Assembly: GCF_000240165.1 (NCBI RefSeq)
Contig: NC_017586.1
Location: forward strand, 4,601,228-4,665,227
DNA: 64,000 nucleotides
Reading direction: 5' to 3'
Source: Streptantibioticus cattleyicolor NRRL 8057 = DSM 46488
GTDB taxonomy: Bacteria; Actinomycetota; Actinomycetes; Streptomycetales; Streptomycetaceae
In this document: piece by piece, positions 1 through 64,000 of the stretch
How the letters are laid out: every line of letters starts with the position of its first letter
How positions within the stretch are numbered: the first letter of the stretch is position 1
The notes under the pieces: model-generated
What the model was told of the DNA's origin: nothing
The model's database searches: none
The model's input: only the letters and a program-made list of their open reading frames with translations
Made by a program: the position numbers and the translations under genes

Positions 1-663
1 GGAGGAAGTCACCAGCCGCGGGCCGTCCGCCCGGGTGACTACGTCCTGATTTCGACCAACGACGGAGTGGCCCACCCGGACGACACCGTCCGCTCACCTG
101 CGTTCACCGAACCGGTGACGCTCCACGACGCCAAATCGAACTACGTCACCACGGCGCAGATTCGCTGTGACGCCGAAGCCGGGGACTACCCGGTCCACCT
201 CCTGGGCGAGGGACGCGACTCACGGACGTGGGCCAAAGTACGCGTCCACGGCACCACGACGCCCACCGCGGCTTGTGCCCACCCCTCGCCCTACACGACC
301 GAGGAACTGTGGCCGATGCTCAGCCCCGTGCAACCGGTCCGGCCGGGCGAGCGGGCCCACTTCGCGCTGGGCGTCAACGCCGCCCTGGCCGTCGGTGACG
401 GAATCACCTCACCGGCGCTCGACGCCACCTACGGTCTGCGCGAATCAGCCCCTCGCACCCGTGAAGAGGCCCAGCAGCCCACCCTGGAGCAACTGACCCA
501 CTCCGCCACGGCCGATGCCACCGTCCGCTGCGGCACCAAGCCGGGCTTGTACCCCGTGCATTTCCACTTCAACGGCTCGGACGGCGGCCAGGACTACCGC
601 TTCGAAGTCCAGTTGACCGTGCTGCCGGAAACCGGGAAGCCAGGGTCGATGTGCGGCCGTTGA
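1..663 (+). CDS. Unrecognised protein with two tandem repeats, 5' end cut off by the window
   Basis: The reading frame is open from the first base, so the start lies outside the window; a GTG at position 67 is only an internal candidate. The visible 220 residues contain two copies of one roughly 90-residue unit. Each begins with VRPG and ends with a conserved R-C...G-YPVH segment (AEAGDYPVHLLG in the first, TKPGLYPVHFHF in the second). Four cysteines are visible, one near the end of each unit, which would suit disulfide pairing in an exported beta-sandwich protein, but no signal peptide can be seen because the N-terminus is missing. I do not recognise the family. The gene runs convergently toward the vapBC pair after a 307-base gap. 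Confidence 0.65.
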   Translation, partial: GGSHQPRAVRPGDYVLISTNDGVAHPDDTVRSPAFTEPVTLHDAKSNYVTTAQIRCDAEAGDYPVHLLGEGRDSRTWAKVRVHGTTTPTAACAHPSPYTTEELWPMLSPVQPVRPGERAHFALGVNAALAVGDGITSPALDATYGLRESAPRTREEAQQPTLEQLTHSATADATVRCGTKPGLYPVHFHFNGSDGGQDYRFEVQLTVLPETGKPGSMCGR

Positions 664-970
664 GGGTCGGCACCCCCACCGGGCAAGGCGCCTCTGTCCT
701 CGCATCCGTGGGTGAGGCCCCGGGAGGACACATCCTTCAGCCGGTGATGGCGACATGCCTCAGGCTGTCCGCGCACTGAAGGCACCGACCGGGCTCGTCG
801 GCGAGGAGTCGCCGGCCGAGGCGGCAGCCACGGGCGATCGGGCCCCGGACGCCGGCCCGCCCCGCGCCGTCTGCTTGTACTCGGCCTACAGGGGGCCGCC
901 ATGGGACCAGGGGTTGGGCCGGACTTTTGGTCCTGGCGACGGTCTCGGGGATTTCGTGTCCGGCGCCCGG
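664..970. other. 307-base stretch without a recognisable gene
   Basis: This lies between two convergent genes. Open frames crossing it are antisense or high-GC shadow frames with no recognisable motif. I see no strong hairpin with a T-run, no tRNA-like fold and no repeat. Confidence 0.4.
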
Positions 971-1429
971 CTAACGACCGTGCGGAAGCGCGGGTCGGGT
1001 GACCGGCACGACGGTCAGGAGGGTCTCCAAGCCTTTGAAGTCACCGGGGTTCGTGGTGAACAAGGGGAGATCCTCGGCGACGGCGATGGCGGCGATCATC
1101 AGGTCGGCCACGCGCCGTCGTGGCTTGCCGCCCGCGCTGATCACGGCCGCGCAGATCCGGCCGTAGGCACGTGCTGCCTCGGCGTCGAAGGGGATGGGAT
1201 CGAACTCGTTCTCGGCACGTTGGAGAACGTCGAGCCGACGGGCCCGCTCCGCGTATTCGTCGTAGTCGTCCTGCTCCTCGTTCCGCCGGACCTCATGAGG
1301 CCCGGCGGACAGCTCCGCCAGGGTGATCGCGCTGATGGCCATCTCGGCAGGGAGTTCGGCCGGGTCCACCCAGCGGCGAAGGATCATGATGTTGGTGTCG
1401 AGCAGACCCCGCTCGTACTCAACGGGCAT
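971..1429 (-). CDS. vapC: VapC-family PIN-domain toxin (ribonuclease)
   Basis: A 152-residue PIN-domain protein, the usual length for VapC toxins, which cut RNA (often tRNA or rRNA) with a Mg-dependent acidic active site. The expected carboxylates are present: D11 in LLDTN, E39 in ITLAELSAG, and D109 in VADLMIAA followed by N127 and D130 in TTNPGDF. The start overlaps the end of the upstream antitoxin gene by 11 bases, the normal translational coupling of toxin-antitoxin pairs. The active site looks intact, so the toxin is probably functional; its RNA target cannot be read from the sequence. Confidence 0.9.
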   Translation of the reverse strand: MPVEYERGLLDTNIMILRRWVDPAELPAEMAISAITLAELSAGPHEVRRNEEQDDYDEYAERARRLDVLQRAENEFDPIPFDAEAARAYGRICAAVISAGGKPRRRVADLMIAAIAVAEDLPLFTTNPGDFKGLETLLTVVPVTRPALPHGR

Positions 1430-1688
1430 ACGGGTCGTCCATCTCTTGGACGGCTGTGGCGTCCTGATCCGCCCGGAAGGCGTCCAAGGAGATGTCCGGT
1501 GCGCTTCGCGACATCGCGGCGAACTCGGCCCGGGGAACGAAGCGCCTGCGGCGCTTCAGCGGGACCAGCTCCCCGATCCGGTGACCGTCGCGAGTGACGG
1601 TGAAAGCCTGACCGGCCTCGACGGCGTCCATGATCTCTCTCGACCTGCTACGCAGGTCACGCTGGGTGATCTCCGGTTGCGCTGTCAT
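1419..1688 (-). CDS. vapB: Phd/VapB-type antitoxin
   Basis: An 89-residue protein whose N-terminal half (around residues 8-45, ITQRDLRSRSREIMDAVEAG onward) has the Phd/YefM fold signature that binds operator DNA as a dimer. The C-terminal half is acidic and probably disordered until it wraps around VapC. It precedes and overlaps the toxin gene. The ATG sits six bases after a TAACCT box with no Shine-Dalgarno sequence, so the transcript is probably leaderless. Autorepression by the toxin-antitoxin complex is expected from the family, and a direct repeat lies just upstream. Confidence 0.88.
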   Translation of the reverse strand: MTAQPEITQRDLRSRSREIMDAVEAGQAFTVTRDGHRIGELVPLKRRRRFVPRAEFAAMSRSAPDISLDAFRADQDATAVQEMDDPYAR

Positions 1689-1694
1689 GTCGCC

Positions 1695-1725
1695 AGGTTA
1701 CCCAGGTGTGCCACGTTGTGCTACA
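1695..1725 (-). promoter_or_regulatory. Probable vapBC promoter and operator
   Basis: On the minus strand TAACCT (1700 to 1695) is a good -10 box, six bases before the vapB ATG. Immediately upstream are two near-identical 9-base units ten bases apart, TGTGCTACA (1717-1725) and TGTGCCACG (1707-1715) as written on the plus strand. One helical turn of spacing fits cooperative binding of the antitoxin. No convincing -35 box is visible. The repeats are observed; the role is inferred. Confidence 0.45.
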
Positions 1726-1752
1726 GAGTGCCGCAGGACGAGGCTCGTCCCC

Positions 1753-3120
1753 TCAGCACTCGATCACATTCACCGCCAACCCCCCGCGCGCCGTCTCCTT
1801 GTACTTGACCTTCATGTCCGCCCCCGTCTCCTTCATCGTCTTGATGACCTTGTCGAGGGAGACGTGGTGGCGGCCGTCGCCGCGGAGGGCCATGCGGGCG
1901 GCGGTGACGGCCTTGACGGCGGCCATGCCGTTGCGTTCGATGCAGGGGATCTGGACCAGGCCGCCGACCGGGTCGCAGGTGAGGCCGAGGTTGTGTTCCA
2001 TGCCGATCTCGGCGGCGTTCTCGACCTGTTCGGCGGAGCCGCCGAGGACCTCGGCGAGGCCGCCGGCGGCCATGGAGCAGGCGGAGCCGACCTCGCCCTG
2101 GCAGCCGACCTCGGCGCCGGAGATGGAGGCGTTCTCCTTGAAGAGCATGCCGATGGCGCCGGCCGCCAGCAGGAAGCGGACGACGCCTTCCTCGTCGGCG
2201 CCGGGGACGAAGTTCATGTAGTAGTGCAGGACGGCGGGGATGATCCCGGCGGCGCCGTTGGTGGGGGCGGTCACCACCCGGCCGCCGGCCGCGTTCTCCT
2301 CGTTGACGGCCATCGCGTAGAGGGTGACCCACTCCATGGCGCGGGCCGCCGCGCCGCCCTCGGCGCGCAGCTGGCGGGCGGAGGTGGCGGCCCGGCGGCG
2401 TACCTTCAGCCCGCCCGGCAGGATGCCCTCCCGGCTCATGCCGCGCTCCACGCAGCCGCGCATCACCGACCAGATCTCCAGCAGCCCGGCGCGGATCTCC
2501 TCCTCGGAGCGCCACGCCTTCTCGTTCTCCAGCATCAGCGCCGATATCGACAGCCCGGTCTCCCGGGACATCCGCAGCAGCTCGTCACCGGTGCGGAACG
2601 GGTACTTCAGCACGGTGTCGTCGAGCTTGATGCGGTCCTCGCCGACCGCGTCCTCGTCGACCACGAAGCCGCCGCCGACCGAGTAGTACGTCTTCTCCAG
2701 CAGCGGCGCCCCGTCGGCGTCGTAGGCGAAGAGCGTCATGCCGTTGGCGTGGTAGGGCAGGGCGCGGCGGCGGTGCAGGATCAGGTCGCGGTCGGCGTCG
2801 AAGGCGACCTCGTGGACCCCGAGCAGGCTGATCCGGCCCTGTTCGCGGATGGCGGCCACCTGGTCGTCGGCGGTCTCCACGTCCACCGTGCGCGGGGAGT
2901 TCCCGGCCAGCCCGAGCAGCACCGCCTTGGGGGTGCCGTGGCCGTGGCCGGTGGCGCCGAGGGAGCCGAACAGCTCGGCGCGGACCGCGTGGGTGCGGTC
3001 GAGCACGCCCTCGTTCTTCAGCCGCCGGGCGAACATCCGGGCCGCCCGCATCGGGCCCACGGTGTGCGAGCTGGACGGTCCGATGCCGATGGAGAACAGG
3101 TCGAACACGGAGATGGCCAC
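1753..3120 (-). CDS. sdaA: L-serine ammonia-lyase (iron-sulfur L-serine dehydratase)
   Basis: Deaminates L-serine to pyruvate and ammonia in the cytoplasm. The protein is 455 residues, the usual size for the single-chain SdaA type. The N-terminus has the family signature [20 protein letters not shown]. The C-terminal alpha domain carries the cysteines expected to hold the [4Fe-4S] cluster, in [16 protein letters not shown] and in [13 protein letters not shown] chose the GTG at 3120 because homologues start right there and an AAGGAAG sequence lies upstream; the frame stays open further but without family similarity. It is the last gene of the glycine operon, 82 bases after glyA, and so completes a glycine to serine to pyruvate route. 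Confidence 0.95.
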
Positions 3121-3202
3121 GGCGGGGGACTTCCTTGTCGGCTCGCTGAGGGTGGTACGGGGGCTGGGGGCGGCGGGGGAGACCCGCCACCCCCATGAAG
3201 TG

Positions 3203-4462
3203 TTACAGATTCGGGTACAGCGGGTACTTCGCCGCGAGCGCGGCCACCCGGGCACCCAGCGCCTGGGCGTCGTACGACGGCTTGAGCGCCTCGGCGATCA
3301 CGTCGGCGACCTCGCGGAAGTCGTCCTCGCCGAACCCGCGGGTGGCCAGCGCCGGGGTGCCGATCCGCAGCCCCGAGGTGACCATCGGGGGACGCGGGTC
3401 GTTCGGGATGGCGTTGCGGTTGACGGTGATCCCGATCTCGTGCAGCCGGTCCTCGGCCTGCTTGCCGTCGAGCTCGCTGGCGCGCAGGTCGACCAGGACC
3501 AGGTGGACGTCGGTGCCGCCGGAGAGCACGGCGACGCCCGCCTCGGCCGCGTCCGGCCGCGACAGCCGCTCGGCGAGGAGCTTGGCGCCGGCCAGCGTAC
3601 GGCGCTGCCGGTCCTTGAACTCCTCGCTCGCCGCGACCTTGAAGGCCACCGCCTTGGCGGCGATCACATGCTCCAGCGGACCGCCCTGCTGGCCGGGGAA
3701 GACCGCGGAGTTGATCTTCTTGGCCAGGTCGGCGGTGGACAGGATCACCCCGCCGCGCGGACCGCCCAGCGTCTTGTGGGTGGTGGTGGTCACCACGTGG
3801 GCGTGGGGCACCGGGTTCGGGTGCAGCCCGGCGGCCACCAGACCGGCGAAGTGGGCCATGTCCACCATCAGGTAGGCGCCCACCTCGTCGGCGATCCGGC
3901 GGAACGCCGCGAAGTCCAGCTGCCGCGGGTACGCCGACCAGCCGGCCACGATCAGCCGCGGGCGGTGTTCCTTGGCCAGCCGCTCCACCTCGGCCATGTC
4001 GACCAGGCCCGACTCGCCGTCCACGTGGTACGGGACCACGTCGTACAGCTTGCCGGAGAAGTTGATCTTCATCCCGTGGGTCAGGTGGCCGCCGTGCGCC
4101 AGGTCCAGGCCCAGGATGGTGTCGCCCGGCTTGAGCAGCGCGAACATCGCCGCCGCGTTGGCCTGCGCGCCCGAGTGCGGCTGGACGTTGGCGGCCTCGG
4201 CGCCGAACAGCTCCTTGACCCGGTCGATGGCGATCTGCTCGGTGACGTCGACGTGCTCGCAGCCGCCGTAGTACCGGCGGCCGGGGTACCCCTCGGCGTA
4301 CTTGTTGGTCAGGACGGAGCCCTGGGCCTCCATGACGGCCACCGGAGCGAAGTTCTCCGAGGCGATCATCTCCAGGGTGGACTGCTGGCGGTGCAGCTCG
4401 GCGTCGACCGCGGCGGCGACCTCGGGGTCGAGCTCGTGCAGGGAGCTGTTGAGAAGCGACAT
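3203..4462 (-). CDS. glyA: Serine hydroxymethyltransferase
   Basis: PLP-dependent interconversion of glycine plus 5,10-methylene-THF with serine plus THF. The protein is 419 residues, the standard length. The PLP-binding lysine lies in [14 protein letters not shown], and the N-terminal LEMIASENF and [18 protein letters not shown] segments are typical of bacterial SHMT. It starts 19 bases after the gcvH stop, so the two are cotranscribed. In this operon the methylene-THF made by the glycine cleavage system can be used with a second glycine to make serine, which SdaA then deaminates. Confidence 0.97.
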
Positions 4463-4481
4463 GGGTTTCAGATCTCCAGGA

Positions 4482-4859
4482 TCACTCGCCGGTGAAGGCT
4501 TCGTATTCGGCGGCCGACAGCAACTCGCCCGGCTCGCCGGTGACGCGCACCTTGAACAGCCACCCGTTCTGATACGGGGAGGTGTTGACCAGCGCCGGGT
4601 CGTCGGTGACGTCCTGGTTGACCTCCACCACCTCACCGGAGACCGGGGAGTACAGGTCGCTCACCGACTTGGTCGACTCCAGCTCACCACAGGTGTCGCC
4701 GGCGGTGACGGTGGCGCCGACGGCCGGCAGGTCCACGTAGACCACGTCACCGAGCGAGTGGGCGGCGAACTGGGTGATGCCCACGGTGGCCACGCCGTCC
4801 TCGGCGGGCGACAGCCACTCGTGCTCCTTGCTGTAGCGAAGGTGCTCAGGGTTGCTCAT
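4482..4859 (-). CDS. gcvH: Glycine cleavage system H protein
   Basis: A 125-residue lipoyl carrier that shuttles the aminomethyl group from glycine between the P, T and L proteins. The lipoylated lysine is K64 in [10 protein letters not shown], with the conserved GDVVYVDLP strand before it and [11 protein letters not shown] after it. The ATG at 4859 is preceded by an AGGAGA sequence. The gene lies between gcvT and glyA. No gcvP is present in the window, so the glycine decarboxylase subunit must be encoded elsewhere. Confidence 0.97.
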
Positions 4860-4919
4860 GGGGGAATTCTCCTGGATACAGGTGGTGCCCGCGAAAACGG
4901 GGCAGGACGACGAGATGGC

Positions 4920-4955
4920 GTCACCCGCCGTCAGCGGCGGATGGCACCGGGTGAC
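4920..4955 (-). other. Hairpin in the gcvT-gcvH intergenic gap
   Basis: The 109-base gap contains a nested inverted repeat: GTCACCCG (4920-4927) pairs with CGGGTGAC (4948-4955), with a smaller CGCCG/CGGCG stem inside. There is no T-run, so it is more likely an RNA processing or stability element, or a partial terminator that lowers expression of the downstream genes, than a full terminator. Confidence 0.35.
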
Positions 4956-4968
4956 GGAACGGGGGCGG

Positions 4969-6096
4969 TCAGCGCTCGCGCTTGTAGAACGGCAGCGCCA
5001 CGACCTGGTACGGCTCATGGGCGCCGCGGATGTCCACCCGCACCCCGGCGGTGCCCGGGGCGGCGTGGCCGGCGTCCACGTACGCCATGGCGATCGGCTT
5101 GCCGAGGGTGGGGGAGGGGGCGCCGGAGGTGACCTCGCCGATCACCGTGCCCTCCGCGGTCACCACCGGGTAGCCGGCCCGGGGCACCCGGCGGCCCTCG
5201 GCGACCAGGCCGACCAGCTTGCGCGGCGGCGTGGCGGCGGCCTTCTCGGCGGCGGCCAGCAGCGCCTCGCGGCCGGTGAAGTCACCCGGCTTGTCGAACT
5301 TGACCACCCGGCCGAGCCCGGCGTCGAACGGGGTGAGCGCGGTGGTCAGCTCGTGCCCGTACAGCGGCATGCCGGCCTCCAGCCGCAGCGTGTCGCGGCA
5401 GGAGAGCCCGCACGGCACCAGCTGGTGGGCGGCGCCCGCCTCGGTCAGCGCCTGCCACAGCCGCTCGGCGTCGGACGGCGCCACGAACAGCTCGAAGCCG
5501 TCCTCGCCGGTGTAGCCGGTGCGGGCGATCAGCGCCGGAACCCCGGCCACGGTGCCGGGCAGCCCGGCGTAGTACTTCAGCCCGGCCAGGTCGGCGTCGG
5601 TGAGCGAGGCCAGGATCGCCGGCGAGTTGGGGCCCTGCACCGCCAGCAGCGCGTAGGCGTCGCGGTCGTCGCGCACCTCGGCGTCGAAGCCGGCCGCGCG
5701 CTCGGTGACCGCGTCCAGCACCACCCGGGCGTTGGCGGCGTTGGCCACCACCAGGTACTCGGCCTCGGCGAGCCGGTAGACGATCAGGTCGTCCAGGATG
5801 CCGCCGTCCTCGGCGCAGATCATGGTGTAGCGGGCCCGGCCCACGGCGAGCGCGGACAGGTGGCCCACCAGCGCGTGGTCGAGCGCCTGCCCGGCCTGCG
5901 GGCCGGTGACGGTGATCTCGCCCATGTGGGACAGGTCGAACAGGCCGGCGGTGGTGCGGACGGCGTGGTGCTCGTCCCGCTCGCTGCCGTAGCGCAGCGG
6001 CATCTGCCAGCCGGCGAAATCGGTCATGGTCGCGCCGAGCGCGCGGTGCACCGCGTCCAGCGCGGTACGTCGGGTTGCTTCGGGGGCGGTGCTCAT
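4969..6096 (-). CDS. gcvT: Aminomethyltransferase, glycine cleavage T protein
   Basis: Transfers the methylene group from aminomethyl-H protein to tetrahydrofolate, releasing ammonia. The protein is 375 residues, normal for GcvT. Recognisable segments are [12 protein letters not shown] near the N-terminus, [12 protein letters not shown], the folate-binding [14 protein letters not shown], and the conserved [18 protein letters not shown]. The ATG at 6096 was chosen because GGGAG lies six bases upstream and homologues begin here. It is the first gene of the operon and lies directly downstream of a tandem glycine riboswitch, so glycine should switch the operon on. Confidence 0.97.
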
Positions 6097-6160
6097 CAGT
6101 GCTCCCAGGCGGGACGGGTCGATGACGTCGGATGCCGACGACAGGGCGGGCGGGGCCCTC

Positions 6161-6380
6161 CCCATCTGTCATCGGAACCTGAGAGGTTCACCACGACCCG
6201 GTACGCGAGACGGATGTCGCCGCGGCGCGGGGGCGGTTTGCACCTTGGGTGGGACAGCCGTCGGCTGCCCGCTTTTCAGATGTGCCTAGACCGTGCGGTA
6301 TCGGGGCCTGAGAGATTCAAGGGAGGACTTGCTCCTTCGGCGCCCCGGCCACTGCCGGGCCAGGGGCTCTCCCGCACGGT
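6161..6380 (-). promoter_or_regulatory. Tandem glycine riboswitch (two aptamers)
   Basis: Read on the minus strand, the leader holds two copies of the glycine aptamer architecture. Aptamer I (about 6380-6290) contains GGGAGAGCCCC, GCGCCGAAGGAGCAAGTCC and the hallmark GAATCTCTCAGG. Aptamer II (about 6283-6161) contains a CACCCAAGGTGCAAACCGCC region and GAACCTCTCAGG. The TCTCAGG closing segment and the CCGAAGGAGCAA loop are diagnostic of this class. The known behaviour is glycine-activated expression of glycine cleavage genes, which fits the gcvT-gcvH-glyA-sdaA operon starting 65 bases downstream. I cannot tell from sequence alone whether control is at termination or translation. Confidence 0.93.
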
Positions 6381-6506
6381 GTCGAGCGGCCGGTATGCAG
6401 TTTGGTGCGGGCATCATTGCACGCCCACGCGGTGCGGATCCAGAGGCGTCGAGAGGCTAGGGTTCCGCCAGGCATGTCGCACGGTGGTGAGCGGGGTGGA
6501 GCGGTG

Positions 6507-7391
6507 ATGAGCGTACCGGCGCAGTACGGAAGCGGACACGAGGGACCCGTCGGGCCCGGTGTCGTCCCGGGGCACGACCCGTACGCCGCGCACCATCCGT
6601 ATCCGCCGGGGGACGGGTACCTCGCGCAGGACCCCTACGCCGCCCACCACCACCCGTACCCCGCCGAGGGCTCCGTGGTGCCGCACGACGGCTGGCCCGC
6701 CAACGAGTTGGAGGAGGTGCTGGGCGCGGCGGTCGGCGACCCGGGGGCGACGCCGCGGGTGCTGGAGGTGCTCGGGCGCTCCTCGTTGTGGGTGCCGTTG
6801 CCGAACGGCGGCGGGCCGGACAGCCCCGGGCTCGACCTGCCCGCGATGGAGCTGGACGGCTTCGCGCACGTGCCGGTGTTCAGCTCCGAGGGGCAGTTGC
6901 GGCGGGTGGCGCCGGGGATGTCGTTCGCGGTGGCGCCGGCCCGGGAGTTCGTCCGCGGGCTGCCGCCGCGGGCGGGCATCGTGGTCAACCCGGGCGGCGC
7001 GGTGACACTGCCGCTGCCCGCCGCGGCCGTGGCGGAGCTGTGCCGGACCGGGGCCGCCGGCGGCCGGGTACGGCTGTGGGAGCCGGCCCCGGACGCCGAG
7101 CCGGTGGACTTCCTGGCCGCCGCCGCCGGGGAGTTCGCGGTCACCCCGGTGGTGCTCACCGCGCGCCGGGCGCTGGCCTCGGTGGAGGGCGACGCGCCGG
7201 TGCTCTTCGTCGGCGTCGAACTCGACCGCTGGCAGGAGTCGGACCGGGCCGAGGCGATGAACGCCCTCGGCCGCGCGCTCGGCCACGCCCCGGTGGCGTG
7301 GCCGGTCAACCTGGTGCTGCTGGACGTCGCCCAGGACCCGGTCGGCGACTGGATGCACGAGCGGGTGCGGCCGTTCTTCACCCGGGACTGA
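6507..7391 (+). CDS. SseB-like protein with histidine/tyrosine/proline-rich N-terminus
   Basis: A 294-residue protein. Residues 1-60 are low complexity with a repeated DPYAAHH-PYP unit; the rest matches the SseB-type fold (an SseB N-terminal domain around residues 65-170 and an SseB C-terminal domain from about 180, ending VRPFFTRD). SseB was named for enhanced serine sensitivity in E. coli; its biochemical role is unknown. The ATG at 6507 follows GGAG by five bases. A second SseB-like gene begins 61 bases downstream on the same strand, and the glycine/serine operon is divergent on the other side, so a link to serine or glycine homeostasis is attractive but only inferred. Confidence 0.75.
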   Translation: MSVPAQYGSGHEGPVGPGVVPGHDPYAAHHPYPPGDGYLAQDPYAAHHHPYPAEGSVVPHDGWPANELEEVLGAAVGDPGATPRVLEVLGRSSLWVPLPNGGGPDSPGLDLPAMELDGFAHVPVFSSEGQLRRVAPGMSFAVAPAREFVRGLPPRAGIVVNPGGAVTLPLPAAAVAELCRTGAAGGRVRLWEPAPDAEPVDFLAAAAGEFAVTPVVLTARRALASVEGDAPVLFVGVELDRWQESDRAEAMNALGRALGHAPVAWPVNLVLLDVAQDPVGDWMHERVRPFFTRD

Positions 7392-7452
7392 ACCACCCGC
7401 CGGGCCCGGCGGCCTAACCTGGTGGAATGCGACACACGAGGCGGACGAACCC

Positions 7453-8229
7453 GTGACCGCGGGGGCGGCGGGCGGCACCGGCGGCGGACCCGCGGTGGAA
7501 CAGGCACTGGAGCGGGTGGCCCCGGGCCGCTACGACACCTACGAGACGCTGTTGCGCGCCCTCGCCGACGGCTCGGTGTGGATGCTGCTGTGGCACGGCG
7601 AACCCGGCTCGCCCGACGCCCAGTACGGCAACATGGAGCTGGACGGCTACGGCTACGCGCCCTGCGTCACCTCCGCCGCCCAGCTCGCGGCGAGCGGCTG
7701 GAACCGGTCCCACGAGGTCGTCGTCGGCCGGGAGATCGCCGCCGAGCTGTACCGCGAACGGTACGGGCTGTGGCTCAACCCGCACGCCCCCGGCGGCGGG
7801 GTCGGGGTGCCCTGGCTCGACCTGCGCCGCGTCGCCACCGGCCTGGACCGGGTGCCGGCCGGCCCGCTGCGCATCACCGAACCGGCCGTCCCCGCACCGC
7901 AGTTCTACGGCGCCCTCACCCACCACGCCCACCACACCCCGGTGGTCCGCGCGCTGCGCTGCGCCTGGGTGGAGCCGGCGCTGGGCGAGCCGTACCTGGC
8001 GGTGGGGGTCGACCTGTACGACACCGGGGCCGCCTCGGTGGAGGCGGTGCGGGCGATGATGGCGCAGGCGGTGGCCGCCGCCCCGGACGGGCTGCCGGTG
8101 GCGACGGTGGCCATGGCCGACGAGTACGACCCGGTGGCCATGTGGCTGCGGGCGCACGCCCGGCCGTTCTTCGACCGGGACGCCTACGCCGCGCCGCCCT
8201 GGCCCGCCCCCGCCCCGGGCGGCTACTGA
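7453..8229 (+). CDS. Second SseB-like protein
   Basis: A 258-residue protein starting with GTG. It shares the overall plan of the preceding gene: an N-terminal part with ALADGSVWMLLW and MELDGYGYAPCVTSAAQL, and a C-terminal part ending VAMWLRAHARPFFDRD, closely parallel to the WMHERVRPFFTRD ending of its neighbour. This suggests an old tandem duplication. A TAACCT box at 7412-7417 would give a short leader. The stop overlaps the stop of the convergent DUF885 gene by seven bases. Function unknown. Confidence 0.75.
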   Translation: MTAGAAGGTGGGPAVEQALERVAPGRYDTYETLLRALADGSVWMLLWHGEPGSPDAQYGNMELDGYGYAPCVTSAAQLAASGWNRSHEVVVGREIAAELYRERYGLWLNPHAPGGGVGVPWLDLRRVATGLDRVPAGPLRITEPAVPAPQFYGALTHHAHHTPVVRALRCAWVEPALGEPYLAVGVDLYDTGAASVEAVRAMMAQAVAAAPDGLPVATVAMADEYDPVAMWLRAHARPFFDRDAYAAPPWPAPAPGGY

Positions 8230-9749
8230 CCGGGGTCGTCCAGCGCCGCCGGGAGCAGCCCCAGCGGCGGGCTGCCCAGCCGCAGCAGCGCGGCGTGGAA
8301 GCGCGGCAGCGAGAAGCCGGCCCCCCACCGCTTCCGGGCCCGCTCCCGCAGCCGCAGGATCTCCAGCTTGCCCCAGGTGTAACGGCCGTAGGCGGCGTCG
8401 AAGGTGCCGCGGCGGGCCTCCGAGGCCGCGGCGGCCGGGGAGAGGTACGCGTCCCGGCGGAACCGCTCGGTGGCCTCGGCGAGGTCCATCGCCCCGGTGT
8501 GCAGCCCGATCGCGCACGTCAGCCGGGTGACCCGGACCAGCGCCTCCAGGGCGACCCCGGCGGCGAACCGCGGATCGCCGTCCCGGAACCCCTCCTCCAG
8601 GCACATCTCCTCCGCGTAGTGCGCCCACCCCTCGCAGAAGCCCAGCGAGTGCAGGGTGCGCCGGACGTCGGTGGGGGCCCGGCGCAGCGCGCGGCCGTGC
8701 GCGAAGTGGCCGGGGGCGATCTCGTGCACGGTGACCGCGGGCAGCCCGGCCCGGCTGAACAGGGTCAGCCACTCCTCGCGTTCCTCGTCCGGCCAGTCGT
8801 CCCCGGGCGGGGTGACGTGGTACCAGGACGGGGCGTCCGCCTCGTACGGCGCCGCCCAGGTCAGCATCGCCGAGGACCAGCGGCGTGAGGCCGGCGCCGG
8901 GCCGACCAGGCACTCGCCGTCCAGGTACGGGACGAGGCCGCGGCGCCGGGTGAAGTCGATCACCTCGGCGGTAAGCCGGGCCGCCTCCGGGATCACCCCG
9001 TCCGCGTCCGGGTGGTCTGCGAGCAGTCCCCGGACGGTCACGGCCACCGGGGTGTGCGGGGCGAGGGCGTGGCACGCCTCGGTGAGCAGCGCGGTGAGGC
9101 GTGCCCGTTCCTGTTCCGCCTGGCCGGCCAGGGCGGTCAGGTCGGCGGGCAGCCCCTCCTGGCTGCCCATCAGCGCCGCCAGCGTCGCCGCGCCGAGCCG
9201 GGGATCGGGGTCGCCGGCCGCGGCGGCCCGGTGGACGTGGGCGACCAGCCGTTCGTGGGCGGCGAGCGCGGCGGCGGTGACCGCGTCCTGTTCCGCGTCG
9301 AGACCGGCGGCCAGCCCGCGTACCGCGCCCAGCAGCGCGGCGGCCACCGGGGCGGTGACCAGGTCCAGGGCGGCGATGGCCGCGTCCACCGTCTCCGGCC
9401 AGCGGGCGAGATGGCGGCGGCGGGCGCGGTCCCGTTCGGCGGCCGGGGCGTACTCGCGGTCGTAGGCGGTCAGTTCGAGGTTGGACAGGTGCAGGTACGG
9501 GTCCCTGCGGTGCAGTTCGAGGTCGGCGTACTGCACCCGTACGGCCTCCTCGAAGACCGCCAGGTGGGCCTCGTCGTGCGGGTCGTCCAGCGGGGCGCCG
9601 TCCCGGCGGGCGCGGGCCAGCGCGGCGAGTCCGCGCCGTACCCCGTCCGGCGAGAGGTCCTGGACCACCCCGTCGTAGTCGTGGAGCCCGGCCATCTCGC
9701 GGACCACCGGAACGGTCAGGTCGCACACCGCGCGGATTCGCTCGTCCAT
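8223..9749 (-). CDS. DUF885 family protein, probable metallopeptidase-like enzyme
   Basis: A 508-residue protein of the DUF885 family, which is largely alpha-helical and resembles zinc metallopeptidases. The key motif is HEIAPGH (H342, E343, H348), a variant zinc-binding signature typical of the family, followed by GFCEGWAHYAEEM, where the glutamates would complete a metal site. No signal peptide is seen, so it is likely cytoplasmic. A TACCGT box eight bases before the ATG, with no Shine-Dalgarno sequence, suggests a nearly leaderless transcript. Substrate unknown. Confidence 0.8.
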   Translation of the reverse strand: MDERIRAVCDLTVPVVREMAGLHDYDGVVQDLSPDGVRRGLAALARARRDGAPLDDPHDEAHLAVFEEAVRVQYADLELHRRDPYLHLSNLELTAYDREYAPAAERDRARRRHLARWPETVDAAIAALDLVTAPVAAALLGAVRGLAAGLDAEQDAVTAAALAAHERLVAHVHRAAAAGDPDPRLGAATLAALMGSQEGLPADLTALAGQAEQERARLTALLTEACHALAPHTPVAVTVRGLLADHPDADGVIPEAARLTAEVIDFTRRRGLVPYLDGECLVGPAPASRRWSSAMLTWAAPYEADAPSWYHVTPPGDDWPDEEREEWLTLFSRAGLPAVTVHEIAPGHFAHGRALRRAPTDVRRTLHSLGFCEGWAHYAEEMCLEEGFRDGDPRFAAGVALEALVRVTRLTCAIGLHTGAMDLAEATERFRRDAYLSPAAAASEARRGTFDAAYGRYTWGKLEILRLRERARKRWGAGFSLPRFHAALLRLGSPPLGLLPAALDDPGQ

Positions 9750-9757
9750 GGCGCACG

Positions 9758-9763
9758 ACGGTA
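9758..9763 (-). promoter_or_regulatory. -10 box for the DUF885 gene
   Basis: TACCGT on the minus strand, ending eight bases before the ATG. No Shine-Dalgarno sequence lies between, so transcription probably begins at or within a few bases of the start codon. Confidence 0.4.
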
Positions 9764-9808
9764 CCGACCCCGGCCGGGGCGGGAAAACGGAAAGCGGCCG
9801 GAAAGTGA

Positions 9809-9841
9809 CGGCACCCCGGCGCGTGGTGCGCCGGGGTGCCG
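9809..9841 (-). terminator. Strong hairpin after the protease gene
   Basis: A perfect 14-base inverted repeat, CGGCACCCCGGCGC (9809-9822) with its complement at 9828-9841, and a five-base loop. It begins 22 bases after the stop of the minus-strand protease gene. No T-run, as is common for actinobacterial terminators. Confidence 0.7.
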
Positions 9842-9862
9842 GTTGCCGTGCCGCGCGGGCGG

Positions 9863-11983
9863 TCAGCGGCGGGAGTAGGGGAGCGACGAGCCGGTGGCGG
9901 CCACCAGCACCGATTCGGTGCCCAGTGCCTTGCCGGTGTCGGTGTAGACGGAGACCTGGCCGTCGGACCAGCGCACCAGGTAGTCGTCGGGCCACACACC
10001 GGTGCCGGACCAGCCGCCGGCCATGGTCAGCGTGGCCTTGGTCCACAGCGGGCTCGGCGCCCGTTCGCGTATCTCGCCGTGCCAGCCCTTCTCGTTGACG
10101 TCCGGGTAGAGGGTGACCTCGCCGTCGGACCAGCGCACCACCAGGTCCCAGTTGTCGGTGCCCGCGAAGTCGCCGGCCGCGATGGAGACGGCGTTCTTCC
10201 AGGTGCGGTTGGCCTTGTTGAGCTGCACCTGGGCGTGGAGGCCGCGGCCGTCCAGGTTCTTGTAGAGCGTGGTCTCCCCGTCCGACCAGCGCACGATCAG
10301 GTCGTCGGGCCACTTGTCGTCGGTGGTGAAGCGGCCGGCCGTGATGGTGGTCGCGTACTTCCAGGTGCTGCCCGGCTTGGCCAGGGTGATCTGGGTGCGC
10401 AGGCCGCGCGCGTCGACGTCCGGGAACATCGTCAGGCTGCCGTCGGACCAGCGCACCACCAGGTCGTAGGTGTTGGTCCCGGTGAAGTCGCCGGCCGTCA
10501 TGGCGACCGCCTTGGTCCAGGTGGTGTTCTTCTTGACGAGCTGGATCTCCTTGTCGAAGCGGCCGTTGCCGGCGCCCCGGTAGAGCGTCAGCTCGCCGTC
10601 GGACCAGCGCACCACCATGTCGCTGTAGTCGCGGTCCGGCGCCGGTGACGGGACGAAGCGGCCGGAGGTCATCAGCGTGGCGTGGGCCATCATCGAGGCG
10701 GACGGCAGCACGTTGGGCCGCGCCGGAGGGGTGGCGGTCACCGCCGCGTTGTACAGGTTCTGGATGTCGGCGCCGTAGTACGGGCTGTACGACACGTCGC
10801 TGGTGGGCCCGCCGGTCTGCCAGCCGCCGATGCTGCCGACCACCTGGCCGGTGCCGGTCCGCGGGTCGAAGTTGGCCAGGAACGGGCTGCCGGAGGTGCC
10901 GGGGCGGTAGTCGTCGCAGGCGATCCGCAGGAAGGTGCCCGGGGCGCCGTCCGTCGGGGAGAACTGGGTGGTGCCGTTGGTGCAGGTCAGCGGCTGCGGG
11001 TCGTTACCGGGGTAGCCGACCACCCGCACGTTGGAGAAGGCGTAGCCCTGGTTGGTGGCCAGCGTGTTGCCGCCCACCACGTCCTGCACCTGCTTGCCGT
11101 CGGAACGCGCGCCGACCTGGGCGAAGGCCACGTCCCACTGGTTGCCCTGGACCCGGCCGAGGTCGTAGTAGCGCGGGTCGATCCACACCCGGCTGCGGCC
11201 CTCGGAGTCGGTGGCCACTGGGAAGATGCCGAACGGCTGCGGGTTGGCCGCCGTCCACTGCGGGACGAACGCCATCGAACCGCCGCCCGCCTTGGAGTCC
11301 ATGCAGTGGCCCGCGGTGAGCACGATGTTGTGGTGCGGGCTGTTGATGACGCTGGCGGTGCAGAAGTAGTAGCCGCTGCCGGTCTGCATGTACATCCGGC
11401 CGATCATCGGCAGGCCGCCGAAGTGCGCGCTGTTGCCGCCCGGGTCGGGCGAGGCCGGCGGGCTGCTCGGGGCGGACGGGGTCGGCGTGGTGCTCGGGGT
11501 GCCCGGGGCGCCGGTGGGGGACGACGCCGGGGCGGACGGGGAGGCGGGGGCGCTCGGGGTGGTGGACGCGCTCGGCGACGCCGGATCGGTGGGGGTGGTG
11601 TCCATCGGCACCTGACGCACCGTCTGCGGGTGCGGTACGGCGCCGGTGGACAGCCGCGAACGCGACGAGGTGAGTGGCTTGTTGTCGGGCAGCGGCTTGG
11701 CCTGGGCCATCCGCTGCGCGGTCCAGAACCGCTTGGCGGCCTCGGCCGTCCAGCGGTGGACCGCCGCCGGGACGGGCAGTGGAGCGCCCGGGATGGCGAA
11801 GGTGGACGCCGGCGCGGTGTCCGAGGCGCCGGCGGTACCGATCACCACCAGCGTTCCCACGACGGCCAGGACCGCACCCACGACGGTGGCGACGAAGGCA
11901 CCGCGCCGTTTGGCGCGGTGCCGGGAGGATCTGTGCACCTTGGTCTCAACCCCCACACGGTGCCGGACAGGACAGCCAGACAT
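9863..11983 (-). CDS. Exported trypsin-like serine peptidase with five WSDG repeats
   Basis: The domains in order are: a basic N-terminus and hydrophobic signal or anchor segment (FVATVVGAVLAVVGTLVV), a propeptide-like stretch, a Pro/Ser/Thr-rich linker, and a trypsin-like domain with the triad visible in LTAGHCMDS (His), NQWDVAFAQV (Asp) and PGTSGSPFL (Ser). Five repeats of about 50 residues follow, each containing a V/L/I-V-R-WSDG-x-x-T/S-x-Y/F motif and ending near the C-terminus. The repeats resemble FG-GAP/VCBS-like propeller blades and may bind a surface or polysaccharide. The ATG at 11983 is the most upstream sensible start; GTG codons slightly downstream are possible. It is divergent from another exported peptidase gene, and a strong hairpin follows it. 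Confidence 0.85.
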   Translation of the reverse strand: MSGCPVRHRVGVETKVHRSSRHRAKRRGAFVATVVGAVLAVVGTLVVIGTAGASDTAPASTFAIPGAPLPVPAAVHRWTAEAAKRFWTAQRMAQAKPLPDNKPLTSSRSRLSTGAVPHPQTVRQVPMDTTPTDPASPSASTTPSAPASPSAPASSPTGAPGTPSTTPTPSAPSSPPASPDPGGNSAHFGGLPMIGRMYMQTGSGYYFCTASVINSPHHNIVLTAGHCMDSKAGGGSMAFVPQWTAANPQPFGIFPVATDSEGRSRVWIDPRYYDLGRVQGNQWDVAFAQVGARSDGKQVQDVVGGNTLATNQGYAFSNVRVVGYPGNDPQPLTCTNGTTQFSPTDGAPGTFLRIACDDYRPGTSGSPFLANFDPRTGTGQVVGSIGGWQTGGPTSDVSYSPYYGADIQNLYNAAVTATPPARPNVLPSASMMAHATLMTSGRFVPSPAPDRDYSDMVVRWSDGELTLYRGAGNGRFDKEIQLVKKNTTWTKAVAMTAGDFTGTNTYDLVVRWSDGSLTMFPDVDARGLRTQITLAKPGSTWKYATTITAGRFTTDDKWPDDLIVRWSDGETTLYKNLDGRGLHAQVQLNKANRTWKNAVSIAAGDFAGTDNWDLVVRWSDGEVTLYPDVNEKGWHGEIRERAPSPLWTKATLTMAGGWSGTGVWPDDYLVRWSDGQVSVYTDTGKALGTESVLVAATGSSLPYSRR

Positions 11984-12179
11984 TACGGGACGTCTGAGCG
12001 GCAGTCGAACGCGTACTCGGTGGCGTGGTGGTGATGCCCGCCGGGCATGGCGCGTACGCCTGGGTGTACCGGCCAACTACCGGGGGTTCTCCGGCCAGTT
12101 CCCGTAAACCGTGTGCATGACAGGTCACAAGGAGGCAGAGTTCCGCCCGGCACTGTCAGCGCCTTCGAAGGGAACGCTC

Positions 12180-13610
12180 ATGGCACTGTCCCGTCCGGCA
12201 CGGCTCGTCGCCCTCGCCGTCGCCACCGCGTCGGCCTGCATGGTCGCCGTGGGGACCTCCCCGGCGTCCGCGGCGTCGTCCGTCCGGCCCGGTGTTCCGA
12301 CCCCGGGCGCCCCCGGCATCGGCGACTCCTACTTCCCCGACCTGGGCAACGGCGGCTTCGACGTCCGCCATTACGGCCTCGGCATCTCCTACGACCCGGC
12401 CAGCGGACGCCTGGACGGCAGGGCCGCGGTCACCTCCCGGGCCACCCAGGACCTCTCCCGGTTCGACCTCGACCTCCAGCGGCTCACCGTCGACAAGGTC
12501 ACCGTCGACGGCCGCCGGGCCCGTTTCACCCGCCGCGGCGACGAACTCGTCATCACCCCGGCCCGTCCGCTGCGCCGCGGCCGGACGTTCACCACCGACG
12601 TGACGTACCACGGCATACCCCAGCCGCTGGGCGGCCCCATCGTCTTCGGGTCCAAGTACGGCTGGATGAAGACGAAGACGGGTGTCTTCGTGGCCTGCGA
12701 GCCCAACGCCGCCTCCACCTGGTTCCCCTCCAGCGACCATCCGTCGGACAAGGCCACCTTCGACATCACCATGGACGCCCCCAAGGGGCTCACCGGGGTC
12801 TCCAACGGCCGGCTGGTCTCCACCTGGACCAAGGGCGACCGCACCTGGTCCCACTGGCGCGAGACCAGGCCGATGGCCACCTACCTGGCCACCGCCACCA
12901 TCGACCGGTTCCACGTGCGCACCGGCCGCACCCCCGGCGGCATCCCGATGTACGTGGCCATCGACCCGGACCTGGAGGCCAGCAGCAAGGTCGACGTCTA
13001 CCAGGTGACCTCGGACGCCACCGACTACTGGTCGAAGGTCTTCGGCCCGTACCCGTTCGAGGAGACCGGGGCCATCGTCGACGACATGCCGCTGGCCGGG
13101 TTCTCCCTGGAGGTGCAGTCCAAGCCGGTCTACTCGGCGGTGCGCAGCGAGTCCACCATCGTCCACGAGCTGGCCCACCAGTGGTTCGGCGACTCGGTCT
13201 CGGTGCGGCGCTGGAAGGACATCTGGCTCAACGAGGGCTTCGCCACCTACGCCCAGTGGCTGTGGGCCGAGCACAAGGGCACCCGCTCCGCCCACGACTC
13301 CTTCCTGGCCGCCTACAACTCCTACCCGGCGGACAACCCGTTCTGGAAGATCAAGGTCGACGACCCCCAGCGCGACACCATGTTCTCCGACGCGGTCTAC
13401 GACCGGGGCGCGATGACCCTCCAGATGCTCCGCGAACGCATCGGCGACCAGGCGTTCTTCCGGCTGCTGAAGGTGTGGACCAGCGAGCACCGGTACGGCA
13501 ACGCGCAGACCTCCGACTTCGTGCGCACCGCCGAGCGGGTCTCCGGCAAGCCCCTCGGCGACCTGTTCCGCACCTGGCTGGAGACCCCGGCGCGGCCCTC
13601 GCTGGGCTGA
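12180..13610 (+). CDS. Secreted M1-family zinc metallopeptidase
   Basis: A 476-residue exported peptidase. The signal peptide is clear: MALSRPARLVALAVATASAC followed by a hydrophobic run ending near SPASAAS. The gluzincin zinc site is complete: H329, E330 and H333 in HELAHQW, and E352 in WLNEGFATY. At 476 residues it is much shorter than full-length aminopeptidase N (about 850), so it keeps the N-terminal beta domain and catalytic domain but lacks the long helical C-terminal domain, as in many actinobacterial M1 proteins. The ATG at 12180 is preceded by GAAGGGA. The neighbouring divergent protease suggests shared roles in extracellular protein breakdown. Confidence 0.9.
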   Translation: MALSRPARLVALAVATASACMVAVGTSPASAASSVRPGVPTPGAPGIGDSYFPDLGNGGFDVRHYGLGISYDPASGRLDGRAAVTSRATQDLSRFDLDLQRLTVDKVTVDGRRARFTRRGDELVITPARPLRRGRTFTTDVTYHGIPQPLGGPIVFGSKYGWMKTKTGVFVACEPNAASTWFPSSDHPSDKATFDITMDAPKGLTGVSNGRLVSTWTKGDRTWSHWRETRPMATYLATATIDRFHVRTGRTPGGIPMYVAIDPDLEASSKVDVYQVTSDATDYWSKVFGPYPFEETGAIVDDMPLAGFSLEVQSKPVYSAVRSESTIVHELAHQWFGDSVSVRRWKDIWLNEGFATYAQWLWAEHKGTRSAHDSFLAAYNSYPADNPFWKIKVDDPQRDTMFSDAVYDRGAMTLQMLRERIGDQAFFRLLKVWTSEHRYGNAQTSDFVRTAERVSGKPLGDLFRTWLETPARPSLG

Positions 13611-13658
13611 CCGGACGGGCGGACGGCACCGCCCGCGCCGCCCTGTAGAACTGTCGTC

Positions 13659-14366
13659 GTGAACCCGCACCTGTTCAGCCCGTCCGTCCAGCACACCCTC
13701 GACCTCGCCGGGATCTTCGTCTTCGCGATCTCCGGCGCGCTGCTCGCCGTGCGCAAGAACCTCGACGTGTTCGGCATGGCGGTGCTCGCGGAGGTGACCG
13801 CGCTGGGCGGCGGGCTGTTCCGGGACCTGGTGATCGGCGCGGTGCCGCCCGCCGCCTTCACCGACCTCGGCTACTTCCTCACCCCGCTCGGCGCCACCGT
13901 GCTGGTCTTCTTCCTCCACCCCGAGGTGGAACGCATCAACCGGACGGTGATGGTGCTGGACGCGGCCGGCCTCGGGCTGTTCTGCGTGGCCGGCACCACC
14001 AAGGCGCACGCCTACGGGCTCGGGCCCACCTCCTCCGCGGTGCTGGGGCTGGCCACCGCGGTCGGCGGCGGGGTGCTGCGCGACGTCCTCGCCCAGGAGG
14101 TCCCCTCGCTGCTGCGCTGGGACCGCGACCTGTACGCGGTGCCGGCGCTGGTCGGGGCCACCATCGTGGCGCTGCTGATCCACTTCCACGCCTTCACCGC
14201 CTCCGGCGGGGTGCTCGCCGCGGTCACCGCGTTCGTGCTGCGGCTGCTGGCCATGCGGTACGGCTGGCGGGCCCCGCGCGCCTGGCACCGGCGCAGCACG
14301 GTACGGGAGCAGGAGCCGGCGGCCCCGGCGGTACGGCCCCCGGCGCACCCCCCTACCAGCCAGTAA
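13659..14366 (+). CDS. Trimeric intracellular cation (TRIC) channel / UPF0126 family membrane protein
   Basis: A 235-residue membrane protein with about seven hydrophobic helices arranged as an internal duplication: ALGGGLFRDLVIG in the first half and AVGGGVLRDVLAQEVP in the second are the same motif. This is the UPF0126/TRIC-type architecture, whose archaeal and bacterial members form potassium-permeable trimers. The C-terminal 40 residues are charged and Pro/Ala-rich, likely cytoplasmic. The GTG start has no Shine-Dalgarno sequence; a near -10 sequence TAGAAC ends seven bases upstream. Confidence 0.85.
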   Translation: MNPHLFSPSVQHTLDLAGIFVFAISGALLAVRKNLDVFGMAVLAEVTALGGGLFRDLVIGAVPPAAFTDLGYFLTPLGATVLVFFLHPEVERINRTVMVLDAAGLGLFCVAGTTKAHAYGLGPTSSAVLGLATAVGGGVLRDVLAQEVPSLLRWDRDLYAVPALVGATIVALLIHFHAFTASGGVLAAVTAFVLRLLAMRYGWRAPRAWHRRSTVREQEPAAPAVRPPAHPPTSQ

Positions 14367-14376
14367 CATCTAGGTG

Positions 14377-14382
14377 TACGGT
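14377..14382 (+). promoter_or_regulatory. -10 box for a probable leaderless thioesterase-like gene
   Basis: TACGGT followed by exactly six bases and then the ATG at 14389, with no Shine-Dalgarno sequence between. Transcription would start at or next to the start codon. Confidence 0.45.
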
Positions 14383-14388
14383 ACCGCC

Positions 14389-15255
14389 ATGAATCAGGTG
14401 GCACAGACGGTCGCGGGCGCCGGGCGCGCGGCCATCGGGGACAGCGAGTTCGACCGCGACACCGCGATCACGCCCCGGCCGGGCGAGCCGGGCGCCTTCG
14501 ACGCCGAACTGTCGGCGGGGTGGACCATCATCAGCGCGGTCAACGGCGGCTACCTGCTGGCGACGGCCGCCCGCGCGCTGGGCGCCGTCCTCCCGCACCC
14601 CGACCCGTTCACCATCACCGCGCACTACCTGACCCCCTCCACCCCCGGCCCGGCCGAACTGCGCACCGAGGTCGTCCGCACCGGCCGCACCATGTCCACC
14701 GGCCAGGTCTCGCTGCGCCAGGACGGCACCGAACGGCTGCGGGCCACCGCCACCTACGGCGACCTGACCGCCCTGCCGGACGACGTCCGCACCAGCGCCC
14801 GCCCCTTCGCCATCCCGCCCTACGCCGCCTGCGTCGGCACCGACGACGCCCCCGAGGGCCACCGCCCCATCCCCGGCAGCACCGCGATCGCCGACCGCCT
14901 CGACATCCGCCTCGACCCGGCCACCGCCGGCTGGGCGGTGGGCGCCCCCAGCGGACGCGGCGAGATGCGCGCCTGGTTCGGCCTCGCCGACGGCCGCGAC
15001 CACGACCCGCTCTCCGTGCTGCTCGCCGTCGACGCCCTGCCGCCCACCGCCTTCGACCTCGGCCTCACCGGCTGGGTGCCCACCGTGGAACTCACCGTCC
15101 ACCTCCGCGCCCGCCCCGTCCCCGGCCCGCTGCGCGTCGGCATCACCACCCGCAACCTGGCCGGCGGCTTCCTGGAGGAGGACGCCGAGGTCTGGGACAG
15201 CTCCGACCGCCTGGTGGCCCAGTCGCGGCAGCTCGCCCGGGTCCTGGTGGCGTAA
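14389..15255 (+). CDS. Thioesterase-family (TesB-like double hotdog) protein
   Basis: A 288-residue protein with two hotdog-type halves. The first has GWTIISAVNGGYLLATAARA and the HPDPFTITAHYLTPSTPGPA segment characteristic of acyl-CoA thioesterase/TesB-like proteins; the second has AWFGLADGRDHDPLSVLLAVDA and WVPTVELTVHLRARP, both common in the family. The likely activity is acyl-CoA thioester hydrolysis, though the substrate is unknown. The ATG at 14389 is preferred over a GTG 15 bases upstream because of the -10 box spacing. A hairpin follows the gene. Confidence 0.8.
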   Translation: MNQVAQTVAGAGRAAIGDSEFDRDTAITPRPGEPGAFDAELSAGWTIISAVNGGYLLATAARALGAVLPHPDPFTITAHYLTPSTPGPAELRTEVVRTGRTMSTGQVSLRQDGTERLRATATYGDLTALPDDVRTSARPFAIPPYAACVGTDDAPEGHRPIPGSTAIADRLDIRLDPATAGWAVGAPSGRGEMRAWFGLADGRDHDPLSVLLAVDALPPTAFDLGLTGWVPTVELTVHLRARPVPGPLRVGITTRNLAGGFLEEDAEVWDSSDRLVAQSRQLARVLVA

Positions 15256-15301
15256 CCGCCCACGGCGCGTTCCGTGCCGCCGGGCGCGTCCGCGCGGTGG
15301 C

Positions 15302-15322
15302 GGCGGAGGCGGGGCCTCCGCC
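15302..15322 (+). terminator. Hairpin between thioesterase-like and cysteine desulfurase genes
   Basis: GGCGGAGGC (15302-15310) and GCCTCCGCC (15314-15322) form a perfect nine-base stem with a three-base loop. No T-run. It lies 47 bases after the thioesterase-like stop, and a separate -10 box (TAGAAT, 15334-15339) follows it. Confidence 0.5.
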
Positions 15323-15333
15323 AGGAACCCGCA

Positions 15334-15339
15334 TAGAAT
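15334..15339 (+). promoter_or_regulatory. -10 box for the cysteine desulfurase gene
   Basis: TAGAAT, nine bases before the ATG, with no clear Shine-Dalgarno sequence except a short GGGG. The transcript is leaderless or carries only one to three untranslated bases. Confidence 0.4.
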
Positions 15340-15348
15340 CGGGGCACC

Positions 15349-16518
15349 ATGGCCTACCTCGACCACGCCGCCACCACTCCGATGCTTCCGGAGGCGGTCC
15401 AGGCGATGACAGCGCAGCTGACCGCCACCGGGAACGCCTCCTCGCTGCACGCGGCGGGGCGCCGGGCCCGCCGCACCGTGGAGGAGGCCCGGGAGGCGCT
15501 CGCCGCGGCCCTCGGCGCCCGCCCCAGCGAAGTGGTCCTCACCAGCGGCGGCACCGAGTCCGACAACCTCGCGGTCAAGGGGCTGTACTGGGCCCGCCGC
15601 AACGCCGACCCGGCCCGGGTACGGGTGCTGGCCAGCCCCGTCGAGCACCACGCCGTGCTCGACGCCGTCCACTGGCTCGCCGACCACGAGGGCGCCCGGG
15701 TGGAGTGGCTCCCCGTCGACCCGTACGGCAGGGTGCACCCCGAAGCGCTCCGCGAGGCGATCGCGCGCGACCCCTCCGACGTGGCGCTGGTCACCGTGAT
15801 GTGGGCCAACAACGAGGTCGGCACGGTGCAGCCGGTACGCGAACTCGCCGCCGTCGCCGCCGAGTTCGGCATCCCCGTGCACTCCGACGCCGTCCAGGCG
15901 GTGGGCCAGGTCCCGGTGGACTTCGCGGCCAGCGGGCTGGACGCCATGACCGTCAGCGGCCACAAGGTCGGCGGCCCGTACGGCATCGGCGCGCTGCTGC
16001 TGCGCCGCGAGGCCGCCCCGGTGCCGCTGCTGCACGGCGGCGGCCAGGAACGCGACGTACGCTCCGGCACCCTGGACGTCCCCGCCATCGCCGCCTTCGC
16101 CACCGCCACCACGCTCGCCGCCGAGCGCCGCCCCGCCTTCGCCCGGGAGATCGGCGCGCTGCGCGACCGGCTGATCACCGCGGTGCAGGCCGCCGTCCCG
16201 GAAGCGGTGCTCAACGGCGACCCGGCCCCGCACGGCCGCCTCCCCGCCAACGCCCACTTCTCCTTCCCCGGCTGCGAGGGCGACTCCCTGCTGCTGCTGC
16301 TGGACGCCCGCGGCATCGAATGCTCCACCGGCTCCGCCTGCACCGCCGGCGTCGCCCAGCCCAGCCACGTCCTGCTCGCCATGGGCGCCGACGCCGCCCG
16401 CGCCCGCGGCTCGCTGCGGTTCTCCCTGGGCCACACCTCCACCCAGGCGGACGTGGACGAACTGGTGGAGGCGATCGGCCCGGTGGTGGACCGGGCGAGG
16501 TCGGCGGGGCTGGTGTGA
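15349..16518 (+). CDS. Cysteine desulfurase (NifS/IscS family)
   Basis: A 389-residue PLP enzyme that takes sulfur from cysteine and holds it as a persulfide. The PLP lysine is K206 in [12 protein letters not shown], preceded by the aspartate in [10 protein letters not shown]. The persulfide cysteine is C331 in TGSACTAGV, a short-loop arrangement like IscS. It lies 118 bases upstream of mnmA, the tRNA 2-thiouridylase, so its main job is probably to supply sulfur for s2U34 modification of tRNA; a role in iron-sulfur assembly is also possible. The conserved pairing supports the first option. Confidence 0.93.
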
Positions 16519-16624
16519 GCGGCGGTTTCCTCGGCGGGGGCGAGTACCGGCCGCTCACGGCGGGGCGGGCGGGCGCCGGGGGTGCCCGGGCCACCGTCCC
16601 CGGTGGGTACCGGGTGGGGCCCCG

Positions 16625-16630
16625 TACCCT
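16625..16630 (+). promoter_or_regulatory. -10 box for a probable leaderless mnmA transcript
   Basis: TACCCT followed by exactly six bases and the GTG start at 16637. No Shine-Dalgarno sequence at a usable distance. Confidence 0.45.
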
Positions 16631-16636
16631 GTAGGG

Positions 16637-17791
16637 GTGATGTCCGAGTTCCCCGGTGCCCCCACCGGTCCCCGCAACGGTTCCCGGCTGAGGGTCCTGG
16701 CCGCCATGTCCGGCGGCGTCGACTCCGCCGTGGCCGCCGCCCGCGCCGCCGAGGCCGGCCATGACGTGACCGGCGTCCACCTCGCGCTCTCCGCCAACCC
16801 GCAGTCGTTCCGCACCGGCGCCCGCGGCTGCTGCACCATCGAGGACTCCCGCGACGCCCGCCGCGCCGCGGACGTCATCGGCATCCCCTTCTACGTCTGG
16901 GACCTCGCCGAACGCTTCCGTGAGGACGTCGTGGAGGACTTCGTCAACGAGTACGCGGCCGGCCGCACCCCCAACCCCTGCCTGCGCTGCAACGAGAAGA
17001 TCAAGTTCGCCGCGCTGCTGGACAAGGCGATCGCGCTCGGCTTCGACGCGGTCTGCACCGGCCACTACGCCAAGATCGTCACGCGCCCGGACGGCTCCCG
17101 CGAACTCCACCGCGCCAGCGACATGGCCAAGGACCAGAGCTACGTCCTCGGCGTGCTCGACGAGCGCCAGCTCGCCCACGCGATGTTCCCGCTCGGCGAC
17201 ACCGTCACCACCAAGGAGAAGATCCGCGCCGAGGCCGAACGGCGCGGCCTGGCGGTGGCCAAGAAGCCCGACAGCCACGACATCTGCTTCATCGCCGACG
17301 GCGACACCCAGGGCTTCCTGGCCCGCCGGCTCGGCACCGCCGAGGGCGACATCGTGGACACCTCCGGCGCCCGGCTCGGCACCCACAACGGCGCCTACGG
17401 CTTCACCATCGGCCAGCGCAAGGGCCTGCGCATCGGCACCCCCGCCCCGGACGGCAAGCCCCGCTACGTCCTGGACATCTCCCCGGTCGACAACACCGTC
17501 ACCGTCGGCCCCGCCGAGGCGCTGGACGTGGTCGCCCTCACCGCCATCCGCCCCCGCTGGTGCGGTGCGCCTCCGGCGGGGCCCGGCCACTACACCGCCC
17601 AACTCCGCGCCCACGGCGACGACGTCCCCGTCACCGCCGAACCCTCCGGCGACGAACTCCGCGTCACCTTCGCCGCCCCGGTCCGCGGCGTCGCCCCCGG
17701 CCAGGCGGTCGTCCTCTACGACGGCACCCGAGTCGTCGGCTCCGCCACCATCGCCGCCACGGAACGGCGGTCGCCGGCCCCCGCCGGTTAA
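16637..17791 (+). CDS. mnmA: tRNA-specific 2-thiouridylase MnmA
   Basis: Makes 2-thiouridine at the wobble position (U34) of Lys, Glu and Gln tRNAs, using ATP and persulfide sulfur. The protein is 384 residues. The PP-loop is [10 protein letters not shown] near residue 25; the catalytic cysteine is in [12 protein letters not shown] and the second in [15 protein letters not shown] is the conserved interface motif. Start choices are GTG 16637 (six bases after a TACCCT box) or ATG 16640. Its stop overlaps the stop of the convergent DUF397 gene by three bases. Confidence 0.96.
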
Positions 17792-17994
17792 GCCCGTTCC
17801 GCCACGCCCCCGTCGAACTCCCCGTGCTTGATGCCCCGGATGAGGGCGTGGAGGGCGGTGGGGGTGGTGGTGAGGATGGCGTGGGGGGTGGTGCTTTCGC
17901 GTATGGCTATGTGGTGGTCGGTGGCGGCGAGTTGGACGCAGTTGTTGCCGCCGTTGCCGCAGTAGGAGGACTTCTGCCAGTCGATGTGGGACAT
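17788..17994 (-). CDS. DUF397 domain protein
   Basis: A 68-residue DUF397 protein with the family signature [18 protein letters not shown] and [16 protein letters not shown]397 proteins usually lie directly downstream of an XRE/DUF5753 regulator, as here: the regulator stop and this ATG are only 11 bases apart, with AAGGAA as the ribosome site. They are thought to act with the regulator in developmental or antibiotic control (compare BldB-like and WhiJ-like systems), but the mechanism is not established. Confidence 0.88.
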
Positions 17995-18005
17995 GGCCGT
18001 TCCTT

Positions 18006-18860
18006 TCACATCTCGCGTGCGATGGACCGCATGACGTCACGGGACTCGTCGGGCGGGAGAGCCATCTTCTCCAAGGTGTCGAGGACGGCACGGTAGTTGG
18101 CCAGTGGCGTTGGCGAGTCGATGAACGCGGGGCCATGGGCCGTGTCGAGGTGCACGGTATCGAGTTGGGGGACGGGACCGTCGGCGTAGAGGATCGACTG
18201 CCCTGCCATGGGGATGCCGCCTGCATCGAACGGGATGACAAGCAAGGTCACGTAATCGCGTTCCGACTCTTTTACGAGGTATTCGAGCTGGGCGCGAGCC
18301 AGCTCTCGGCCGCCGACCGGGATGCGCAGCGCCGCCTCATGGATGATGCCGACGTAGGGGGTCGGCTCTTCGCGTTCGAAGATCGTCCGCCGACCGAGCC
18401 GGTGTGCCACACGCAACTCGACCTGGAGGCGCGGCATCTTCGGCACGGTGAGCTCGAAGATCGCGCGTGCGTGGTCTTCGGTCTGGAACAGTCCAGGCAG
18501 GTGCACCGTCTGGGCGGTGCGGATCCGTTTCGCGTGGAACTCCACCTCGGACAGGTCGAGGAACCCGTCCGGCAGCCTGCCACGGTACTCGTCCCACCAG
18601 CGGTGCTCGCGCCGATTCGCCGCCAGGTCCGCCAGAGCGTTGGTGAGATGCTGGTCAGGACACTTGTAGTTGCATGTGAGCTGCCGGACCCGGTCCTCGC
18701 TGATGCCGGTGCGTGCCGCCTCGATGTTGGAAATCATCGTGCGGTCGGCGCCCAGTAGTTCGGCTGCCTGCTGGATCGAGATCCCGGCTTGTTCGCGGAG
18801 TCGGCGCATCTCCGTGGCGAGTCGGCGCTGGCGTGCCGTAACGGCCTTTCGAAGAGCCAT
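18006..18860 (-). CDS. XRE-family regulator with DUF5753 domain (WhiJ-like)
   Basis: A 284-residue regulator. Residues 1-75 hold a helix-turn-helix of the Cro/XRE type (RQRRLATEMRRLREQAGISI then QQAAELLGADRTMISNIEAA). From about residue 95 to the end is a DUF5753 domain with typical VHLPGLFQTEDHARAIF, VTLLVIPFDAGG and SILYADGPVPQLDTV segments. The ATG at 18860 is preceded by AGAGGAA. It forms an operon with the DUF397 gene and is divergent from an ATPase gene, the standard three-gene actinobacterial layout. A damaged second copy of this layout is at 54.0-54.8 kb. Confidence 0.92.
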   Translation of the reverse strand: MALRKAVTARQRRLATEMRRLREQAGISIQQAAELLGADRTMISNIEAARTGISEDRVRQLTCNYKCPDQHLTNALADLAANRREHRWWDEYRGRLPDGFLDLSEVEFHAKRIRTAQTVHLPGLFQTEDHARAIFELTVPKMPRLQVELRVAHRLGRRTIFEREEPTPYVGIIHEAALRIPVGGRELARAQLEYLVKESERDYVTLLVIPFDAGGIPMAGQSILYADGPVPQLDTVHLDTAHGPAFIDSPTPLANYRAVLDTLEKMALPPDESRDVMRSIAREM

Positions 18861-19055
18861 GGTTCCTCTCTTGGTCTGCGCCCGGTCAGTCTTGTCATGA
18901 CGGCCCTGCCGGTCCAGTGAGCCCTCGAATTTTTCACTCATTCGTGTGGCCAGGCTCATTCATGAGCCGAATCCGCCATAGCGTGTGACGCAGGCCACTC
19001 GGCCATGTGGCCGCCATCAACGAAAGCGCACCGCTGGCCCGGAACCGGAGGTCCG

Positions 19056-19493
19056 ATGAGCCCGCTCACCCCCATCCCGTTCGCCGCCCCCTGGGAGTAC
19101 GAACTCCGCTTTCCGCGCGACCCGCGCGGCCCCGGTATCGCCCGCGCCACGCTCCGCGCCGTGCTGGCCGCGCACGGCCTGGGCGAACTGGTCGACTGCG
19201 CAGAGCTGTTGACCTCGGAACTGACGACCAACTCGGTGCGCTACGCGTACGGGTTCGCCACCGTCCGGCTGAAGTGGCTTCATCCCGTGCTGCGGGTCAG
19301 CGTGTGGGACACCAGCCCCGCCTTCCCCGTCCACGCCGTTCCCGACGCGGAGCGCGACGGAGGCAGGGGGCTGCACATCCTCGACCTGCTCGCCGACCGA
19401 TGGGGCGGCCTGGCCATCGGGGAGGAACCGTTCGGGATGGCGGGGAAGACGGTGTGGTTCGAGCTGTGGTGGCCGGGGGCAGGGGTGGCTTGA
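19056..19493 (+). CDS. HATPase-type ATP-binding protein (RsbW-like anti-sigma fold)
   Basis: A 145-residue GHKL ATPase domain protein. The N box is ELLTSELTTNSVRYA; the G1 region is VSVWDTSPAFP and the G2 region DGGRGLHILDLLADRWG, ending with KTVWFEL. Such single-domain proteins resemble RsbW/SpoIIAB anti-sigma kinases and are very numerous in Streptomyces, often beside XRE/DUF397 pairs. GGAGG lies five bases upstream of the ATG. The partner protein is unknown; it may act with the divergent regulator. Confidence 0.88.
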   Translation: MSPLTPIPFAAPWEYELRFPRDPRGPGIARATLRAVLAAHGLGELVDCAELLTSELTTNSVRYAYGFATVRLKWLHPVLRVSVWDTSPAFPVHAVPDAERDGGRGLHILDLLADRWGGLAIGEEPFGMAGKTVWFELWWPGAGVA

Positions 19494-19603
19494 GAGGGGA
19501 AGAGGATGCCGAAATTGCGACGTCCGGGCCTCTTCGTCGACGCGGGATTTGTATGATGAACCCTCACCAGCAGCGTCCGTGAGCGGGGACGGGGGCCCAG
19601 CAC

Positions 19604-20329
19604 GTGGCGATCAATCTGCCGCACTGGCTCGCCGAGGTCGTCAACCTCCTCGGCTTCAACTGGCCCGAGATCGACGAGGACCAGCTCAGAGAAGCGGCCA
19701 AGGGGCTGCGGTCGTACGCGGACGAGTGCCAGCGGTCGCACGACGTCACGCACGGCGTCGTCACCGGTGACCTGCGGAAGGTCTACGCGTCCGAGTCGTA
19801 CACCGCGCTCGTCCAGGTGTGGGCCGGGCAGACCCAGGGGCACATGCACACCCTCATCGAGGGATGCCGGCTGCTCGCCGACGGGCTGGATGTCGCCGCG
19901 ACCGGGGTGGAGGCGATGAAGGACGAGTGCATCGCGCAACTCACCGTCGCGGCGGCGGAGTTGATCGGCGACCAGGTGGGAGCCGTGGTCACCCTCGGCC
20001 TGTCCGAAGCCGCCGCCGTCGCCGAGATCGAACTCCAGAACCGCCTGCTCAACGGCATCCTCCAGCGTTTCGAGGCCGAGGTCGTCGGCTCCCTGGTCAA
20101 CCGGCTCATCGGTCCGCTGAAGGAACAGGTCGACCGGGCCGTGGAGAAACTCCTCCTGGAAGAGACCGCCCACCTGGCCGTCGGCGGCCCGCCACCCACG
20201 CTCAAGCTCGACACCAACGCCATGCGCGCCCACGCCGGGACCATCGGCAAACAGGCCGAGGCCAACCTGACCGGCGGCCGGGCCTTCGGCGCCAAGATGC
20301 AGGCACTGACGTTCACCACGGGGGGCTGA
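19604..20329 (+). CDS. Helical WXG100-like protein upstream of the RHS toxin
   Basis: A 241-residue protein from a GTG start, almost entirely alpha-helical. The first 100 residues have the look of a WXG100/LXG-like secretion domain: NWPEIDEDQLREAAKGLRSY, then VYASESYTALVQVWAG. The middle has hydrophobic-amphipathic helices (LIGDQVGAVVTLGLSEAAAV). Such proteins typically stand immediately upstream of large polymorphic toxins in actinobacteria and are thought to help their export through a type VII-like system. Only eight bases separate it from the RHS gene. Exact family not assigned. Confidence 0.65.
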   Translation: MAINLPHWLAEVVNLLGFNWPEIDEDQLREAAKGLRSYADECQRSHDVTHGVVTGDLRKVYASESYTALVQVWAGQTQGHMHTLIEGCRLLADGLDVAATGVEAMKDECIAQLTVAAAELIGDQVGAVVTLGLSEAAAVAEIELQNRLLNGILQRFEAEVVGSLVNRLIGPLKEQVDRAVEKLLLEETAHLAVGGPPPTLKLDTNAMRAHAGTIGKQAEANLTGGRAFGAKMQALTFTTGG

Positions 20330-20337
20330 GCGCGCAC

Positions 20338-23300
20338 GTGAGCGACATCGTCAACAAGCTCGTCAAGCCCACCGTCGAATTCCTCGACCACCTCGCCCGC
20401 AAGGTCCCCCAAGCCCTCGGCAAGGGCCACCACCGCATCGCCCAGCACATCCACAAAGCCGCCGACCACTTCGACAAGGTCGAAGCCGACCTCGCCGCCA
20501 AGGCCAAGTCCCACCACCCGCACGAGGCCCACCCCCACATCCCGGAAGCCACCGCCGGAGCCGGCGCGGCAGCGGCGGCGGGAGCGAAGGGCGCGGAGAA
20601 GCGCGCTGCGGAGAATGCCGGGCGAGGGATGCGTCCCCACGACGGCGCCAAGGAATCCGTCCCCGGCTCCGAGAAGACGTGCAAGAACGACCCGGTGGAC
20701 GTCGCCACCGGCGACATGGTCATGGCCGCCGTGGACGTCGAGCTCCCGGGCGCGCTTCCGCTGGTCCTGGAACGCACCCACATCTCCTCCTACCGGCACG
20801 GACTGTGGTTCGGTCCCTCATGGATCTCCACCCTCGACCAGCGTCTCCAACTCGACGCCGACGGAGTGGTGTTCGCCACCGCCGACGGCATGCGACTGGA
20901 GTACCCGCCGCCGCGCGGTGACGCCCCCGTACTGCCGGTGCGCGGCCCGCGCCGACCCTTGAGCTGGGACGGCGCCCCCAACGCCCCGATGAGCGTCGCC
21001 GACCCCCGGACCGGCGAAGCCCTCGTCTTCGACCACCCCCGCCCCGCCCCCGACGTCATCGGCGGCGTCGTCCTGCGCCTGACCGCGATCGAGGACCGCA
21101 ACGGCCGCCGCATCGACATCACCTACGCCGACGACGACACCCCCGCCCTCATCACCCACCACGGCGGCTACCGCATAGCCGTCGACCGCCACCCCGACCT
21201 GCCCCGCATCACCGCGTTACGCCTCCTCGACACCGACGGCCCAGGCACCGACACCACCCTCGTCCGCTACGGCTACGACACCTCCGGCGACCTCACCGAA
21301 GTCTTCAACTCCTCCGGCCTCCCCCTCCGCCTCACCTACGACGACGACCACCGCGTCACCAGCTGGACCGACCGCAACGGCACCACGTTCAACTACACCT
21401 ACGACCCCTCCGGCCGCGTCATCCGCACCACCGGCACCGACGGCTTCCTCTCCGCCACCTTCACCTATGACGACACCACCCGCACCACCACCTTCACCAA
21501 CTCCCTCGGCCACACCTCCACCTACCAGCACAACGACGCCTACCGCCTGATCCGCGAGACGGACCCGCTGGGCAATGTGACGGTGCGGGAGTGGGACGAG
21601 AGCAACCGGTTGTTGGTGGGCGTGACGGATCCGCTGGGGCGGACAACGAGGTTCCACTACGACGAGGCGGATAATCTCGCCCAGCTCGTCCACCCTGACG
21701 GCTCCGAGATAGCGATCGAATACAACGAGCTTTGTCTTCCTACCCGCGTCACTGGGGAGATGGGGCAGGTCTGGCGGCACACCTACGACGAGCGGGGCAA
21801 CCGACTGCTGACGATCGATCCGGCTGGCGCTCGCTCGGAGTTCGCCTATGACGAGGCAGGTGCCCCGGTGGCGGTGACCGACGCGCTCGGTGCGGAGCAC
21901 CGGGTGACGAACAACCCCGCCGGGTTGCCTATCGCGATCACCGACCCATCGGGCCACACCACCCGATGCGTCCGGGACGTCTTTGGACGCATTACCTCGG
22001 TCGTCGATCCCCTTGGCGGCGAGACTCGGCAGGTATGGTCCGCCGACGGCAAGCCTGTGGAGCACACTCTCCCGGATGGCTCTGCCGAGCTGTGGGAGTG
22101 GGACGCCGAAGGCAACCTGGTCTCCCACACCGAGGCCGGGGGCGGTGTCACCTTGTTCGAGATCACACACTTCGACCTGGTCTCGGCGCGCACGGGGCCG
22201 GACGGGGCACGGATCGAGTTCGGATACGACACCGAATTGCGGCTCACGAGTGTGACGGACGCGCGCGGGCTCACATGGACCTACGACTACGATCCGGCTG
22301 GCCGCTTGACCGGTGAAAGGGATTTCAACGGTTCGACGACCCACTACGCCTACGACGCCGCGGGACAACTCACGGCACGCACCAACTCACTCGCACAGAC
22401 CGTGCATTACGCATACGACTTGCTCGGAAACGTCACATACCAACACGGACCGCATGGTGCGGCGCGGTTCACCTATGACAGAAGCGGCCTGCTGGTGCGA
22501 GCGACCAATGAGGACGCGGATCTGGAACTCGTCCGCGATCCGTTGGGCCGGGTACTGGCCGAAGTCTGCAACGGTCGAAAGCTTGCCAGCACGTACGACC
22601 GACTCGGCCGTCGAGTGGAGCGGCGTACCCCGACCGGTGTGGTCAGCCACTGGGTGTGGGACGCGGGCGGGCACCCCGTCTCATTCACCTCGGCCGGCCA
22701 TCATGTCGCGTTCGTCCATGACGGCGTTGGCCGAGAGGTCGAGCGTGTCTTCGGCCAAGAGATCCGACTCCGCCAGACATGGAACGAGATGCAGCAACTC
22801 ACGGCCCAGATCCTCACTCGCCCAGCGCAACCAGCCGACCGCGAGGCGCGTGACGGTGGCCAGCGTCGGCAGACGCTCCGCCACCGTGCTTTCTCGTACC
22901 GTCCGGGTGGCCATCTCACCTTGATCGACGACCACGTCGGTGGAGAGCGCCGCTTCACCCTCGATTCCCTCAGTCGGGTCACAGAGGTGACAGGGACCAA
23001 CTGGTCCGAGAGATATGCCTACGATGCGGCCGGCGATGTTGCGCATGCCAGTACCCCGGTGCGCCATGACTCCGACGGCGACCGTGTCAGCAGCCGTGGC
23101 CTGCTGCGAAGAGCGGGACGTGTCCGCTATGAATACGACGCGCAAGGCCGCGTGGTGCTAAGGCAGAAGACGCGGTTGTCGAGAAAGCCTGACACCTGGC
23201 GCTACGTGTGGGACGCGGACGACCAGCTCACCGAGGTCACGACTCCGGACGGTCGGGTCTGGCGATACCTGTACGACCCCATGGGCCGTCGGGTGGCCAA

Positions 23301-24234
23301 GCAGCAAGTGGCCGCTGACGGCGAGAGCCTCCAGGAGGAGACGCGCTTCACCTGGGACGGAACCGACCTCGTCGAACAGACCACCTGGACGGACTCGGGC
23401 GCCGAGGTGGTCACCCTCACCTGGGAACGCGACGGCGTACGTCCGCTCGCACAGACGGAGCGCAGAAGCCTGGCAGAGATTCCTGACCATGTCGTCGATG
23501 AACGCTTCTTCGCGATCGTCACAGATCTGGCCGGCACACCGACTGAATTGGTCTCCGAGTTCGGGGACGTGGCCTGGCAGCGCGATGCCACTCTTTGGGG
23601 CACCCCCGTCGACTCACAGGCATACGCCGCGGATACTCCGCTGCGGTTCCCCGGCCAGTACTTCGACCCGGAAACACAGCTGCACTACAACTGCTTCCGG
23701 TACTACGATCCATCCACCGCCCTCTACACCAGTCCTGATCCGCTGGGCCTGACGGCAGGGCCGAATCACCGTGCCTATGTGCCCAATCCCCTCGAGTGGA
23801 TCGACTATTTAGGTCTGGCTTCGTGCACGGCCAACGCGGACAGGCTCCGAAAGAACATGGCTCGGGAAGGGCGAGTGGTAGGCCCCGGTCAGGCAGCCGC
23901 TCACATCGTGCCCTCGAACGGCAGAAACTTCCGACAGTGGCGATGGGGCAAGAAGAGCAGCGACCTTCTCGACAGGTACGGGATCGACATCAACGATCCA
24001 GCCAACGGCATTCCCTTGGGGCACCCGAAGCCTCACAACTTCACGCACCGAGGGCCCTTCCTCCAACGCCTCAACGCCCGGCTGGTCCGGGTCGTGGAAC
24101 AAGGCCAGGCGGACGGTCTCGGCGCACGGGCCATCCGGACACGGCTCCGTCAGGAGTTGCGTAGTATCGGGCGGCAGATCGAGCATGAACTCGCGACCGG
24201 CCGACCCGGGCCGAGCGCTTACTGGACGGCGTGA
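20338..24234 (+). CDS. RHS-repeat polymorphic toxin with C-terminal AHH-type nuclease domain
   Basis: A 1298-residue protein. Residues 1-115 form a helical, His/Ala/Lys-rich N-terminus. A DUF6531 segment starts near residue 118 (CKNDPVDVATGDMVM), then many YD repeats run through about residue 1080 and build the RHS cage. The RHS core ends with SPDPLGLTAGPNHRAYVPNP and WIDYLGLAS. The variable tip, about 136 residues from 1163, has AAHIVPSNGRN, YGIDINDPANGIPLG and a later HNFTH-RGPFLQRLNARL, which match the AHH branch of His-Me finger nucleases. The histidine just before IVP is kept, but the first His of the usual HH pair is Ala. The GTG at 20338 is the first start after the preceding gene. Composition changes abruptly near 21.57 kb. 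Confidence 0.9.
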   Translation: MSDIVNKLVKPTVEFLDHLARKVPQALGKGHHRIAQHIHKAADHFDKVEADLAAKAKSHHPHEAHPHIPEATAGAGAAAAAGAKGAEKRAAENAGRGMRPHDGAKESVPGSEKTCKNDPVDVATGDMVMAAVDVELPGALPLVLERTHISSYRHGLWFGPSWISTLDQRLQLDADGVVFATADGMRLEYPPPRGDAPVLPVRGPRRPLSWDGAPNAPMSVADPRTGEALVFDHPRPAPDVIGGVVLRLTAIEDRNGRRIDITYADDDTPALITHHGGYRIAVDRHPDLPRITALRLLDTDGPGTDTTLVRYGYDTSGDLTEVFNSSGLPLRLTYDDDHRVTSWTDRNGTTFNYTYDPSGRVIRTTGTDGFLSATFTYDDTTRTTTFTNSLGHTSTYQHNDAYRLIRETDPLGNVTVREWDESNRLLVGVTDPLGRTTRFHYDEADNLAQLVHPDGSEIAIEYNELCLPTRVTGEMGQVWRHTYDERGNRLLTIDPAGARSEFAYDEAGAPVAVTDALGAEHRVTNNPAGLPIAITDPSGHTTRCVRDVFGRITSVVDPLGGETRQVWSADGKPVEHTLPDGSAELWEWDAEGNLVSHTEAGGGVTLFEITHFDLVSARTGPDGARIEFGYDTELRLTSVTDARGLTWTYDYDPAGRLTGERDFNGSTTHYAYDAAGQLTARTNSLAQTVHYAYDLLGNVTYQHGPHGAARFTYDRSGLLVRATNEDADLELVRDPLGRVLAEVCNGRKLASTYDRLGRRVERRTPTGVVSHWVWDAGGHPVSFTSAGHHVAFVHDGVGREVERVFGQEIRLRQTWNEMQQLTAQILTRPAQPADREARDGGQRRQTLRHRAFSYRPGGHLTLIDDHVGGERRFTLDSLSRVTEVTGTNWSERYAYDAAGDVAHASTPVRHDSDGDRVSSRGLLRRAGRVRYEYDAQGRVVLRQKTRLSRKPDTWRYVWDADDQLTEVTTPDGRVWRYLYDPMGRRVAKQQVAADGESLQEETRFTWDGTDLVEQTTWTDSGAEVVTLTWERDGVRPLAQTERRSLAEIPDHVVDERFFAIVTDLAGTPTELVSEFGDVAWQRDATLWGTPVDSQAYAADTPLRFPGQYFDPETQLHYNCFRYYDPSTALYTSPDPLGLTAGPNHRAYVPNPLEWIDYLGLASCTANADRLRKNMAREGRVVGPGQAAAHIVPSNGRNFRQWRWGKKSSDLLDRYGIDINDPANGIPLGHPKPHNFTHRGPFLQRLNARLVRVVEQGQADGLGARAIRTRLRQELRSIGRQIEHELATGRPGPSAYWTA

Positions 24235-24836
24235 TGTCTGACATTCCATCCGCGGCCTTCGCGGTGTACCGGCTGCTCCCTAGCCTGTCGCCGAGCCGGG
24301 GCGACTACCGGACCTTGCTGCTCAGCGGCTCGCTCAGGAAAATCATTCGCTGGCAGCGCTCCGGCTCCCCGGAGGACCGCCCCACCGACGTCTCCGCCGA
24401 GTGGGACGGGGATCCTCGATGTCGGCCGACGGAGTTCCCTTCCCCTGATCCGGGCGCGCCTGTCGTCAGCCGTCGCATCGCCGACCTGCTCGGTGAGGAA
24501 CTGTTGGCCGCGGGGAGTCTGCTGCCTTTGCGCATCGATGGCCGGGAGACGGACGACTGGCTTCTCTACCTCGTCGAGAGGGTGGTCGACTGCATCGACC
24601 CACGCAGGTCCTCGAAGCCGACCAGGAGCGGTGAGATCAAGAAGGCCGTCTTCCGGGCGGACGTGGTTCCTGTCGAGCTTCCTGCGTTCAGGGTTCCGCA
24701 CGCCCCCGGGATGGTCTATTGGAACGGCTGGGCGGTACAAAGACTGGTCGAACTGCTGGGGGATGACCTGGAAGCGCGCCTGATCTGGTCGGTGGACCCG
24801 AGCCTCACCCCCCATCCGAACCCATGGGGTATCTGA
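24234..24836 (+). CDS. Probable immunity protein (Imm11/DUF1629-like) for the RHS toxin
   Basis: A 200-residue protein whose ATG overlaps the stop of the toxin gene in a TGATG arrangement (a GTG three bases upstream is also possible). The pattern VVSRRIADLLGEELLAAG, LPLRIDG, then YLVERVVDCIDPRRS, a mid-region PAFRVPHAPG, and finally WAVQRLVELLGDDLEARLIW resembles Imm11/DUF1629 proteins, which are known neighbours of AHH nucleases. Tight coupling and position make it the likely cognate antidote. The family call is by eye and moderate. Confidence 0.6.
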   Translation: MSDIPSAAFAVYRLLPSLSPSRGDYRTLLLSGSLRKIIRWQRSGSPEDRPTDVSAEWDGDPRCRPTEFPSPDPGAPVVSRRIADLLGEELLAAGSLLPLRIDGRETDDWLLYLVERVVDCIDPRRSSKPTRSGEIKKAVFRADVVPVELPAFRVPHAPGMVYWNGWAVQRLVELLGDDLEARLIWSVDPSLTPHPNPWGI

Positions 24837-24837
24837 C

Positions 24838-25388
24838 ATGGGTTCCGTCGGTGCAGAGACGCTCGCACGTCTGACCGCCATGATCCCCCCGGGCGTGACA
24901 CCACGGCCCAAGCATTGGGCGACCGTGGAAGTCCGCCTGGGCACGCCGTTGCCGCGGGATTACAAGGAGCTGATCGACACGTACGGTGGTGGCCAGTTCG
25001 ACTTCCACATCTCACTCCTGGAGCCCGACCCGCAGAACGGACTTTACGACCTGCTGGAAGACAACGACGGGCTCGTGATCAGCTTGAAGGGCTCTGGTCG
25101 GTCGGACTGGAGAAGCCGGAGGAACTTCGGGAGCACGGCAGCCGCGTCATCGCCTGGGCCACCACCGACAACGGGGGGAACCTGTACTGGCTGGTACGTC
25201 CGGGCCAGGACCCCGTCGACTGGACGGTGATGGTGAACGAGGGGCGCGGTCCCTTCTGGGAGCACTTCCGGATGACGTGCACCGAGTTCCTCGTCTCCGT
25301 TCTCTCCGGAGACGTGGAATCGGAGATCCTGGACTACGTGCTGCCCTCCGCCGAGCACACGTTCCTCCCCAGCGGTGTGTCGGAGTAA
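24838..25388 (+). pseudogene. SMI1/KNR4-family immunity gene, frameshifted
   Basis: The first part, from the ATG at 24838, reads VEVRLGTPLPRDYKELIDTY and GGGQFDFHISLLEPD, a clear SMI1/KNR4 N-terminus. The remainder, LEGLWSVGLEKPEELREHG, VIAWATTDNGGNLYWLV and DWTVMVNEGRGPFWEHF, lies in a different frame and ends at a TAA at 25388. The two halves join if one G is restored in the run at 25069-25071, giving a normal protein of about 184 residues. As it stands the first frame runs into an unrelated tail and stops at 25230. It starts two bases after the preceding immunity gene. Loss of a spare antidote, a sequencing error, or rarely a programmed shift are all possible. Confidence 0.8.
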
Positions 25389-25470
25389 GCCGCTCTTCAA
25401 CGGTGCCGATGATGCCGGTATGAACCGGTGGGCGGCTCGCCGGCCGATGAACGGCCGCCGGTGGGAGCGC

Positions 25471-25476
25471 TACCGT
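25471..25476 (+). promoter_or_regulatory. -10 box for the probable leaderless LOG-family gene
   Basis: TACCGT, then exactly six bases, then the ATG at 25483. GGGAG further upstream is too far away to serve as a ribosome site. Confidence 0.45.
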
Positions 25477-25482
25477 ACCCCC

Positions 25483-26022
25483 ATGAACATCTGCGTCTTC
25501 CTCTCCGCCGCCGATCTTCCCGAGCGTTACACCACTCCCGCGCGTGAGTTCGCCGAGCTCGTCGGGAAGGGCGGGCATACGTTGGTGTGGGGTGGGTCGG
25601 ACGTGGGGTTGATGAAGGTGGTGGCGGACGGGGTGCAGAAGAACGGGGGGCGGTTGGTCGGGGTGTCGGTGGAGTTCTTGCAGGACAAGGCGCGGGGGAA
25701 CGCCGACGAGATGATCGTGGCGGCCGACCTGGCGGAGCGGAAGGCTCAGTTGCTGGCCCGGTCGGACGCTGTGGTGATCATGGTGGGGGGAACCGGGACG
25801 CTGGACGAGGCGACGGAGATCCTGGAGTTGAAGAAGCACGGGCTGCACGACAAGCCGGTGGTGCTGCTCAACTCGGCGGGGTTCTACGACGGGCTCAAGG
25901 AGCAGTTCCGGCGGATGGAGGACGAGGGGTTCCTGCCGGTGCCCCTGACGGAGTTGGTCTTCTTCGCCGAGGAGCCGGTCGGCGCGCTGGCGTACCTGGA
26001 GGAGTCGGCCGGCGTCCAGTAG
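25483..26022 (+). CDS. LOG-family protein (TIGR00730-like, possible cytokinin riboside phosphoribohydrolase type)
   Basis: A 179-residue Rossmann-like protein of the lysine-decarboxylase-like/LOG family. The diagnostic motif appears as VGGTGTLDEATEILELKK near residue 100, where LOG enzymes usually have PGGxGTxxE; here the residue before GG is Val, not Pro. The N-terminal NICVFLSAADLP corresponds to the SxCVFCGS strand but lacks its cysteine-rich turn. LOG enzymes release free base from nucleoside monophosphates. Activity is plausible because the GGxGT and Glu are kept, but the deviations reduce confidence in the exact reaction. Confidence 0.75.
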   Translation: MNICVFLSAADLPERYTTPAREFAELVGKGGHTLVWGGSDVGLMKVVADGVQKNGGRLVGVSVEFLQDKARGNADEMIVAADLAERKAQLLARSDAVVIMVGGTGTLDEATEILELKKHGLHDKPVVLLNSAGFYDGLKEQFRRMEDEGFLPVPLTELVFFAEEPVGALAYLEESAGVQ

Positions 26023-26077
26023 CCGGCGGGCGGGCCCCTGCGCACGTCAGGGCGGTCCCGGTGCGACGATGGCGGCC

Positions 26078-26767
26078 ATGACCACACATCTGATCACCGG
26101 TGCCGGTTCCGGCATCGGCGCCGCCGTCACCCAGCGCCTCGCCGACCGCGGGGACGACCTGTGGCTGCTGGCCCGGGACGCCGGACGGGCCAAGGAGCTG
26201 GCCGAGCGCCACCCCGGCGCCCGTACCCTCGTCGGCGACCTGGCCGAGCCGGAACGGCTCTCCTGGGCCTTCGGCCACCAGGAACTGCCCGACCGGCTCG
26301 ACTCGCTGCTGCACATCGCCGGCGTCGTCGACCTCGGCACGGTCGGCGAGCTGACCCCGAAGGTCTGGCAGCGCACCCTCGCCGCCAACCTCCTCGCCCC
26401 GGCCGAGCTGACCCGGCTGCTCCTGCCCCAACTGCGGCTCGCCCGGGGCCACGTGCTCTTCGTCAACTCCGGCGCCGGGCTCACCGCGCACGCCGAGTGG
26501 GGCGCGTACGCGGCCAGCAAGCACGGCCTGAAGGCGCTCGCCGACGCGCTGCGCCAGGAGGAGCACGGCAACGGGGTGCGGGTCACCAGCGTCTACCCGG
26601 GGCGCACCGCCACCCCCATGCAGGCCAAGGTCCACCAGCAGGAGGGGAAGGACTACCGGGCCGAGCGGTGGATCGACCCCGAGTCGGTGGCCACCGTGAT
26701 CCTCACCGCGCTCGACCTGCCGCGGGACGCCGAGGTCAACGACGTCACGGTGCGTCCGGGCCACTGA
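26078..26767 (+). CDS. Short-chain dehydrogenase/reductase
   Basis: A 229-residue classical SDR. The cofactor motif is TGAGSGIG near residue 7, with LLHIAGVV (the NNAG-equivalent), an active-site Ser in FVNSGAGLTA, and the catalytic Tyr-Lys in YAASK. The arginine in LLARDAG after the second strand suggests NADP preference. Start choices are ATG 26069 or 26078; the second fits the conserved N-terminus best. Substrate unknown; the neighbours give no clue. Confidence 0.88.
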   Translation: MTTHLITGAGSGIGAAVTQRLADRGDDLWLLARDAGRAKELAERHPGARTLVGDLAEPERLSWAFGHQELPDRLDSLLHIAGVVDLGTVGELTPKVWQRTLAANLLAPAELTRLLLPQLRLARGHVLFVNSGAGLTAHAEWGAYAASKHGLKALADALRQEEHGNGVRVTSVYPGRTATPMQAKVHQQEGKDYRAERWIDPESVATVILTALDLPRDAEVNDVTVRPGH

Positions 26768-26775
26768 CCGCGCAT

Positions 26776-26781
26776 TACGCT
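26776..26781 (+). promoter_or_regulatory. -10 box for the probable leaderless MetE-like gene
   Basis: TACGCT followed by exactly six bases and a GTG at 26788. This spacing supports that GTG as a leaderless start. Confidence 0.4.
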
Positions 26782-26787
26782 GCCACC

Positions 26788-27843
26788 GTGAGCAGCGAGG
26801 CGAATGACGTGAGCACGCAGAAGACGACGTACCGACCGGCCGCCGGGACGGCGACCGGGGTGGGTTCCCTGCCCGGGGAGGACGCCCGGGAGGCCGCCAG
26901 GGTCGCGGTGGGGGAGGTTCCGGCGCTGCCGTTCCTGCCCGAGCTGCCCGCCCGCGGACCCGGCGCCGACATGATCGGCCGCACCCTGGGGATGCTGGTC
27001 GAGCTGTACGCGCGCGTGGAGCCCAGCGGCTGGCGCTTCGGCGACCGTCCCGGACGCGACACCCGGCGGGCCCGTTCCTACCTCGGCGAGGACCTCGACG
27101 CGCTGGAGGAGTTCACGCAAGGGTACGCGGGGCCGCTGAAGATCCAGGCGGTCGGGCCGTGGACGCTGGCCGCCGGGGTGGAGCTGCGCGGCGGCGAGGC
27201 GGCCCTCGGCGACCCCGGCGCCTGCCGCGACCTGACCGCCTCGCTCGCCGAGGGGCTGCGGGCGCACGTGGCCGAGGTACGCCGCCGGGTGCCCGGCGCC
27301 GAGGTCCTCCTCCAGCTCGACGAACCCTCGCTCACCGCCGTACTGCGCGGCAACGTCCGCACCGCCAGCGGCTACCGCACCCACCGCGCGGTGGACCGGC
27401 AGGTCGCCGAGGGCGCGCTGCGCCAGGTGATCGAGGCGGTCGGGGTGCCGGTGACCGTCCACTCCTGCGCCCCGGACGTGCCCTTCGCGTTCCTGCGCCG
27501 GGCCGGCGCGACGGGGATCTCGTTCGATTTCAGCCTCCTCACCGAGCGTGACTGGGACGCCGTCGGGGAATCCGTCGAGGCGGGCACGGTGCTCTTCGCC
27601 GGGGTCGTCCCGGGGACGGCGCCGGACGCCGCGGGCGGCACCGCCGCATTGTCAGACCCTGCGGGTAGCGTCAGTGGTGTCCGGTCACTCTGGCGTGGTC
27701 TGGGGCTCTCACCGGGGGCTTTGTCGCAGTCCGTGGTGGTCGCCCCGGCCTGCGGGCTGGCGGGGGCCACCCCCGGCTACGCCCGCGCGGCGCTCGCGCA
27801 CTGCGTCAAGGCCGCCCGGACACTGGTCGACGACCCTGAGTAA
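26788..27843 (+). CDS. MetE-like (cobalamin-independent methionine synthase C-terminal domain) protein
   Basis: A 351-residue TIM-barrel protein of the MetE/UROD type found in actinobacteria. Sequence marks are ATGVGSLPG at the N-terminus, LKIQAVGPWTLAAGVELR, VLLQLDEPSL, and the metal ligands TVHSCAPDVPF (His and Cys) and VVAPACGLAG (Cys). It lacks the N-terminal half of true MetE, so whether it makes methionine or acts on another methyl donor is uncertain. The GTG at 26788 fits a -10 box; a second GTG at 26809 has GAGG upstream and is an alternative. ligA follows after 27 bases. Confidence 0.85.
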   Translation: MSSEANDVSTQKTTYRPAAGTATGVGSLPGEDAREAARVAVGEVPALPFLPELPARGPGADMIGRTLGMLVELYARVEPSGWRFGDRPGRDTRRARSYLGEDLDALEEFTQGYAGPLKIQAVGPWTLAAGVELRGGEAALGDPGACRDLTASLAEGLRAHVAEVRRRVPGAEVLLQLDEPSLTAVLRGNVRTASGYRTHRAVDRQVAEGALRQVIEAVGVPVTVHSCAPDVPFAFLRRAGATGISFDFSLLTERDWDAVGESVEAGTVLFAGVVPGTAPDAAGGTAALSDPAGSVSGVRSLWRGLGLSPGALSQSVVVAPACGLAGATPGYARAALAHCVKAARTLVDDPE

Positions 27844-30030
<2,187 letters not shown>

Positions 30031-30226
30031 CCCGCCACAGGTCACCCGTTCGTCACATACCAGACGCATGGGGGACGCACGTTTCCATTCGGGCAACCAC
30101 CGGGGATCAGTGCCCGTATTGCGGTTGTGCGGCCTACTGTTGAGGGGCGCTCCTGCCGGGCATCAGTCTTTCAGCCGGGCGTGGCTACCCATGGGCGCAG
30201 CACCCCCGGCTGTGAGAGGGACGGGC

Positions 30227-32563
30227 ATGAAACCGACGGAGAACGCCGGACCGGCGCCGCGCCAGCGGTGGTCCGCCGTACCGCTGGTGCCCCCGGCGGT
30301 GCTGCGCGGAGCAGTGGTGACCGCCGCGGCACTGGCCTTTGCGATAGGCGTGGCGCACGCGACGGTGCTCGGGCACGCCCTTTTCCCGAGCGCCGCCCCG
30401 GGGTGGTCGCTGGCGGTGCTGACCGGCATCATCGTCGGCCACCTCGTCGCCCTGGGCCGCGACCGCTGGTGGGGCGGCACCGGATCGGGCGCCGCGCTCA
30501 CCGTGGCGGTGCTGCTGCTGTACGGCTGGGTGCCGGCCGTGCTGGTCAGCCTGGCGGTGGTGGTGCTGGTCGGCGCCGCCCGCCGGCACCGGTGGCGACA
30601 GGCGCTGCTGCACGGCGCGGTGGACGTGCTCGGCATCGCCGCCGCCGCCGCGGTGCTGGCCGCCACCGGACACCATCCTTCCGTGGAGCACCCCTGGCGG
30701 CCGGAGAGCTGGACGCTGCCGGCGCTGCCCGCGGTGGTGGTCACCGCCATGTGCTACCTCGCGGCTACCCGCGCGCTGCTGTGGTATTCCCTGGCGCCGC
30801 GCACCGGCGGGCTGCCGTCCATGGCCCGCACCGCGTTACTCAGGCAGGCGCTGGTCGGTGTCGCCCTGCTGGGCATCTCCCCGCTGATCGTGGCGGTCGC
30901 CGACCGGATGCCGATGCTCCTGCCGCTGTTCTCGGTGCCGTTGATCGCCCTGGACTCCACGCTGTGGATCGCCCGGGCCCGCGCCGAGGAGCAACTGCGC
31001 GACCCGCTGACCGGCCTGCCGAACCGTCAGTGGCTGCTGGAACGCACCTGGTCCGCCCTGGACCAGGCGGAACGCAACGGGGAACGCGCCGCCCTCGTCC
31101 TGATCGACCTCGACCGCTTCCGCTCGGTCAACGACACCCTGGGCCATCTCGCCGGTGACCGGCTGCTCCTCCAGATCGCCGAACGGCTGCGGCTGGCCCT
31201 GCCCCGCGGCGCCGAGGCGGCCCGGCTCGGCGGCGACGAGTTCGCCGTGCTGCTCCCCGGCTGCGACTCGCCCACCCGGGCCCAGCGGGTGGCCCGCACC
31301 CTGGTGGCCGCCCTCGGCTCCCCGCTCAACCTCGACGGCCTCACCCTCGTCCTGGAGGCCAGCGCCGGCGTCGCCGTCTTCCCCGACCACGCCGTCGACG
31401 CCGAGGGGCTGCTGCGCCGCGCCGACGTGGCGATGTACGAGGCCAAACGGGGCCGCAGCGGCGTCGAGGTCTACGAGGCCACCCGGGACGGCAACACCCC
31501 CGACCGCCTCGGTCTCCTGGGCGACCTGCGCCGCGCCATCGACCACGGCGACGTCGAACTGCACTACCAGCCCAAGGTCGGCTTCGACGGCAGGGTCGCC
31601 GGGCTGGAGGCGCTGCTGCGCTGGGTCCACCCCGAGCGCGGCCGGGTCAGCCCCGAGGAGTTCATCGCCATCGCCGAGTCCTCCGGGCTGATGCCGCAGC
31701 TGACCGAGTACGTGCTGGAGACCGCGCTGGCCCAGGTGGCCCGCTGGCGCGCGATGGGCATCGAGGTGCCGGTGGCGGTCAACGTCTCGCCGCGCGACGT
31801 GCACACCCCCGGCTTCGCCGGGTCGGTCGCCGCCCGGCTGGCCCGGCACGGGGTGCCGCCGGCCGCGCTCCAGCTGGAGATCACCGAGCACGTCCTGCTG
31901 GAGGACCCGCAGCGGGCCGCCGACACCCTGGCGGGGCTGACCGGGCACGGGGTGAAGATGTCGCTGGACGACTTCGGCACCGGGTACTCCTCGCTGGTCC
32001 ACCTGCGCCGGCTGCCGGTGAGCGAGCTGAAGATCGACCGCTCCTTCGTGGCCCGCCTCGTGGTGGACAGCGAGGACGCGGCGATCGTGCGCTGCACGGT
32101 GGACCTCGCCCACTCCCTCGGGCTGCTGGTGGTCGCCGAGGGCGTCGAGGACGACGAGACCTGGGAGCACCTGCGGGACCTGGGGTGCGACGCCATCCAG
32201 GGCTGGCTGGTGGCCGCCGCCATGCCGCCCGAGGAGGCCACCTCCTGGCTGCGCAGCCGGGCGGTGAGCGGCTGGCAGCGCGGTGAGCGCCCCGCCGCCG
32301 TACCCTCCGCCGCCGTACCCTCCGCCGCCGTCGCGCCCGCCCCCGTTCCCCCCGCGCCCGTCCCTCCCGTGCCCGCCACGCCGCTGCCGCCCGCCGCCGC
32401 CGTGCCGCTGCCGTCCGCGACCGAGTCCGCGTCACGCCACCCGGCCGCCGCCGAACCGCAGCCGCGTCCGGCCGGACCGGTGGCGGGCGGTGCCCAGGGA
32501 CAGCCGGTGAAGCGGTCCGCGGGACCGGTGGCCAACCGTTCCTCCGGCCAGGTGGTGAACTGA
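30227..32563 (+). CDS. rmdB: Membrane GGDEF-EAL cyclic di-GMP enzyme, RmdB-like
   Basis: A 778-residue protein with six to eight N-terminal membrane helices (about residues 25-250), a GGDEF domain with GGDEF at 335-339, and an EAL domain with EAL at 461-463. All phosphodiesterase residues I can check are kept: N in AVNVSPRD, E in EITEH, D581/D582 in [10 protein letters not shown] in ELKIDRSF, E in VAEGVED and Q in IQGWLVA. The inhibitory site before GGDEF is degenerate (RGAE). The gene lies next to ligA, as does rmdB in S. coelicolor (from memory), a regulator of morphology. The ATG at 30227 follows GAGAGGGA; an upstream ATG at 30191 is less likely. The C-terminus is a Pro/Ala-rich tail. Confidence 0.88.
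32294..32323 (+). repeat. Two 15-base tandem repeats in the rmdB tail
   Basis: GCCGCCGTACCCTCC occurs at 32294-32308 and again at 32309-32323, with a partial third copy after it. It encodes AAVPS units in a Pro/Ala-rich, probably disordered C-terminus and is a likely spot for repeat-number variation. Confidence 0.8.
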
Positions 32564-32684
32564 CGGCACCCGGGCGCCGGCCGGCCCGCCCCGCGGGGCC
32601 GCCGGTAACCGTTTCGCCCCGGGGAGGGCCGCCGCCATAGGATTGGCGCGAAAACTCACCACACTCACCCTTGAGGATCGCCGC

Positions 32685-32981
32685 ATGCCTGGCATCACGC
32701 GCGAGGAGGTCGCCCACCTCGGCCGGCTGTCGCGTCTGGAGCTGAAGGACGAAGAGCTCGACCACTTCGCCGGACAGCTCGACGAGATCATCGGCGCGGT
32801 CGCCCGCGTCGCCGAGGTGGCCACCGAGGACGTCACCCCGACCTCCCACCCGCTGCCGCTCACCAATGTCATGCGCCCGGACGTGGTCCGTCCGTCGCTG
32901 ACCCCGCAGCAGGCCCTGTCCGGTGCGCCGGCGCAGGAGCAGCAGCGCTTCAAGGTGCCGCAGATCCTGGGGGAGGACTGA
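32685..32981 (+). CDS. gatC: Asp/Glu-tRNA amidotransferase subunit C
   Basis: A 98-residue subunit that wraps around GatA and stabilises it in the GatCAB complex, which converts Glu-tRNA(Gln) and Asp-tRNA(Asn) to the amide forms. Family signature: [17 protein letters not shown] at the N-terminus and [12 protein letters not shown] in the middle. The ATG at 32685 is preceded by GAGGA. The next gene, gatA, starts five bases after the stop. Confidence 0.96.
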
Positions 32982-32986
32982 CCGAC

Positions 32987-34476
<1,490 letters not shown>

Positions 34477-34480
<4 letters not shown>

Positions 34481-34719
34481 GTGGAAAGCTCCAGAAGGCC
34501 AAGAACTTCAAGAAGTCCAAGCCCGGCACCTACCTGTCGATCGGCACCACGCTCTTCGGCGCGGTCAGCGTGATCAAGCAGGCCCGCACCGCGCGCGGCG
34601 AGGCCGACACGCTCAAGCTGGTCGACGCACTGGTCAGCGGGGCCGCGATCGTCACCGGGGTGGCCCTGCTCGTCCGCGAGCTGCGCCGCTTCGACAGCGA
34701 CGACGTGCTCGCCGGCTGA
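34477..34719 (+). CDS. Small conserved protein between gatA and gatB
   Basis: An 80-residue protein, basic at the N-terminus ([19 protein letters not shown]) and with two short hydrophobic stretches ([13 protein letters not shown] and [18 protein letters not shown]). It could be a small membrane-associated protein. Its ATG overlaps the gatA stop by four bases and gatB starts 21 bases after its stop, so it is cotranslated within the gatCAB operon. I do not recognise a named family. Confidence 0.8.
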
Positions 34720-34740
34720 CGGGTCAGAAAAGGAAGCAAC

Positions 34741-36252
34741 GTGACTGTCACTGACGAGCTGGTGTCGTACGAGGACGCGCTCGCCTCGTACGACCCGGTG
34801 ATGGGTCTCGAGGTCCACGTCGAGCTGGGCACCCGCACCAAGATGTTCTGCGGCTGCTCCACCGAGCTGGGCGCCGAGGCCAACTCCCAGGTCTGCCCGG
34901 TCTGCCTGGGCCTGCCCGGCGCGCTGCCGGTGGTCAACGAGACCGCGGTGGAATCGGCGATCAAGATCGGCCTGGCGCTCAACTGCGAGATCGCGCAGTG
35001 GTGCCGGTTCGCCCGGAAGAACTACTTCTACCCGGACATGCCGAAGAACTTCCAGACCTCGCAGTACGACGAGCCGATCGCCTTCGACGGCTACCTGGAC
35101 GTCGCGCTGGAGGACGGCGAGGTCTTCCGGGTGGGCATCGAACGCGCCCACATGGAGGAGGACACCGGCAAGTCCACCCACATCGGCGGCGCCACCGGAC
35201 GCATCCACGGCGCCTCGCACTCGCTGCTGGACTACAACCGGGCCGGCATCCCGCTGATCGAGATCGTCACCAAGCCGATCACCGGCGCCGGCGATCGGGC
35301 CCCCGAGATCGCCCGCGCCTACGTCGCCGAGCTGCGCGAGCTGATCCGGGCGCTGGGCGTCTCCGAGGCCCGGATGGAGATGGGCCAGCTGCGCTGCGAC
35401 GTCAACCTGTCGCTGCGCCCCAACGGCACCGAGAAGTTCGGCACCCGTTCCGAGACCAAGAACGTCAACTCGCTGCGCTCGGTGGAGCGGGCGGTGCGCT
35501 TCGAGGTCATGCGCCACGCGGCGGTGCTCGGCTCCGGCGGCACCATCGTGCAGGAGACCCGCCACTTCCACGAGGACACCGGCTCCACCACCTCCGGCCG
35601 GATCAAGGAGGAGGCCGAGGACTACCGGTACTTCCCGGAGCCCGACCTCGTCCCGGTGGCCCCGTCCCGGGAGTGGGTGGAGCAGCTGCGGGCCGGGCTG
35701 CCGGAGCTGCCGCGGGTGCGCCGTGAGCGCCTCAAGGAGCGGTGGGGCATCTCCGACCACGAGATGCAGTCGGTGCTCAACGCCGGCGCCATCGACCTGA
35801 TCGTGGCCACCATCGACGCCGGCGCCCCGGCCGACCAGGCCCGCAAGTGGTGGATGGGCGAGCTGGCCCGGCGGGCCAACGAGGACGGCGTGGAACTTGC
35901 CGCGCTGCCCATCACCCCGGCCCAGGTCGCCCGGATCACCGAGCTGGTCGCCGAGGGCGCGCTCAACGACAAGCTGGCCCGCCAGGTCATCGAGGGCGTG
36001 CTGGCCGGCGAGGGCGCCCCGGACGAGGTGGTCGACAAGCGCGGCCTGAAGGTCGTCTCGGACGAGGGCGCGCTCACCGCCGCCGTCGAGGCCGCCATCG
36101 AGGCCAACCAGGGCGTCGCCGACAAGATCCGCGGCGGCAAGGTGGCCGCGGCCGGCGCGCTGGTCGGCGCGGTGATGAAGGCCACCCGCGGCCAGGCGGA
36201 CGCCGCCCGGGTGCGCGAGCTGATCCTGGCCAAGCTGGGCGTCCAGGGCTGA
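34741..36252 (+). CDS. gatB: Asp/Glu-tRNA amidotransferase subunit B
   Basis: The 503-residue kinase/transamidase subunit that activates the misacylated tRNA and completes amide transfer. Signature segments: [20 protein letters not shown] with the zinc-binding cysteines, [19 protein letters not shown], and [11 protein letters not shown]. The C-terminal tail (from about residue 355) is the YqeY-like tRNA-binding region ending [11 protein letters not shown]. The GTG start has AGGAAG upstream. It closes the gatC-gatA-small gene-gatB operon and is followed by a clear terminator. Confidence 0.97.
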
Positions 36253-36272
36253 GCCCGAGGCAAGAGCCGCCA

Positions 36273-36303
36273 GGGCGGTCCTCCCGAACGGGGAGGGCCG
36301 CCC
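36273..36303 (+). terminator. Terminator after gatB
   Basis: GGGCGGTCCTCCC (36273-36285) pairs with GGGAGGGCCGCCC (36291-36303), 13 pairs including one G-T, around a short GAACG loop. It lies 21 bases after the gatB stop. Confidence 0.75.
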
Positions 36304-36503
36304 TTCGCGTTTCCGCTGCCGAATGCGACGCCATTCCGGCATTCCGTTTCCGGTATTCCGATGGGAAATGCAACGGCTTTCCGCGATTCACCTGCCACGC
36401 CCGGAAGTTCCCATGCCGAGGCCCTTGTGAGGAAGGGCACGAAAGCCCCCAACGATCTTGCCGTCCTGTCACAGTTGACCGCTGAAGGTGATGCGTTCTT
36501 TCC

Positions 36504-36525
36504 CGGAACTTTCCCGAAAGTTCCG
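36504..36525 (+). promoter_or_regulatory. Perfect inverted repeat over the ribosome site of the MMPL gene
   Basis: CGGAACTTTC (36504-36513), CC, then GAAAGTTCCG (36516-36525). The right arm contains the GAAAG that serves as Shine-Dalgarno sequence for the ATG at 36529. This can be a repressor operator (TetR-like arm lengths) or an RNA hairpin that hides the ribosome site. Both would control the transporter gene. Confidence 0.55.
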
Positions 36526-36528
36526 CAC

Positions 36529-38799
36529 ATGACAAGAAAGCTGTACATGGCCGCAATAGCCAAGTGGTGCCTGCGCCGCCGCTTCGCCGTCATCATGCTC
36601 TGGCTCGCCGCGCTGGCCGGTGTGACCGGCGCCGCACTCGCCGCCGGATCCGCGTATTCCAACAGCTACGAGGTCCCCGGCACCGAGGCCGGCAAGGCGG
36701 CCTCCCTGCTCGGCTTGGCCTTCCCCGGCCGCGCGGGCTCCTCGGACACCATCGTGTGGCACACCACCGACGGCGGCTCGGTGCGCGCGCTCGGCGTCGA
36801 ACAGCGGATGACCCACACCCTGGACACCGTCCGCCACCTGCCCGGGATCACCTCGGTGACCAGCCCGTACGGGCCCGACGGCGGCGGGCAGATCAGCAAG
36901 GACGGACGCACCGCCTACGCCACCGTCACCTTCGGCCAGGACACCGACCACCTCGGCGCCGGCCAGGTGAAGCCGGTGGTCTCCACCGCCAAGTCGGCCG
37001 CCGGACCGGGCCTTCAGGTCGAACTCGGCGGCGACGCCATCGGCATGGCCCAGCCCACCAGCACCCACCTCAGCGAGCTGATCGGCATCGCGGTGGCCGG
37101 CGCGGTGCTGCTGGTGGCCTTCGGCTCACTGGCCGCGATGTCGCTGCCGATCGCCACCGCCGTGGTGAGCGTCGGCACCGCCGTCATGGGCATCCAACTC
37201 CTCGGCCACGTCATGACCATGGCCAGCTTCGCCCCCATGCTCGGCACCCTGATCGGGCTGGGCGTGGGCATCGACTACGCGCTGTTCATCGTCACCCGGC
37301 ACCGGCGCGGGCTGCGCCGGGGGCTTGCGGTCGCCGACGCCGCCACGCGGGCGGTGGCCACCTCGGGGCGGGCGGTGGTCTTCGCCGGCGGCACCGTCTG
37401 CGCCGCCGTGCTCGGCATGTTCGTGCTGCGGCTGAGCTTCCTCAACGGGGTCGCCATCGCCGCAGCGCTCACCGTGCTGCTCACCGTGGCCGCCTCGGTG
37501 ACGCTGCTGCCCGCGCTGCTCGGGGTCATCGGCGACAAGGCGCTCAGCCGCCGGGAACGCCGCCGGCTCACCGAACACGGCCCGCAGCCGGAGGTGCCCA
37601 CCGGCCTCGCGGCGCGCTGGTCGGCCTTTGTCGAACGCCACCCCAAACTCCTCGGGTGCGTGGCCGCCGCCGTCATGCTGGTCTGCGCGCTGCCCACCCT
37701 CTCCCTCCACCTCGGCACCTCCGACCAGGGCAACGACCCGGCCGGCTCCACCACCCGCAAGGCGTACGACCTGGTGGCCGAGGGGTTCGGGCCGGGTGTC
37801 AACGGTCCGTTGCAGGTGGTCGCCGACACCCGGGGCGACGCCGCCGGCAAGGTCGCCCTCGACCGGCTCACCGACACCCTGCGCGACACCCACGGGGTGG
37901 CCGCCGTCTCCACCGGCACCGACGCCGCCTCCGGCGACATCCAGGTGGTCACCGTCGTCCCCACCGGCGCCCCCCAGTCACAGACCACCAGCGACCTCAT
38001 CGACCGGCTGCGCCACGACGTCATCCCCCGGGCCGAGCAGGGCACCGGACTCAAGGTCTACGTCGGCGGCGAGACCGCGGCCTACGACGACTTCGCCTCG
38101 GTGATCGTCGGCAAACTGCCGCTCTTCGTGGGCGTGGTGATCTCCATGGGGTTCCTGCTGCTGATGGCGGCCTTCCGCAGCCTGGGCATCCCGCTGAAGG
38201 CCGCGGTGATGAACGTGGCCGCGGTGGCCTCCTCGTTCGGCATCGTGGTCGCCGTCTTCCAGTGGGGCTGGGGGAGCGAACTGCTCGGGCTGGGCCGGGC
38301 CGGGCCGATCGAACCGTTCCTGCCGGTGATCATGGTCTCGGTGCTCTTCGGCCTCTCCATGGACTACCAGGTCTTCCTGGTCAGCCGGATGTACGAGGAG
38401 TGGCTGGAGACCCGGGACAACCGCCGGGCGGTACGCGTCGGGCTCGCCGAGACCAGCCGGGTGATCAACTCGGCCGCGGTGATCATGATTTCGGTCTTCC
38501 TCGCCTTCGTGCTCAGCGGTGACCGGGTGATCGCGATGTTCGGCATCGGGCTGGCCGCGGCGGTCGCGCTCGACGCGTTCGTGCTGCGGACGCTGCTGGT
38601 GCCGGCGCTGATGCACCTGCTGGGCCGCGCCAACTGGTGGCTGCCCGGCTGGCTCGACCGCCGGCTGCCCAGGCTGAGCATCGAGCCCCGGGAGCGCCTG
38701 GAGGAGCCGGTGGCCCCGGCCCCGGTTCCCACGCCGACCCCGCTCACGCCGCCCGCCGGGCGTCCCGTCCCGGGCGACGCGGTGGGCCCGGCGGCCTGA
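36529..38799 (+). CDS. MMPL-family RND transporter
   Basis: A 756-residue membrane protein with the internal duplication of the MMPL type: one N-terminal helix, a large extracytoplasmic loop, five helices, then the same pattern again. The first half has GVGIDYALFIVTRHRRGLRRG and the second GLSMDYQVFLVSRMYEEWLETR, the conserved TM4 motifs with the proton-relay Asp-Tyr. The tail is Pro-rich. MMPL proteins export lipids or hydrophobic compounds; the cargo is unknown. Start options are ATG 36529 or ATG 36547, each with a GAAAG-type ribosome site. A perfect inverted repeat lies right before the start. Confidence 0.92.
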   Translation: MTRKLYMAAIAKWCLRRRFAVIMLWLAALAGVTGAALAAGSAYSNSYEVPGTEAGKAASLLGLAFPGRAGSSDTIVWHTTDGGSVRALGVEQRMTHTLDTVRHLPGITSVTSPYGPDGGGQISKDGRTAYATVTFGQDTDHLGAGQVKPVVSTAKSAAGPGLQVELGGDAIGMAQPTSTHLSELIGIAVAGAVLLVAFGSLAAMSLPIATAVVSVGTAVMGIQLLGHVMTMASFAPMLGTLIGLGVGIDYALFIVTRHRRGLRRGLAVADAATRAVATSGRAVVFAGGTVCAAVLGMFVLRLSFLNGVAIAAALTVLLTVAASVTLLPALLGVIGDKALSRRERRRLTEHGPQPEVPTGLAARWSAFVERHPKLLGCVAAAVMLVCALPTLSLHLGTSDQGNDPAGSTTRKAYDLVAEGFGPGVNGPLQVVADTRGDAAGKVALDRLTDTLRDTHGVAAVSTGTDAASGDIQVVTVVPTGAPQSQTTSDLIDRLRHDVIPRAEQGTGLKVYVGGETAAYDDFASVIVGKLPLFVGVVISMGFLLLMAAFRSLGIPLKAAVMNVAAVASSFGIVVAVFQWGWGSELLGLGRAGPIEPFLPVIMVSVLFGLSMDYQVFLVSRMYEEWLETRDNRRAVRVGLAETSRVINSAAVIMISVFLAFVLSGDRVIAMFGIGLAAAVALDAFVLRTLLVPALMHLLGRANWWLPGWLDRRLPRLSIEPRERLEEPVAPAPVPTPTPLTPPAGRPVPGDAVGPAA

Positions 38800-38906
38800 C
38801 CGGCGCCCGCCTCTCTGAGGCCCTCGCCGTCCGCCGTACGGCACCCGGTCCGGCGTCCTAAGGCCCCGGGCCCGGGGAAGATCGGGAACTCGCCCGATGC
38901 GGCACC

Positions 38907-38972
38907 ACCCCCTGGGGGACGAGGCTCGTACCCGTCGATCCGAACGGAACGAGTCACGATCACCCAGGGGGT
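38907..38972 (+). promoter_or_regulatory. Inverted repeat hiding the ribosome site of a small ORF
   Basis: ACCCCCTGGG (38907-38916) is exactly complementary to CCCAGGGGGT (38963-38972). The right arm contains AGGGGG, the only plausible Shine-Dalgarno sequence for the ATG at 38979. The left arm can also fold on itself (CCCCCTGGGGG). This looks like a leader RNA that could gate translation. Confidence 0.45.
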
Positions 38973-38978
38973 TTTCCC

Positions 38979-39161
38979 ATGTACCACGGCGAGTTGGAAC
39001 ACCGCGTCCGCGAGGCCGAGCTGCGCCGGGCCGCCGACAGCTGGCGCCGGGCCCGCGACGTGCGGGCCACGGGCAGCGGATCCGCACGGGCCGGAAGGCG
39101 GGTGAGAACAGGCGGCGCCGCCGCCCGGCTCCGGTCGCTGCTGCGGCAGCGGGCCGCGTGA
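38979..39161 (+). CDS. Possible small arginine-rich protein
   Basis: A 60-residue [23 protein letters not shown] onward, very rich in Arg and Ala, probably helical and basic. An AGGGGG ribosome site lies six bases before the ATG. Short Streptomyces proteins with a similar start are known to me, but I cannot name a family. It lies between the MMPL gene and the LuxR regulator on the same strand. It could be spurious in such GC-rich DNA. Confidence 0.45.
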
Positions 39162-39286
39162 CCCGCCCGGGGACGACGGCCCCGCCGTCGCCGCCACCGG
39201 CCCCCACGGGGGTGGAGCCGGTGGCGGCGGACGGCGGGGCCGTCCGCGCGCCGGAATCCCCGGGCACCGGCTCGCACCCCTGTGCG

Positions 39287-42200
39287 ATGCTCTCACCTGT
39301 GCAGACACAGTCCGTCTCCCCGGTGTTCGTCGGCCGCGACCGCGAGCTGACCGTCCTGCGCGCCGCGCTCGACCGGGCCGGCGCCGGTGAGCCGCAGGCG
39401 TTGCTCGTCGGCGGCGAGGCCGGGGTGGGCAAGACCCGGCTGCTGGAGGAGTTCCTGGCCGCCGCGTGCGCCTCCGGCGCGGCCACCGCGGTCGGCGGCT
39501 GCGTGGAGATCGGCGCCGACGGCCTGCCCTACCAGCCGGTCTCCGGCGCCCTGCGGATGCTGCACGGCGCCCTCGGCGACGAACTGCTGCGCGCCGCGGC
39601 CGGCTTCGAGGACGACCTGGTCCGCCTCCTGCCCGACCTCGCCGAGAACCCCGCGCCCGCGCCCCGCGGACCGGAGTACCCCGACGAGTTCGGCCGCGCC
39701 CGGCTTTTCGAGCTCACCGCCCGCCTGCTGGAACGCATCTCGGCCGAACGCACCGTCGTCCTCGCCATCGAGGACCTGCACTGGGCCGACCGCTCCACCC
39801 GGGAACTGCTGGCCTACCTCTACCGCGCCCTGCACCGCGCCCGCCTGGTGGTGGTGGCCACCTACCGCACCGACGACATCCACCGCCGCCACCCGCTGCG
39901 CCCCTTCCTCGCCGAACTCGACCGGCTGCGCACCGTCCAGCGCCTGGAACTGCCCCGGCTCAGCCGCGACGAGGTGCGCCGCCAGATGGCCGGCATCCTG
40001 CACTCCGAACCCGACCACGCCCTGGTGGAGCGGGTCTTCCGACGCTCCGACGGCAACCCGTTCTTCGTCGAGGAGCTGGCGTGCAGCATCCACTCCGGAT
40101 GCGCCACGGGCCTGAGCGACTCGCTGCGCGACCTGCTGCTGGTACGCGTCGAGGCGCTGCCGGAGGACGCCCAGCGGGTGGTACGGGTGGCCGCCGAGGG
40201 CGGCTCCCGGGTCGAACACGCCCTGCTCGCCGCGGTCGCCGGGCTCGCCGACGACGACCTCGACGAGGCGCTGCGGGCCGCCGTCGGCGCCAACATCCTG
40301 CTGCTCGCCGACGGCGGCGACAGCTACCGCTTCCGGCACGCCCTGGTCCGCGAGGCCGTGGTCGACGACCTGCTGCCCGGCGAACGCAGCCGCGTCAACC
40401 GCCGCTACGCGCAGGCGCTGGAGGAGCGGCCCGGCCTGATCTGCGCCTCCGACCGGCCGGCCCGGCTGGCCAGCTACTGGTACCACGCCGGCGACGCCCG
40501 CAAGGCGCTCCCCGCCGTCCTGCGCGCCTCCGTCGAGGCCCGCCGCCGCCACGCCCACGCCGAACAACTCCACCTGCTCCAGCGGGCGATGGAGTTGTGG
40601 GACGACGTCCCCGACGCCGAACGCGACCAGCTGCCCGCGGCCTGCGTCACCGAGGCCTACCCGCCGGTGACCTCCGGCCCGGACGGCGACCCGGCGGTGA
40701 GCGACGCCCGTCCGCACTACCTCGACCTGCTCGCCGAGGCCGCGGTCGCCGCCCGCCTGTCCGAGCAGCGGGAACGCGGTCTCACCCTGGTCAAGCAGGC
40801 GCTGCGGCTGGTGGACGCCGACCGCGACCCGGTGCGCGCCGCCTGGTTCTGGACCCAGCGCTCCCGGCTGGTCAAGGGGCTCGGCCGGGGCGACGGCCGG
40901 GAGGAGCTGGCCCGCGCCGAGGAGCTGGTGTGCGGGGTGCCGCCGTCCGCGGTGCACGCCGACATCCTGGTGCAGATCGCCGGCTGGGAGATGTGCCACG
41001 TCCCCGGCGAACGGACGCTGTCCACCGCCGAACGCGCCGTGGAGCTGGCCCGGCTGGTCGGCGCCGCCGACGTGGAGCTCAACGCCCGGGTCACGCTGGC
41101 CACGCTGCGGGTCGCCTCCGGCGAGGCCGACCGCGGCATCGCCGAACTGCGCGAGCTGGCCCGGCGCGCCGAGGGCCGGGCGGACACCCGCGCGCTGGGC
41201 CGGGCCCACCTCAACCTCACCCACGTCCTGGAGGCCACCGGCCGCTCCGCCGAGGCGGTGGCCGCCGCCGAGGAGGGGCTGAAGGCGGCCGGCGCGGCCG
41301 GCGTCCACAACGACGCCTTCCTCACCGCCAACCTCGCCGAATCCCTGACCTCCCTGGGCGAGTGGGAACGCGCCGCCACCTTGCTCGGCAGCGCCCACGA
41401 CAACGTGCGCCACGCCGGCACCCGCGGCTTCCTCACCCTGCGCTCCGCCCATCTGGCGCTGCTGCGCGGCGAGTTGGACGAGGCCGAGCGACTCCTCGGC
41501 CAGGTGCGGCAGAGCGCCGCGCGGCTCGGCGCCGAACCGCAGGTGCTGGTGCCGGTGGCCGAGGCGGAGCTGGGCATCGCCGCCGACCGGGGCCGCTACG
41601 ACCAGGCCCGCGCGGTGCTGCGCGACGCCCTGGCGGTGCCGCCGACACTCGGCCACCATGCGTACTGGTGGCAGCTGCTGGTGCGGGCCGCCGCCGCGGA
41701 GGGGGACGCGCGCGGGCTGCCCGGCATGGACGCCGAGCGGGACGGGATCCTCGCGCTGCTGCGGCTGCGGGGACGCGCCCTGGTCACCGACGCCCCCGTG
41801 TGGGTGGCCTGGTCCCGCTGGTTCGACGCCGAACTGGCCCGGGCGGACGGCCGCGACGACCCCGCCCGCTGGGCCGAGGCCGCCGCCGGCTTCGCCCCGT
41901 TGCACCGCCCGTACGCGCTGGCCCGGGTGGGCTACCGGTGGGCCGAGTCGCTGCTGGCCGGCGGCGCCCCGGACCGCGAACGGGCTGCCGCGCTGCTCGG
42001 CGAGGCGCACGCCACGGCCGGCCGGCTCGGCGCGCGGCTGCTGCGCCAGGAGACCGAACTGCTGGCCACCCGCGCCCGCCTCCCGCTGTCCGGCGCCCCG
42101 GCCTGCCCGCACCACCCCGCCACCCGCGCCGACGACCTCGGGCTCACCCCCCGCGAACGCGACGTGCTGCGCCTGGTGGCGGCCGGCCGCACCAACCGCG

Positions 42201-42349
42201 CCATCGCCGAGGAACTGTTCATCTCACCCAAGACCGCCAGCGTCCACGTCTCCAACATCCTTGCCAAACTGGGGGTTTCGGGCCGGGGCGAGGCGGCGGC
42301 GGTGGCCCACCGGCTGCGGCTGTTCGGGGTGGACGCGGCGGCGGGGTGA
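39287..42349 (+). CDS. Large ATP-binding LuxR-family (LAL/MalT-type) regulator
   Basis: A 1020-residue regulator. The N-terminal AAA/STAND ATPase has Walker A in [14 protein letters not shown] (about residue 42) and Walker B in [12 protein letters not shown] (about residue 157). The middle, about residues 400-930, is made of helical TPR-like repeats. The C-terminal LuxR helix-turn-helix (about residues 950-1012) is [20 protein letters not shown] then [21 protein letters not shown] proteins are usually pathway activators. The start could also be the GTG at 39299; neither has a strong ribosome site. No target cluster is adjacent except perhaps the MMPL transporter upstream. Confidence 0.9.
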
Positions 42350-42550
42350 CCCGGCCGGGGCCGCCCCCACCGGCGCACCGAGGCGTCCCGGCAGCGCACC
42401 GGCACCCCGGGCGCCCGGGGCGTGCCCCCAGCCACCCGGCCGCACCCCACCGCCGGCACCAGGGCCGCCGCCCGCCCGCGTGGACCCGGCGCATCCGGCC
42501 GCACGGCCACGCGCCGCGTACGCCCGCACGCACCGCGCGCGCCGGCCGCG

Positions 42551-43594
42551 TCAGTCCCAGGAGCCCAGCGCCGGCGGCAGCCCGGCGATCTCCGCGAGGT
42601 CGTCCGCCCCGAGGCGGACGCCGGCCGCCGCGGCGTTCTCGGCGGTCCAGCGCTCCTTCTTGGCCCCCGGGACCGGCACCACGTAGGGGCCCTGGGCCAG
42701 CACCCAGGCCAGGGCGATCTGGGCGGGGGTGGCGCCGTGCCGGGCGGCGACCCGGCGCAGACCGGCCACGATCGGCTGGTTGGCGGCCATCATGTCGGCG
42801 GTGAAACGCGGGTGCCGGGCCCGCACGTCGTCCGGCTCGAACCCCTGCCCGGGGGTGAGGGTGCCGGTGAGGAAACCGTTCCCCAGCGGCATCGCGGCGA
42901 GGAACCCGACCCCCCGCGAGGCACACCACGGCAGCAGGTCGCACAACGCCTCCGGCGACCACACCGACAACTCCGCCTGCACGCACGCCACCGGGAACAC
43001 CTGCTGGACGCGTTCGAGCCGGTCGAGGGTGTCCGCGTACGGGCCGGGGCGGACCGGGTCGGCGCGGCGCGCGGCGCCACCGCTGCGGCGCGCGCCCCGG
43101 CGGGGGTACCCCACACGGGCGGCGCCCACCGCGCAGAACCCCAGCGCGCGCACCTTGCCCGCCGCCACCAGCTCCGACATCGCGCCCCAGGTGTCCTCCA
43201 CCGGCACCTCCGGATCGACCCGGTGCAGCTGGTACAGGTCGATCACATCGGTCTGCAACCGGCGCAACGAGGCGTCGCAGGCCCGCTTGACGTACCCGGG
43301 GCGGCCGTTGGCCACGATGTGCTGCTCGCCGACGAGCAGCCCGCACTTGGTGGAGACGAACGCCTCCCGCCGCCGCTCCCTGAGCACCCGCCCCACCAGC
43401 AGCTCGTTGGTGAACGGGCCGTACATGTCGGCGGTGTCCAGCAGCGTGGTGCCGGCGTCCAGCGCCGCGTGCACCGCCCGCAACGACCGCTCGCCGTCCC
43501 GCTGCGAGGTGGTGTACGCCCAGCTCATCGGCATGCAGCCCAGCCCCACGGAGCCCACTTCGAGAGCTGCCGCACCGATCGTCCTGCGCTCCAC
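42551..43594 (-). CDS. Aldo/keto reductase with an Arg/Gly-rich insertion
   Basis: A 347-residue AKR with the catalytic tetrad visible: Asp and Tyr in LLDTADMYGPF, Lys in FVSTKCG and His in LYQLHRVDP. The NADPH-binding C-terminal region reads VPVPGAKKERWTAENAAA. Between KVRALGF and FPVACVQAELSVW there are about 46 residues where the family normally has about 15; the extra piece is Arg/Gly/Ala-rich. The GTG at 43594 was chosen because GGAGG lies upstream and similarity starts there. It is divergent from the hydroxyacid dehydrogenase gene. Substrate unknown. Confidence 0.87.
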   Translation of the reverse strand: MERRTIGAAALEVGSVGLGCMPMSWAYTTSQRDGERSLRAVHAALDAGTTLLDTADMYGPFTNELLVGRVLRERRREAFVSTKCGLLVGEQHIVANGRPGYVKRACDASLRRLQTDVIDLYQLHRVDPEVPVEDTWGAMSELVAAGKVRALGFCAVGAARVGYPRRGARRSGGAARRADPVRPGPYADTLDRLERVQQVFPVACVQAELSVWSPEALCDLLPWCASRGVGFLAAMPLGNGFLTGTLTPGQGFEPDDVRARHPRFTADMMAANQPIVAGLRRVAARHGATPAQIALAWVLAQGPYVVPVPGAKKERWTAENAAAAGVRLGADDLAEIAGLPPALGSWD

Positions 43595-43701
43595 CTGGCC
43601 CCGTCCTCCTCCTTCGCCCCCCAAGTCCCCCGAGGGGCGACCCCCAAGGTAACGTCCCGGTCCGGTCCACCCGGACCGGCCCTGTCGGTCACCTCGTCGC
43701 A

Positions 43702-43707
43702 TAGCCT
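43702..43707 (+). promoter_or_regulatory. -10 box for the probable leaderless 2-hydroxyacid dehydrogenase gene
   Basis: TAGCCT followed by exactly six bases and then the ATG at 43714; no Shine-Dalgarno sequence. Confidence 0.45.
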
Positions 43708-43713
43708 CCTGAC

Positions 43714-44688
43714 ATGGCTGACCGCATGGCTGACCACCCCCGTCCGACGCCCCCCGCACCCGGCGCCCGCCCCGTCGTATGGCTCCCGGTCGACCCCGAC
43801 GAGGTGGGAGAACTCCCGCCCGGCCCGCTCTACCTGCGCTGGGACGGCGACGAACCGTTCCCCGCCGACCCGGCCGGCGCCGACTTCTACGTCCCGCCGT
43901 ACATGAAGGCCGCCGAGGTGGCCACCCGGCCGCTGCGCCACGGCGCCCGGCCGCGCGTCGTGCAGACCCTCACCGCCGGCGTCGACCACGTCCTGCCCGC
44001 CCTCCCGGCCGGCACCGTGCTGTGCAACGCCCGCGGCGTCCACGAGACCAGCACCGCCGAACTCGCGCTCACCCTCACCCTCGCCGCGCTGCGCGGCATC
44101 CCCCGGTTCGTCCGCGGCCAGGACGCCGAACGCTGGTACGCCGGCGTCTACCCGGCGCTCGCCGACCGCACGGTGCTGATCGTCGGGTACGGCGCGATCG
44201 GCGCGGCCGTCGAGGACCGGCTCGCGCCCTTCGAGTGCGCGCGGGTCCTGCGCGTCGCCCGCGCCGCGCGCACCACCGGCCGCGGCCCGGTGCACGCCCT
44301 GTCCGAACTCCCCGCCCTGCTGCCCCGCGCCGACGTGGTGATCCTCACCGTGCCGCTCACCGAGGACACCCGGCACCTGGCCGACGCCGCCTTCCTGGCC
44401 CGGATGAAGGACGGCGCCCTGCTCGTCAACGTCGCGCGCGGCCCGGTGGTGGAGACCAAGGCGCTCCTCGCCGAGCTGGAGTCCGGCCGGCTGACCGCCG
44501 CCCTCGACGTCACCGACCCCGAACCGCTGCCACCCGGCCACCCGTTGTGGCACGCCCCCGGCGCCCTGATCAGCCCGCATGTGGGCGGCAGCACCTCGGC
44601 GTTCTGGCCGCGCGCCCGACGGCTGCTCCGCGGCCAGCTCGAACGGTTCGTCCAGGGGCGCCCGTTGGAGAACGTGGTGGCCGGCTGA
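43714..44688 (+). CDS. D-isomer-specific 2-hydroxyacid dehydrogenase
   Basis: A 324-residue NAD-dependent dehydrogenase. The nucleotide fold motif is VGYGAIGAAVEDR; the active-site Arg is in VNVARGPVVE, Glu in DPEPLPPGHP and His in ISPHVGGST. The substrate-binding domain is formed by both ends. It reduces or oxidises a D-2-hydroxy/2-keto acid; glyoxylate/hydroxypyruvate-type activity is likely but cannot be proved. ATG 43714 fits the -10 spacing; a second ATG at 43726 is an alternative. Confidence 0.9.
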   Translation: MADRMADHPRPTPPAPGARPVVWLPVDPDEVGELPPGPLYLRWDGDEPFPADPAGADFYVPPYMKAAEVATRPLRHGARPRVVQTLTAGVDHVLPALPAGTVLCNARGVHETSTAELALTLTLAALRGIPRFVRGQDAERWYAGVYPALADRTVLIVGYGAIGAAVEDRLAPFECARVLRVARAARTTGRGPVHALSELPALLPRADVVILTVPLTEDTRHLADAAFLARMKDGALLVNVARGPVVETKALLAELESGRLTAALDVTDPEPLPPGHPLWHAPGALISPHVGGSTSAFWPRARRLLRGQLERFVQGRPLENVVAG

Positions 44689-44911
44689 GCGCGCTCCGCG
44701 CCCGCCGTCATCACCTGGAGGTACCGTTCGAACGCGCTACGCAACCGGCAACACCCTTATGGTTACTGTGCGTAGATCACCTATGTCCCAGTGTGACGGC
44801 TCTGGTGTATCGTCCCGAGCGGGGGTGCGCCAGGCGGGCCGACCAGCCACGGCCGGTGCACCGGATGCGGGCTCTGGACGGATCAGGACGCCAGGGGGAT
44901 GACGGGGCGAT

Positions 44912-47842
44912 GTGCGGCCTATGGAGACTTCAACCAACACGAAGCGGCAGGTCGGCACGGCTGCGGCAGGCGATCTCATGAGCGCCACGGGGGCCGTGTG
45001 CTCCGGTCCGGCCAACGCCGCCCGGCCCGCCTCCCGCGTGCCCCACCTCGTGGTCGTCCTGCTCTGCGGCGGGTACGCCGTCGGCGCCGCCCTCGGCTGG
45101 GGGACCCCCGCCGTGGCGCTCTTCATGGGCGACTTCGGCCTCGCCGCCGCCGCGCTCGCCGCCTGCCTGTCGTGCCTGTGGCACGCCCGCACCGTCTCCG
45201 GGCGCGCCCGCCCGGCCTGGGTGCTCTTCGCCGGCTCCTCCGCGATGGTGGCCGCGGGCAACGGGGTGTGGGGGTGGTACGAGGTGGTGCTGCGCCAGCC
45301 GGTGCCCCGGCTGTCCGCCGCCGACTTCTGCTTCCTGCTCTTCGCCCCGCTGGCCATCGTCGGCCTGCTGGTGCTCGCCAACCGCCCGGTGAACAAGGCC
45401 GGATGGATCTGCCTGGGGCTGGACGCCTGGCTGATCGGCGGCTCGCTGGTCACCTTGACCTGGAGCCTGGCGCTGGCCCGCACCGCCGAGTGGGACGGCC
45501 GCAGCACCCCGCGGGTCGCCCTCTCGCTGGCCTACCCGGTCTTCGACATCCTGCTGGTCTCCATGGTGCTGGCGCTCCACTTCCGCCGCTTCCGGGGCAG
45601 CCGCCCGGCGGTCAACACCGCCATCGGCGCGCTGGCGGTCACGGTGCTGTGCGACGCCCTCTTCACCTCGCCGATGCTGCGCGAGCACTACCACTCCGGG
45701 CAGATCCTGGACGCCGGCTGGTTCGCCGGCAGCATGCTCCAGGCGTACGCCCCCTGGGTCGGCGGACGCTCCGGCGCCCGCGGCGGAACGCGCGGCGACC
45801 ACCCGCGCCGCCGCTCGGCCGGCACCTTCGCCGCCCTCACCCCGTACCTGGCCGCCGGGGTCTGCACGCTGGCGATCCTCATCGACCTGCTCGACGGCCG
45901 CAAGATCGACCGGGTGATGCTCTTCACCGGCTGTACGGTCGCCCTCGTCCTCGTCGTCCGCCAGGGCATCATGCTGCTGGACAACATCGCGCTCACCCGC
46001 GAACTCGCCGAGGCCGAGAACCACTTCCGCTCCCTGGTGCAGGGCTCCAGCGACGTCATCATGATCGCCGCGCCCAGCGGGGTGCTGCGCTACGTCTCCC
46101 CGGCCGCCAAGGGCGTCTACGCGCGTGATGCCGAGGAGATGATCGGCACCGAGCTGGCCTCGCACATCCACCCCGACGACCTCGGCCGCGTCCTGCACGA
46201 GGTGCGCCGCTTCCTCGCCGCGCCCCCCGAGCAGGAGCCCGCCACCCGCATCGAGTGCCGGATCCGCTCCGGCGACGGCGGCTGGCTCAACGTCGAGTCC
46301 TCGGTCAACCGCTACCAGGGCGGCCTGATCTTCAACAGCCGGGACGTCACCGAACGCGTCCGCCTCCAGGCCCAGCTCCAGCACAACGCCTCCCACGACC
46401 CGCTCACCGACCTGCCCAACCGCGCGCTCTTCACCGAGCGCGTCGGCCAGGCGCTCAGCGGGCGCCGCGCCGACGACGGCCAGGCCGCCGTGCTCTACAT
46501 CGACCTCGACGGCTTCAAGGCGGTCAACGACACCGTGGGCCACCAGGCCGGCGACGAACTGCTGATCCAGGCCGCCCGCCGGCTCTCCGAGTCGGTGCGG
46601 GCCGGCGACACCGCGGCCCGGCTCGGCGGGGACGAGTTCGCCGCCCTGATCTGCGGCGGCGCCGACGAGCTGGGCGTGCGCGAACAGCAGATACTGGAGA
46701 TCGCCGAACGGCTGCGGATCACCCTCTCCGAGCCGTACACCGTCACCTGCGGCACCACCGGCCACGGCCGGTCCTCCGGCAGCCACGGCCAGCCGGGCAC
46801 CACCCAGGTACGGGTCGCCGCCAGCATCGGCGTCGCCTTCGCCGCCCCCGGGGTCACCCCGGCCGAGCTGATGCGCAACGCCGACCTGGCGATGTACCGG
46901 GCCAAGTCCAACGGCAAGAACCGCGTCGAGCTGTACGCACCCGCCATGCAGGCCGACGTCACCCGCCGCGCGGAGCTGGCCGGCCGGCTCGGCAGCGCCC
47001 TGCGCAACAACGAGTTCACCCTGCTCCACCAGCCCGTGGTGGACCTGGAGACCGGCCGGGTCGCCGCCGTCGAGGCGCTGGCCCGGTGGCGCTCGGCCCA
47101 GGGCATCCTGTTCACCCCGGACGAGTTCGTCCGCCTCACCGACCCGCGCGCCGACCGCGGCACCGAGCACGCCGAGGTCACCCGCTGGACGCTGGAGGCC
47201 GCAGTGGAGCTGGCCGCCGGACGCCACCGGGCCGGCCACCACGTACCGGTGGCGGTACGGGTGCCGGTCGGCCGGCTGCTCGGCCGCGACCTGCCGCCCG
47301 CCGTCGTGGAGTCCCTGCTGGAGCGGTACCACCTGCCGCCCGACGCGCTGCTGGTGGAGATCACCGAGCACGACCCCCGGGTCTGCCTGGACGAACTGGA
47401 ACGCCGTCTGGTGGCGCTCCGCACCGCGGGGGTGCGGATCGCGCTGGACGCCTCCGGGGCCGGCTTCTCCGGGATGGCCGCGCTGCGCCGGCTGCCGGTG
47501 GACGTCCTGCGGCTGGACCGCTCGTTCACCGAGGGCCTGGTGGAGTCGGCCCGGCTGTACAAGATCACCGCGGGGCTGCTGCGGATCGCCCGGGAGCTGG
47601 GGGTGCGCACCGTGGCCGACGGGGTGGACCGCCCCGAACAGGTGGTGGCGCTGCGCGAGATGGGGTGTACTCATGGACAGGGCCTGGCCTTCGCCGGCCC
47701 GCTGGACGAACCGCGGCTGCACGGCGCCCTGGCTCGCGGTGCCTTCCCGGTACCCCGCCGCCCGGAGCCGGCCGTGGCCACCGCCACCGGCGTCCCGCTC
47801 ACCGTGGGGCTCTCCGGGCCGGGCAGACAACGCCAGCGGTGA
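44912..47842 (+). CDS. Membrane PAS-GGDEF-EAL protein with degenerate EAL domain
   Basis: A 976-residue protein. About eight to ten membrane helices occupy residues 40-355; a PAS domain follows (about 365-490), then GGDEF (GGDEF at 572-576) and EAL (EAL at 721-723). The GGDEF active site and the RAGD inhibitory site five residues before it are intact, so it should make cyclic di-GMP with product inhibition. The EAL domain keeps EAL and EITEH but has VRVPVG in place of NVS, D846-Ala in DASGAGFSG instead of DDFGTGYSS, Arg for Lys in LRLDRSF, and ADGVD for AEGVE. It is probably a non-catalytic sensor. Starts: GTG 44912 or ATG 44921. The ilvB leader follows. Confidence 0.88.
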   Translation: MRPMETSTNTKRQVGTAAAGDLMSATGAVCSGPANAARPASRVPHLVVVLLCGGYAVGAALGWGTPAVALFMGDFGLAAAALAACLSCLWHARTVSGRARPAWVLFAGSSAMVAAGNGVWGWYEVVLRQPVPRLSAADFCFLLFAPLAIVGLLVLANRPVNKAGWICLGLDAWLIGGSLVTLTWSLALARTAEWDGRSTPRVALSLAYPVFDILLVSMVLALHFRRFRGSRPAVNTAIGALAVTVLCDALFTSPMLREHYHSGQILDAGWFAGSMLQAYAPWVGGRSGARGGTRGDHPRRRSAGTFAALTPYLAAGVCTLAILIDLLDGRKIDRVMLFTGCTVALVLVVRQGIMLLDNIALTRELAEAENHFRSLVQGSSDVIMIAAPSGVLRYVSPAAKGVYARDAEEMIGTELASHIHPDDLGRVLHEVRRFLAAPPEQEPATRIECRIRSGDGGWLNVESSVNRYQGGLIFNSRDVTERVRLQAQLQHNASHDPLTDLPNRALFTERVGQALSGRRADDGQAAVLYIDLDGFKAVNDTVGHQAGDELLIQAARRLSESVRAGDTAARLGGDEFAALICGGADELGVREQQILEIAERLRITLSEPYTVTCGTTGHGRSSGSHGQPGTTQVRVAASIGVAFAAPGVTPAELMRNADLAMYRAKSNGKNRVELYAPAMQADVTRRAELAGRLGSALRNNEFTLLHQPVVDLETGRVAAVEALARWRSAQGILFTPDEFVRLTDPRADRGTEHAEVTRWTLEAAVELAAGRHRAGHHVPVAVRVPVGRLLGRDLPPAVVESLLERYHLPPDALLVEITEHDPRVCLDELERRLVALRTAGVRIALDASGAGFSGMAALRRLPVDVLRLDRSFTEGLVESARLYKITAGLLRIARELGVRTVADGVDRPEQVVALREMGCTHGQGLAFAGPLDEPRLHGALARGAFPVPRRPEPAVATATGVPLTVGLSGPGRQRQR

Positions 47843-47996
47843 CGCCGTACGGGGGTGCGAACCGGGCCCGCGCCCCCGTACCGTCCGGCCGCGGTCCGCT
47901 CGCGAACGGTGGCGGACGGACCCCGCGCGACCACATAATGAGACGTGTATCCCACTCACTTGACACCCGCCCCGTTACAAGAGGAAGGTCGAAGCC

Positions 47997-48038
47997 ATGC
48001 GCACCCGAATTCTCGTACTTGGAAGGCGCGTCGGCTGA
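47997..48038 (+). CDS. ilvB leader peptide
   Basis: A 13-codon ORF encoding MRTRILVLGRRVG, preceded by GAGGAAGG. It has Ile-Leu-Val-Leu in a row plus a later Val, the branched-chain amino acids made by the downstream genes. A terminator-type hairpin with a T-run follows 43 bases after its stop, and ilvB follows that. This is the layout of ribosome-mediated attenuation: ribosome stalling at the control codons when branched-chain charging is low would prevent termination. Confidence 0.85.
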   Translation: MRTRILVLGRRVG

Positions 48039-48081
48039 CCTGGGGCTCCACCACCGCCCCGACCACAGCACCGGCGCGCTC

Positions 48082-48115
48082 CCCCTCGCATGCCTAACGG
48101 CACGAGGGGTTTTTT
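48082..48115 (+). terminator. ilvB attenuator terminator
   Basis: CCCCTCGCATGCC (48082-48094) pairs with GGCACGAGGGG (48099-48109) around TAAC, followed by six Ts (48110-48115). This is a rare true T-run terminator in this GC-rich window. It ends 67 bases before the ilvB ATG. Confidence 0.85.
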
Positions 48116-48182
48116 GTTGCACTGGCACCTCCCGCCCCTCGGCGACCCGAGCCGGGCGGCCTCTTCGAGAAGAGACACGCAG

Positions 48183-50039
48183 ATGACCGAGCAGGCCACT
48201 GGGGCCCCTCACCCGCAACCGCGGGCCCGCAGCGCGGCAGCACAGGCACAGCAGCCCGTCACCGAGCACGTGACGGGTGCCCAGTCCCTCATCCGTTCTC
48301 TGGAGGAAGTCGGCGCCGACACCGTATTCGGCATTCCGGGCGGGGCGATCCTGCCCGCCTACGACCCGATGTTCGACTCGAAGCGGGTGCGACACATCCT
48401 CGTCCGCCACGAGCAGGGGGCCGGCCACGCCGCCACCGGCTACGCCCAGGCCACCGGCAAGGTCGGCGTCTGCATGGCCACCTCCGGCCCCGGCGCCACC
48501 AACCTGGTCACCCCGATCGCCGACGCCCACATGGACTCCGTCCCGCTGGTGGCCATCACCGGCCAGGTGGCCTCCAAGTCGATCGGCACCGACGCCTTCC
48601 AGGAAGCCGACATCTGCGGCATCACCATGCCGATCACCAAGCACAACTTCCTGGTCACCCGGGCCGAGGACATCCCGCGCACCATCGCCGAGGCGTTCCA
48701 CATCGCCTCCACCGGCCGCCCCGGCCCGGTGCTGGTGGACATCGCCAAGGACGCCCTCCAGGCGCGGACCGTCTTCTCCTGGCCGCCCCAGCTCGACCTG
48801 CCCGGCTACCGCCCGGTCACCAAGCCGCACGCCAAGCAGATCCGCGAGGCCGCCAAGCTGATCACCCAGGCCAAGCGCCCGGTGCTCTACGTCGGCGGCG
48901 GGGTGCTCAAGGCGCGGGCCACCGAGGAGTTGCGGATCCTCGCCGAGCTGACCGGCGCCCCCGTGGCCACCACGCTGATGGCGCTCGGCGCCTTCCCCGA
49001 CAGCCACCCCCAGCACGTCGGCATGCCCGGCATGCACGGCTCGGTCTCCGCGGTCACCGCCATGCAGAAGGCCGACCTGCTGGTCGCCCTCGGCGCCCGC
49101 TTCGACGACCGGGTCACCGGCCGCACCGACACCTTCGCCCCCTACGCCAAGGTGGTCCACGCCGACGTCGACCCGGCCGAGATCGGCAAGATCCGCGCCG
49201 CCGACGTGCCGATCGTCGGGGACGCCCGCGAGGTCATCGCCGACCTGATCGTCGCCGTCCAGGCCGAGCACGAGGCGGGCCACCGCGGCGACTACGCCGA
49301 CTGGTGGAAGCAGATCGACTCCTGGCGCAAGACCTACCCGCTCGGCTACGACCTGCCCGAGGACGGCAGCCTCTCCCCGCAGCAGGTCATCGAGCGCATC
49401 GGCGAGCTCGCCCCGGAGGGCACCGTCTACGCGGCCGGCGTCGGCCAGCACCAGATGTGGGCCTCCCAGTTCATCGCTTACGAAAAGCCCCACACCTGGC
49501 TCAACTCCGGCGGCGCCGGGACGATGGGGTACGCGGTGCCCGCCGCGATGGGCGCCAAGGCCGGCCTGCCCGACGCCACGGTGTGGGCCATCGACGGCGA
49601 CGGCTGCTTCCAGATGACCAACCAGGAACTGGTCACCTGCGCGCTCAACGGCATCCCGATCAAGGTCGCCGTCATCAACAACGGCGCCCTGGGCATGGTC
49701 CGCCAGTGGCAGACGCTCTTCTACAACGAGCGCTACTCCAACACCGTGCTGCACAGCGGCCCCAAGGAGGCCGGCGCCGCCCCCGGCAACGGCACCCGCA
49801 TCCCCGACTTCGTCAAGCTGGCCGAGGCCATGGGGTGCGTCGGCATCCGCTGCGAGGACCCGGCCGACCTCGACGCGGTGATCGAGAAGGCCAACTCCAT
49901 CAACGACCGGCCGGTCGTGGTGGACTTCATCTGCCACGAGGACGCCATGGTCTGGCCGATGGTCGCCGCCGGCACCTCCAACGACGAGGTCATGGCCGCC
50001 CGCGGGGTGCGCCCCGACTTCGGCGACATGGACGACTGA
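48183..50039 (+). CDS. ilvB: Acetolactate synthase large (catalytic) subunit
   Basis: A 618-residue TPP enzyme; first common step of valine, leucine and isoleucine synthesis. The TPP glutamate is in [14 protein letters not shown]; the TPP-Mg motif is [20 protein letters not shown] and [26 protein letters not shown] and [14 protein letters not shown] are conserved. The first 30 residues are an Ala/Gln-rich extension, usual in actinobacteria. The ATG at 48183 follows GAGAAG-like sequence. Transcription is controlled by the leader/attenuator directly upstream. ilvN follows after 34 bases. Confidence 0.97.
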
Positions 50040-50073
50040 CCACCGGGACCGGAAGGCACGTAAGGAAACGCCA

Positions 50074-50601
50074 ATGTCCAAGCACACGCTCTCCGTCCTG
50101 GTGGAGAACAAGCCCGGTGTCCTGGCCCGGATCACCGCGCTCTTCTCCCGCCGCGGCTTCAACATCGACTCGCTCGCCGTCGGCACCACCGAGCACCCCG
50201 ACATCTCCCGCATCACCATCGTGGTCAACGTCATCGACGAACTGCCGCTGGAACAGGTGACCAAGCAGCTCAACAAGCTGGTCAACGTCCTCAAGATCGT
50301 CGAACTGGAGCCCTCCGCCGCCGTCCAGCGCGAACTGGTGCTGGTCAAGGTGCGCGCCGACAACGAGACCCGCTCCCAGATCACCGAGATCGTGCAGCTC
50401 TTCCGCGCCAAGACGGTGGACGTCTCCCCGGAGGCGGTCACCGTGGAGGCCACCGGCGGCAGCGACAAACTCGAAGCGCTGCTGCGGATGCTGGAACCCT
50501 TCGGCATCAAGGAACTGGTGCAGTCCGGCACGATCGCCATCGGCCGCGGCGCCCGCTCCATCACCGACCGCTCGCTGCGCGCCCTGGACCGCAGCGCCTG
50601 A
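50074..50601 (+). CDS. ilvN: Acetolactate synthase small (regulatory) subunit
   Basis: A 175-residue regulatory partner of IlvB. The N-terminal ACT domain reads LSVLVENKPGVLARITALFS and RRGFNIDSLAVG, the valine-binding fold that brings feedback inhibition; the C-terminal domain (from about residue 85) is LVLVKVRADNETRSQITEIV. AAGGAAA lies before the ATG. It ends 129 bases before ilvC. Confidence 0.96.
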   Translation: MSKHTLSVLVENKPGVLARITALFSRRGFNIDSLAVGTTEHPDISRITIVVNVIDELPLEQVTKQLNKLVNVLKIVELEPSAAVQRELVLVKVRADNETRSQITEIVQLFRAKTVDVSPEAVTVEATGGSDKLEALLRMLEPFGIKELVQSGTIAIGRGARSITDRSLRALDRSA

Positions 50602-51729
<1,128 letters not shown>

Positions 51730-51739
51730 GCGGTCCTCG

Positions 51740-51769
51740 GAGAGGGCGGCCGGACCCGGCCGCCCTCTC
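51740..51769 (+). terminator. Terminator after ilvC
   Basis: A perfect 14-base inverted repeat, GAGAGGGCGGCCGG (51740-51753) and its complement at 51756-51769, starts 11 bases after the ilvC stop. It separates the ilv operon from serA. Confidence 0.75.
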
Positions 51770-51973
51770 CCGTTCCGGCTTTGTCCATGCCGTACACCCC
51801 TTCGAGGGTGATCCTTACGCAACGGCGCAAGGCGAAGCCGCTCCCGCCGATAGACTTCCCCCCAAGCGCGTCAGGCTCACAGCGTCGTGCGTCTTCCACG
51901 CGGCATGCCCAATCCCTCCCTCCCTGGAGCGACCGACGGGACCGGCCGCCCACGAAGGACAAGTGAGGACCAC

Positions 51974-53563
51974 GTGAGCAAACCCGTAGTACTCATCGCC
52001 GAAGAGCTCTCACCCGCCACCGTCGACGCCCTCGGTCCGGACTTCGAGATCCGCCACTGCAACGGTGCCGACCGGGCCGAACTGCTCCCGGCGATCGCTG
52101 ACGCCGACGCCGTACTGGTACGCAGCGCCACCAAGGTCGACGCCGAGGCCATCGCCGCCGCCCGCCGGCTGAAGGTGGTCGCCCGCGCCGGGGTGGGCCT
52201 GGACAACGTGGACGTCTCCGCCGCCACCAAGGCCGGCGTGATGGTCGTCAACGCCCCCACCTCCAACATCGTCACCGCCGCCGAACTCGCCTGCGGCCTG
52301 CTGGTCTCCACCGCCCGCAACATCCCGCAGGCCAACGCGGCGCTGAAGAACGGCGAGTGGAAGCGCAGCAAGTACACCGGCGTCGAGCTGGCCGAGAAGA
52401 CCCTCGGCGTGGTGGGCCTGGGCCGCATCGGCGTCCTGGTCGCGCAGCGGATGTCCGCCTTCGGCATGAAGATCGTCGCGTACGACCCCTACGTCCAGCC
52501 GGCCCGCGCCGCGCAGATGGGCGTCAAGCTGCTCTCCCTGGACGAGCTGCTGCGGGCCGCCGACTTCATCACCGTCCACCTGCCGAAGACCCCCGAGACG
52601 CTGGGGCTCATCGGCGACGAGGCGCTGCGCAAGGTCAAGCCGAGCGTGCGCATCGTCAACGCCGCCCGCGGCGGCATCGTGGACGAGGTCGCGCTGGCCG
52701 CCGCGCTCAAGGAGGGCCGGGTGGCCGGCGCCGGCCTGGACGTCTTCTCCTCCGAGCCGTGCACCGACTCCCCGCTCTTCGAGTTCGACAACGTGGTGGT
52801 CACCCCGCACCTGGGCGCCTCCACCGGCGAGGCCCAGGAGAAGGCGGGCATCGCGGTGGCCAAGTCGGTGCGGCTGGCGCTCGCCGGCGAGCTGGTCCCG
52901 GACGCCGTCAACGTCCAGGGCGGCGTGATCGCCGAGGACGTGCGCCCCGGTCTGCCGCTCGCCGAGAAGCTGGGCCGGATCTTCACCGCGCTCGCCGGCG
53001 AGGTGGCGGTCCGCCTCGACGTCGAGGTCCGCGGCGAGATCACCCAGCACGACGTCAAGGTCCTCGAACTCTCCACCCTCAAGGGCGTCTTCGAGGACGT
53101 GGTGGCCGAGACGGTCTCCTACGTCAACGCCCCGCTCTTCGCCCAGGAACGCGGGGTCGAGGTACGGCTGACCACCAGCTCCGAGTCGCCCGAGCACCGC
53201 AACCTGGTCACCGTGCGCGGCACCCTCGCCGACGGCCAGGAGGTCTCCGTCTCCGGCACGCTCAGCGGCCCCAAGCACATCCAGAAGATCGTCGGCGTCG
53301 GCGACCACGACATCGAGCTGGCGCTCGCCGACCACATGGCGTTCCTGCGCTACGCCGACCGCCCCGGCGTGGTCGGCACCGTCGGCCGCATCCTCGGCGA
53401 GGCCGGGATCAACATCGCCGGCATGCAGGTCTCCCGCACCACCGAGGGCGGCGAGGCGCTGGTGGCGCTCACCGTGGACGGCTCCATCCCGCAGCCGGTG
53501 CTCGCCGAGATCGCCGAGGAGATCGGCGCCACCTCGGCCCGCGCGGTCAACCTGGTGGCCTGA
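51974..53563 (+). CDS. serA: D-3-phosphoglycerate dehydrogenase
   Basis: First step of serine biosynthesis. The protein is 529 residues, the long actinobacterial type. The domains in order are: catalytic/NAD domains with VVGLGRIGVLVAQRM, catalytic Arg in VNAARGGIVDE and His in VTPHLGASTGE; an intervening allosteric domain (about 315-450); and a C-terminal ACT domain (MAFLRYADRPGVVGTVGRIL) that binds serine for feedback control. The GTG at 51974 is preceded by GTGAGGACC. A TAGACT box at 51851-51856 would give a leader of about 115 bases. It is probably its own transcription unit, as terminators lie on both sides. Confidence 0.96.
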   Translation: MSKPVVLIAEELSPATVDALGPDFEIRHCNGADRAELLPAIADADAVLVRSATKVDAEAIAAARRLKVVARAGVGLDNVDVSAATKAGVMVVNAPTSNIVTAAELACGLLVSTARNIPQANAALKNGEWKRSKYTGVELAEKTLGVVGLGRIGVLVAQRMSAFGMKIVAYDPYVQPARAAQMGVKLLSLDELLRAADFITVHLPKTPETLGLIGDEALRKVKPSVRIVNAARGGIVDEVALAAALKEGRVAGAGLDVFSSEPCTDSPLFEFDNVVVTPHLGASTGEAQEKAGIAVAKSVRLALAGELVPDAVNVQGGVIAEDVRPGLPLAEKLGRIFTALAGEVAVRLDVEVRGEITQHDVKVLELSTLKGVFEDVVAETVSYVNAPLFAQERGVEVRLTTSSESPEHRNLVTVRGTLADGQEVSVSGTLSGPKHIQKIVGVGDHDIELALADHMAFLRYADRPGVVGTVGRILGEAGINIAGMQVSRTTEGGEALVALTVDGSIPQPVLAEIAEEIGATSARAVNLVA

Positions 53564-53581
53564 GGCCCCCTTTCCGGCAGG

Positions 53582-53623
53582 CCACGGCCCCGGTCACCCC
53601 GTGAGGGGCGGCCGGGGCCGTGG
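53582..53623. terminator. Bidirectional terminator between serA and the DUF1330 gene
   Basis: CCACGGCCCCGG (53582-53593) and CCGGGGCCGTGG (53612-53623) form a 12-base stem, with an inner ACCCC/GGGG pairing in the loop. It lies between two convergent genes and can serve both. Confidence 0.75.
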
Positions 53624-53630
53624 CGTTCTC

Positions 53631-53975
53631 TCATACGGGGAAGGGCAGCTTGGCGATGGCCTCCTCGGCCCGGTACCCCTCGGGCACCCCCTCCGCCAGG
53701 ATCACGTCCATCACGATGTTCCGCGTCCGCAACGGCAGGATCTCCTGGTACTCCGGCGACGCGTACCACCGCCGCGCGCTGTCCATGTCCGGGAACCCGA
53801 TCACGATCAGCCCACCCGGCCACGCCCCCTCCAACACCTCCCGCACCCCGTCATGGATCAGGAACCGCCCCCCGAACCCCTCCAACGTCCCCTCGATCCG
53901 CCGCATGTACTCCGCGATCTCCGGGCTCGGGTTGACGGTCTCCCGCACGTAGGCGATGGCGTAGGCGGCGGACAT
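53631..53975 (-). CDS. DUF1330 domain protein
   Basis: A 114-residue ferredoxin-like (dimeric alpha/beta barrel) protein. Family signature: VIGFPDMDSARRWYASPEYQ, and an N-terminal AYAIAYVRE strand. DUF1330 proteins resemble EthD-type and monooxygenase-like small proteins; no activity is established. The ATG at 53975 is preceded by GGGAG. It is convergent with serA. Confidence 0.9.
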   Translation of the reverse strand: MSAAYAIAYVRETVNPSPEIAEYMRRIEGTLEGFGGRFLIHDGVREVLEGAWPGGLIVIGFPDMDSARRWYASPEYQEILPLRTRNIVMDVILAEGVPEGYRAEEAIAKLPFPV

Positions 53976-54045
53976 GGGCTGCTCCCGTCGGTTCGGTGTG
54001 GCGTGTGTCTCCGACGGTAGGCGCCCGGCCGGGCGGCGGAATCAG

Positions 54046-54249
54046 TCACGCATCGGTATCACGCGCGTCGAACCTACCGGCCTTGACGGCACGCAGGAAC
54101 GCCCCGAGGGCGGCGGGGGTGGTGGTGAGTACGGTGTCGGGGGCGTCGCTCTCCCGAAGGAGGACGGCCTCCGGCCGGGGGGCGGATATGCCCAGGCAGT
54201 TGGAGGCTTCCTCGCAGTACGAGGAGGTCTGCCAGTCGAACGTGGTCAT
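54046..54249 (-). CDS. DUF397 domain protein of a collapsed regulator module
   Basis: A 67-residue DUF397 protein (FDWQTSSYCEEASNCLGI, then VLLRESDAPDTVLTTTPAAL), complete by comparison with the copy at 17788-17994. It sits just downstream of the remnant of an XRE/DUF5753 gene. With its regulator missing the DNA-binding domain, it may be expressed without a partner or be a relic itself. Confidence 0.82.
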   Translation of the reverse strand: MTTFDWQTSSYCEEASNCLGISAPRPEAVLLRESDAPDTVLTTTPAALGAFLRAVKAGRFDARDTDA

Positions 54250-54261
54250 GGTGAGGCCCCT

Positions 54262-54567
54262 TCACAGGTCGCGAACGACGGCGTTGACGAACTCCCGGGA
54301 CGCCTGCGGCTGCAGAGCGCGGGTCTCGTGACGGTCCAGGATCGTCCGGTACTTGTCCAACTGTGCCTCCGCGGTGAGGAACAGTGGTCCCATGGCGGTG
54401 TCGAGCTGGACGGTGTCCAACTGGACCACCGGCCCGTGCGCGTACATCACCGTCTGCCCGGCTGCGGGGAAGGCCCCGGCCGCGAACGGGATCACGAGCA
54501 CGGTGATGTGCTCGTGCTCGCTCATCCGGATGATGTGCTGGAGCCGCCTCCGGGCCACGGCCCGGCC
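54262..54567 (-). pseudogene. C-terminal remnant of an XRE/DUF5753 regulator
   Basis: About 101 residues remain (GRAVARRRLQHIIRM, then HITVLVIPFAAGAFPAAGQT, VMYAHGPVVQLDTVQLDT), which align with the last third of the intact DUF5753 protein at 18006-18860. The whole helix-turn-helix and most of DUF5753 are absent. An ATG at 54588 could start a 108-residue product, but the first seven codons lie in sequence that belongs to the opposite-strand ATPase remnant. Similarity stops right where that remnant begins. Confidence 0.85.
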
Positions 54568-54818
54568 GCTACTCCGCCGGCCCCGCATGGCTGCGCCTGC
54601 GATGGGCCGGGCGCCGACTGCGCGTCGGTGTCTGCGACACCAGCCCCGAACTCCCCGCGTTCCCCGACGCCCACTGTGCCCCCGTGGACGCGGACGGCGG
54701 GCGCGGACTGCTGCTCGTCCGGTTGTGCGCGGACGACTGGGGAGGGCATGCGATCGGGGACGAGTTGTTCGGGGTCCCGGCGAAGGTGATCTGGTTCGAG
54801 TTGGTGCCGGAGTGGTGA
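54567..54818 (+). pseudogene. C-terminal remnant of an RsbW-like ATPase
   Basis: In one frame this reads RYSAGPAWLRLRWAGRRLRV, then VCDTSPELPAFPDAHCAPVD, DGGRGLLLVRLCADDWGGHA and AKVIWFELVPEW, ending at a TGA at 54818. It matches the second half of the ATPase at 19056-19493, including G1 and G2 boxes, but the N box with its metal-binding residues is gone. It lies head-to-head against the DUF5753 remnant with no intergenic region left. Confidence 0.85.
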
Positions 54819-54886
54819 CGGCAGTCAGTAGACCGGCGATTACGTGTGTCGGATGTCCGTGCGCCCGCGCCCGTAGTCGTTTCCGA

Positions 54887-55180
54887 TCAAGTGATGGGCC
54901 CCTTGGGAGGATTGGCCGCGCCGAGCGCTTGGTCGGTGATGCTCATCATGGTGTTGCCGTGCTGGAGGCGCTCGATGAGACCGTCTATGGCGGTCTGGCG
55001 TCCCTCGACCACCGCTCGGGTCAGAAAAGCGACGGGGCCCAGAGCTTCGTAGATGCTCTTGCCCACCTCGGTGACCGACGGAGGAGCGGGCGGCCGTACG
55101 GGCTTGGGGCTTGCGTCTTTGATCGCGTGGCACAGATTGGCGATTCCCGCATCGTTGATCTTCAGTCGGTCCGTGGCCAC
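54887..55180 (-). CDS. Small helical protein divergent from the T7SS-type toxin
   Basis: A 97-residue protein from a GTG start with GAGGGG upstream. It is mostly helical: LKINDAGIANLCHAIKDA, SVTEVGKSIYEALGPVAFLT, TAIDGLIERLQHGNTMMSIT. Size and character suggest a WXG100-like secretion partner or chaperone, but there is no clear WXG motif. It is divergent from the toxin gene with a 115-base gap. Family not recognised. Confidence 0.6.
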   Translation of the reverse strand: MATDRLKINDAGIANLCHAIKDASPKPVRPPAPPSVTEVGKSIYEALGPVAFLTRAVVEGRQTAIDGLIERLQHGNTMMSITDQALGAANPPKGPIT

Positions 55181-55295
55181 GTGTCCCCCTCGCGAATGCG
55201 GATCAAATCCGGCCGCCCGGTAAGTTTTTTGTGTGATCGTCCGAACAACTGTAGCCTGCGGACCCTCGTCGTGCGCTGGAGGGGGAGGTCGTACC

Positions 55296-56642
55296 GTGGG
55301 CGGCAGGCCGACGGACTGGGAACTGGTCGGGCGCGATGACGATCCGACGCCGGGGGACCTGGACGTTCTCAAAGACTGGGAGAACTATTTCCGCCGGCGG
55401 GCGGATGATGCCGACTTCTGCTTGAGCGCCTTGCGCAAGGTTCAGGGAAACGTGCACACGCTGGATTTGGACGGCTCGTGGCTCACGGCACTGTGGGGCC
55501 GGATCGACTACCTCGCGGACGCGTTGCTGCCGGAAAAGGCGGTTCACGAGGGCACGGCCGATGCGTTCAGAACGTTTCGCGGTGCCTTGCAGGACATCCA
55601 GCACCAAGCGGACCAGGCGCTCGACCAGGCCCGCGAGGCCCACCGCGACAAGACCGCGGCGACAGTGCGACTGCAAGGGCTCGCTGGACAGTCCGCCGCC
55701 AAGCCGTCGGACTCGACGGAAGCCGCCCTACGCAACTCGACGCAGAACGCGATCGACGACGCCGACGGTCGCCTGAGGCGGGCCAAGGGCCAGGTCGACG
55801 ACGCCGCTTGGCGTTACGGCGTGGCTGCTCAGCAGGTCGTCACGGCCTTGCGGCAATCCGAGGAATCCCTCGGCAGAACGATATTCGCTCCGCCGTCCCC
55901 CGACCGGAACACCTCATCGCCGGGACAGCCGAGTTTTCTCCACCGCTTCGCCGACCAAGCCCTCACCGACATCTACGTCCTCGCCGGGATCACAGCCGGC
56001 ACTCTGCGCGGAGCCGCCGGCATCGGCGAGCAGATCGACCTCATGATGCTCGGCGCCCCGGAACTGCGCGGCCCCGGTGCGGCCTTCGCCCTGGCCGACG
56101 GTTCGGCACCCACCGGCTTGGCCGACGCCTACGCGTTCGGGGCGAATCCGTACAAGGGGATCGACTTCGGGGGAGGGAGGCTTGACGACTCCTGGCTGTT
56201 CAAGACCTACGACACCGATCCGGCGGTAGTAGGATCGGCCAAGGGTAAAACACTCCGCTCCCCGAATTCCCGGCACACAATCATGGGAGCGAAGAGCGGT
56301 CCCGCCAAGGAGAAGAACACCATTATCCTGCCGGGACTCGGTTCCGCGGTGGACGAGGACATTGCCGAGATCGCGGCAGGCCGTGCCAAATGGAACGAGG
56401 ACGCACAGCGTTACGAGATCAATGGCAGAACCTACGCGGTGGAACCCAGCGGCACTATCATGCCGGGGTCCGGATCGGGCTTCGTGCTGCTGGACCGGGT
56501 CGAGTATTCCGCGCTGAAGGAGATCGTGAAGGCGGGTGGCGATCTGGACAAGTGTCAGCAGTTCAAGCACAAGCCGGATTTCGTCGAGAATCCGGAAAAG
56601 ATCCAGCGGGTTTATGAGCTGTATAGGACGTACTATCCGTGA
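55296..56642 (+). CDS. Type VII-like secreted polymorphic toxin, toxin domain unassigned
   Basis: A 448-residue protein. The N-terminal region (residues 8-130) is a T7SS-signal-type helical domain: PGDLDVLKDWENYFRRRADD then WLTALWGRIDYLADALLP. A long coiled or helical middle (about 105-190) follows, then a linker and ADQALTDIYVLAGITAGTLR. The last 160 residues, from about 289, form a distinct domain containing SPNSRHTIMGAKSGPAKEKN, YEINGRTYAVEPSGTIMPGS and FVLLDRVEYSALKEIVKAGG. I do not recognise this domain. GGAGG precedes the GTG by eight bases. The stop overlaps the next gene by four bases, the usual toxin-immunity arrangement. Confidence 0.75.
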   Translation: MGGRPTDWELVGRDDDPTPGDLDVLKDWENYFRRRADDADFCLSALRKVQGNVHTLDLDGSWLTALWGRIDYLADALLPEKAVHEGTADAFRTFRGALQDIQHQADQALDQAREAHRDKTAATVRLQGLAGQSAAKPSDSTEAALRNSTQNAIDDADGRLRRAKGQVDDAAWRYGVAAQQVVTALRQSEESLGRTIFAPPSPDRNTSSPGQPSFLHRFADQALTDIYVLAGITAGTLRGAAGIGEQIDLMMLGAPELRGPGAAFALADGSAPTGLADAYAFGANPYKGIDFGGGRLDDSWLFKTYDTDPAVVGSAKGKTLRSPNSRHTIMGAKSGPAKEKNTIILPGLGSAVDEDIAEIAAGRAKWNEDAQRYEINGRTYAVEPSGTIMPGSGSGFVLLDRVEYSALKEIVKAGGDLDKCQQFKHKPDFVENPEKIQRVYELYRTYYP

Positions 56643-57496
56643 CGTACGACTTGTATATTCCTGAAGCCGATCTGTTCGGTCGGCTCAGTGACTTCCTCTC
56701 CCGGATCTTCCATGTCCCGGAGCAGGACGTCCTGGTGTGGGAGGAGTCGGCGATGGACGATCGGAGATGGGAGGCGCTGTCCAGCTCGCTCGTCAACTGC
56801 CAACTTGAGGCGGTGCACGGTGACGTGGCGTGGCACTTGTCCGTTTACGGACTGGACTCTGTGACTCCGCAGCCCACCGAGGAAGAACTTTCGGTGGACT
56901 TCGCCCGGGAATTCGGCGTGCCGGTGCTGTTCCCGAGCCCGACGCCGTTCCCCAGCGTCTGCCGACTGGCGACTCCCCGGGGTGAGGTCACCAATGTGCG
57001 GATCATTGATCCTCAGACTGACGAGGACCCCTTGGTGATCGCCGACGTCGAGATGCCGGTGCCGGAGCTCCCGAAGGCGAAGGTGAGCCGGTTTCCGGAG
57101 ATCATCAAGGAACTCCGGCTTCCGACCCCCGTCACCGACTCCGCGGCGGAATCACTCGGCCTGCCCGCCGGGGGCGATCCGCGCGACGCCCTGAGACTTC
57201 TGCGGGCGTGGGAGCAACTGGCCGTACGGATGGCGGAGGGCTGGCCGCCCAGTGGTTGGTACCCGCCCCGGATGTACGCGGAGGATCTGGGGGCCCGGGA
57301 CAAGCTGGAGGCGTTGATCCCGAAGCTCCCCGAGGACGAGGCGGCGGTGGTGCGGGGCGCCATGGCCCGTGTCGACGAACGCTACCGCGCCCTCACCGTC
57401 GAGGGCTCCCCGGAGGACGTACCCCAGGGCGCCTGGTACTGGCGTCGCCGGCCCGATCCCGTGCCGTGGGGAGAGGACGGGGACGGGGGTTACTGA
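56639..57496 (+). CDS. Candidate immunity protein for the T7SS-type toxin
   Basis: A 285-residue protein whose GTG overlaps the toxin stop (GTGA). The first half is acidic with MTYDLYIPEADLFGRLSDFL, VLVWEESAMDDRRWEALSS and AWHLSVYGLDSV; the C-terminal half is helical with a Pro-Trp-rich GWPPSGWYPPRMYAED segment. The tight coupling makes it the obvious antidote candidate, but the family is unknown to me. Its stop overlaps the convergent lipoprotein gene by seven bases. Confidence 0.65.
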   Translation: MTYDLYIPEADLFGRLSDFLSRIFHVPEQDVLVWEESAMDDRRWEALSSSLVNCQLEAVHGDVAWHLSVYGLDSVTPQPTEEELSVDFAREFGVPVLFPSPTPFPSVCRLATPRGEVTNVRIIDPQTDEDPLVIADVEMPVPELPKAKVSRFPEIIKELRLPTPVTDSAAESLGLPAGGDPRDALRLLRAWEQLAVRMAEGWPPSGWYPPRMYAEDLGARDKLEALIPKLPEDEAAVVRGAMARVDERYRALTVEGSPEDVPQGAWYWRRRPDPVPWGEDGDGGY

Positions 57497-58125
57497 CGGG
57501 AGGGGAGGGGGTCGGGGGAGGCCCAGAAGGGGGAGTCTTTGCGGGGGGTGAGGGGGGCGGGGTCGGGTGGGTTGCCGGGGGTGCCGGGGGTGCCCTTGGG
57601 GTAGGTCATGGCGGAGGGCTTGACGCAGGGGGAGGAGACGTCGAAGAAGATGTTGCCCTTGTCGCCGACGCCCAGCGACACCGCGAAGCCGTCCGGGGTC
57701 TGTGCGTCGATGGCCGGCATGTCTTTGTCGGTGTCCACGCTGACCATCCGGTAGCCCCGTTGTTGCCAGTGGCGCTGGACCAGGCCGAGGAAGGCCCCGC
57801 GGCGCTGCGGGGACACCGCGGTGGTGACGTTCCGGCTGCGCTGGACGTTCGTCGTGCCGGTGGGCCGGTTGAGCCCATCACTGCACGCCATCTGCCCCGG
57901 CGTGTAATACGCCCAGGAGACTGGGGGTTTGATGGCCCCCAGAGTGTCGTCCAGGATCTCCTCGGCCCGGTTACCGGCCTGCTGCATATCCATCGAGATC
58001 CGCTCCTTCGGGGATGCCTTCGGCGCAGTCCGTCCCTCGTCGGCGCATCCGGCCGTCAGTACGGCCAGCAGCACGACCGGAAGGGCGGCGGACAGGGATC
58101 GGCGAAGGTGGTGTCTGGTGCTCAT
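57490..58125 (-). CDS. Putative lipoprotein
   Basis: A 211-residue protein with a lipoprotein signal peptide: RRSLSAALPVVLLAVLTAGC, lipobox LTAGC with Cys at about residue 27. The rest is a small mixed domain (residues 50-175) with two further cysteines. It starts four bases inside the end of the alpha/beta hydrolase gene (ATGA overlap), so it is translated together with it. Pro-rich C-terminal tail. Function unknown. Confidence 0.82.
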   Translation of the reverse strand: MSTRHHLRRSLSAALPVVLLAVLTAGCADEGRTAPKASPKERISMDMQQAGNRAEEILDDTLGAIKPPVSWAYYTPGQMACSDGLNRPTGTTNVQRSRNVTTAVSPQRRGAFLGLVQRHWQQRGYRMVSVDTDKDMPAIDAQTPDGFAVSLGVGDKGNIFFDVSSPCVKPSAMTYPKGTPGTPGNPPDPAPLTPRKDSPFWASPDPLPSRQ

Positions 58126-59843
58126 CGAGGCTCCGCCGGTTTGATCGCGTCGCCGTGGCCTGTGACGATCTTGGCGATGTTGCGCAATGAGCCCCCATTG
58201 TTGTCCGCGTCCGGGCTCGGGTCGAAGTACACGGTATGCGCCGGTAGGTTGCCGTGGAGCAAGCCCGTGAGTCCGGTGTCCTGACCGGGGGCGACGCTGA
58301 AGTCACGGGCACCGAAGGCCCGACTCGCCGGGTCGGTTCCGAACCAGAGCTTGTGCTCGCCGAGCCCGTGTCCGGGTACGACGTATTCCAGCGGGTCGGG
58401 GGAGGGAAGCTCGGTCACCGGGTCGTTCGCCGCGGCTGCGGCGTAGACGTGTCCGGCGGGTAGCCCGAGGTCCGACGCGCGGTCGACTCCGACGCCCGGA
58501 CTGCCGACCAGGATCACGTCGTCCGCCGGTAGGCCGCCCGGCTGCTGGCTCGCCTGGCCCACGGTGAGGGACCCGTACGAGTGCCCCAGGGCGGTGATGT
58601 GCGGTGCGCCGCTGTCGTGCGTGGCGCGGATCCCTTGGAGGAGCCGGTCGTAGGCCACCGCACCGCGCTGAGCGTCGCCGTCCGACATGACAGCCAGGTC
58701 GTCCAGCCCCGCCCCCTGCAACTGTGGGGCGTCATAGCCCAGCCAGGTGATCGAGGCGGTGGAACCGTACTTCTGGGCCATCCGCGCGATGTTGCGCGCC
58801 CTCTCCACGTCCGCACTCGCGAAATGCCCATCCAACCTCGTATTCAACCCCGGCACATACGCCGACACGTTCTCCGCCGTGTCCGGGTTGCCGAACGAGA
58901 CGATGGCGCGGCCGTTGCCCTCGTCGCTGAGGCCGAGGAGGTAGGGGCGGGGGGAGCCGGGGTGGGAGAGGGTTTGCTGGAGGCCTTGGAGGCCGTCGAT
59001 CTTGGCGCGGAGGGATTCGGCGGTGGAGCCGTCGGCGCTGCTCAGATCAGTTTTGAGTTTGCTCAGCAGGACGGGGAGGTAGGCGCGGTTGGCGGTGTCG
59101 CGGTCGGCGGCGGGGATGCCGTCGCGGTTGCCGAGGACGGCGGGGTAGTCGCGCAGGAGGTCCTGGCGCAGGCCGGCGGGGAGCCCCTGCCCCCAGGTGG
59201 TGACGTCCTTGGGCGCCGCGTGGGCATCGGGCATGCCGATGTCGGCGAGGACGTCGTCGCGGAGTTCGCGCGCGGAGGAGAGTTCGAGGACCCCGGCGCC
59301 CCAGCCGCCGCGGCGGCAGCGTTCGGCGGCCTCGGTGAGCAGGCGGAGGGTGTCGACGCAGGCGGTGTCGGCGGCGTCGGCGTCCTTGAGCACCGCGGCG
59401 ATGCCCTGCGCCAGGTCGCCGACGTTCTGCGCCCGGACCCGTTCCAACTGGCCCAGCGTGGAAGGCGACATGACGTCGGTGTGGATCTCGGGGGCCGACA
59501 CCGAGCCGTCGTCGTGCACCGTGAAGCCGGCCTCGTGGGCCTCGCCGAGCAGGCGCTCGAGGCGGCCCTGGTGGGCGAGGAGGATCTCGGCGGCGGCGGT
59601 CAGGGCGGTGGCCACCGCCTGGAGTTCCTGGCCGGCGGCGAGCAGGTCGGACTGGGTCCGGCCCAGCCGGTCGGCGGCGCTCTCGGCGCCCAGGCCCTGG
59701 TTCCACGCCTCCGCGACGCGGCGTTGGAGGTGGGTGCCGCAGTCCTTGGCGTGGCCGGCGAAGCGGCCGGCGAGACGGTCCCAGGCGTGGGCGGCGTCGA
59801 GGAGGAGCTGCGGCCTGGCGTCCCGCAGGGTGGAGACCCGCAT
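58122..59843 (-). CDS. DUF1023-type alpha/beta hydrolase with WXG-like N-terminal domain
   Basis: A 573-residue protein. The first 220 residues are helical and WXG/LXG-like (RDARPQLLLDAAHAWDRLAG, then HLQRRVAEAWNQGL). The C-terminal hydrolase has the nucleophile elbow ALGHSYGSLTVG and downstream ILVGSPGVGVDRASDLGL, typical of DUF1023. Proteins of this kind are common in actinobacteria beside small WXG-like genes; the substrate is unknown. The ATG at 59843 begins two bases after the upstream gene's stop. Confidence 0.87.
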   Translation of the reverse strand: MRVSTLRDARPQLLLDAAHAWDRLAGRFAGHAKDCGTHLQRRVAEAWNQGLGAESAADRLGRTQSDLLAAGQELQAVATALTAAAEILLAHQGRLERLLGEAHEAGFTVHDDGSVSAPEIHTDVMSPSTLGQLERVRAQNVGDLAQGIAAVLKDADAADTACVDTLRLLTEAAERCRRGGWGAGVLELSSARELRDDVLADIGMPDAHAAPKDVTTWGQGLPAGLRQDLLRDYPAVLGNRDGIPAADRDTANRAYLPVLLSKLKTDLSSADGSTAESLRAKIDGLQGLQQTLSHPGSPRPYLLGLSDEGNGRAIVSFGNPDTAENVSAYVPGLNTRLDGHFASADVERARNIARMAQKYGSTASITWLGYDAPQLQGAGLDDLAVMSDGDAQRGAVAYDRLLQGIRATHDSGAPHITALGHSYGSLTVGQASQQPGGLPADDVILVGSPGVGVDRASDLGLPAGHVYAAAAANDPVTELPSPDPLEYVVPGHGLGEHKLWFGTDPASRAFGARDFSVAPGQDTGLTGLLHGNLPAHTVYFDPSPDADNNGGSLRNIAKIVTGHGDAIKPAEPR

Positions 59844-59845
59844 CG

Positions 59846-60172
59846 TCAACGCCCGTCCACCGTCAGGCCGGCGAAGTCGTGTCCGCGCCGCTGGTCCTCC
59901 TGGTGATAGGCGCAGGCCGCGTCGGCCAGGGCGTCACCGGTCGCCGCGACCAGGTCGGAGAGCGAACGCAGCGCGGCGGACCAGGCGTCGCCGCAGTCGC
60001 GCAGGGCCCGGGCGCTCTGCCAGCCGGCGAGCCCGTCGACCGCCGAATCGGTCGGTCCGTGGACGGACTTGGCGTCCTCGTGCACCGCCTGGGCCACGTC
60101 GTGCGCCGCGTCCCCCGCCGCGCGTACCAGACCGGGCTCGATCCGGAAACCTCCGGACGGCCCCCCCCACAC
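59846..60172 (-). CDS. WXG100-like protein
   Basis: A 108-residue helical protein: EPGLVRAAGDAAHDVAQAVH, then LAGWQSARALRDCGDAWSAA, with a W-Q-S turn at the helix junction as in ESAT-6/WXG100-type proteins. It is the first gene of a three-gene minus-strand unit. The start is uncertain: the GTG at 60172 has only GGTGA upstream, while a better ribosome site (GGGGGG) precedes a GTG at 60188 in another frame. A run of eight Gs lies between the two. Confidence 0.7.
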   Translation of the reverse strand: MWGGPSGGFRIEPGLVRAAGDAAHDVAQAVHEDAKSVHGPTDSAVDGLAGWQSARALRDCGDAWSAALRSLSDLVAATGDALADAACAYHQEDQRRGHDFAGLTVDGR

Positions 60173-60263
60173 CGGTCGTCACCGACACGCGATCCCCCCT
60201 GTGTTCCTCCGGTCGCGTCCAGGGACCACAGGGTAGCGGTAGGGCGTCACCGCCGTGGCGGCG

Positions 60264-61415
60264 TCACAACCGCGCCGACTTCAGCGCCATGTGCAGCAGC
60301 AGGCGGTCCTCGCCGTTGTCGAGGTCGAGGCCGGTGAGGCGTTCGACGCGGGAGAGGCGGTAGTAGAGGGTCTGGCGGTGGATGGCGAGGGCGGCGGCGG
60401 CGCGGCCGGCCTGGCCGGCGCAGTCGAGGAAGACCTCGGCGGTGTGGGCGAGTTCGGCGTGGCCGGGGGTGAGCAGGGGGAGCAGGGCGGGGTCGGTGGC
60501 CGGGGGGAGGGCGGTGAGCAGGCGGTAGGGGCCGATGTCGCGCCAGTGGGCGACCGGGCCGAGCCGGGGTTCGGCGCGGGCGGCGCGGGCCGCGCCGGCC
60601 GCCTCCCGCCAGGCGGCCTGGAGGTCGCCGAGGCCGGAACGCGGGTCGCTCACCCCGGCCGCCGGGCCGGCCGTGCGGGCCGATTCCAGCAGCCGGACGG
60701 CGGCGGCGCGGGCCGGCGCCGGCACGTCCGCGGAACGCAGCCGGATCAACGCGGCCAGCCCGCCCGACGGCACCGCGCACAGCGCCGCCGCGGCCGGCAC
60801 CGTCCGCACCGCCGGCAGCAGATCACCCTCGTCGTCGGCGCCCGGGCTCTCCCACGGCGCCACGCACACCAGCGAGAACGCGCCGTCGGCCGCCCGGCCC
60901 AGCGCCGCCCGCAGTGCGCCCTGCGCCTCCTCCCGGCGTTCCCGCGAACCGGTCAGCAGCGCCAGCAGTTCCCGCCCGAGGTCGGCGCCGGCCCGGGCCT
61001 CCCGTGCCAGCAGCGTGCCGATCCGGGTCACCACGCCCATGGCCGGGCCGAGCTGGCCGGGGTCGGGGACGTCGTCGTCGAGCAGCCACACGTACCCGTA
61101 GACCACGCCGCGGTGGCGGACCGGCAGGCAGATCCGGCCGCGGATGCCGGCCCGCGGGTCGGCCGGGATGCGTACCGGGTCGTGCGCGTGGGCGATGCCG
61201 AACGACTCGAACCAGGAACGCACCTCGGTGGTCGAACGGCGGGTCAGGATCGAACGGGTGCGGATCGGGTCCATCGCGCCCGCGTCGCTCTCGTGGGCGC
61301 AGAAGGCGATCAGCCGGAAGTCGCGGTCCTCCAGCGTCGCGGGGGCGCCGACCAGCGCCGAGACCTCGTCGACGAGTGCCTGGTAGTCGCCGTATTCCCG
61401 GTGGTCGCCGCGCAT
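60264..61415 (-). CDS. PucR-family transcriptional regulator of proline catabolism
   Basis: A 383-residue regulator of the PucR/CdaR type. Residues 10-150 form a GAF-like sensing region ([19 protein letters not shown], then [19 protein letters not shown]). The C-terminal helix-turn-helix is [20 protein letters not shown]. It is divergent from the proline dehydrogenase gene, and such regulators activate proline use in Streptomyces, so that role is likely. I chose the ATG at 61415 on similarity; GTG 61421 has better spacing to a GAGGGA ribosome site. Confidence 0.87.
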
Positions 61416-61480
61416 GCGCACATTGTCCCTCATACACATGTCTGAAGGGACGGCTCCGGGGTCGTGACACCTGTCCATGG

Positions 61481-61493
61481 TCCGCCGGGCGGA
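61481..61493. promoter_or_regulatory. Inverted repeat in the proline catabolism promoter region
   Basis: TCCGCC-G-GGCGGA is a perfect inverted repeat in the 258-base divergent region, eight bases upstream of a TAGATT -10-like box (61501-61506) on the plus strand. It is a reasonable operator candidate for the PucR-type regulator. The pairing is observed, the role inferred. Confidence 0.35.
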
Positions 61494-61673
61494 GGGATCC
61501 TAGATTCACCGGTGGAGCCACCTGTTCCGCCGCACGACGGCCGGCGCCGCGGACCGCACCCACCGGGAGGCCGCGACGCCGTGCCAGCCACGCCGGCCGC
61601 GTACGGACCCCGGTCCGGGGACGCGCGCGCAGGGCCCCGACGCCATCTGCCGACCGCACCTTGGAGGAGCCCC

Positions 61674-62603
61674 GTGCTGGGTCCCGTGCTGCTCGCCGCC
61701 TCGCGCAGCGACCGTATGCGCCGTATCGTCGCGGCTGCCCCCGTCACCCGGCCGGTCGTGGACCGCTTCATCGCCGGCGACGACCTGCGCGGCGCGCTGT
61801 CCACCGTCCGCTCCCTCACCTCCGACGGCCTGGAGGTGACCTTGGACCACCTCGGCGAGGACGTCACCGACCGGGCCACCGCCAACGCCACCCGCGACGC
61901 CTACCTGCGGCTGCTGGACGCGCTCGCCGCCGAGGGGCTCGGCAAGCGCGCCGAGGTGTCGGTGAAGCTCTCCGCGTTCGGCCAGGCGCTGCCGGTCGGC
62001 GGCCACGACATCGCGCTGGAGAACGTCCGCCAGGTCGCCGAGGCGGCCACCGCCGCGGGCACCACGGTCACCCTCGACATGGAGGACCACACCACCGTCG
62101 ACTCGACCCTGGCGATCCTGGACGACCTGCGCAAGGAGCACCCCGGCACCGGTGCCGTGGTCCAGTCCTACCTGTTCCGCACCGAGGACGACTGCCGCCG
62201 GCTGGCCGCCCCGGGCTCCCGGGTCCGGCTGGTCAAGGGCGCCTACAAGGAGCCCGCCTCCGTCGCCCACCAGGACAAGCGCGAGGTCGACCGGGCCTAC
62301 GTGCGCTGCCTGAAGATCCTGATGAACGGCGCCGGGTACCCGATGATCGGCTCGCACGACCCGCGCATGATCGCCATCGCCCAGGACCTGGCCACCCGGG
62401 CCGGCCGCGCCCACGGCGACTACGAGTTCCAGATGCTGTACGGCATCCGGACCGCCGAGCAGCGCCGCCTGGCGGACGAAGGCGAGCGTATGCGCATTTA
62501 CGTGCCGTACGGCGCAGACTGGTACGGGTACTTCATGCGCCGCCTCGCCGAGCGCCCGGCCAACCTCGCGTTCTTCCTGCGCTCGTTCGTCCCCGGCGCC
62601 TGA
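61674..62603 (+). CDS. Proline dehydrogenase
   Basis: A 309-residue single-domain FAD enzyme that oxidises proline to pyrroline-5-carboxylate, membrane-associated. Conserved segments: LDMEDHTTVDSTLAIL, RVRLVKGAYKEP and YEFQMLYGIR, which line the FAD and proline sites. The GTG at 61674 follows GGAGG by six bases. It is 86 bases upstream of pruA; together they turn proline into glutamate. Confidence 0.95.
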   Translation: MLGPVLLAASRSDRMRRIVAAAPVTRPVVDRFIAGDDLRGALSTVRSLTSDGLEVTLDHLGEDVTDRATANATRDAYLRLLDALAAEGLGKRAEVSVKLSAFGQALPVGGHDIALENVRQVAEAATAAGTTVTLDMEDHTTVDSTLAILDDLRKEHPGTGAVVQSYLFRTEDDCRRLAAPGSRVRLVKGAYKEPASVAHQDKREVDRAYVRCLKILMNGAGYPMIGSHDPRMIAIAQDLATRAGRAHGDYEFQMLYGIRTAEQRRLADEGERMRIYVPYGADWYGYFMRRLAERPANLAFFLRSFVPGA

Positions 62604-62689
62604 GCCCCCGGCGCCTGAGCCCCGGGCGCCCACCCGCCTCCCCACCGGAACCACCCGCAACCCGTAACCCACGAAGGAGACCCCTTCCC

Positions 62690-64000
62690 ATGGACGCCGT
62701 GACCCAGGTACCCGCCCCGGTCAACGAGCCGGTGCACTCCTACGCCCCGGGGAGCCCGGAGCGGGCCCGGCTGGAGGCCAAGCTCAAGGAGCTGAGCGAG
62801 AACCCCGTCGACCTGCCGATGACCATCGGCGGCGTCAAGCGGATGGGCGGCGGCGAGCCGTTCGACGTCGTACAGCCGCACAACCACCGCTCGGTGCTGG
62901 GCACCTTCCGCCACGCCACCACCGACGACGCCAAGGACGCGGTCGAGGCCGCGCTGGCCGCCGCCCCCGCGTGGCGCGCGATGTCCTTCGACGACCGGGC
63001 CGCGATCATCCTGCGCGCCGCCGAGCTGCTGGCCGGCCCGTGGCGGGAGACGGTGGCCGCCGCCACCATGCTGGGCCAGTCCAAGACCGTCCAGCAGGCC
63101 GAGATCGACACCCCCTGCGAGCTGGTCGACTTCTGGCGCTTCAACGTCCACTACGCCCGGCAGATCCTCGCCGAGCAGCCGCCGGCCAACTCGCCCGGCG
63201 TGTGGAACCGCCTCGACCACCGGCCGCTGGAGGGGTTCGTCTACGCGATCACGCCCTTCAACTTCTCCGCGATCGCCGGCAACCTGCCGACCGCGCCCGC
63301 GCTGATGGGCAACGTCGTGGTGTGGAAGCCCTCGCCGACCCAGACCTTCGCCGCCGTCAAGCTGATGGAGCTGCTGGAGGAGGCCGGGCTGCCCAAGGGC
63401 GTGATCAACCTGGTCACCGGGGACGGCGTCGCCGTCTCCGAGGTGGCGCTCAACCACCCGGAGCTGGCCGGCATCCACTTCACCGGCTCCACCAGGACCT
63501 TCCAGTACCTGTGGAAGACGGTCGCCGCCAACATCGAGACCTACCGCTCCTACCCGCGGCTGGTCGGCGAGACCGGCGGCAAGGACTTCGTGGTCGCCCA
63601 CCCCTCCGCCGACCCGGCGGTGCTCAAGACCGCGCTGACCCGCGGTGCCTTCGAGTACCAGGGCCAGAAGTGCTCGGCCACCTCCCGCGCCTACATCCCG
63701 CGCTCCATCTGGGAGAACGGCTTCAAGGAGGAGTTCGCCGCCGAGGTCGACGCCATCGCCATGGGTGACGTCACCGACCTGGACAACTTCATCGGCGCCG
63801 TCATCGACGAGCGGGCCTTCGCCAAGAACAAGGCGGCGATCGACCGCGCCAAGGCCGACCCCACCTGCGAGATCGTGGCCGGCGGCACCTACGACGACAC
63901 CGTGGGCTACTTCGTCCGCCCGACCGTCCTCACCTGCTCCGACCCGGACAGCGAGTTCTTCCGCGACGAGTACTTCGGCCCGGTGCTCGCCGTCCACGTC
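62690..64000 (+). CDS. pruA: 1-pyrroline-5-carboxylate dehydrogenase, 3' end cut off by the window
   Basis: 437 residues are visible of an expected 540 or so; the frame is open to the window end. It oxidises glutamate semialdehyde to glutamate with NAD. The catalytic cysteine is in YQGQKCSATSR, the general-base glutamate in LVGETGGKDF, and the cofactor site in ITPFNFSAIAGNLP and FTGSTRTF. The ATG at 62690 follows AAGGAG. It is the second gene of the proline catabolic operon. Confidence 0.96.
   Translation, partial: MDAVTQVPAPVNEPVHSYAPGSPERARLEAKLKELSENPVDLPMTIGGVKRMGGGEPFDVVQPHNHRSVLGTFRHATTDDAKDAVEAALAAAPAWRAMSFDDRAAIILRAAELLAGPWRETVAAATMLGQSKTVQQAEIDTPCELVDFWRFNVHYARQILAEQPPANSPGVWNRLDHRPLEGFVYAITPFNFSAIAGNLPTAPALMGNVVVWKPSPTQTFAAVKLMELLEEAGLPKGVINLVTGDGVAVSEVALNHPELAGIHFTGSTRTFQYLWKTVAANIETYRSYPRLVGETGGKDFVVAHPSADPAVLKTALTRGAFEYQGQKCSATSRAYIPRSIWENGFKEEFAAEVDAIAMGDVTDLDNFIGAVIDERAFAKNKAAIDRAKADPTCEIVAGGTYDDTVGYFVRPTVLTCSDPDSEFFRDEYFGPVLAVHV

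Follow-up and report, generated by a model that had tools for sequence, protein, structure and literature searches.

Loci in which bldB paralogues (DUF397) lie beside whiJ paralogues (HTH-Xre) and abaA paralogues (HATPase_c) are a known type, and genomes that have bldB paralogues carry a median of 19 of them (PMC10294661). In Streptomyces venezuelae, WhiJ9 binds direct repeats between its own gene and the divergent iosA and activates iosA, the bldB9 promoter sits within the coding region of whiJ9, and BldB and BldB9 form hetero-oligomers (PMC10294661). The whiJ clusters of Streptomyces are also treated in PMC4255298: in S. coelicolor, complete deletion of whiJ has no obvious phenotype, and co-deletion of whiJ suppresses loss of its small partner. 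XRE-DUF397 pairs such as Scr1/Scr2 (SCO4441/SCO4442) were once proposed to be type II toxin-antitoxin systems (PMC6262351, PMC10364602); PMC6262351 presents SCO4441/SCO4442, a putative toxin-antitoxin pair, as a regulator of antibiotic production. Here we describe a bldB-whiJ-abaA paralogue locus of Streptantibioticus cattleyicolor that has very probably decayed through one contiguous loss of about 0.9 kb from an intact module.

One complete gene beside two headless remnants

The window is the whole 64,000-nucleotide stretch of the S. cattleyicolor genome that was analysed, and positions without a locus handle refer to it. The remnant locus consists of the following features:

54046-54249, minus strand: DUF397 (BldB-paralogue) gene, complete, 67 aa (Pfam DUF397, homologous-module alignment)
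54257-54263, minus strand: GAAGGGG, likely ribosome-binding site of the DUF397 gene (sequence reading)
54262-54567, minus strand: C-terminal third of a WhiJ-type DUF5753 regulator, 101 residues (Pfam DUF5753, subfamily profile)
54565-54569, no strand: probable deletion junction, where DUF5753 ends at Gly of its conserved GGR motif and the ATPase starts at Arg (profile alignments, 23-module comparison)
54567-54818, plus strand: C-terminal half of an AbaA-type HATPase_c protein, 83 residues (subfamily profile, start-codon scan, family search)

The DUF397 gene matches Pfam DUF397 over positions 2-55 of 55 (E 3e-11), and its product can be aligned end to end with the DUF397 proteins of homologous modules. 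Its likely ribosome-binding site shares bases with the stop codon of the DUF5753 remnant. With gene and site both kept, the protein may still be expressed. A scan of the locus for consensus promoters and terminators, which is poorly suited to the GC-rich promoters of such DNA, found none.

The regulator remnant scores 142 bits against its own subfamily profile and matches Pfam DUF5753 over positions 80-176 of 178 only (E 3e-17). Among the 24 DUF5753 matches in the genome it is the sole truncated one, the other 23 beginning at profile position 1-9. It lacks the helix-turn-helix and the first ~190 residues, and would presumably be unable to bind DNA. The ORF list includes an ATG-started frame of 108 aa that contains the remnant and reaches 54588 on the minus strand. 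The first 7 codons of this predicted frame are antisense to the ATPase, and its ATG, lying in that antisense sequence, is to all appearances accidental.

The ATPase remnant scores 135 bits against a profile of homologous modules, the match beginning exactly at the Arg encoded at 54567; in the frame tested it gave no Pfam match. It lacks the N box (E-L-x-T-N) and everything upstream of it, and a start-codon scan of its first 39 codons found no ATG, GTG or TTG before 54684. Because N box, start codon and promoter are all missing, this remnant is almost certainly dead. Frames are unbroken in both remnants, with a third-codon G+C of 0.88-0.92. The event looks recent because the frames are intact and third-codon G+C is high; some continuing constraint, though, would likewise leave both remnants with open frames.

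Regulator and ATPase homologies meet without filler

Alignment with 23 intact homologous modules placed the limit of DUF5753 homology at the second Gly of HEAALRMQFGG-R. The remnant begins GRAVARRRLQHI, and the HEAALR stretch, which is highly conserved in homologues, is missing. On the ATPase side the match sets in at the Arg of SELVTNA-x-R[YH]S, three residues past the N-box Asn, so that the N box (E-x-x-x-N) ends three residues ahead of the join. The two homologies meet at 54565-54569 with zero filler, their codon ends overlapping by one base, 54567. The exact junction base is ambiguous over a few bases, and a few bases may be shared at the junction, as the Ser preceding the remnant's Gly may itself once have been Gly. 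In the 23 intact homologous modules, the gap between the two junction-equivalent points was 661-1139 bp (median 918, interquartile range 894-967), and it was 927 bp in an intact module elsewhere in the window (17788-19493), as against zero in the remnant. A second tally covered the 20 modules listed as matches in each of the two protein searches (396 genomes): 19 of the 20 had 662-1140 bp between the matches, and only the window copy had no gap.

These results agree closely with the sequence-only reading of the locus, which had described a complete DUF397 gene followed by the last third of a DUF5753 regulator on the minus strand and, abutting it head-to-head, the second half of an RsbW-like ATPase on the plus strand, with both homologies ending at about 54567 and with the order and orientation of the intact module at 17788-19493. 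The strand layout is also that of the 23 homologous modules. The C-terminal half of an ATPase was read correctly, but its type is AbaA, as in these loci. The same reading had attributed the arrangement to a single deletion that took the HTH, the divergent promoters and the ATPase N box, and the order, the orientation, the abutting ends and the lack of filler support this.

Both genes are cut at the same point and keep their orientation, with nothing inserted between the pieces. A single deletion of ~0.9 kb is the simplest account. The parent would have encoded a DUF397 protein and an HTH-DUF5753 regulator on one strand and an AbaA-type ATPase divergently. The lost segment of ~0.9 kb (range in homologues 0.66-1.14 kb) would have started at the GGR motif of the regulator, taken in the half that binds DNA and the divergent promoters, and ended just beyond the N box of the ATPase. 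It would have gone in one event, probably by end-joining over no more than a few shared bases. The DUF397 protein would have been left as an orphan, possibly still made. Its transcription could start within the surviving part of the regulator gene, much as the bldB9 promoter of S. venezuelae lies within whiJ9, or could be read-through of an upstream transcript. Because complete whiJ deletion is silent in S. coelicolor and loss of whiJ there suppresses loss of the small partner, analogy suggests that a deletion of this kind would be tolerated.

Paralogues and the search for an intact parent

The intact module in the window served as comparator:

17788-18009, minus strand: intact comparator, DUF397 (Pfam, ORFs)
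18006 to about 18860/18959, minus strand: intact comparator, HTH+DUF5753 (Pfam, ORFs)
19005 or 19056 to 19493, plus strand: intact comparator, divergent HATPase (Pfam, ORFs)

Among 12 modules of the same genome, this copy scored highest for both pieces (DUF5753 262, ATPase 193; next-best modules 174 and 111). Its identity to the remnant locus is 48% for DUF5753, 58% for the ATPase and 47% for DUF397; it is the closest paralogue in the genome but no recent duplicate. A paralogue 48-58% identical is too divergent for a mis-join of collapsed repeats, and the assembly has two contigs, of which one, 6.28 Mb long, contains the junction; an assembly artefact at 54565-54569 is therefore extremely improbable.

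We searched the ATPase piece without reference to the regulator and scored the partner DUF5753 genes afterwards. Among the best ATPase-selected loci, 19 distinct ones had a divergent full-length DUF5753, with a mean score to the remnant of 244 versus 98 for own-genome modules. Ranked over all three genes, the best modules were L119, L122 and L123, with 51-61% identity for every gene; the best homologues in 396 family genomes were 62% (regulator) and 60% (ATPase) identical. The DUF397, DUF5753 and ATPase pieces are alike in the module type they resemble, so there is no need to invoke two unrelated sources, and these likenesses favour a single parental module. The case falls short of proof: the modules whose DUF5753 is most similar frequently pair it with another, less similar ATPase type (mean score 90); exchange of partners between DUF5753 and ATPase, to judge from these pairings, does occur. 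Such inconstant pairing, together with tandem modules known in relatives (L014 and L059), would accommodate a chimera, formed when two side-by-side modules recombined and the 3' part of one regulator was joined to the 3' part of the other module's ATPase. This would require two neighbouring modules, however, and the pieces are all of one module kind, the same own paralogue is closest for both DUF5753 and ATPase, and order and orientation match a single module. We consider such an origin very improbable and retain the single deletion.

The fused arrangement, which as a conserved gene would have spoken against a deletion, was found nowhere else: searches of 396 family genomes with each half returned no fused copy, and no DNA match crossed the junction in 61 relatives, the relatives compared all belonging to other genera. 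A search of the named genome collection returned only a 57-residue DUF5753 match, in Streptomyces ureilyticus. Because no intact orthologue was found in 18 relatives or in the 396 genomes, we infer both the parent sequence and the exact deletion endpoints.

A variable insertion site next to serA

After serA, relatives carry a PucR/CdaR-type regulator and then leuB, the names PucR/CdaR and leuB coming from by-eye reading of the proteins. This order delimits one further feature:

53564-60266, no strand: genome-specific stretch between serA and the PucR/CdaR-type regulator, bearing the remnant (serA - regulator - leuB order in relatives)

The gap from serA to the regulator is 6.7 kb in the source genome, where it holds a DUF1330 gene, the remnant module and a toxin-like locus, versus 0.1-9.4 kb in relatives. 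The spot is a variable insertion site in the family. The earlier hope of finding the intact module at this site was disappointed: none of the 18 relatives examined has an intact orthologue, or any DUF397/DUF5753 module, next to serA, and one relative locus (L042) has a lone ATPase there.

Immediately after each of the two modules of the window come polymorphic-toxin-like genes (17788-24234 and 54046-57496). We considered whether such modules mark polymorphic-toxin loci and rejected the idea: near 20 further DUF5753 loci examined in the genome, the proteins of the window's toxin loci have no convincing relative, the one match being weak (E 1e-5).

Decay of related modules

Broken members of the family turn up repeatedly in relatives: 12 of the 277 DUF5753 matches in 13 relatives begin beyond profile position 37. 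Some of these are interrupted DUF5753 genes with the N-terminal piece nearby (L149, L150, L158 and L159), and others are headless DUF5753 genes with DUF397 kept, in L148, L157 and L156, the last with a DUF5753 N-terminal piece 2.7 kb upstream. A tail-less DUF5753 match led to a head-to-head collapse in L161 (G008, 2496-3208), where an ATPase piece on the minus strand and a headless DUF5753 on the plus strand lie 91 bp apart and are followed by a partial DUF397. Like the remnant, L161, L148, L156 and L157 have lost the DUF5753 N terminus and retained DUF397, and L161 also keeps the divergent ATPase piece. They differ from it in being independent events in unrelated modules, and in none of them do two headless genes abut directly. 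We treat the headless copies as independent decay events because they are only distantly related to each other. In L014 (G007, 942-2629), a DUF5753 C-terminal half and a DUF397 gene lie in tandem directly behind an intact module.

The headless DUF5753 starts within a few residues of the GGR motif in L156 (3146-3436), L157 (3170-3475) and the window (54567). With three copies only, this is possibly a GC-rich breakpoint hotspot near that motif. A shared cut near DUF5753 profile position 73-81 in several headless copies was rejected: the sequences are unrelated and the coincidence is weak. In L152, homology appears to extend further upstream than this cut.

A headless DUF5753 adjoining DUF397 in L148, L156 and L157 could also be taken to mean that the 108-aa DUF5753 protein and the DUF397 protein are both made and act jointly, for example by modulating other whiJ-type modules. 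This reading is compatible with the same deletion and disputes only the inertness of its product; it draws further on the ATG-started 108-aa frame with high third-codon G+C and no frameshift, on the good ribosome-binding site before DUF397 and on the hetero-oligomerisation of BldB paralogues (PMC10294661). However, the other headless copies are mutually only 20-43% identical with differing upstream sequence, several have stops just upstream, as expected of independent pseudogenes, and no orthologue was found by which constraint could be judged. A functional pair is thus unlikely. Rather more speculatively, minimal orphan pairs of a headless WhiJ C-domain and a BldB paralogue might act in trans on other bldB/whiJ modules and be a recurrent, selected by-product of family turnover, which we regard as quite unlikely.

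The remnant module is real and correctly read, and it is ordinary decay within a large gene family of two dozen genome copies. Although of an ordinary kind, it is the cleanest example of module decay found among the examined loci. As a natural example of bldB-whiJ-abaA family turnover, it would have lost the DNA-binding half together with the promoters and the start of the ATPase at once, with the small partner spared, and it allows one to ask, in a natural setting, whether a BldB paralogue left as an orphan retains any role. For annotators it is a caution that neither remnant should be named a working regulator or ATPase.

Comparison with known systems

The remnant locus leaves the understanding of the bldB-whiJ-abaA system unchanged. 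It shares with these loci the small DUF397 protein, the DUF5753 C terminus, the divergent HATPase_c gene, the existence of many paralogues per genome, and the conserved order and orientation, as in 23 homologous modules. It differs in having lost the HTH half of the regulator, the intergenic promoter/operator region and the ATPase N box, leaving only the DUF397 gene complete: there is no regulator with both XRE HTH and DUF5753, no HATPase_c with an N box and, with no sequence between the remnants, no intergenic region for promoters or regulator binding. The locus resembles the Scr1/Scr2-type XRE-DUF397 pairs in that a regulator C terminus is followed immediately by a DUF397 gene. By contrast with those pairs, the XRE DNA-binding domain is missing, so regulation in the published manner would not be expected, and the XRE/HTH partner upstream of DUF397 that characterises the proposed type II toxin-antitoxin systems is here represented by a remnant from which the HTH is absent.
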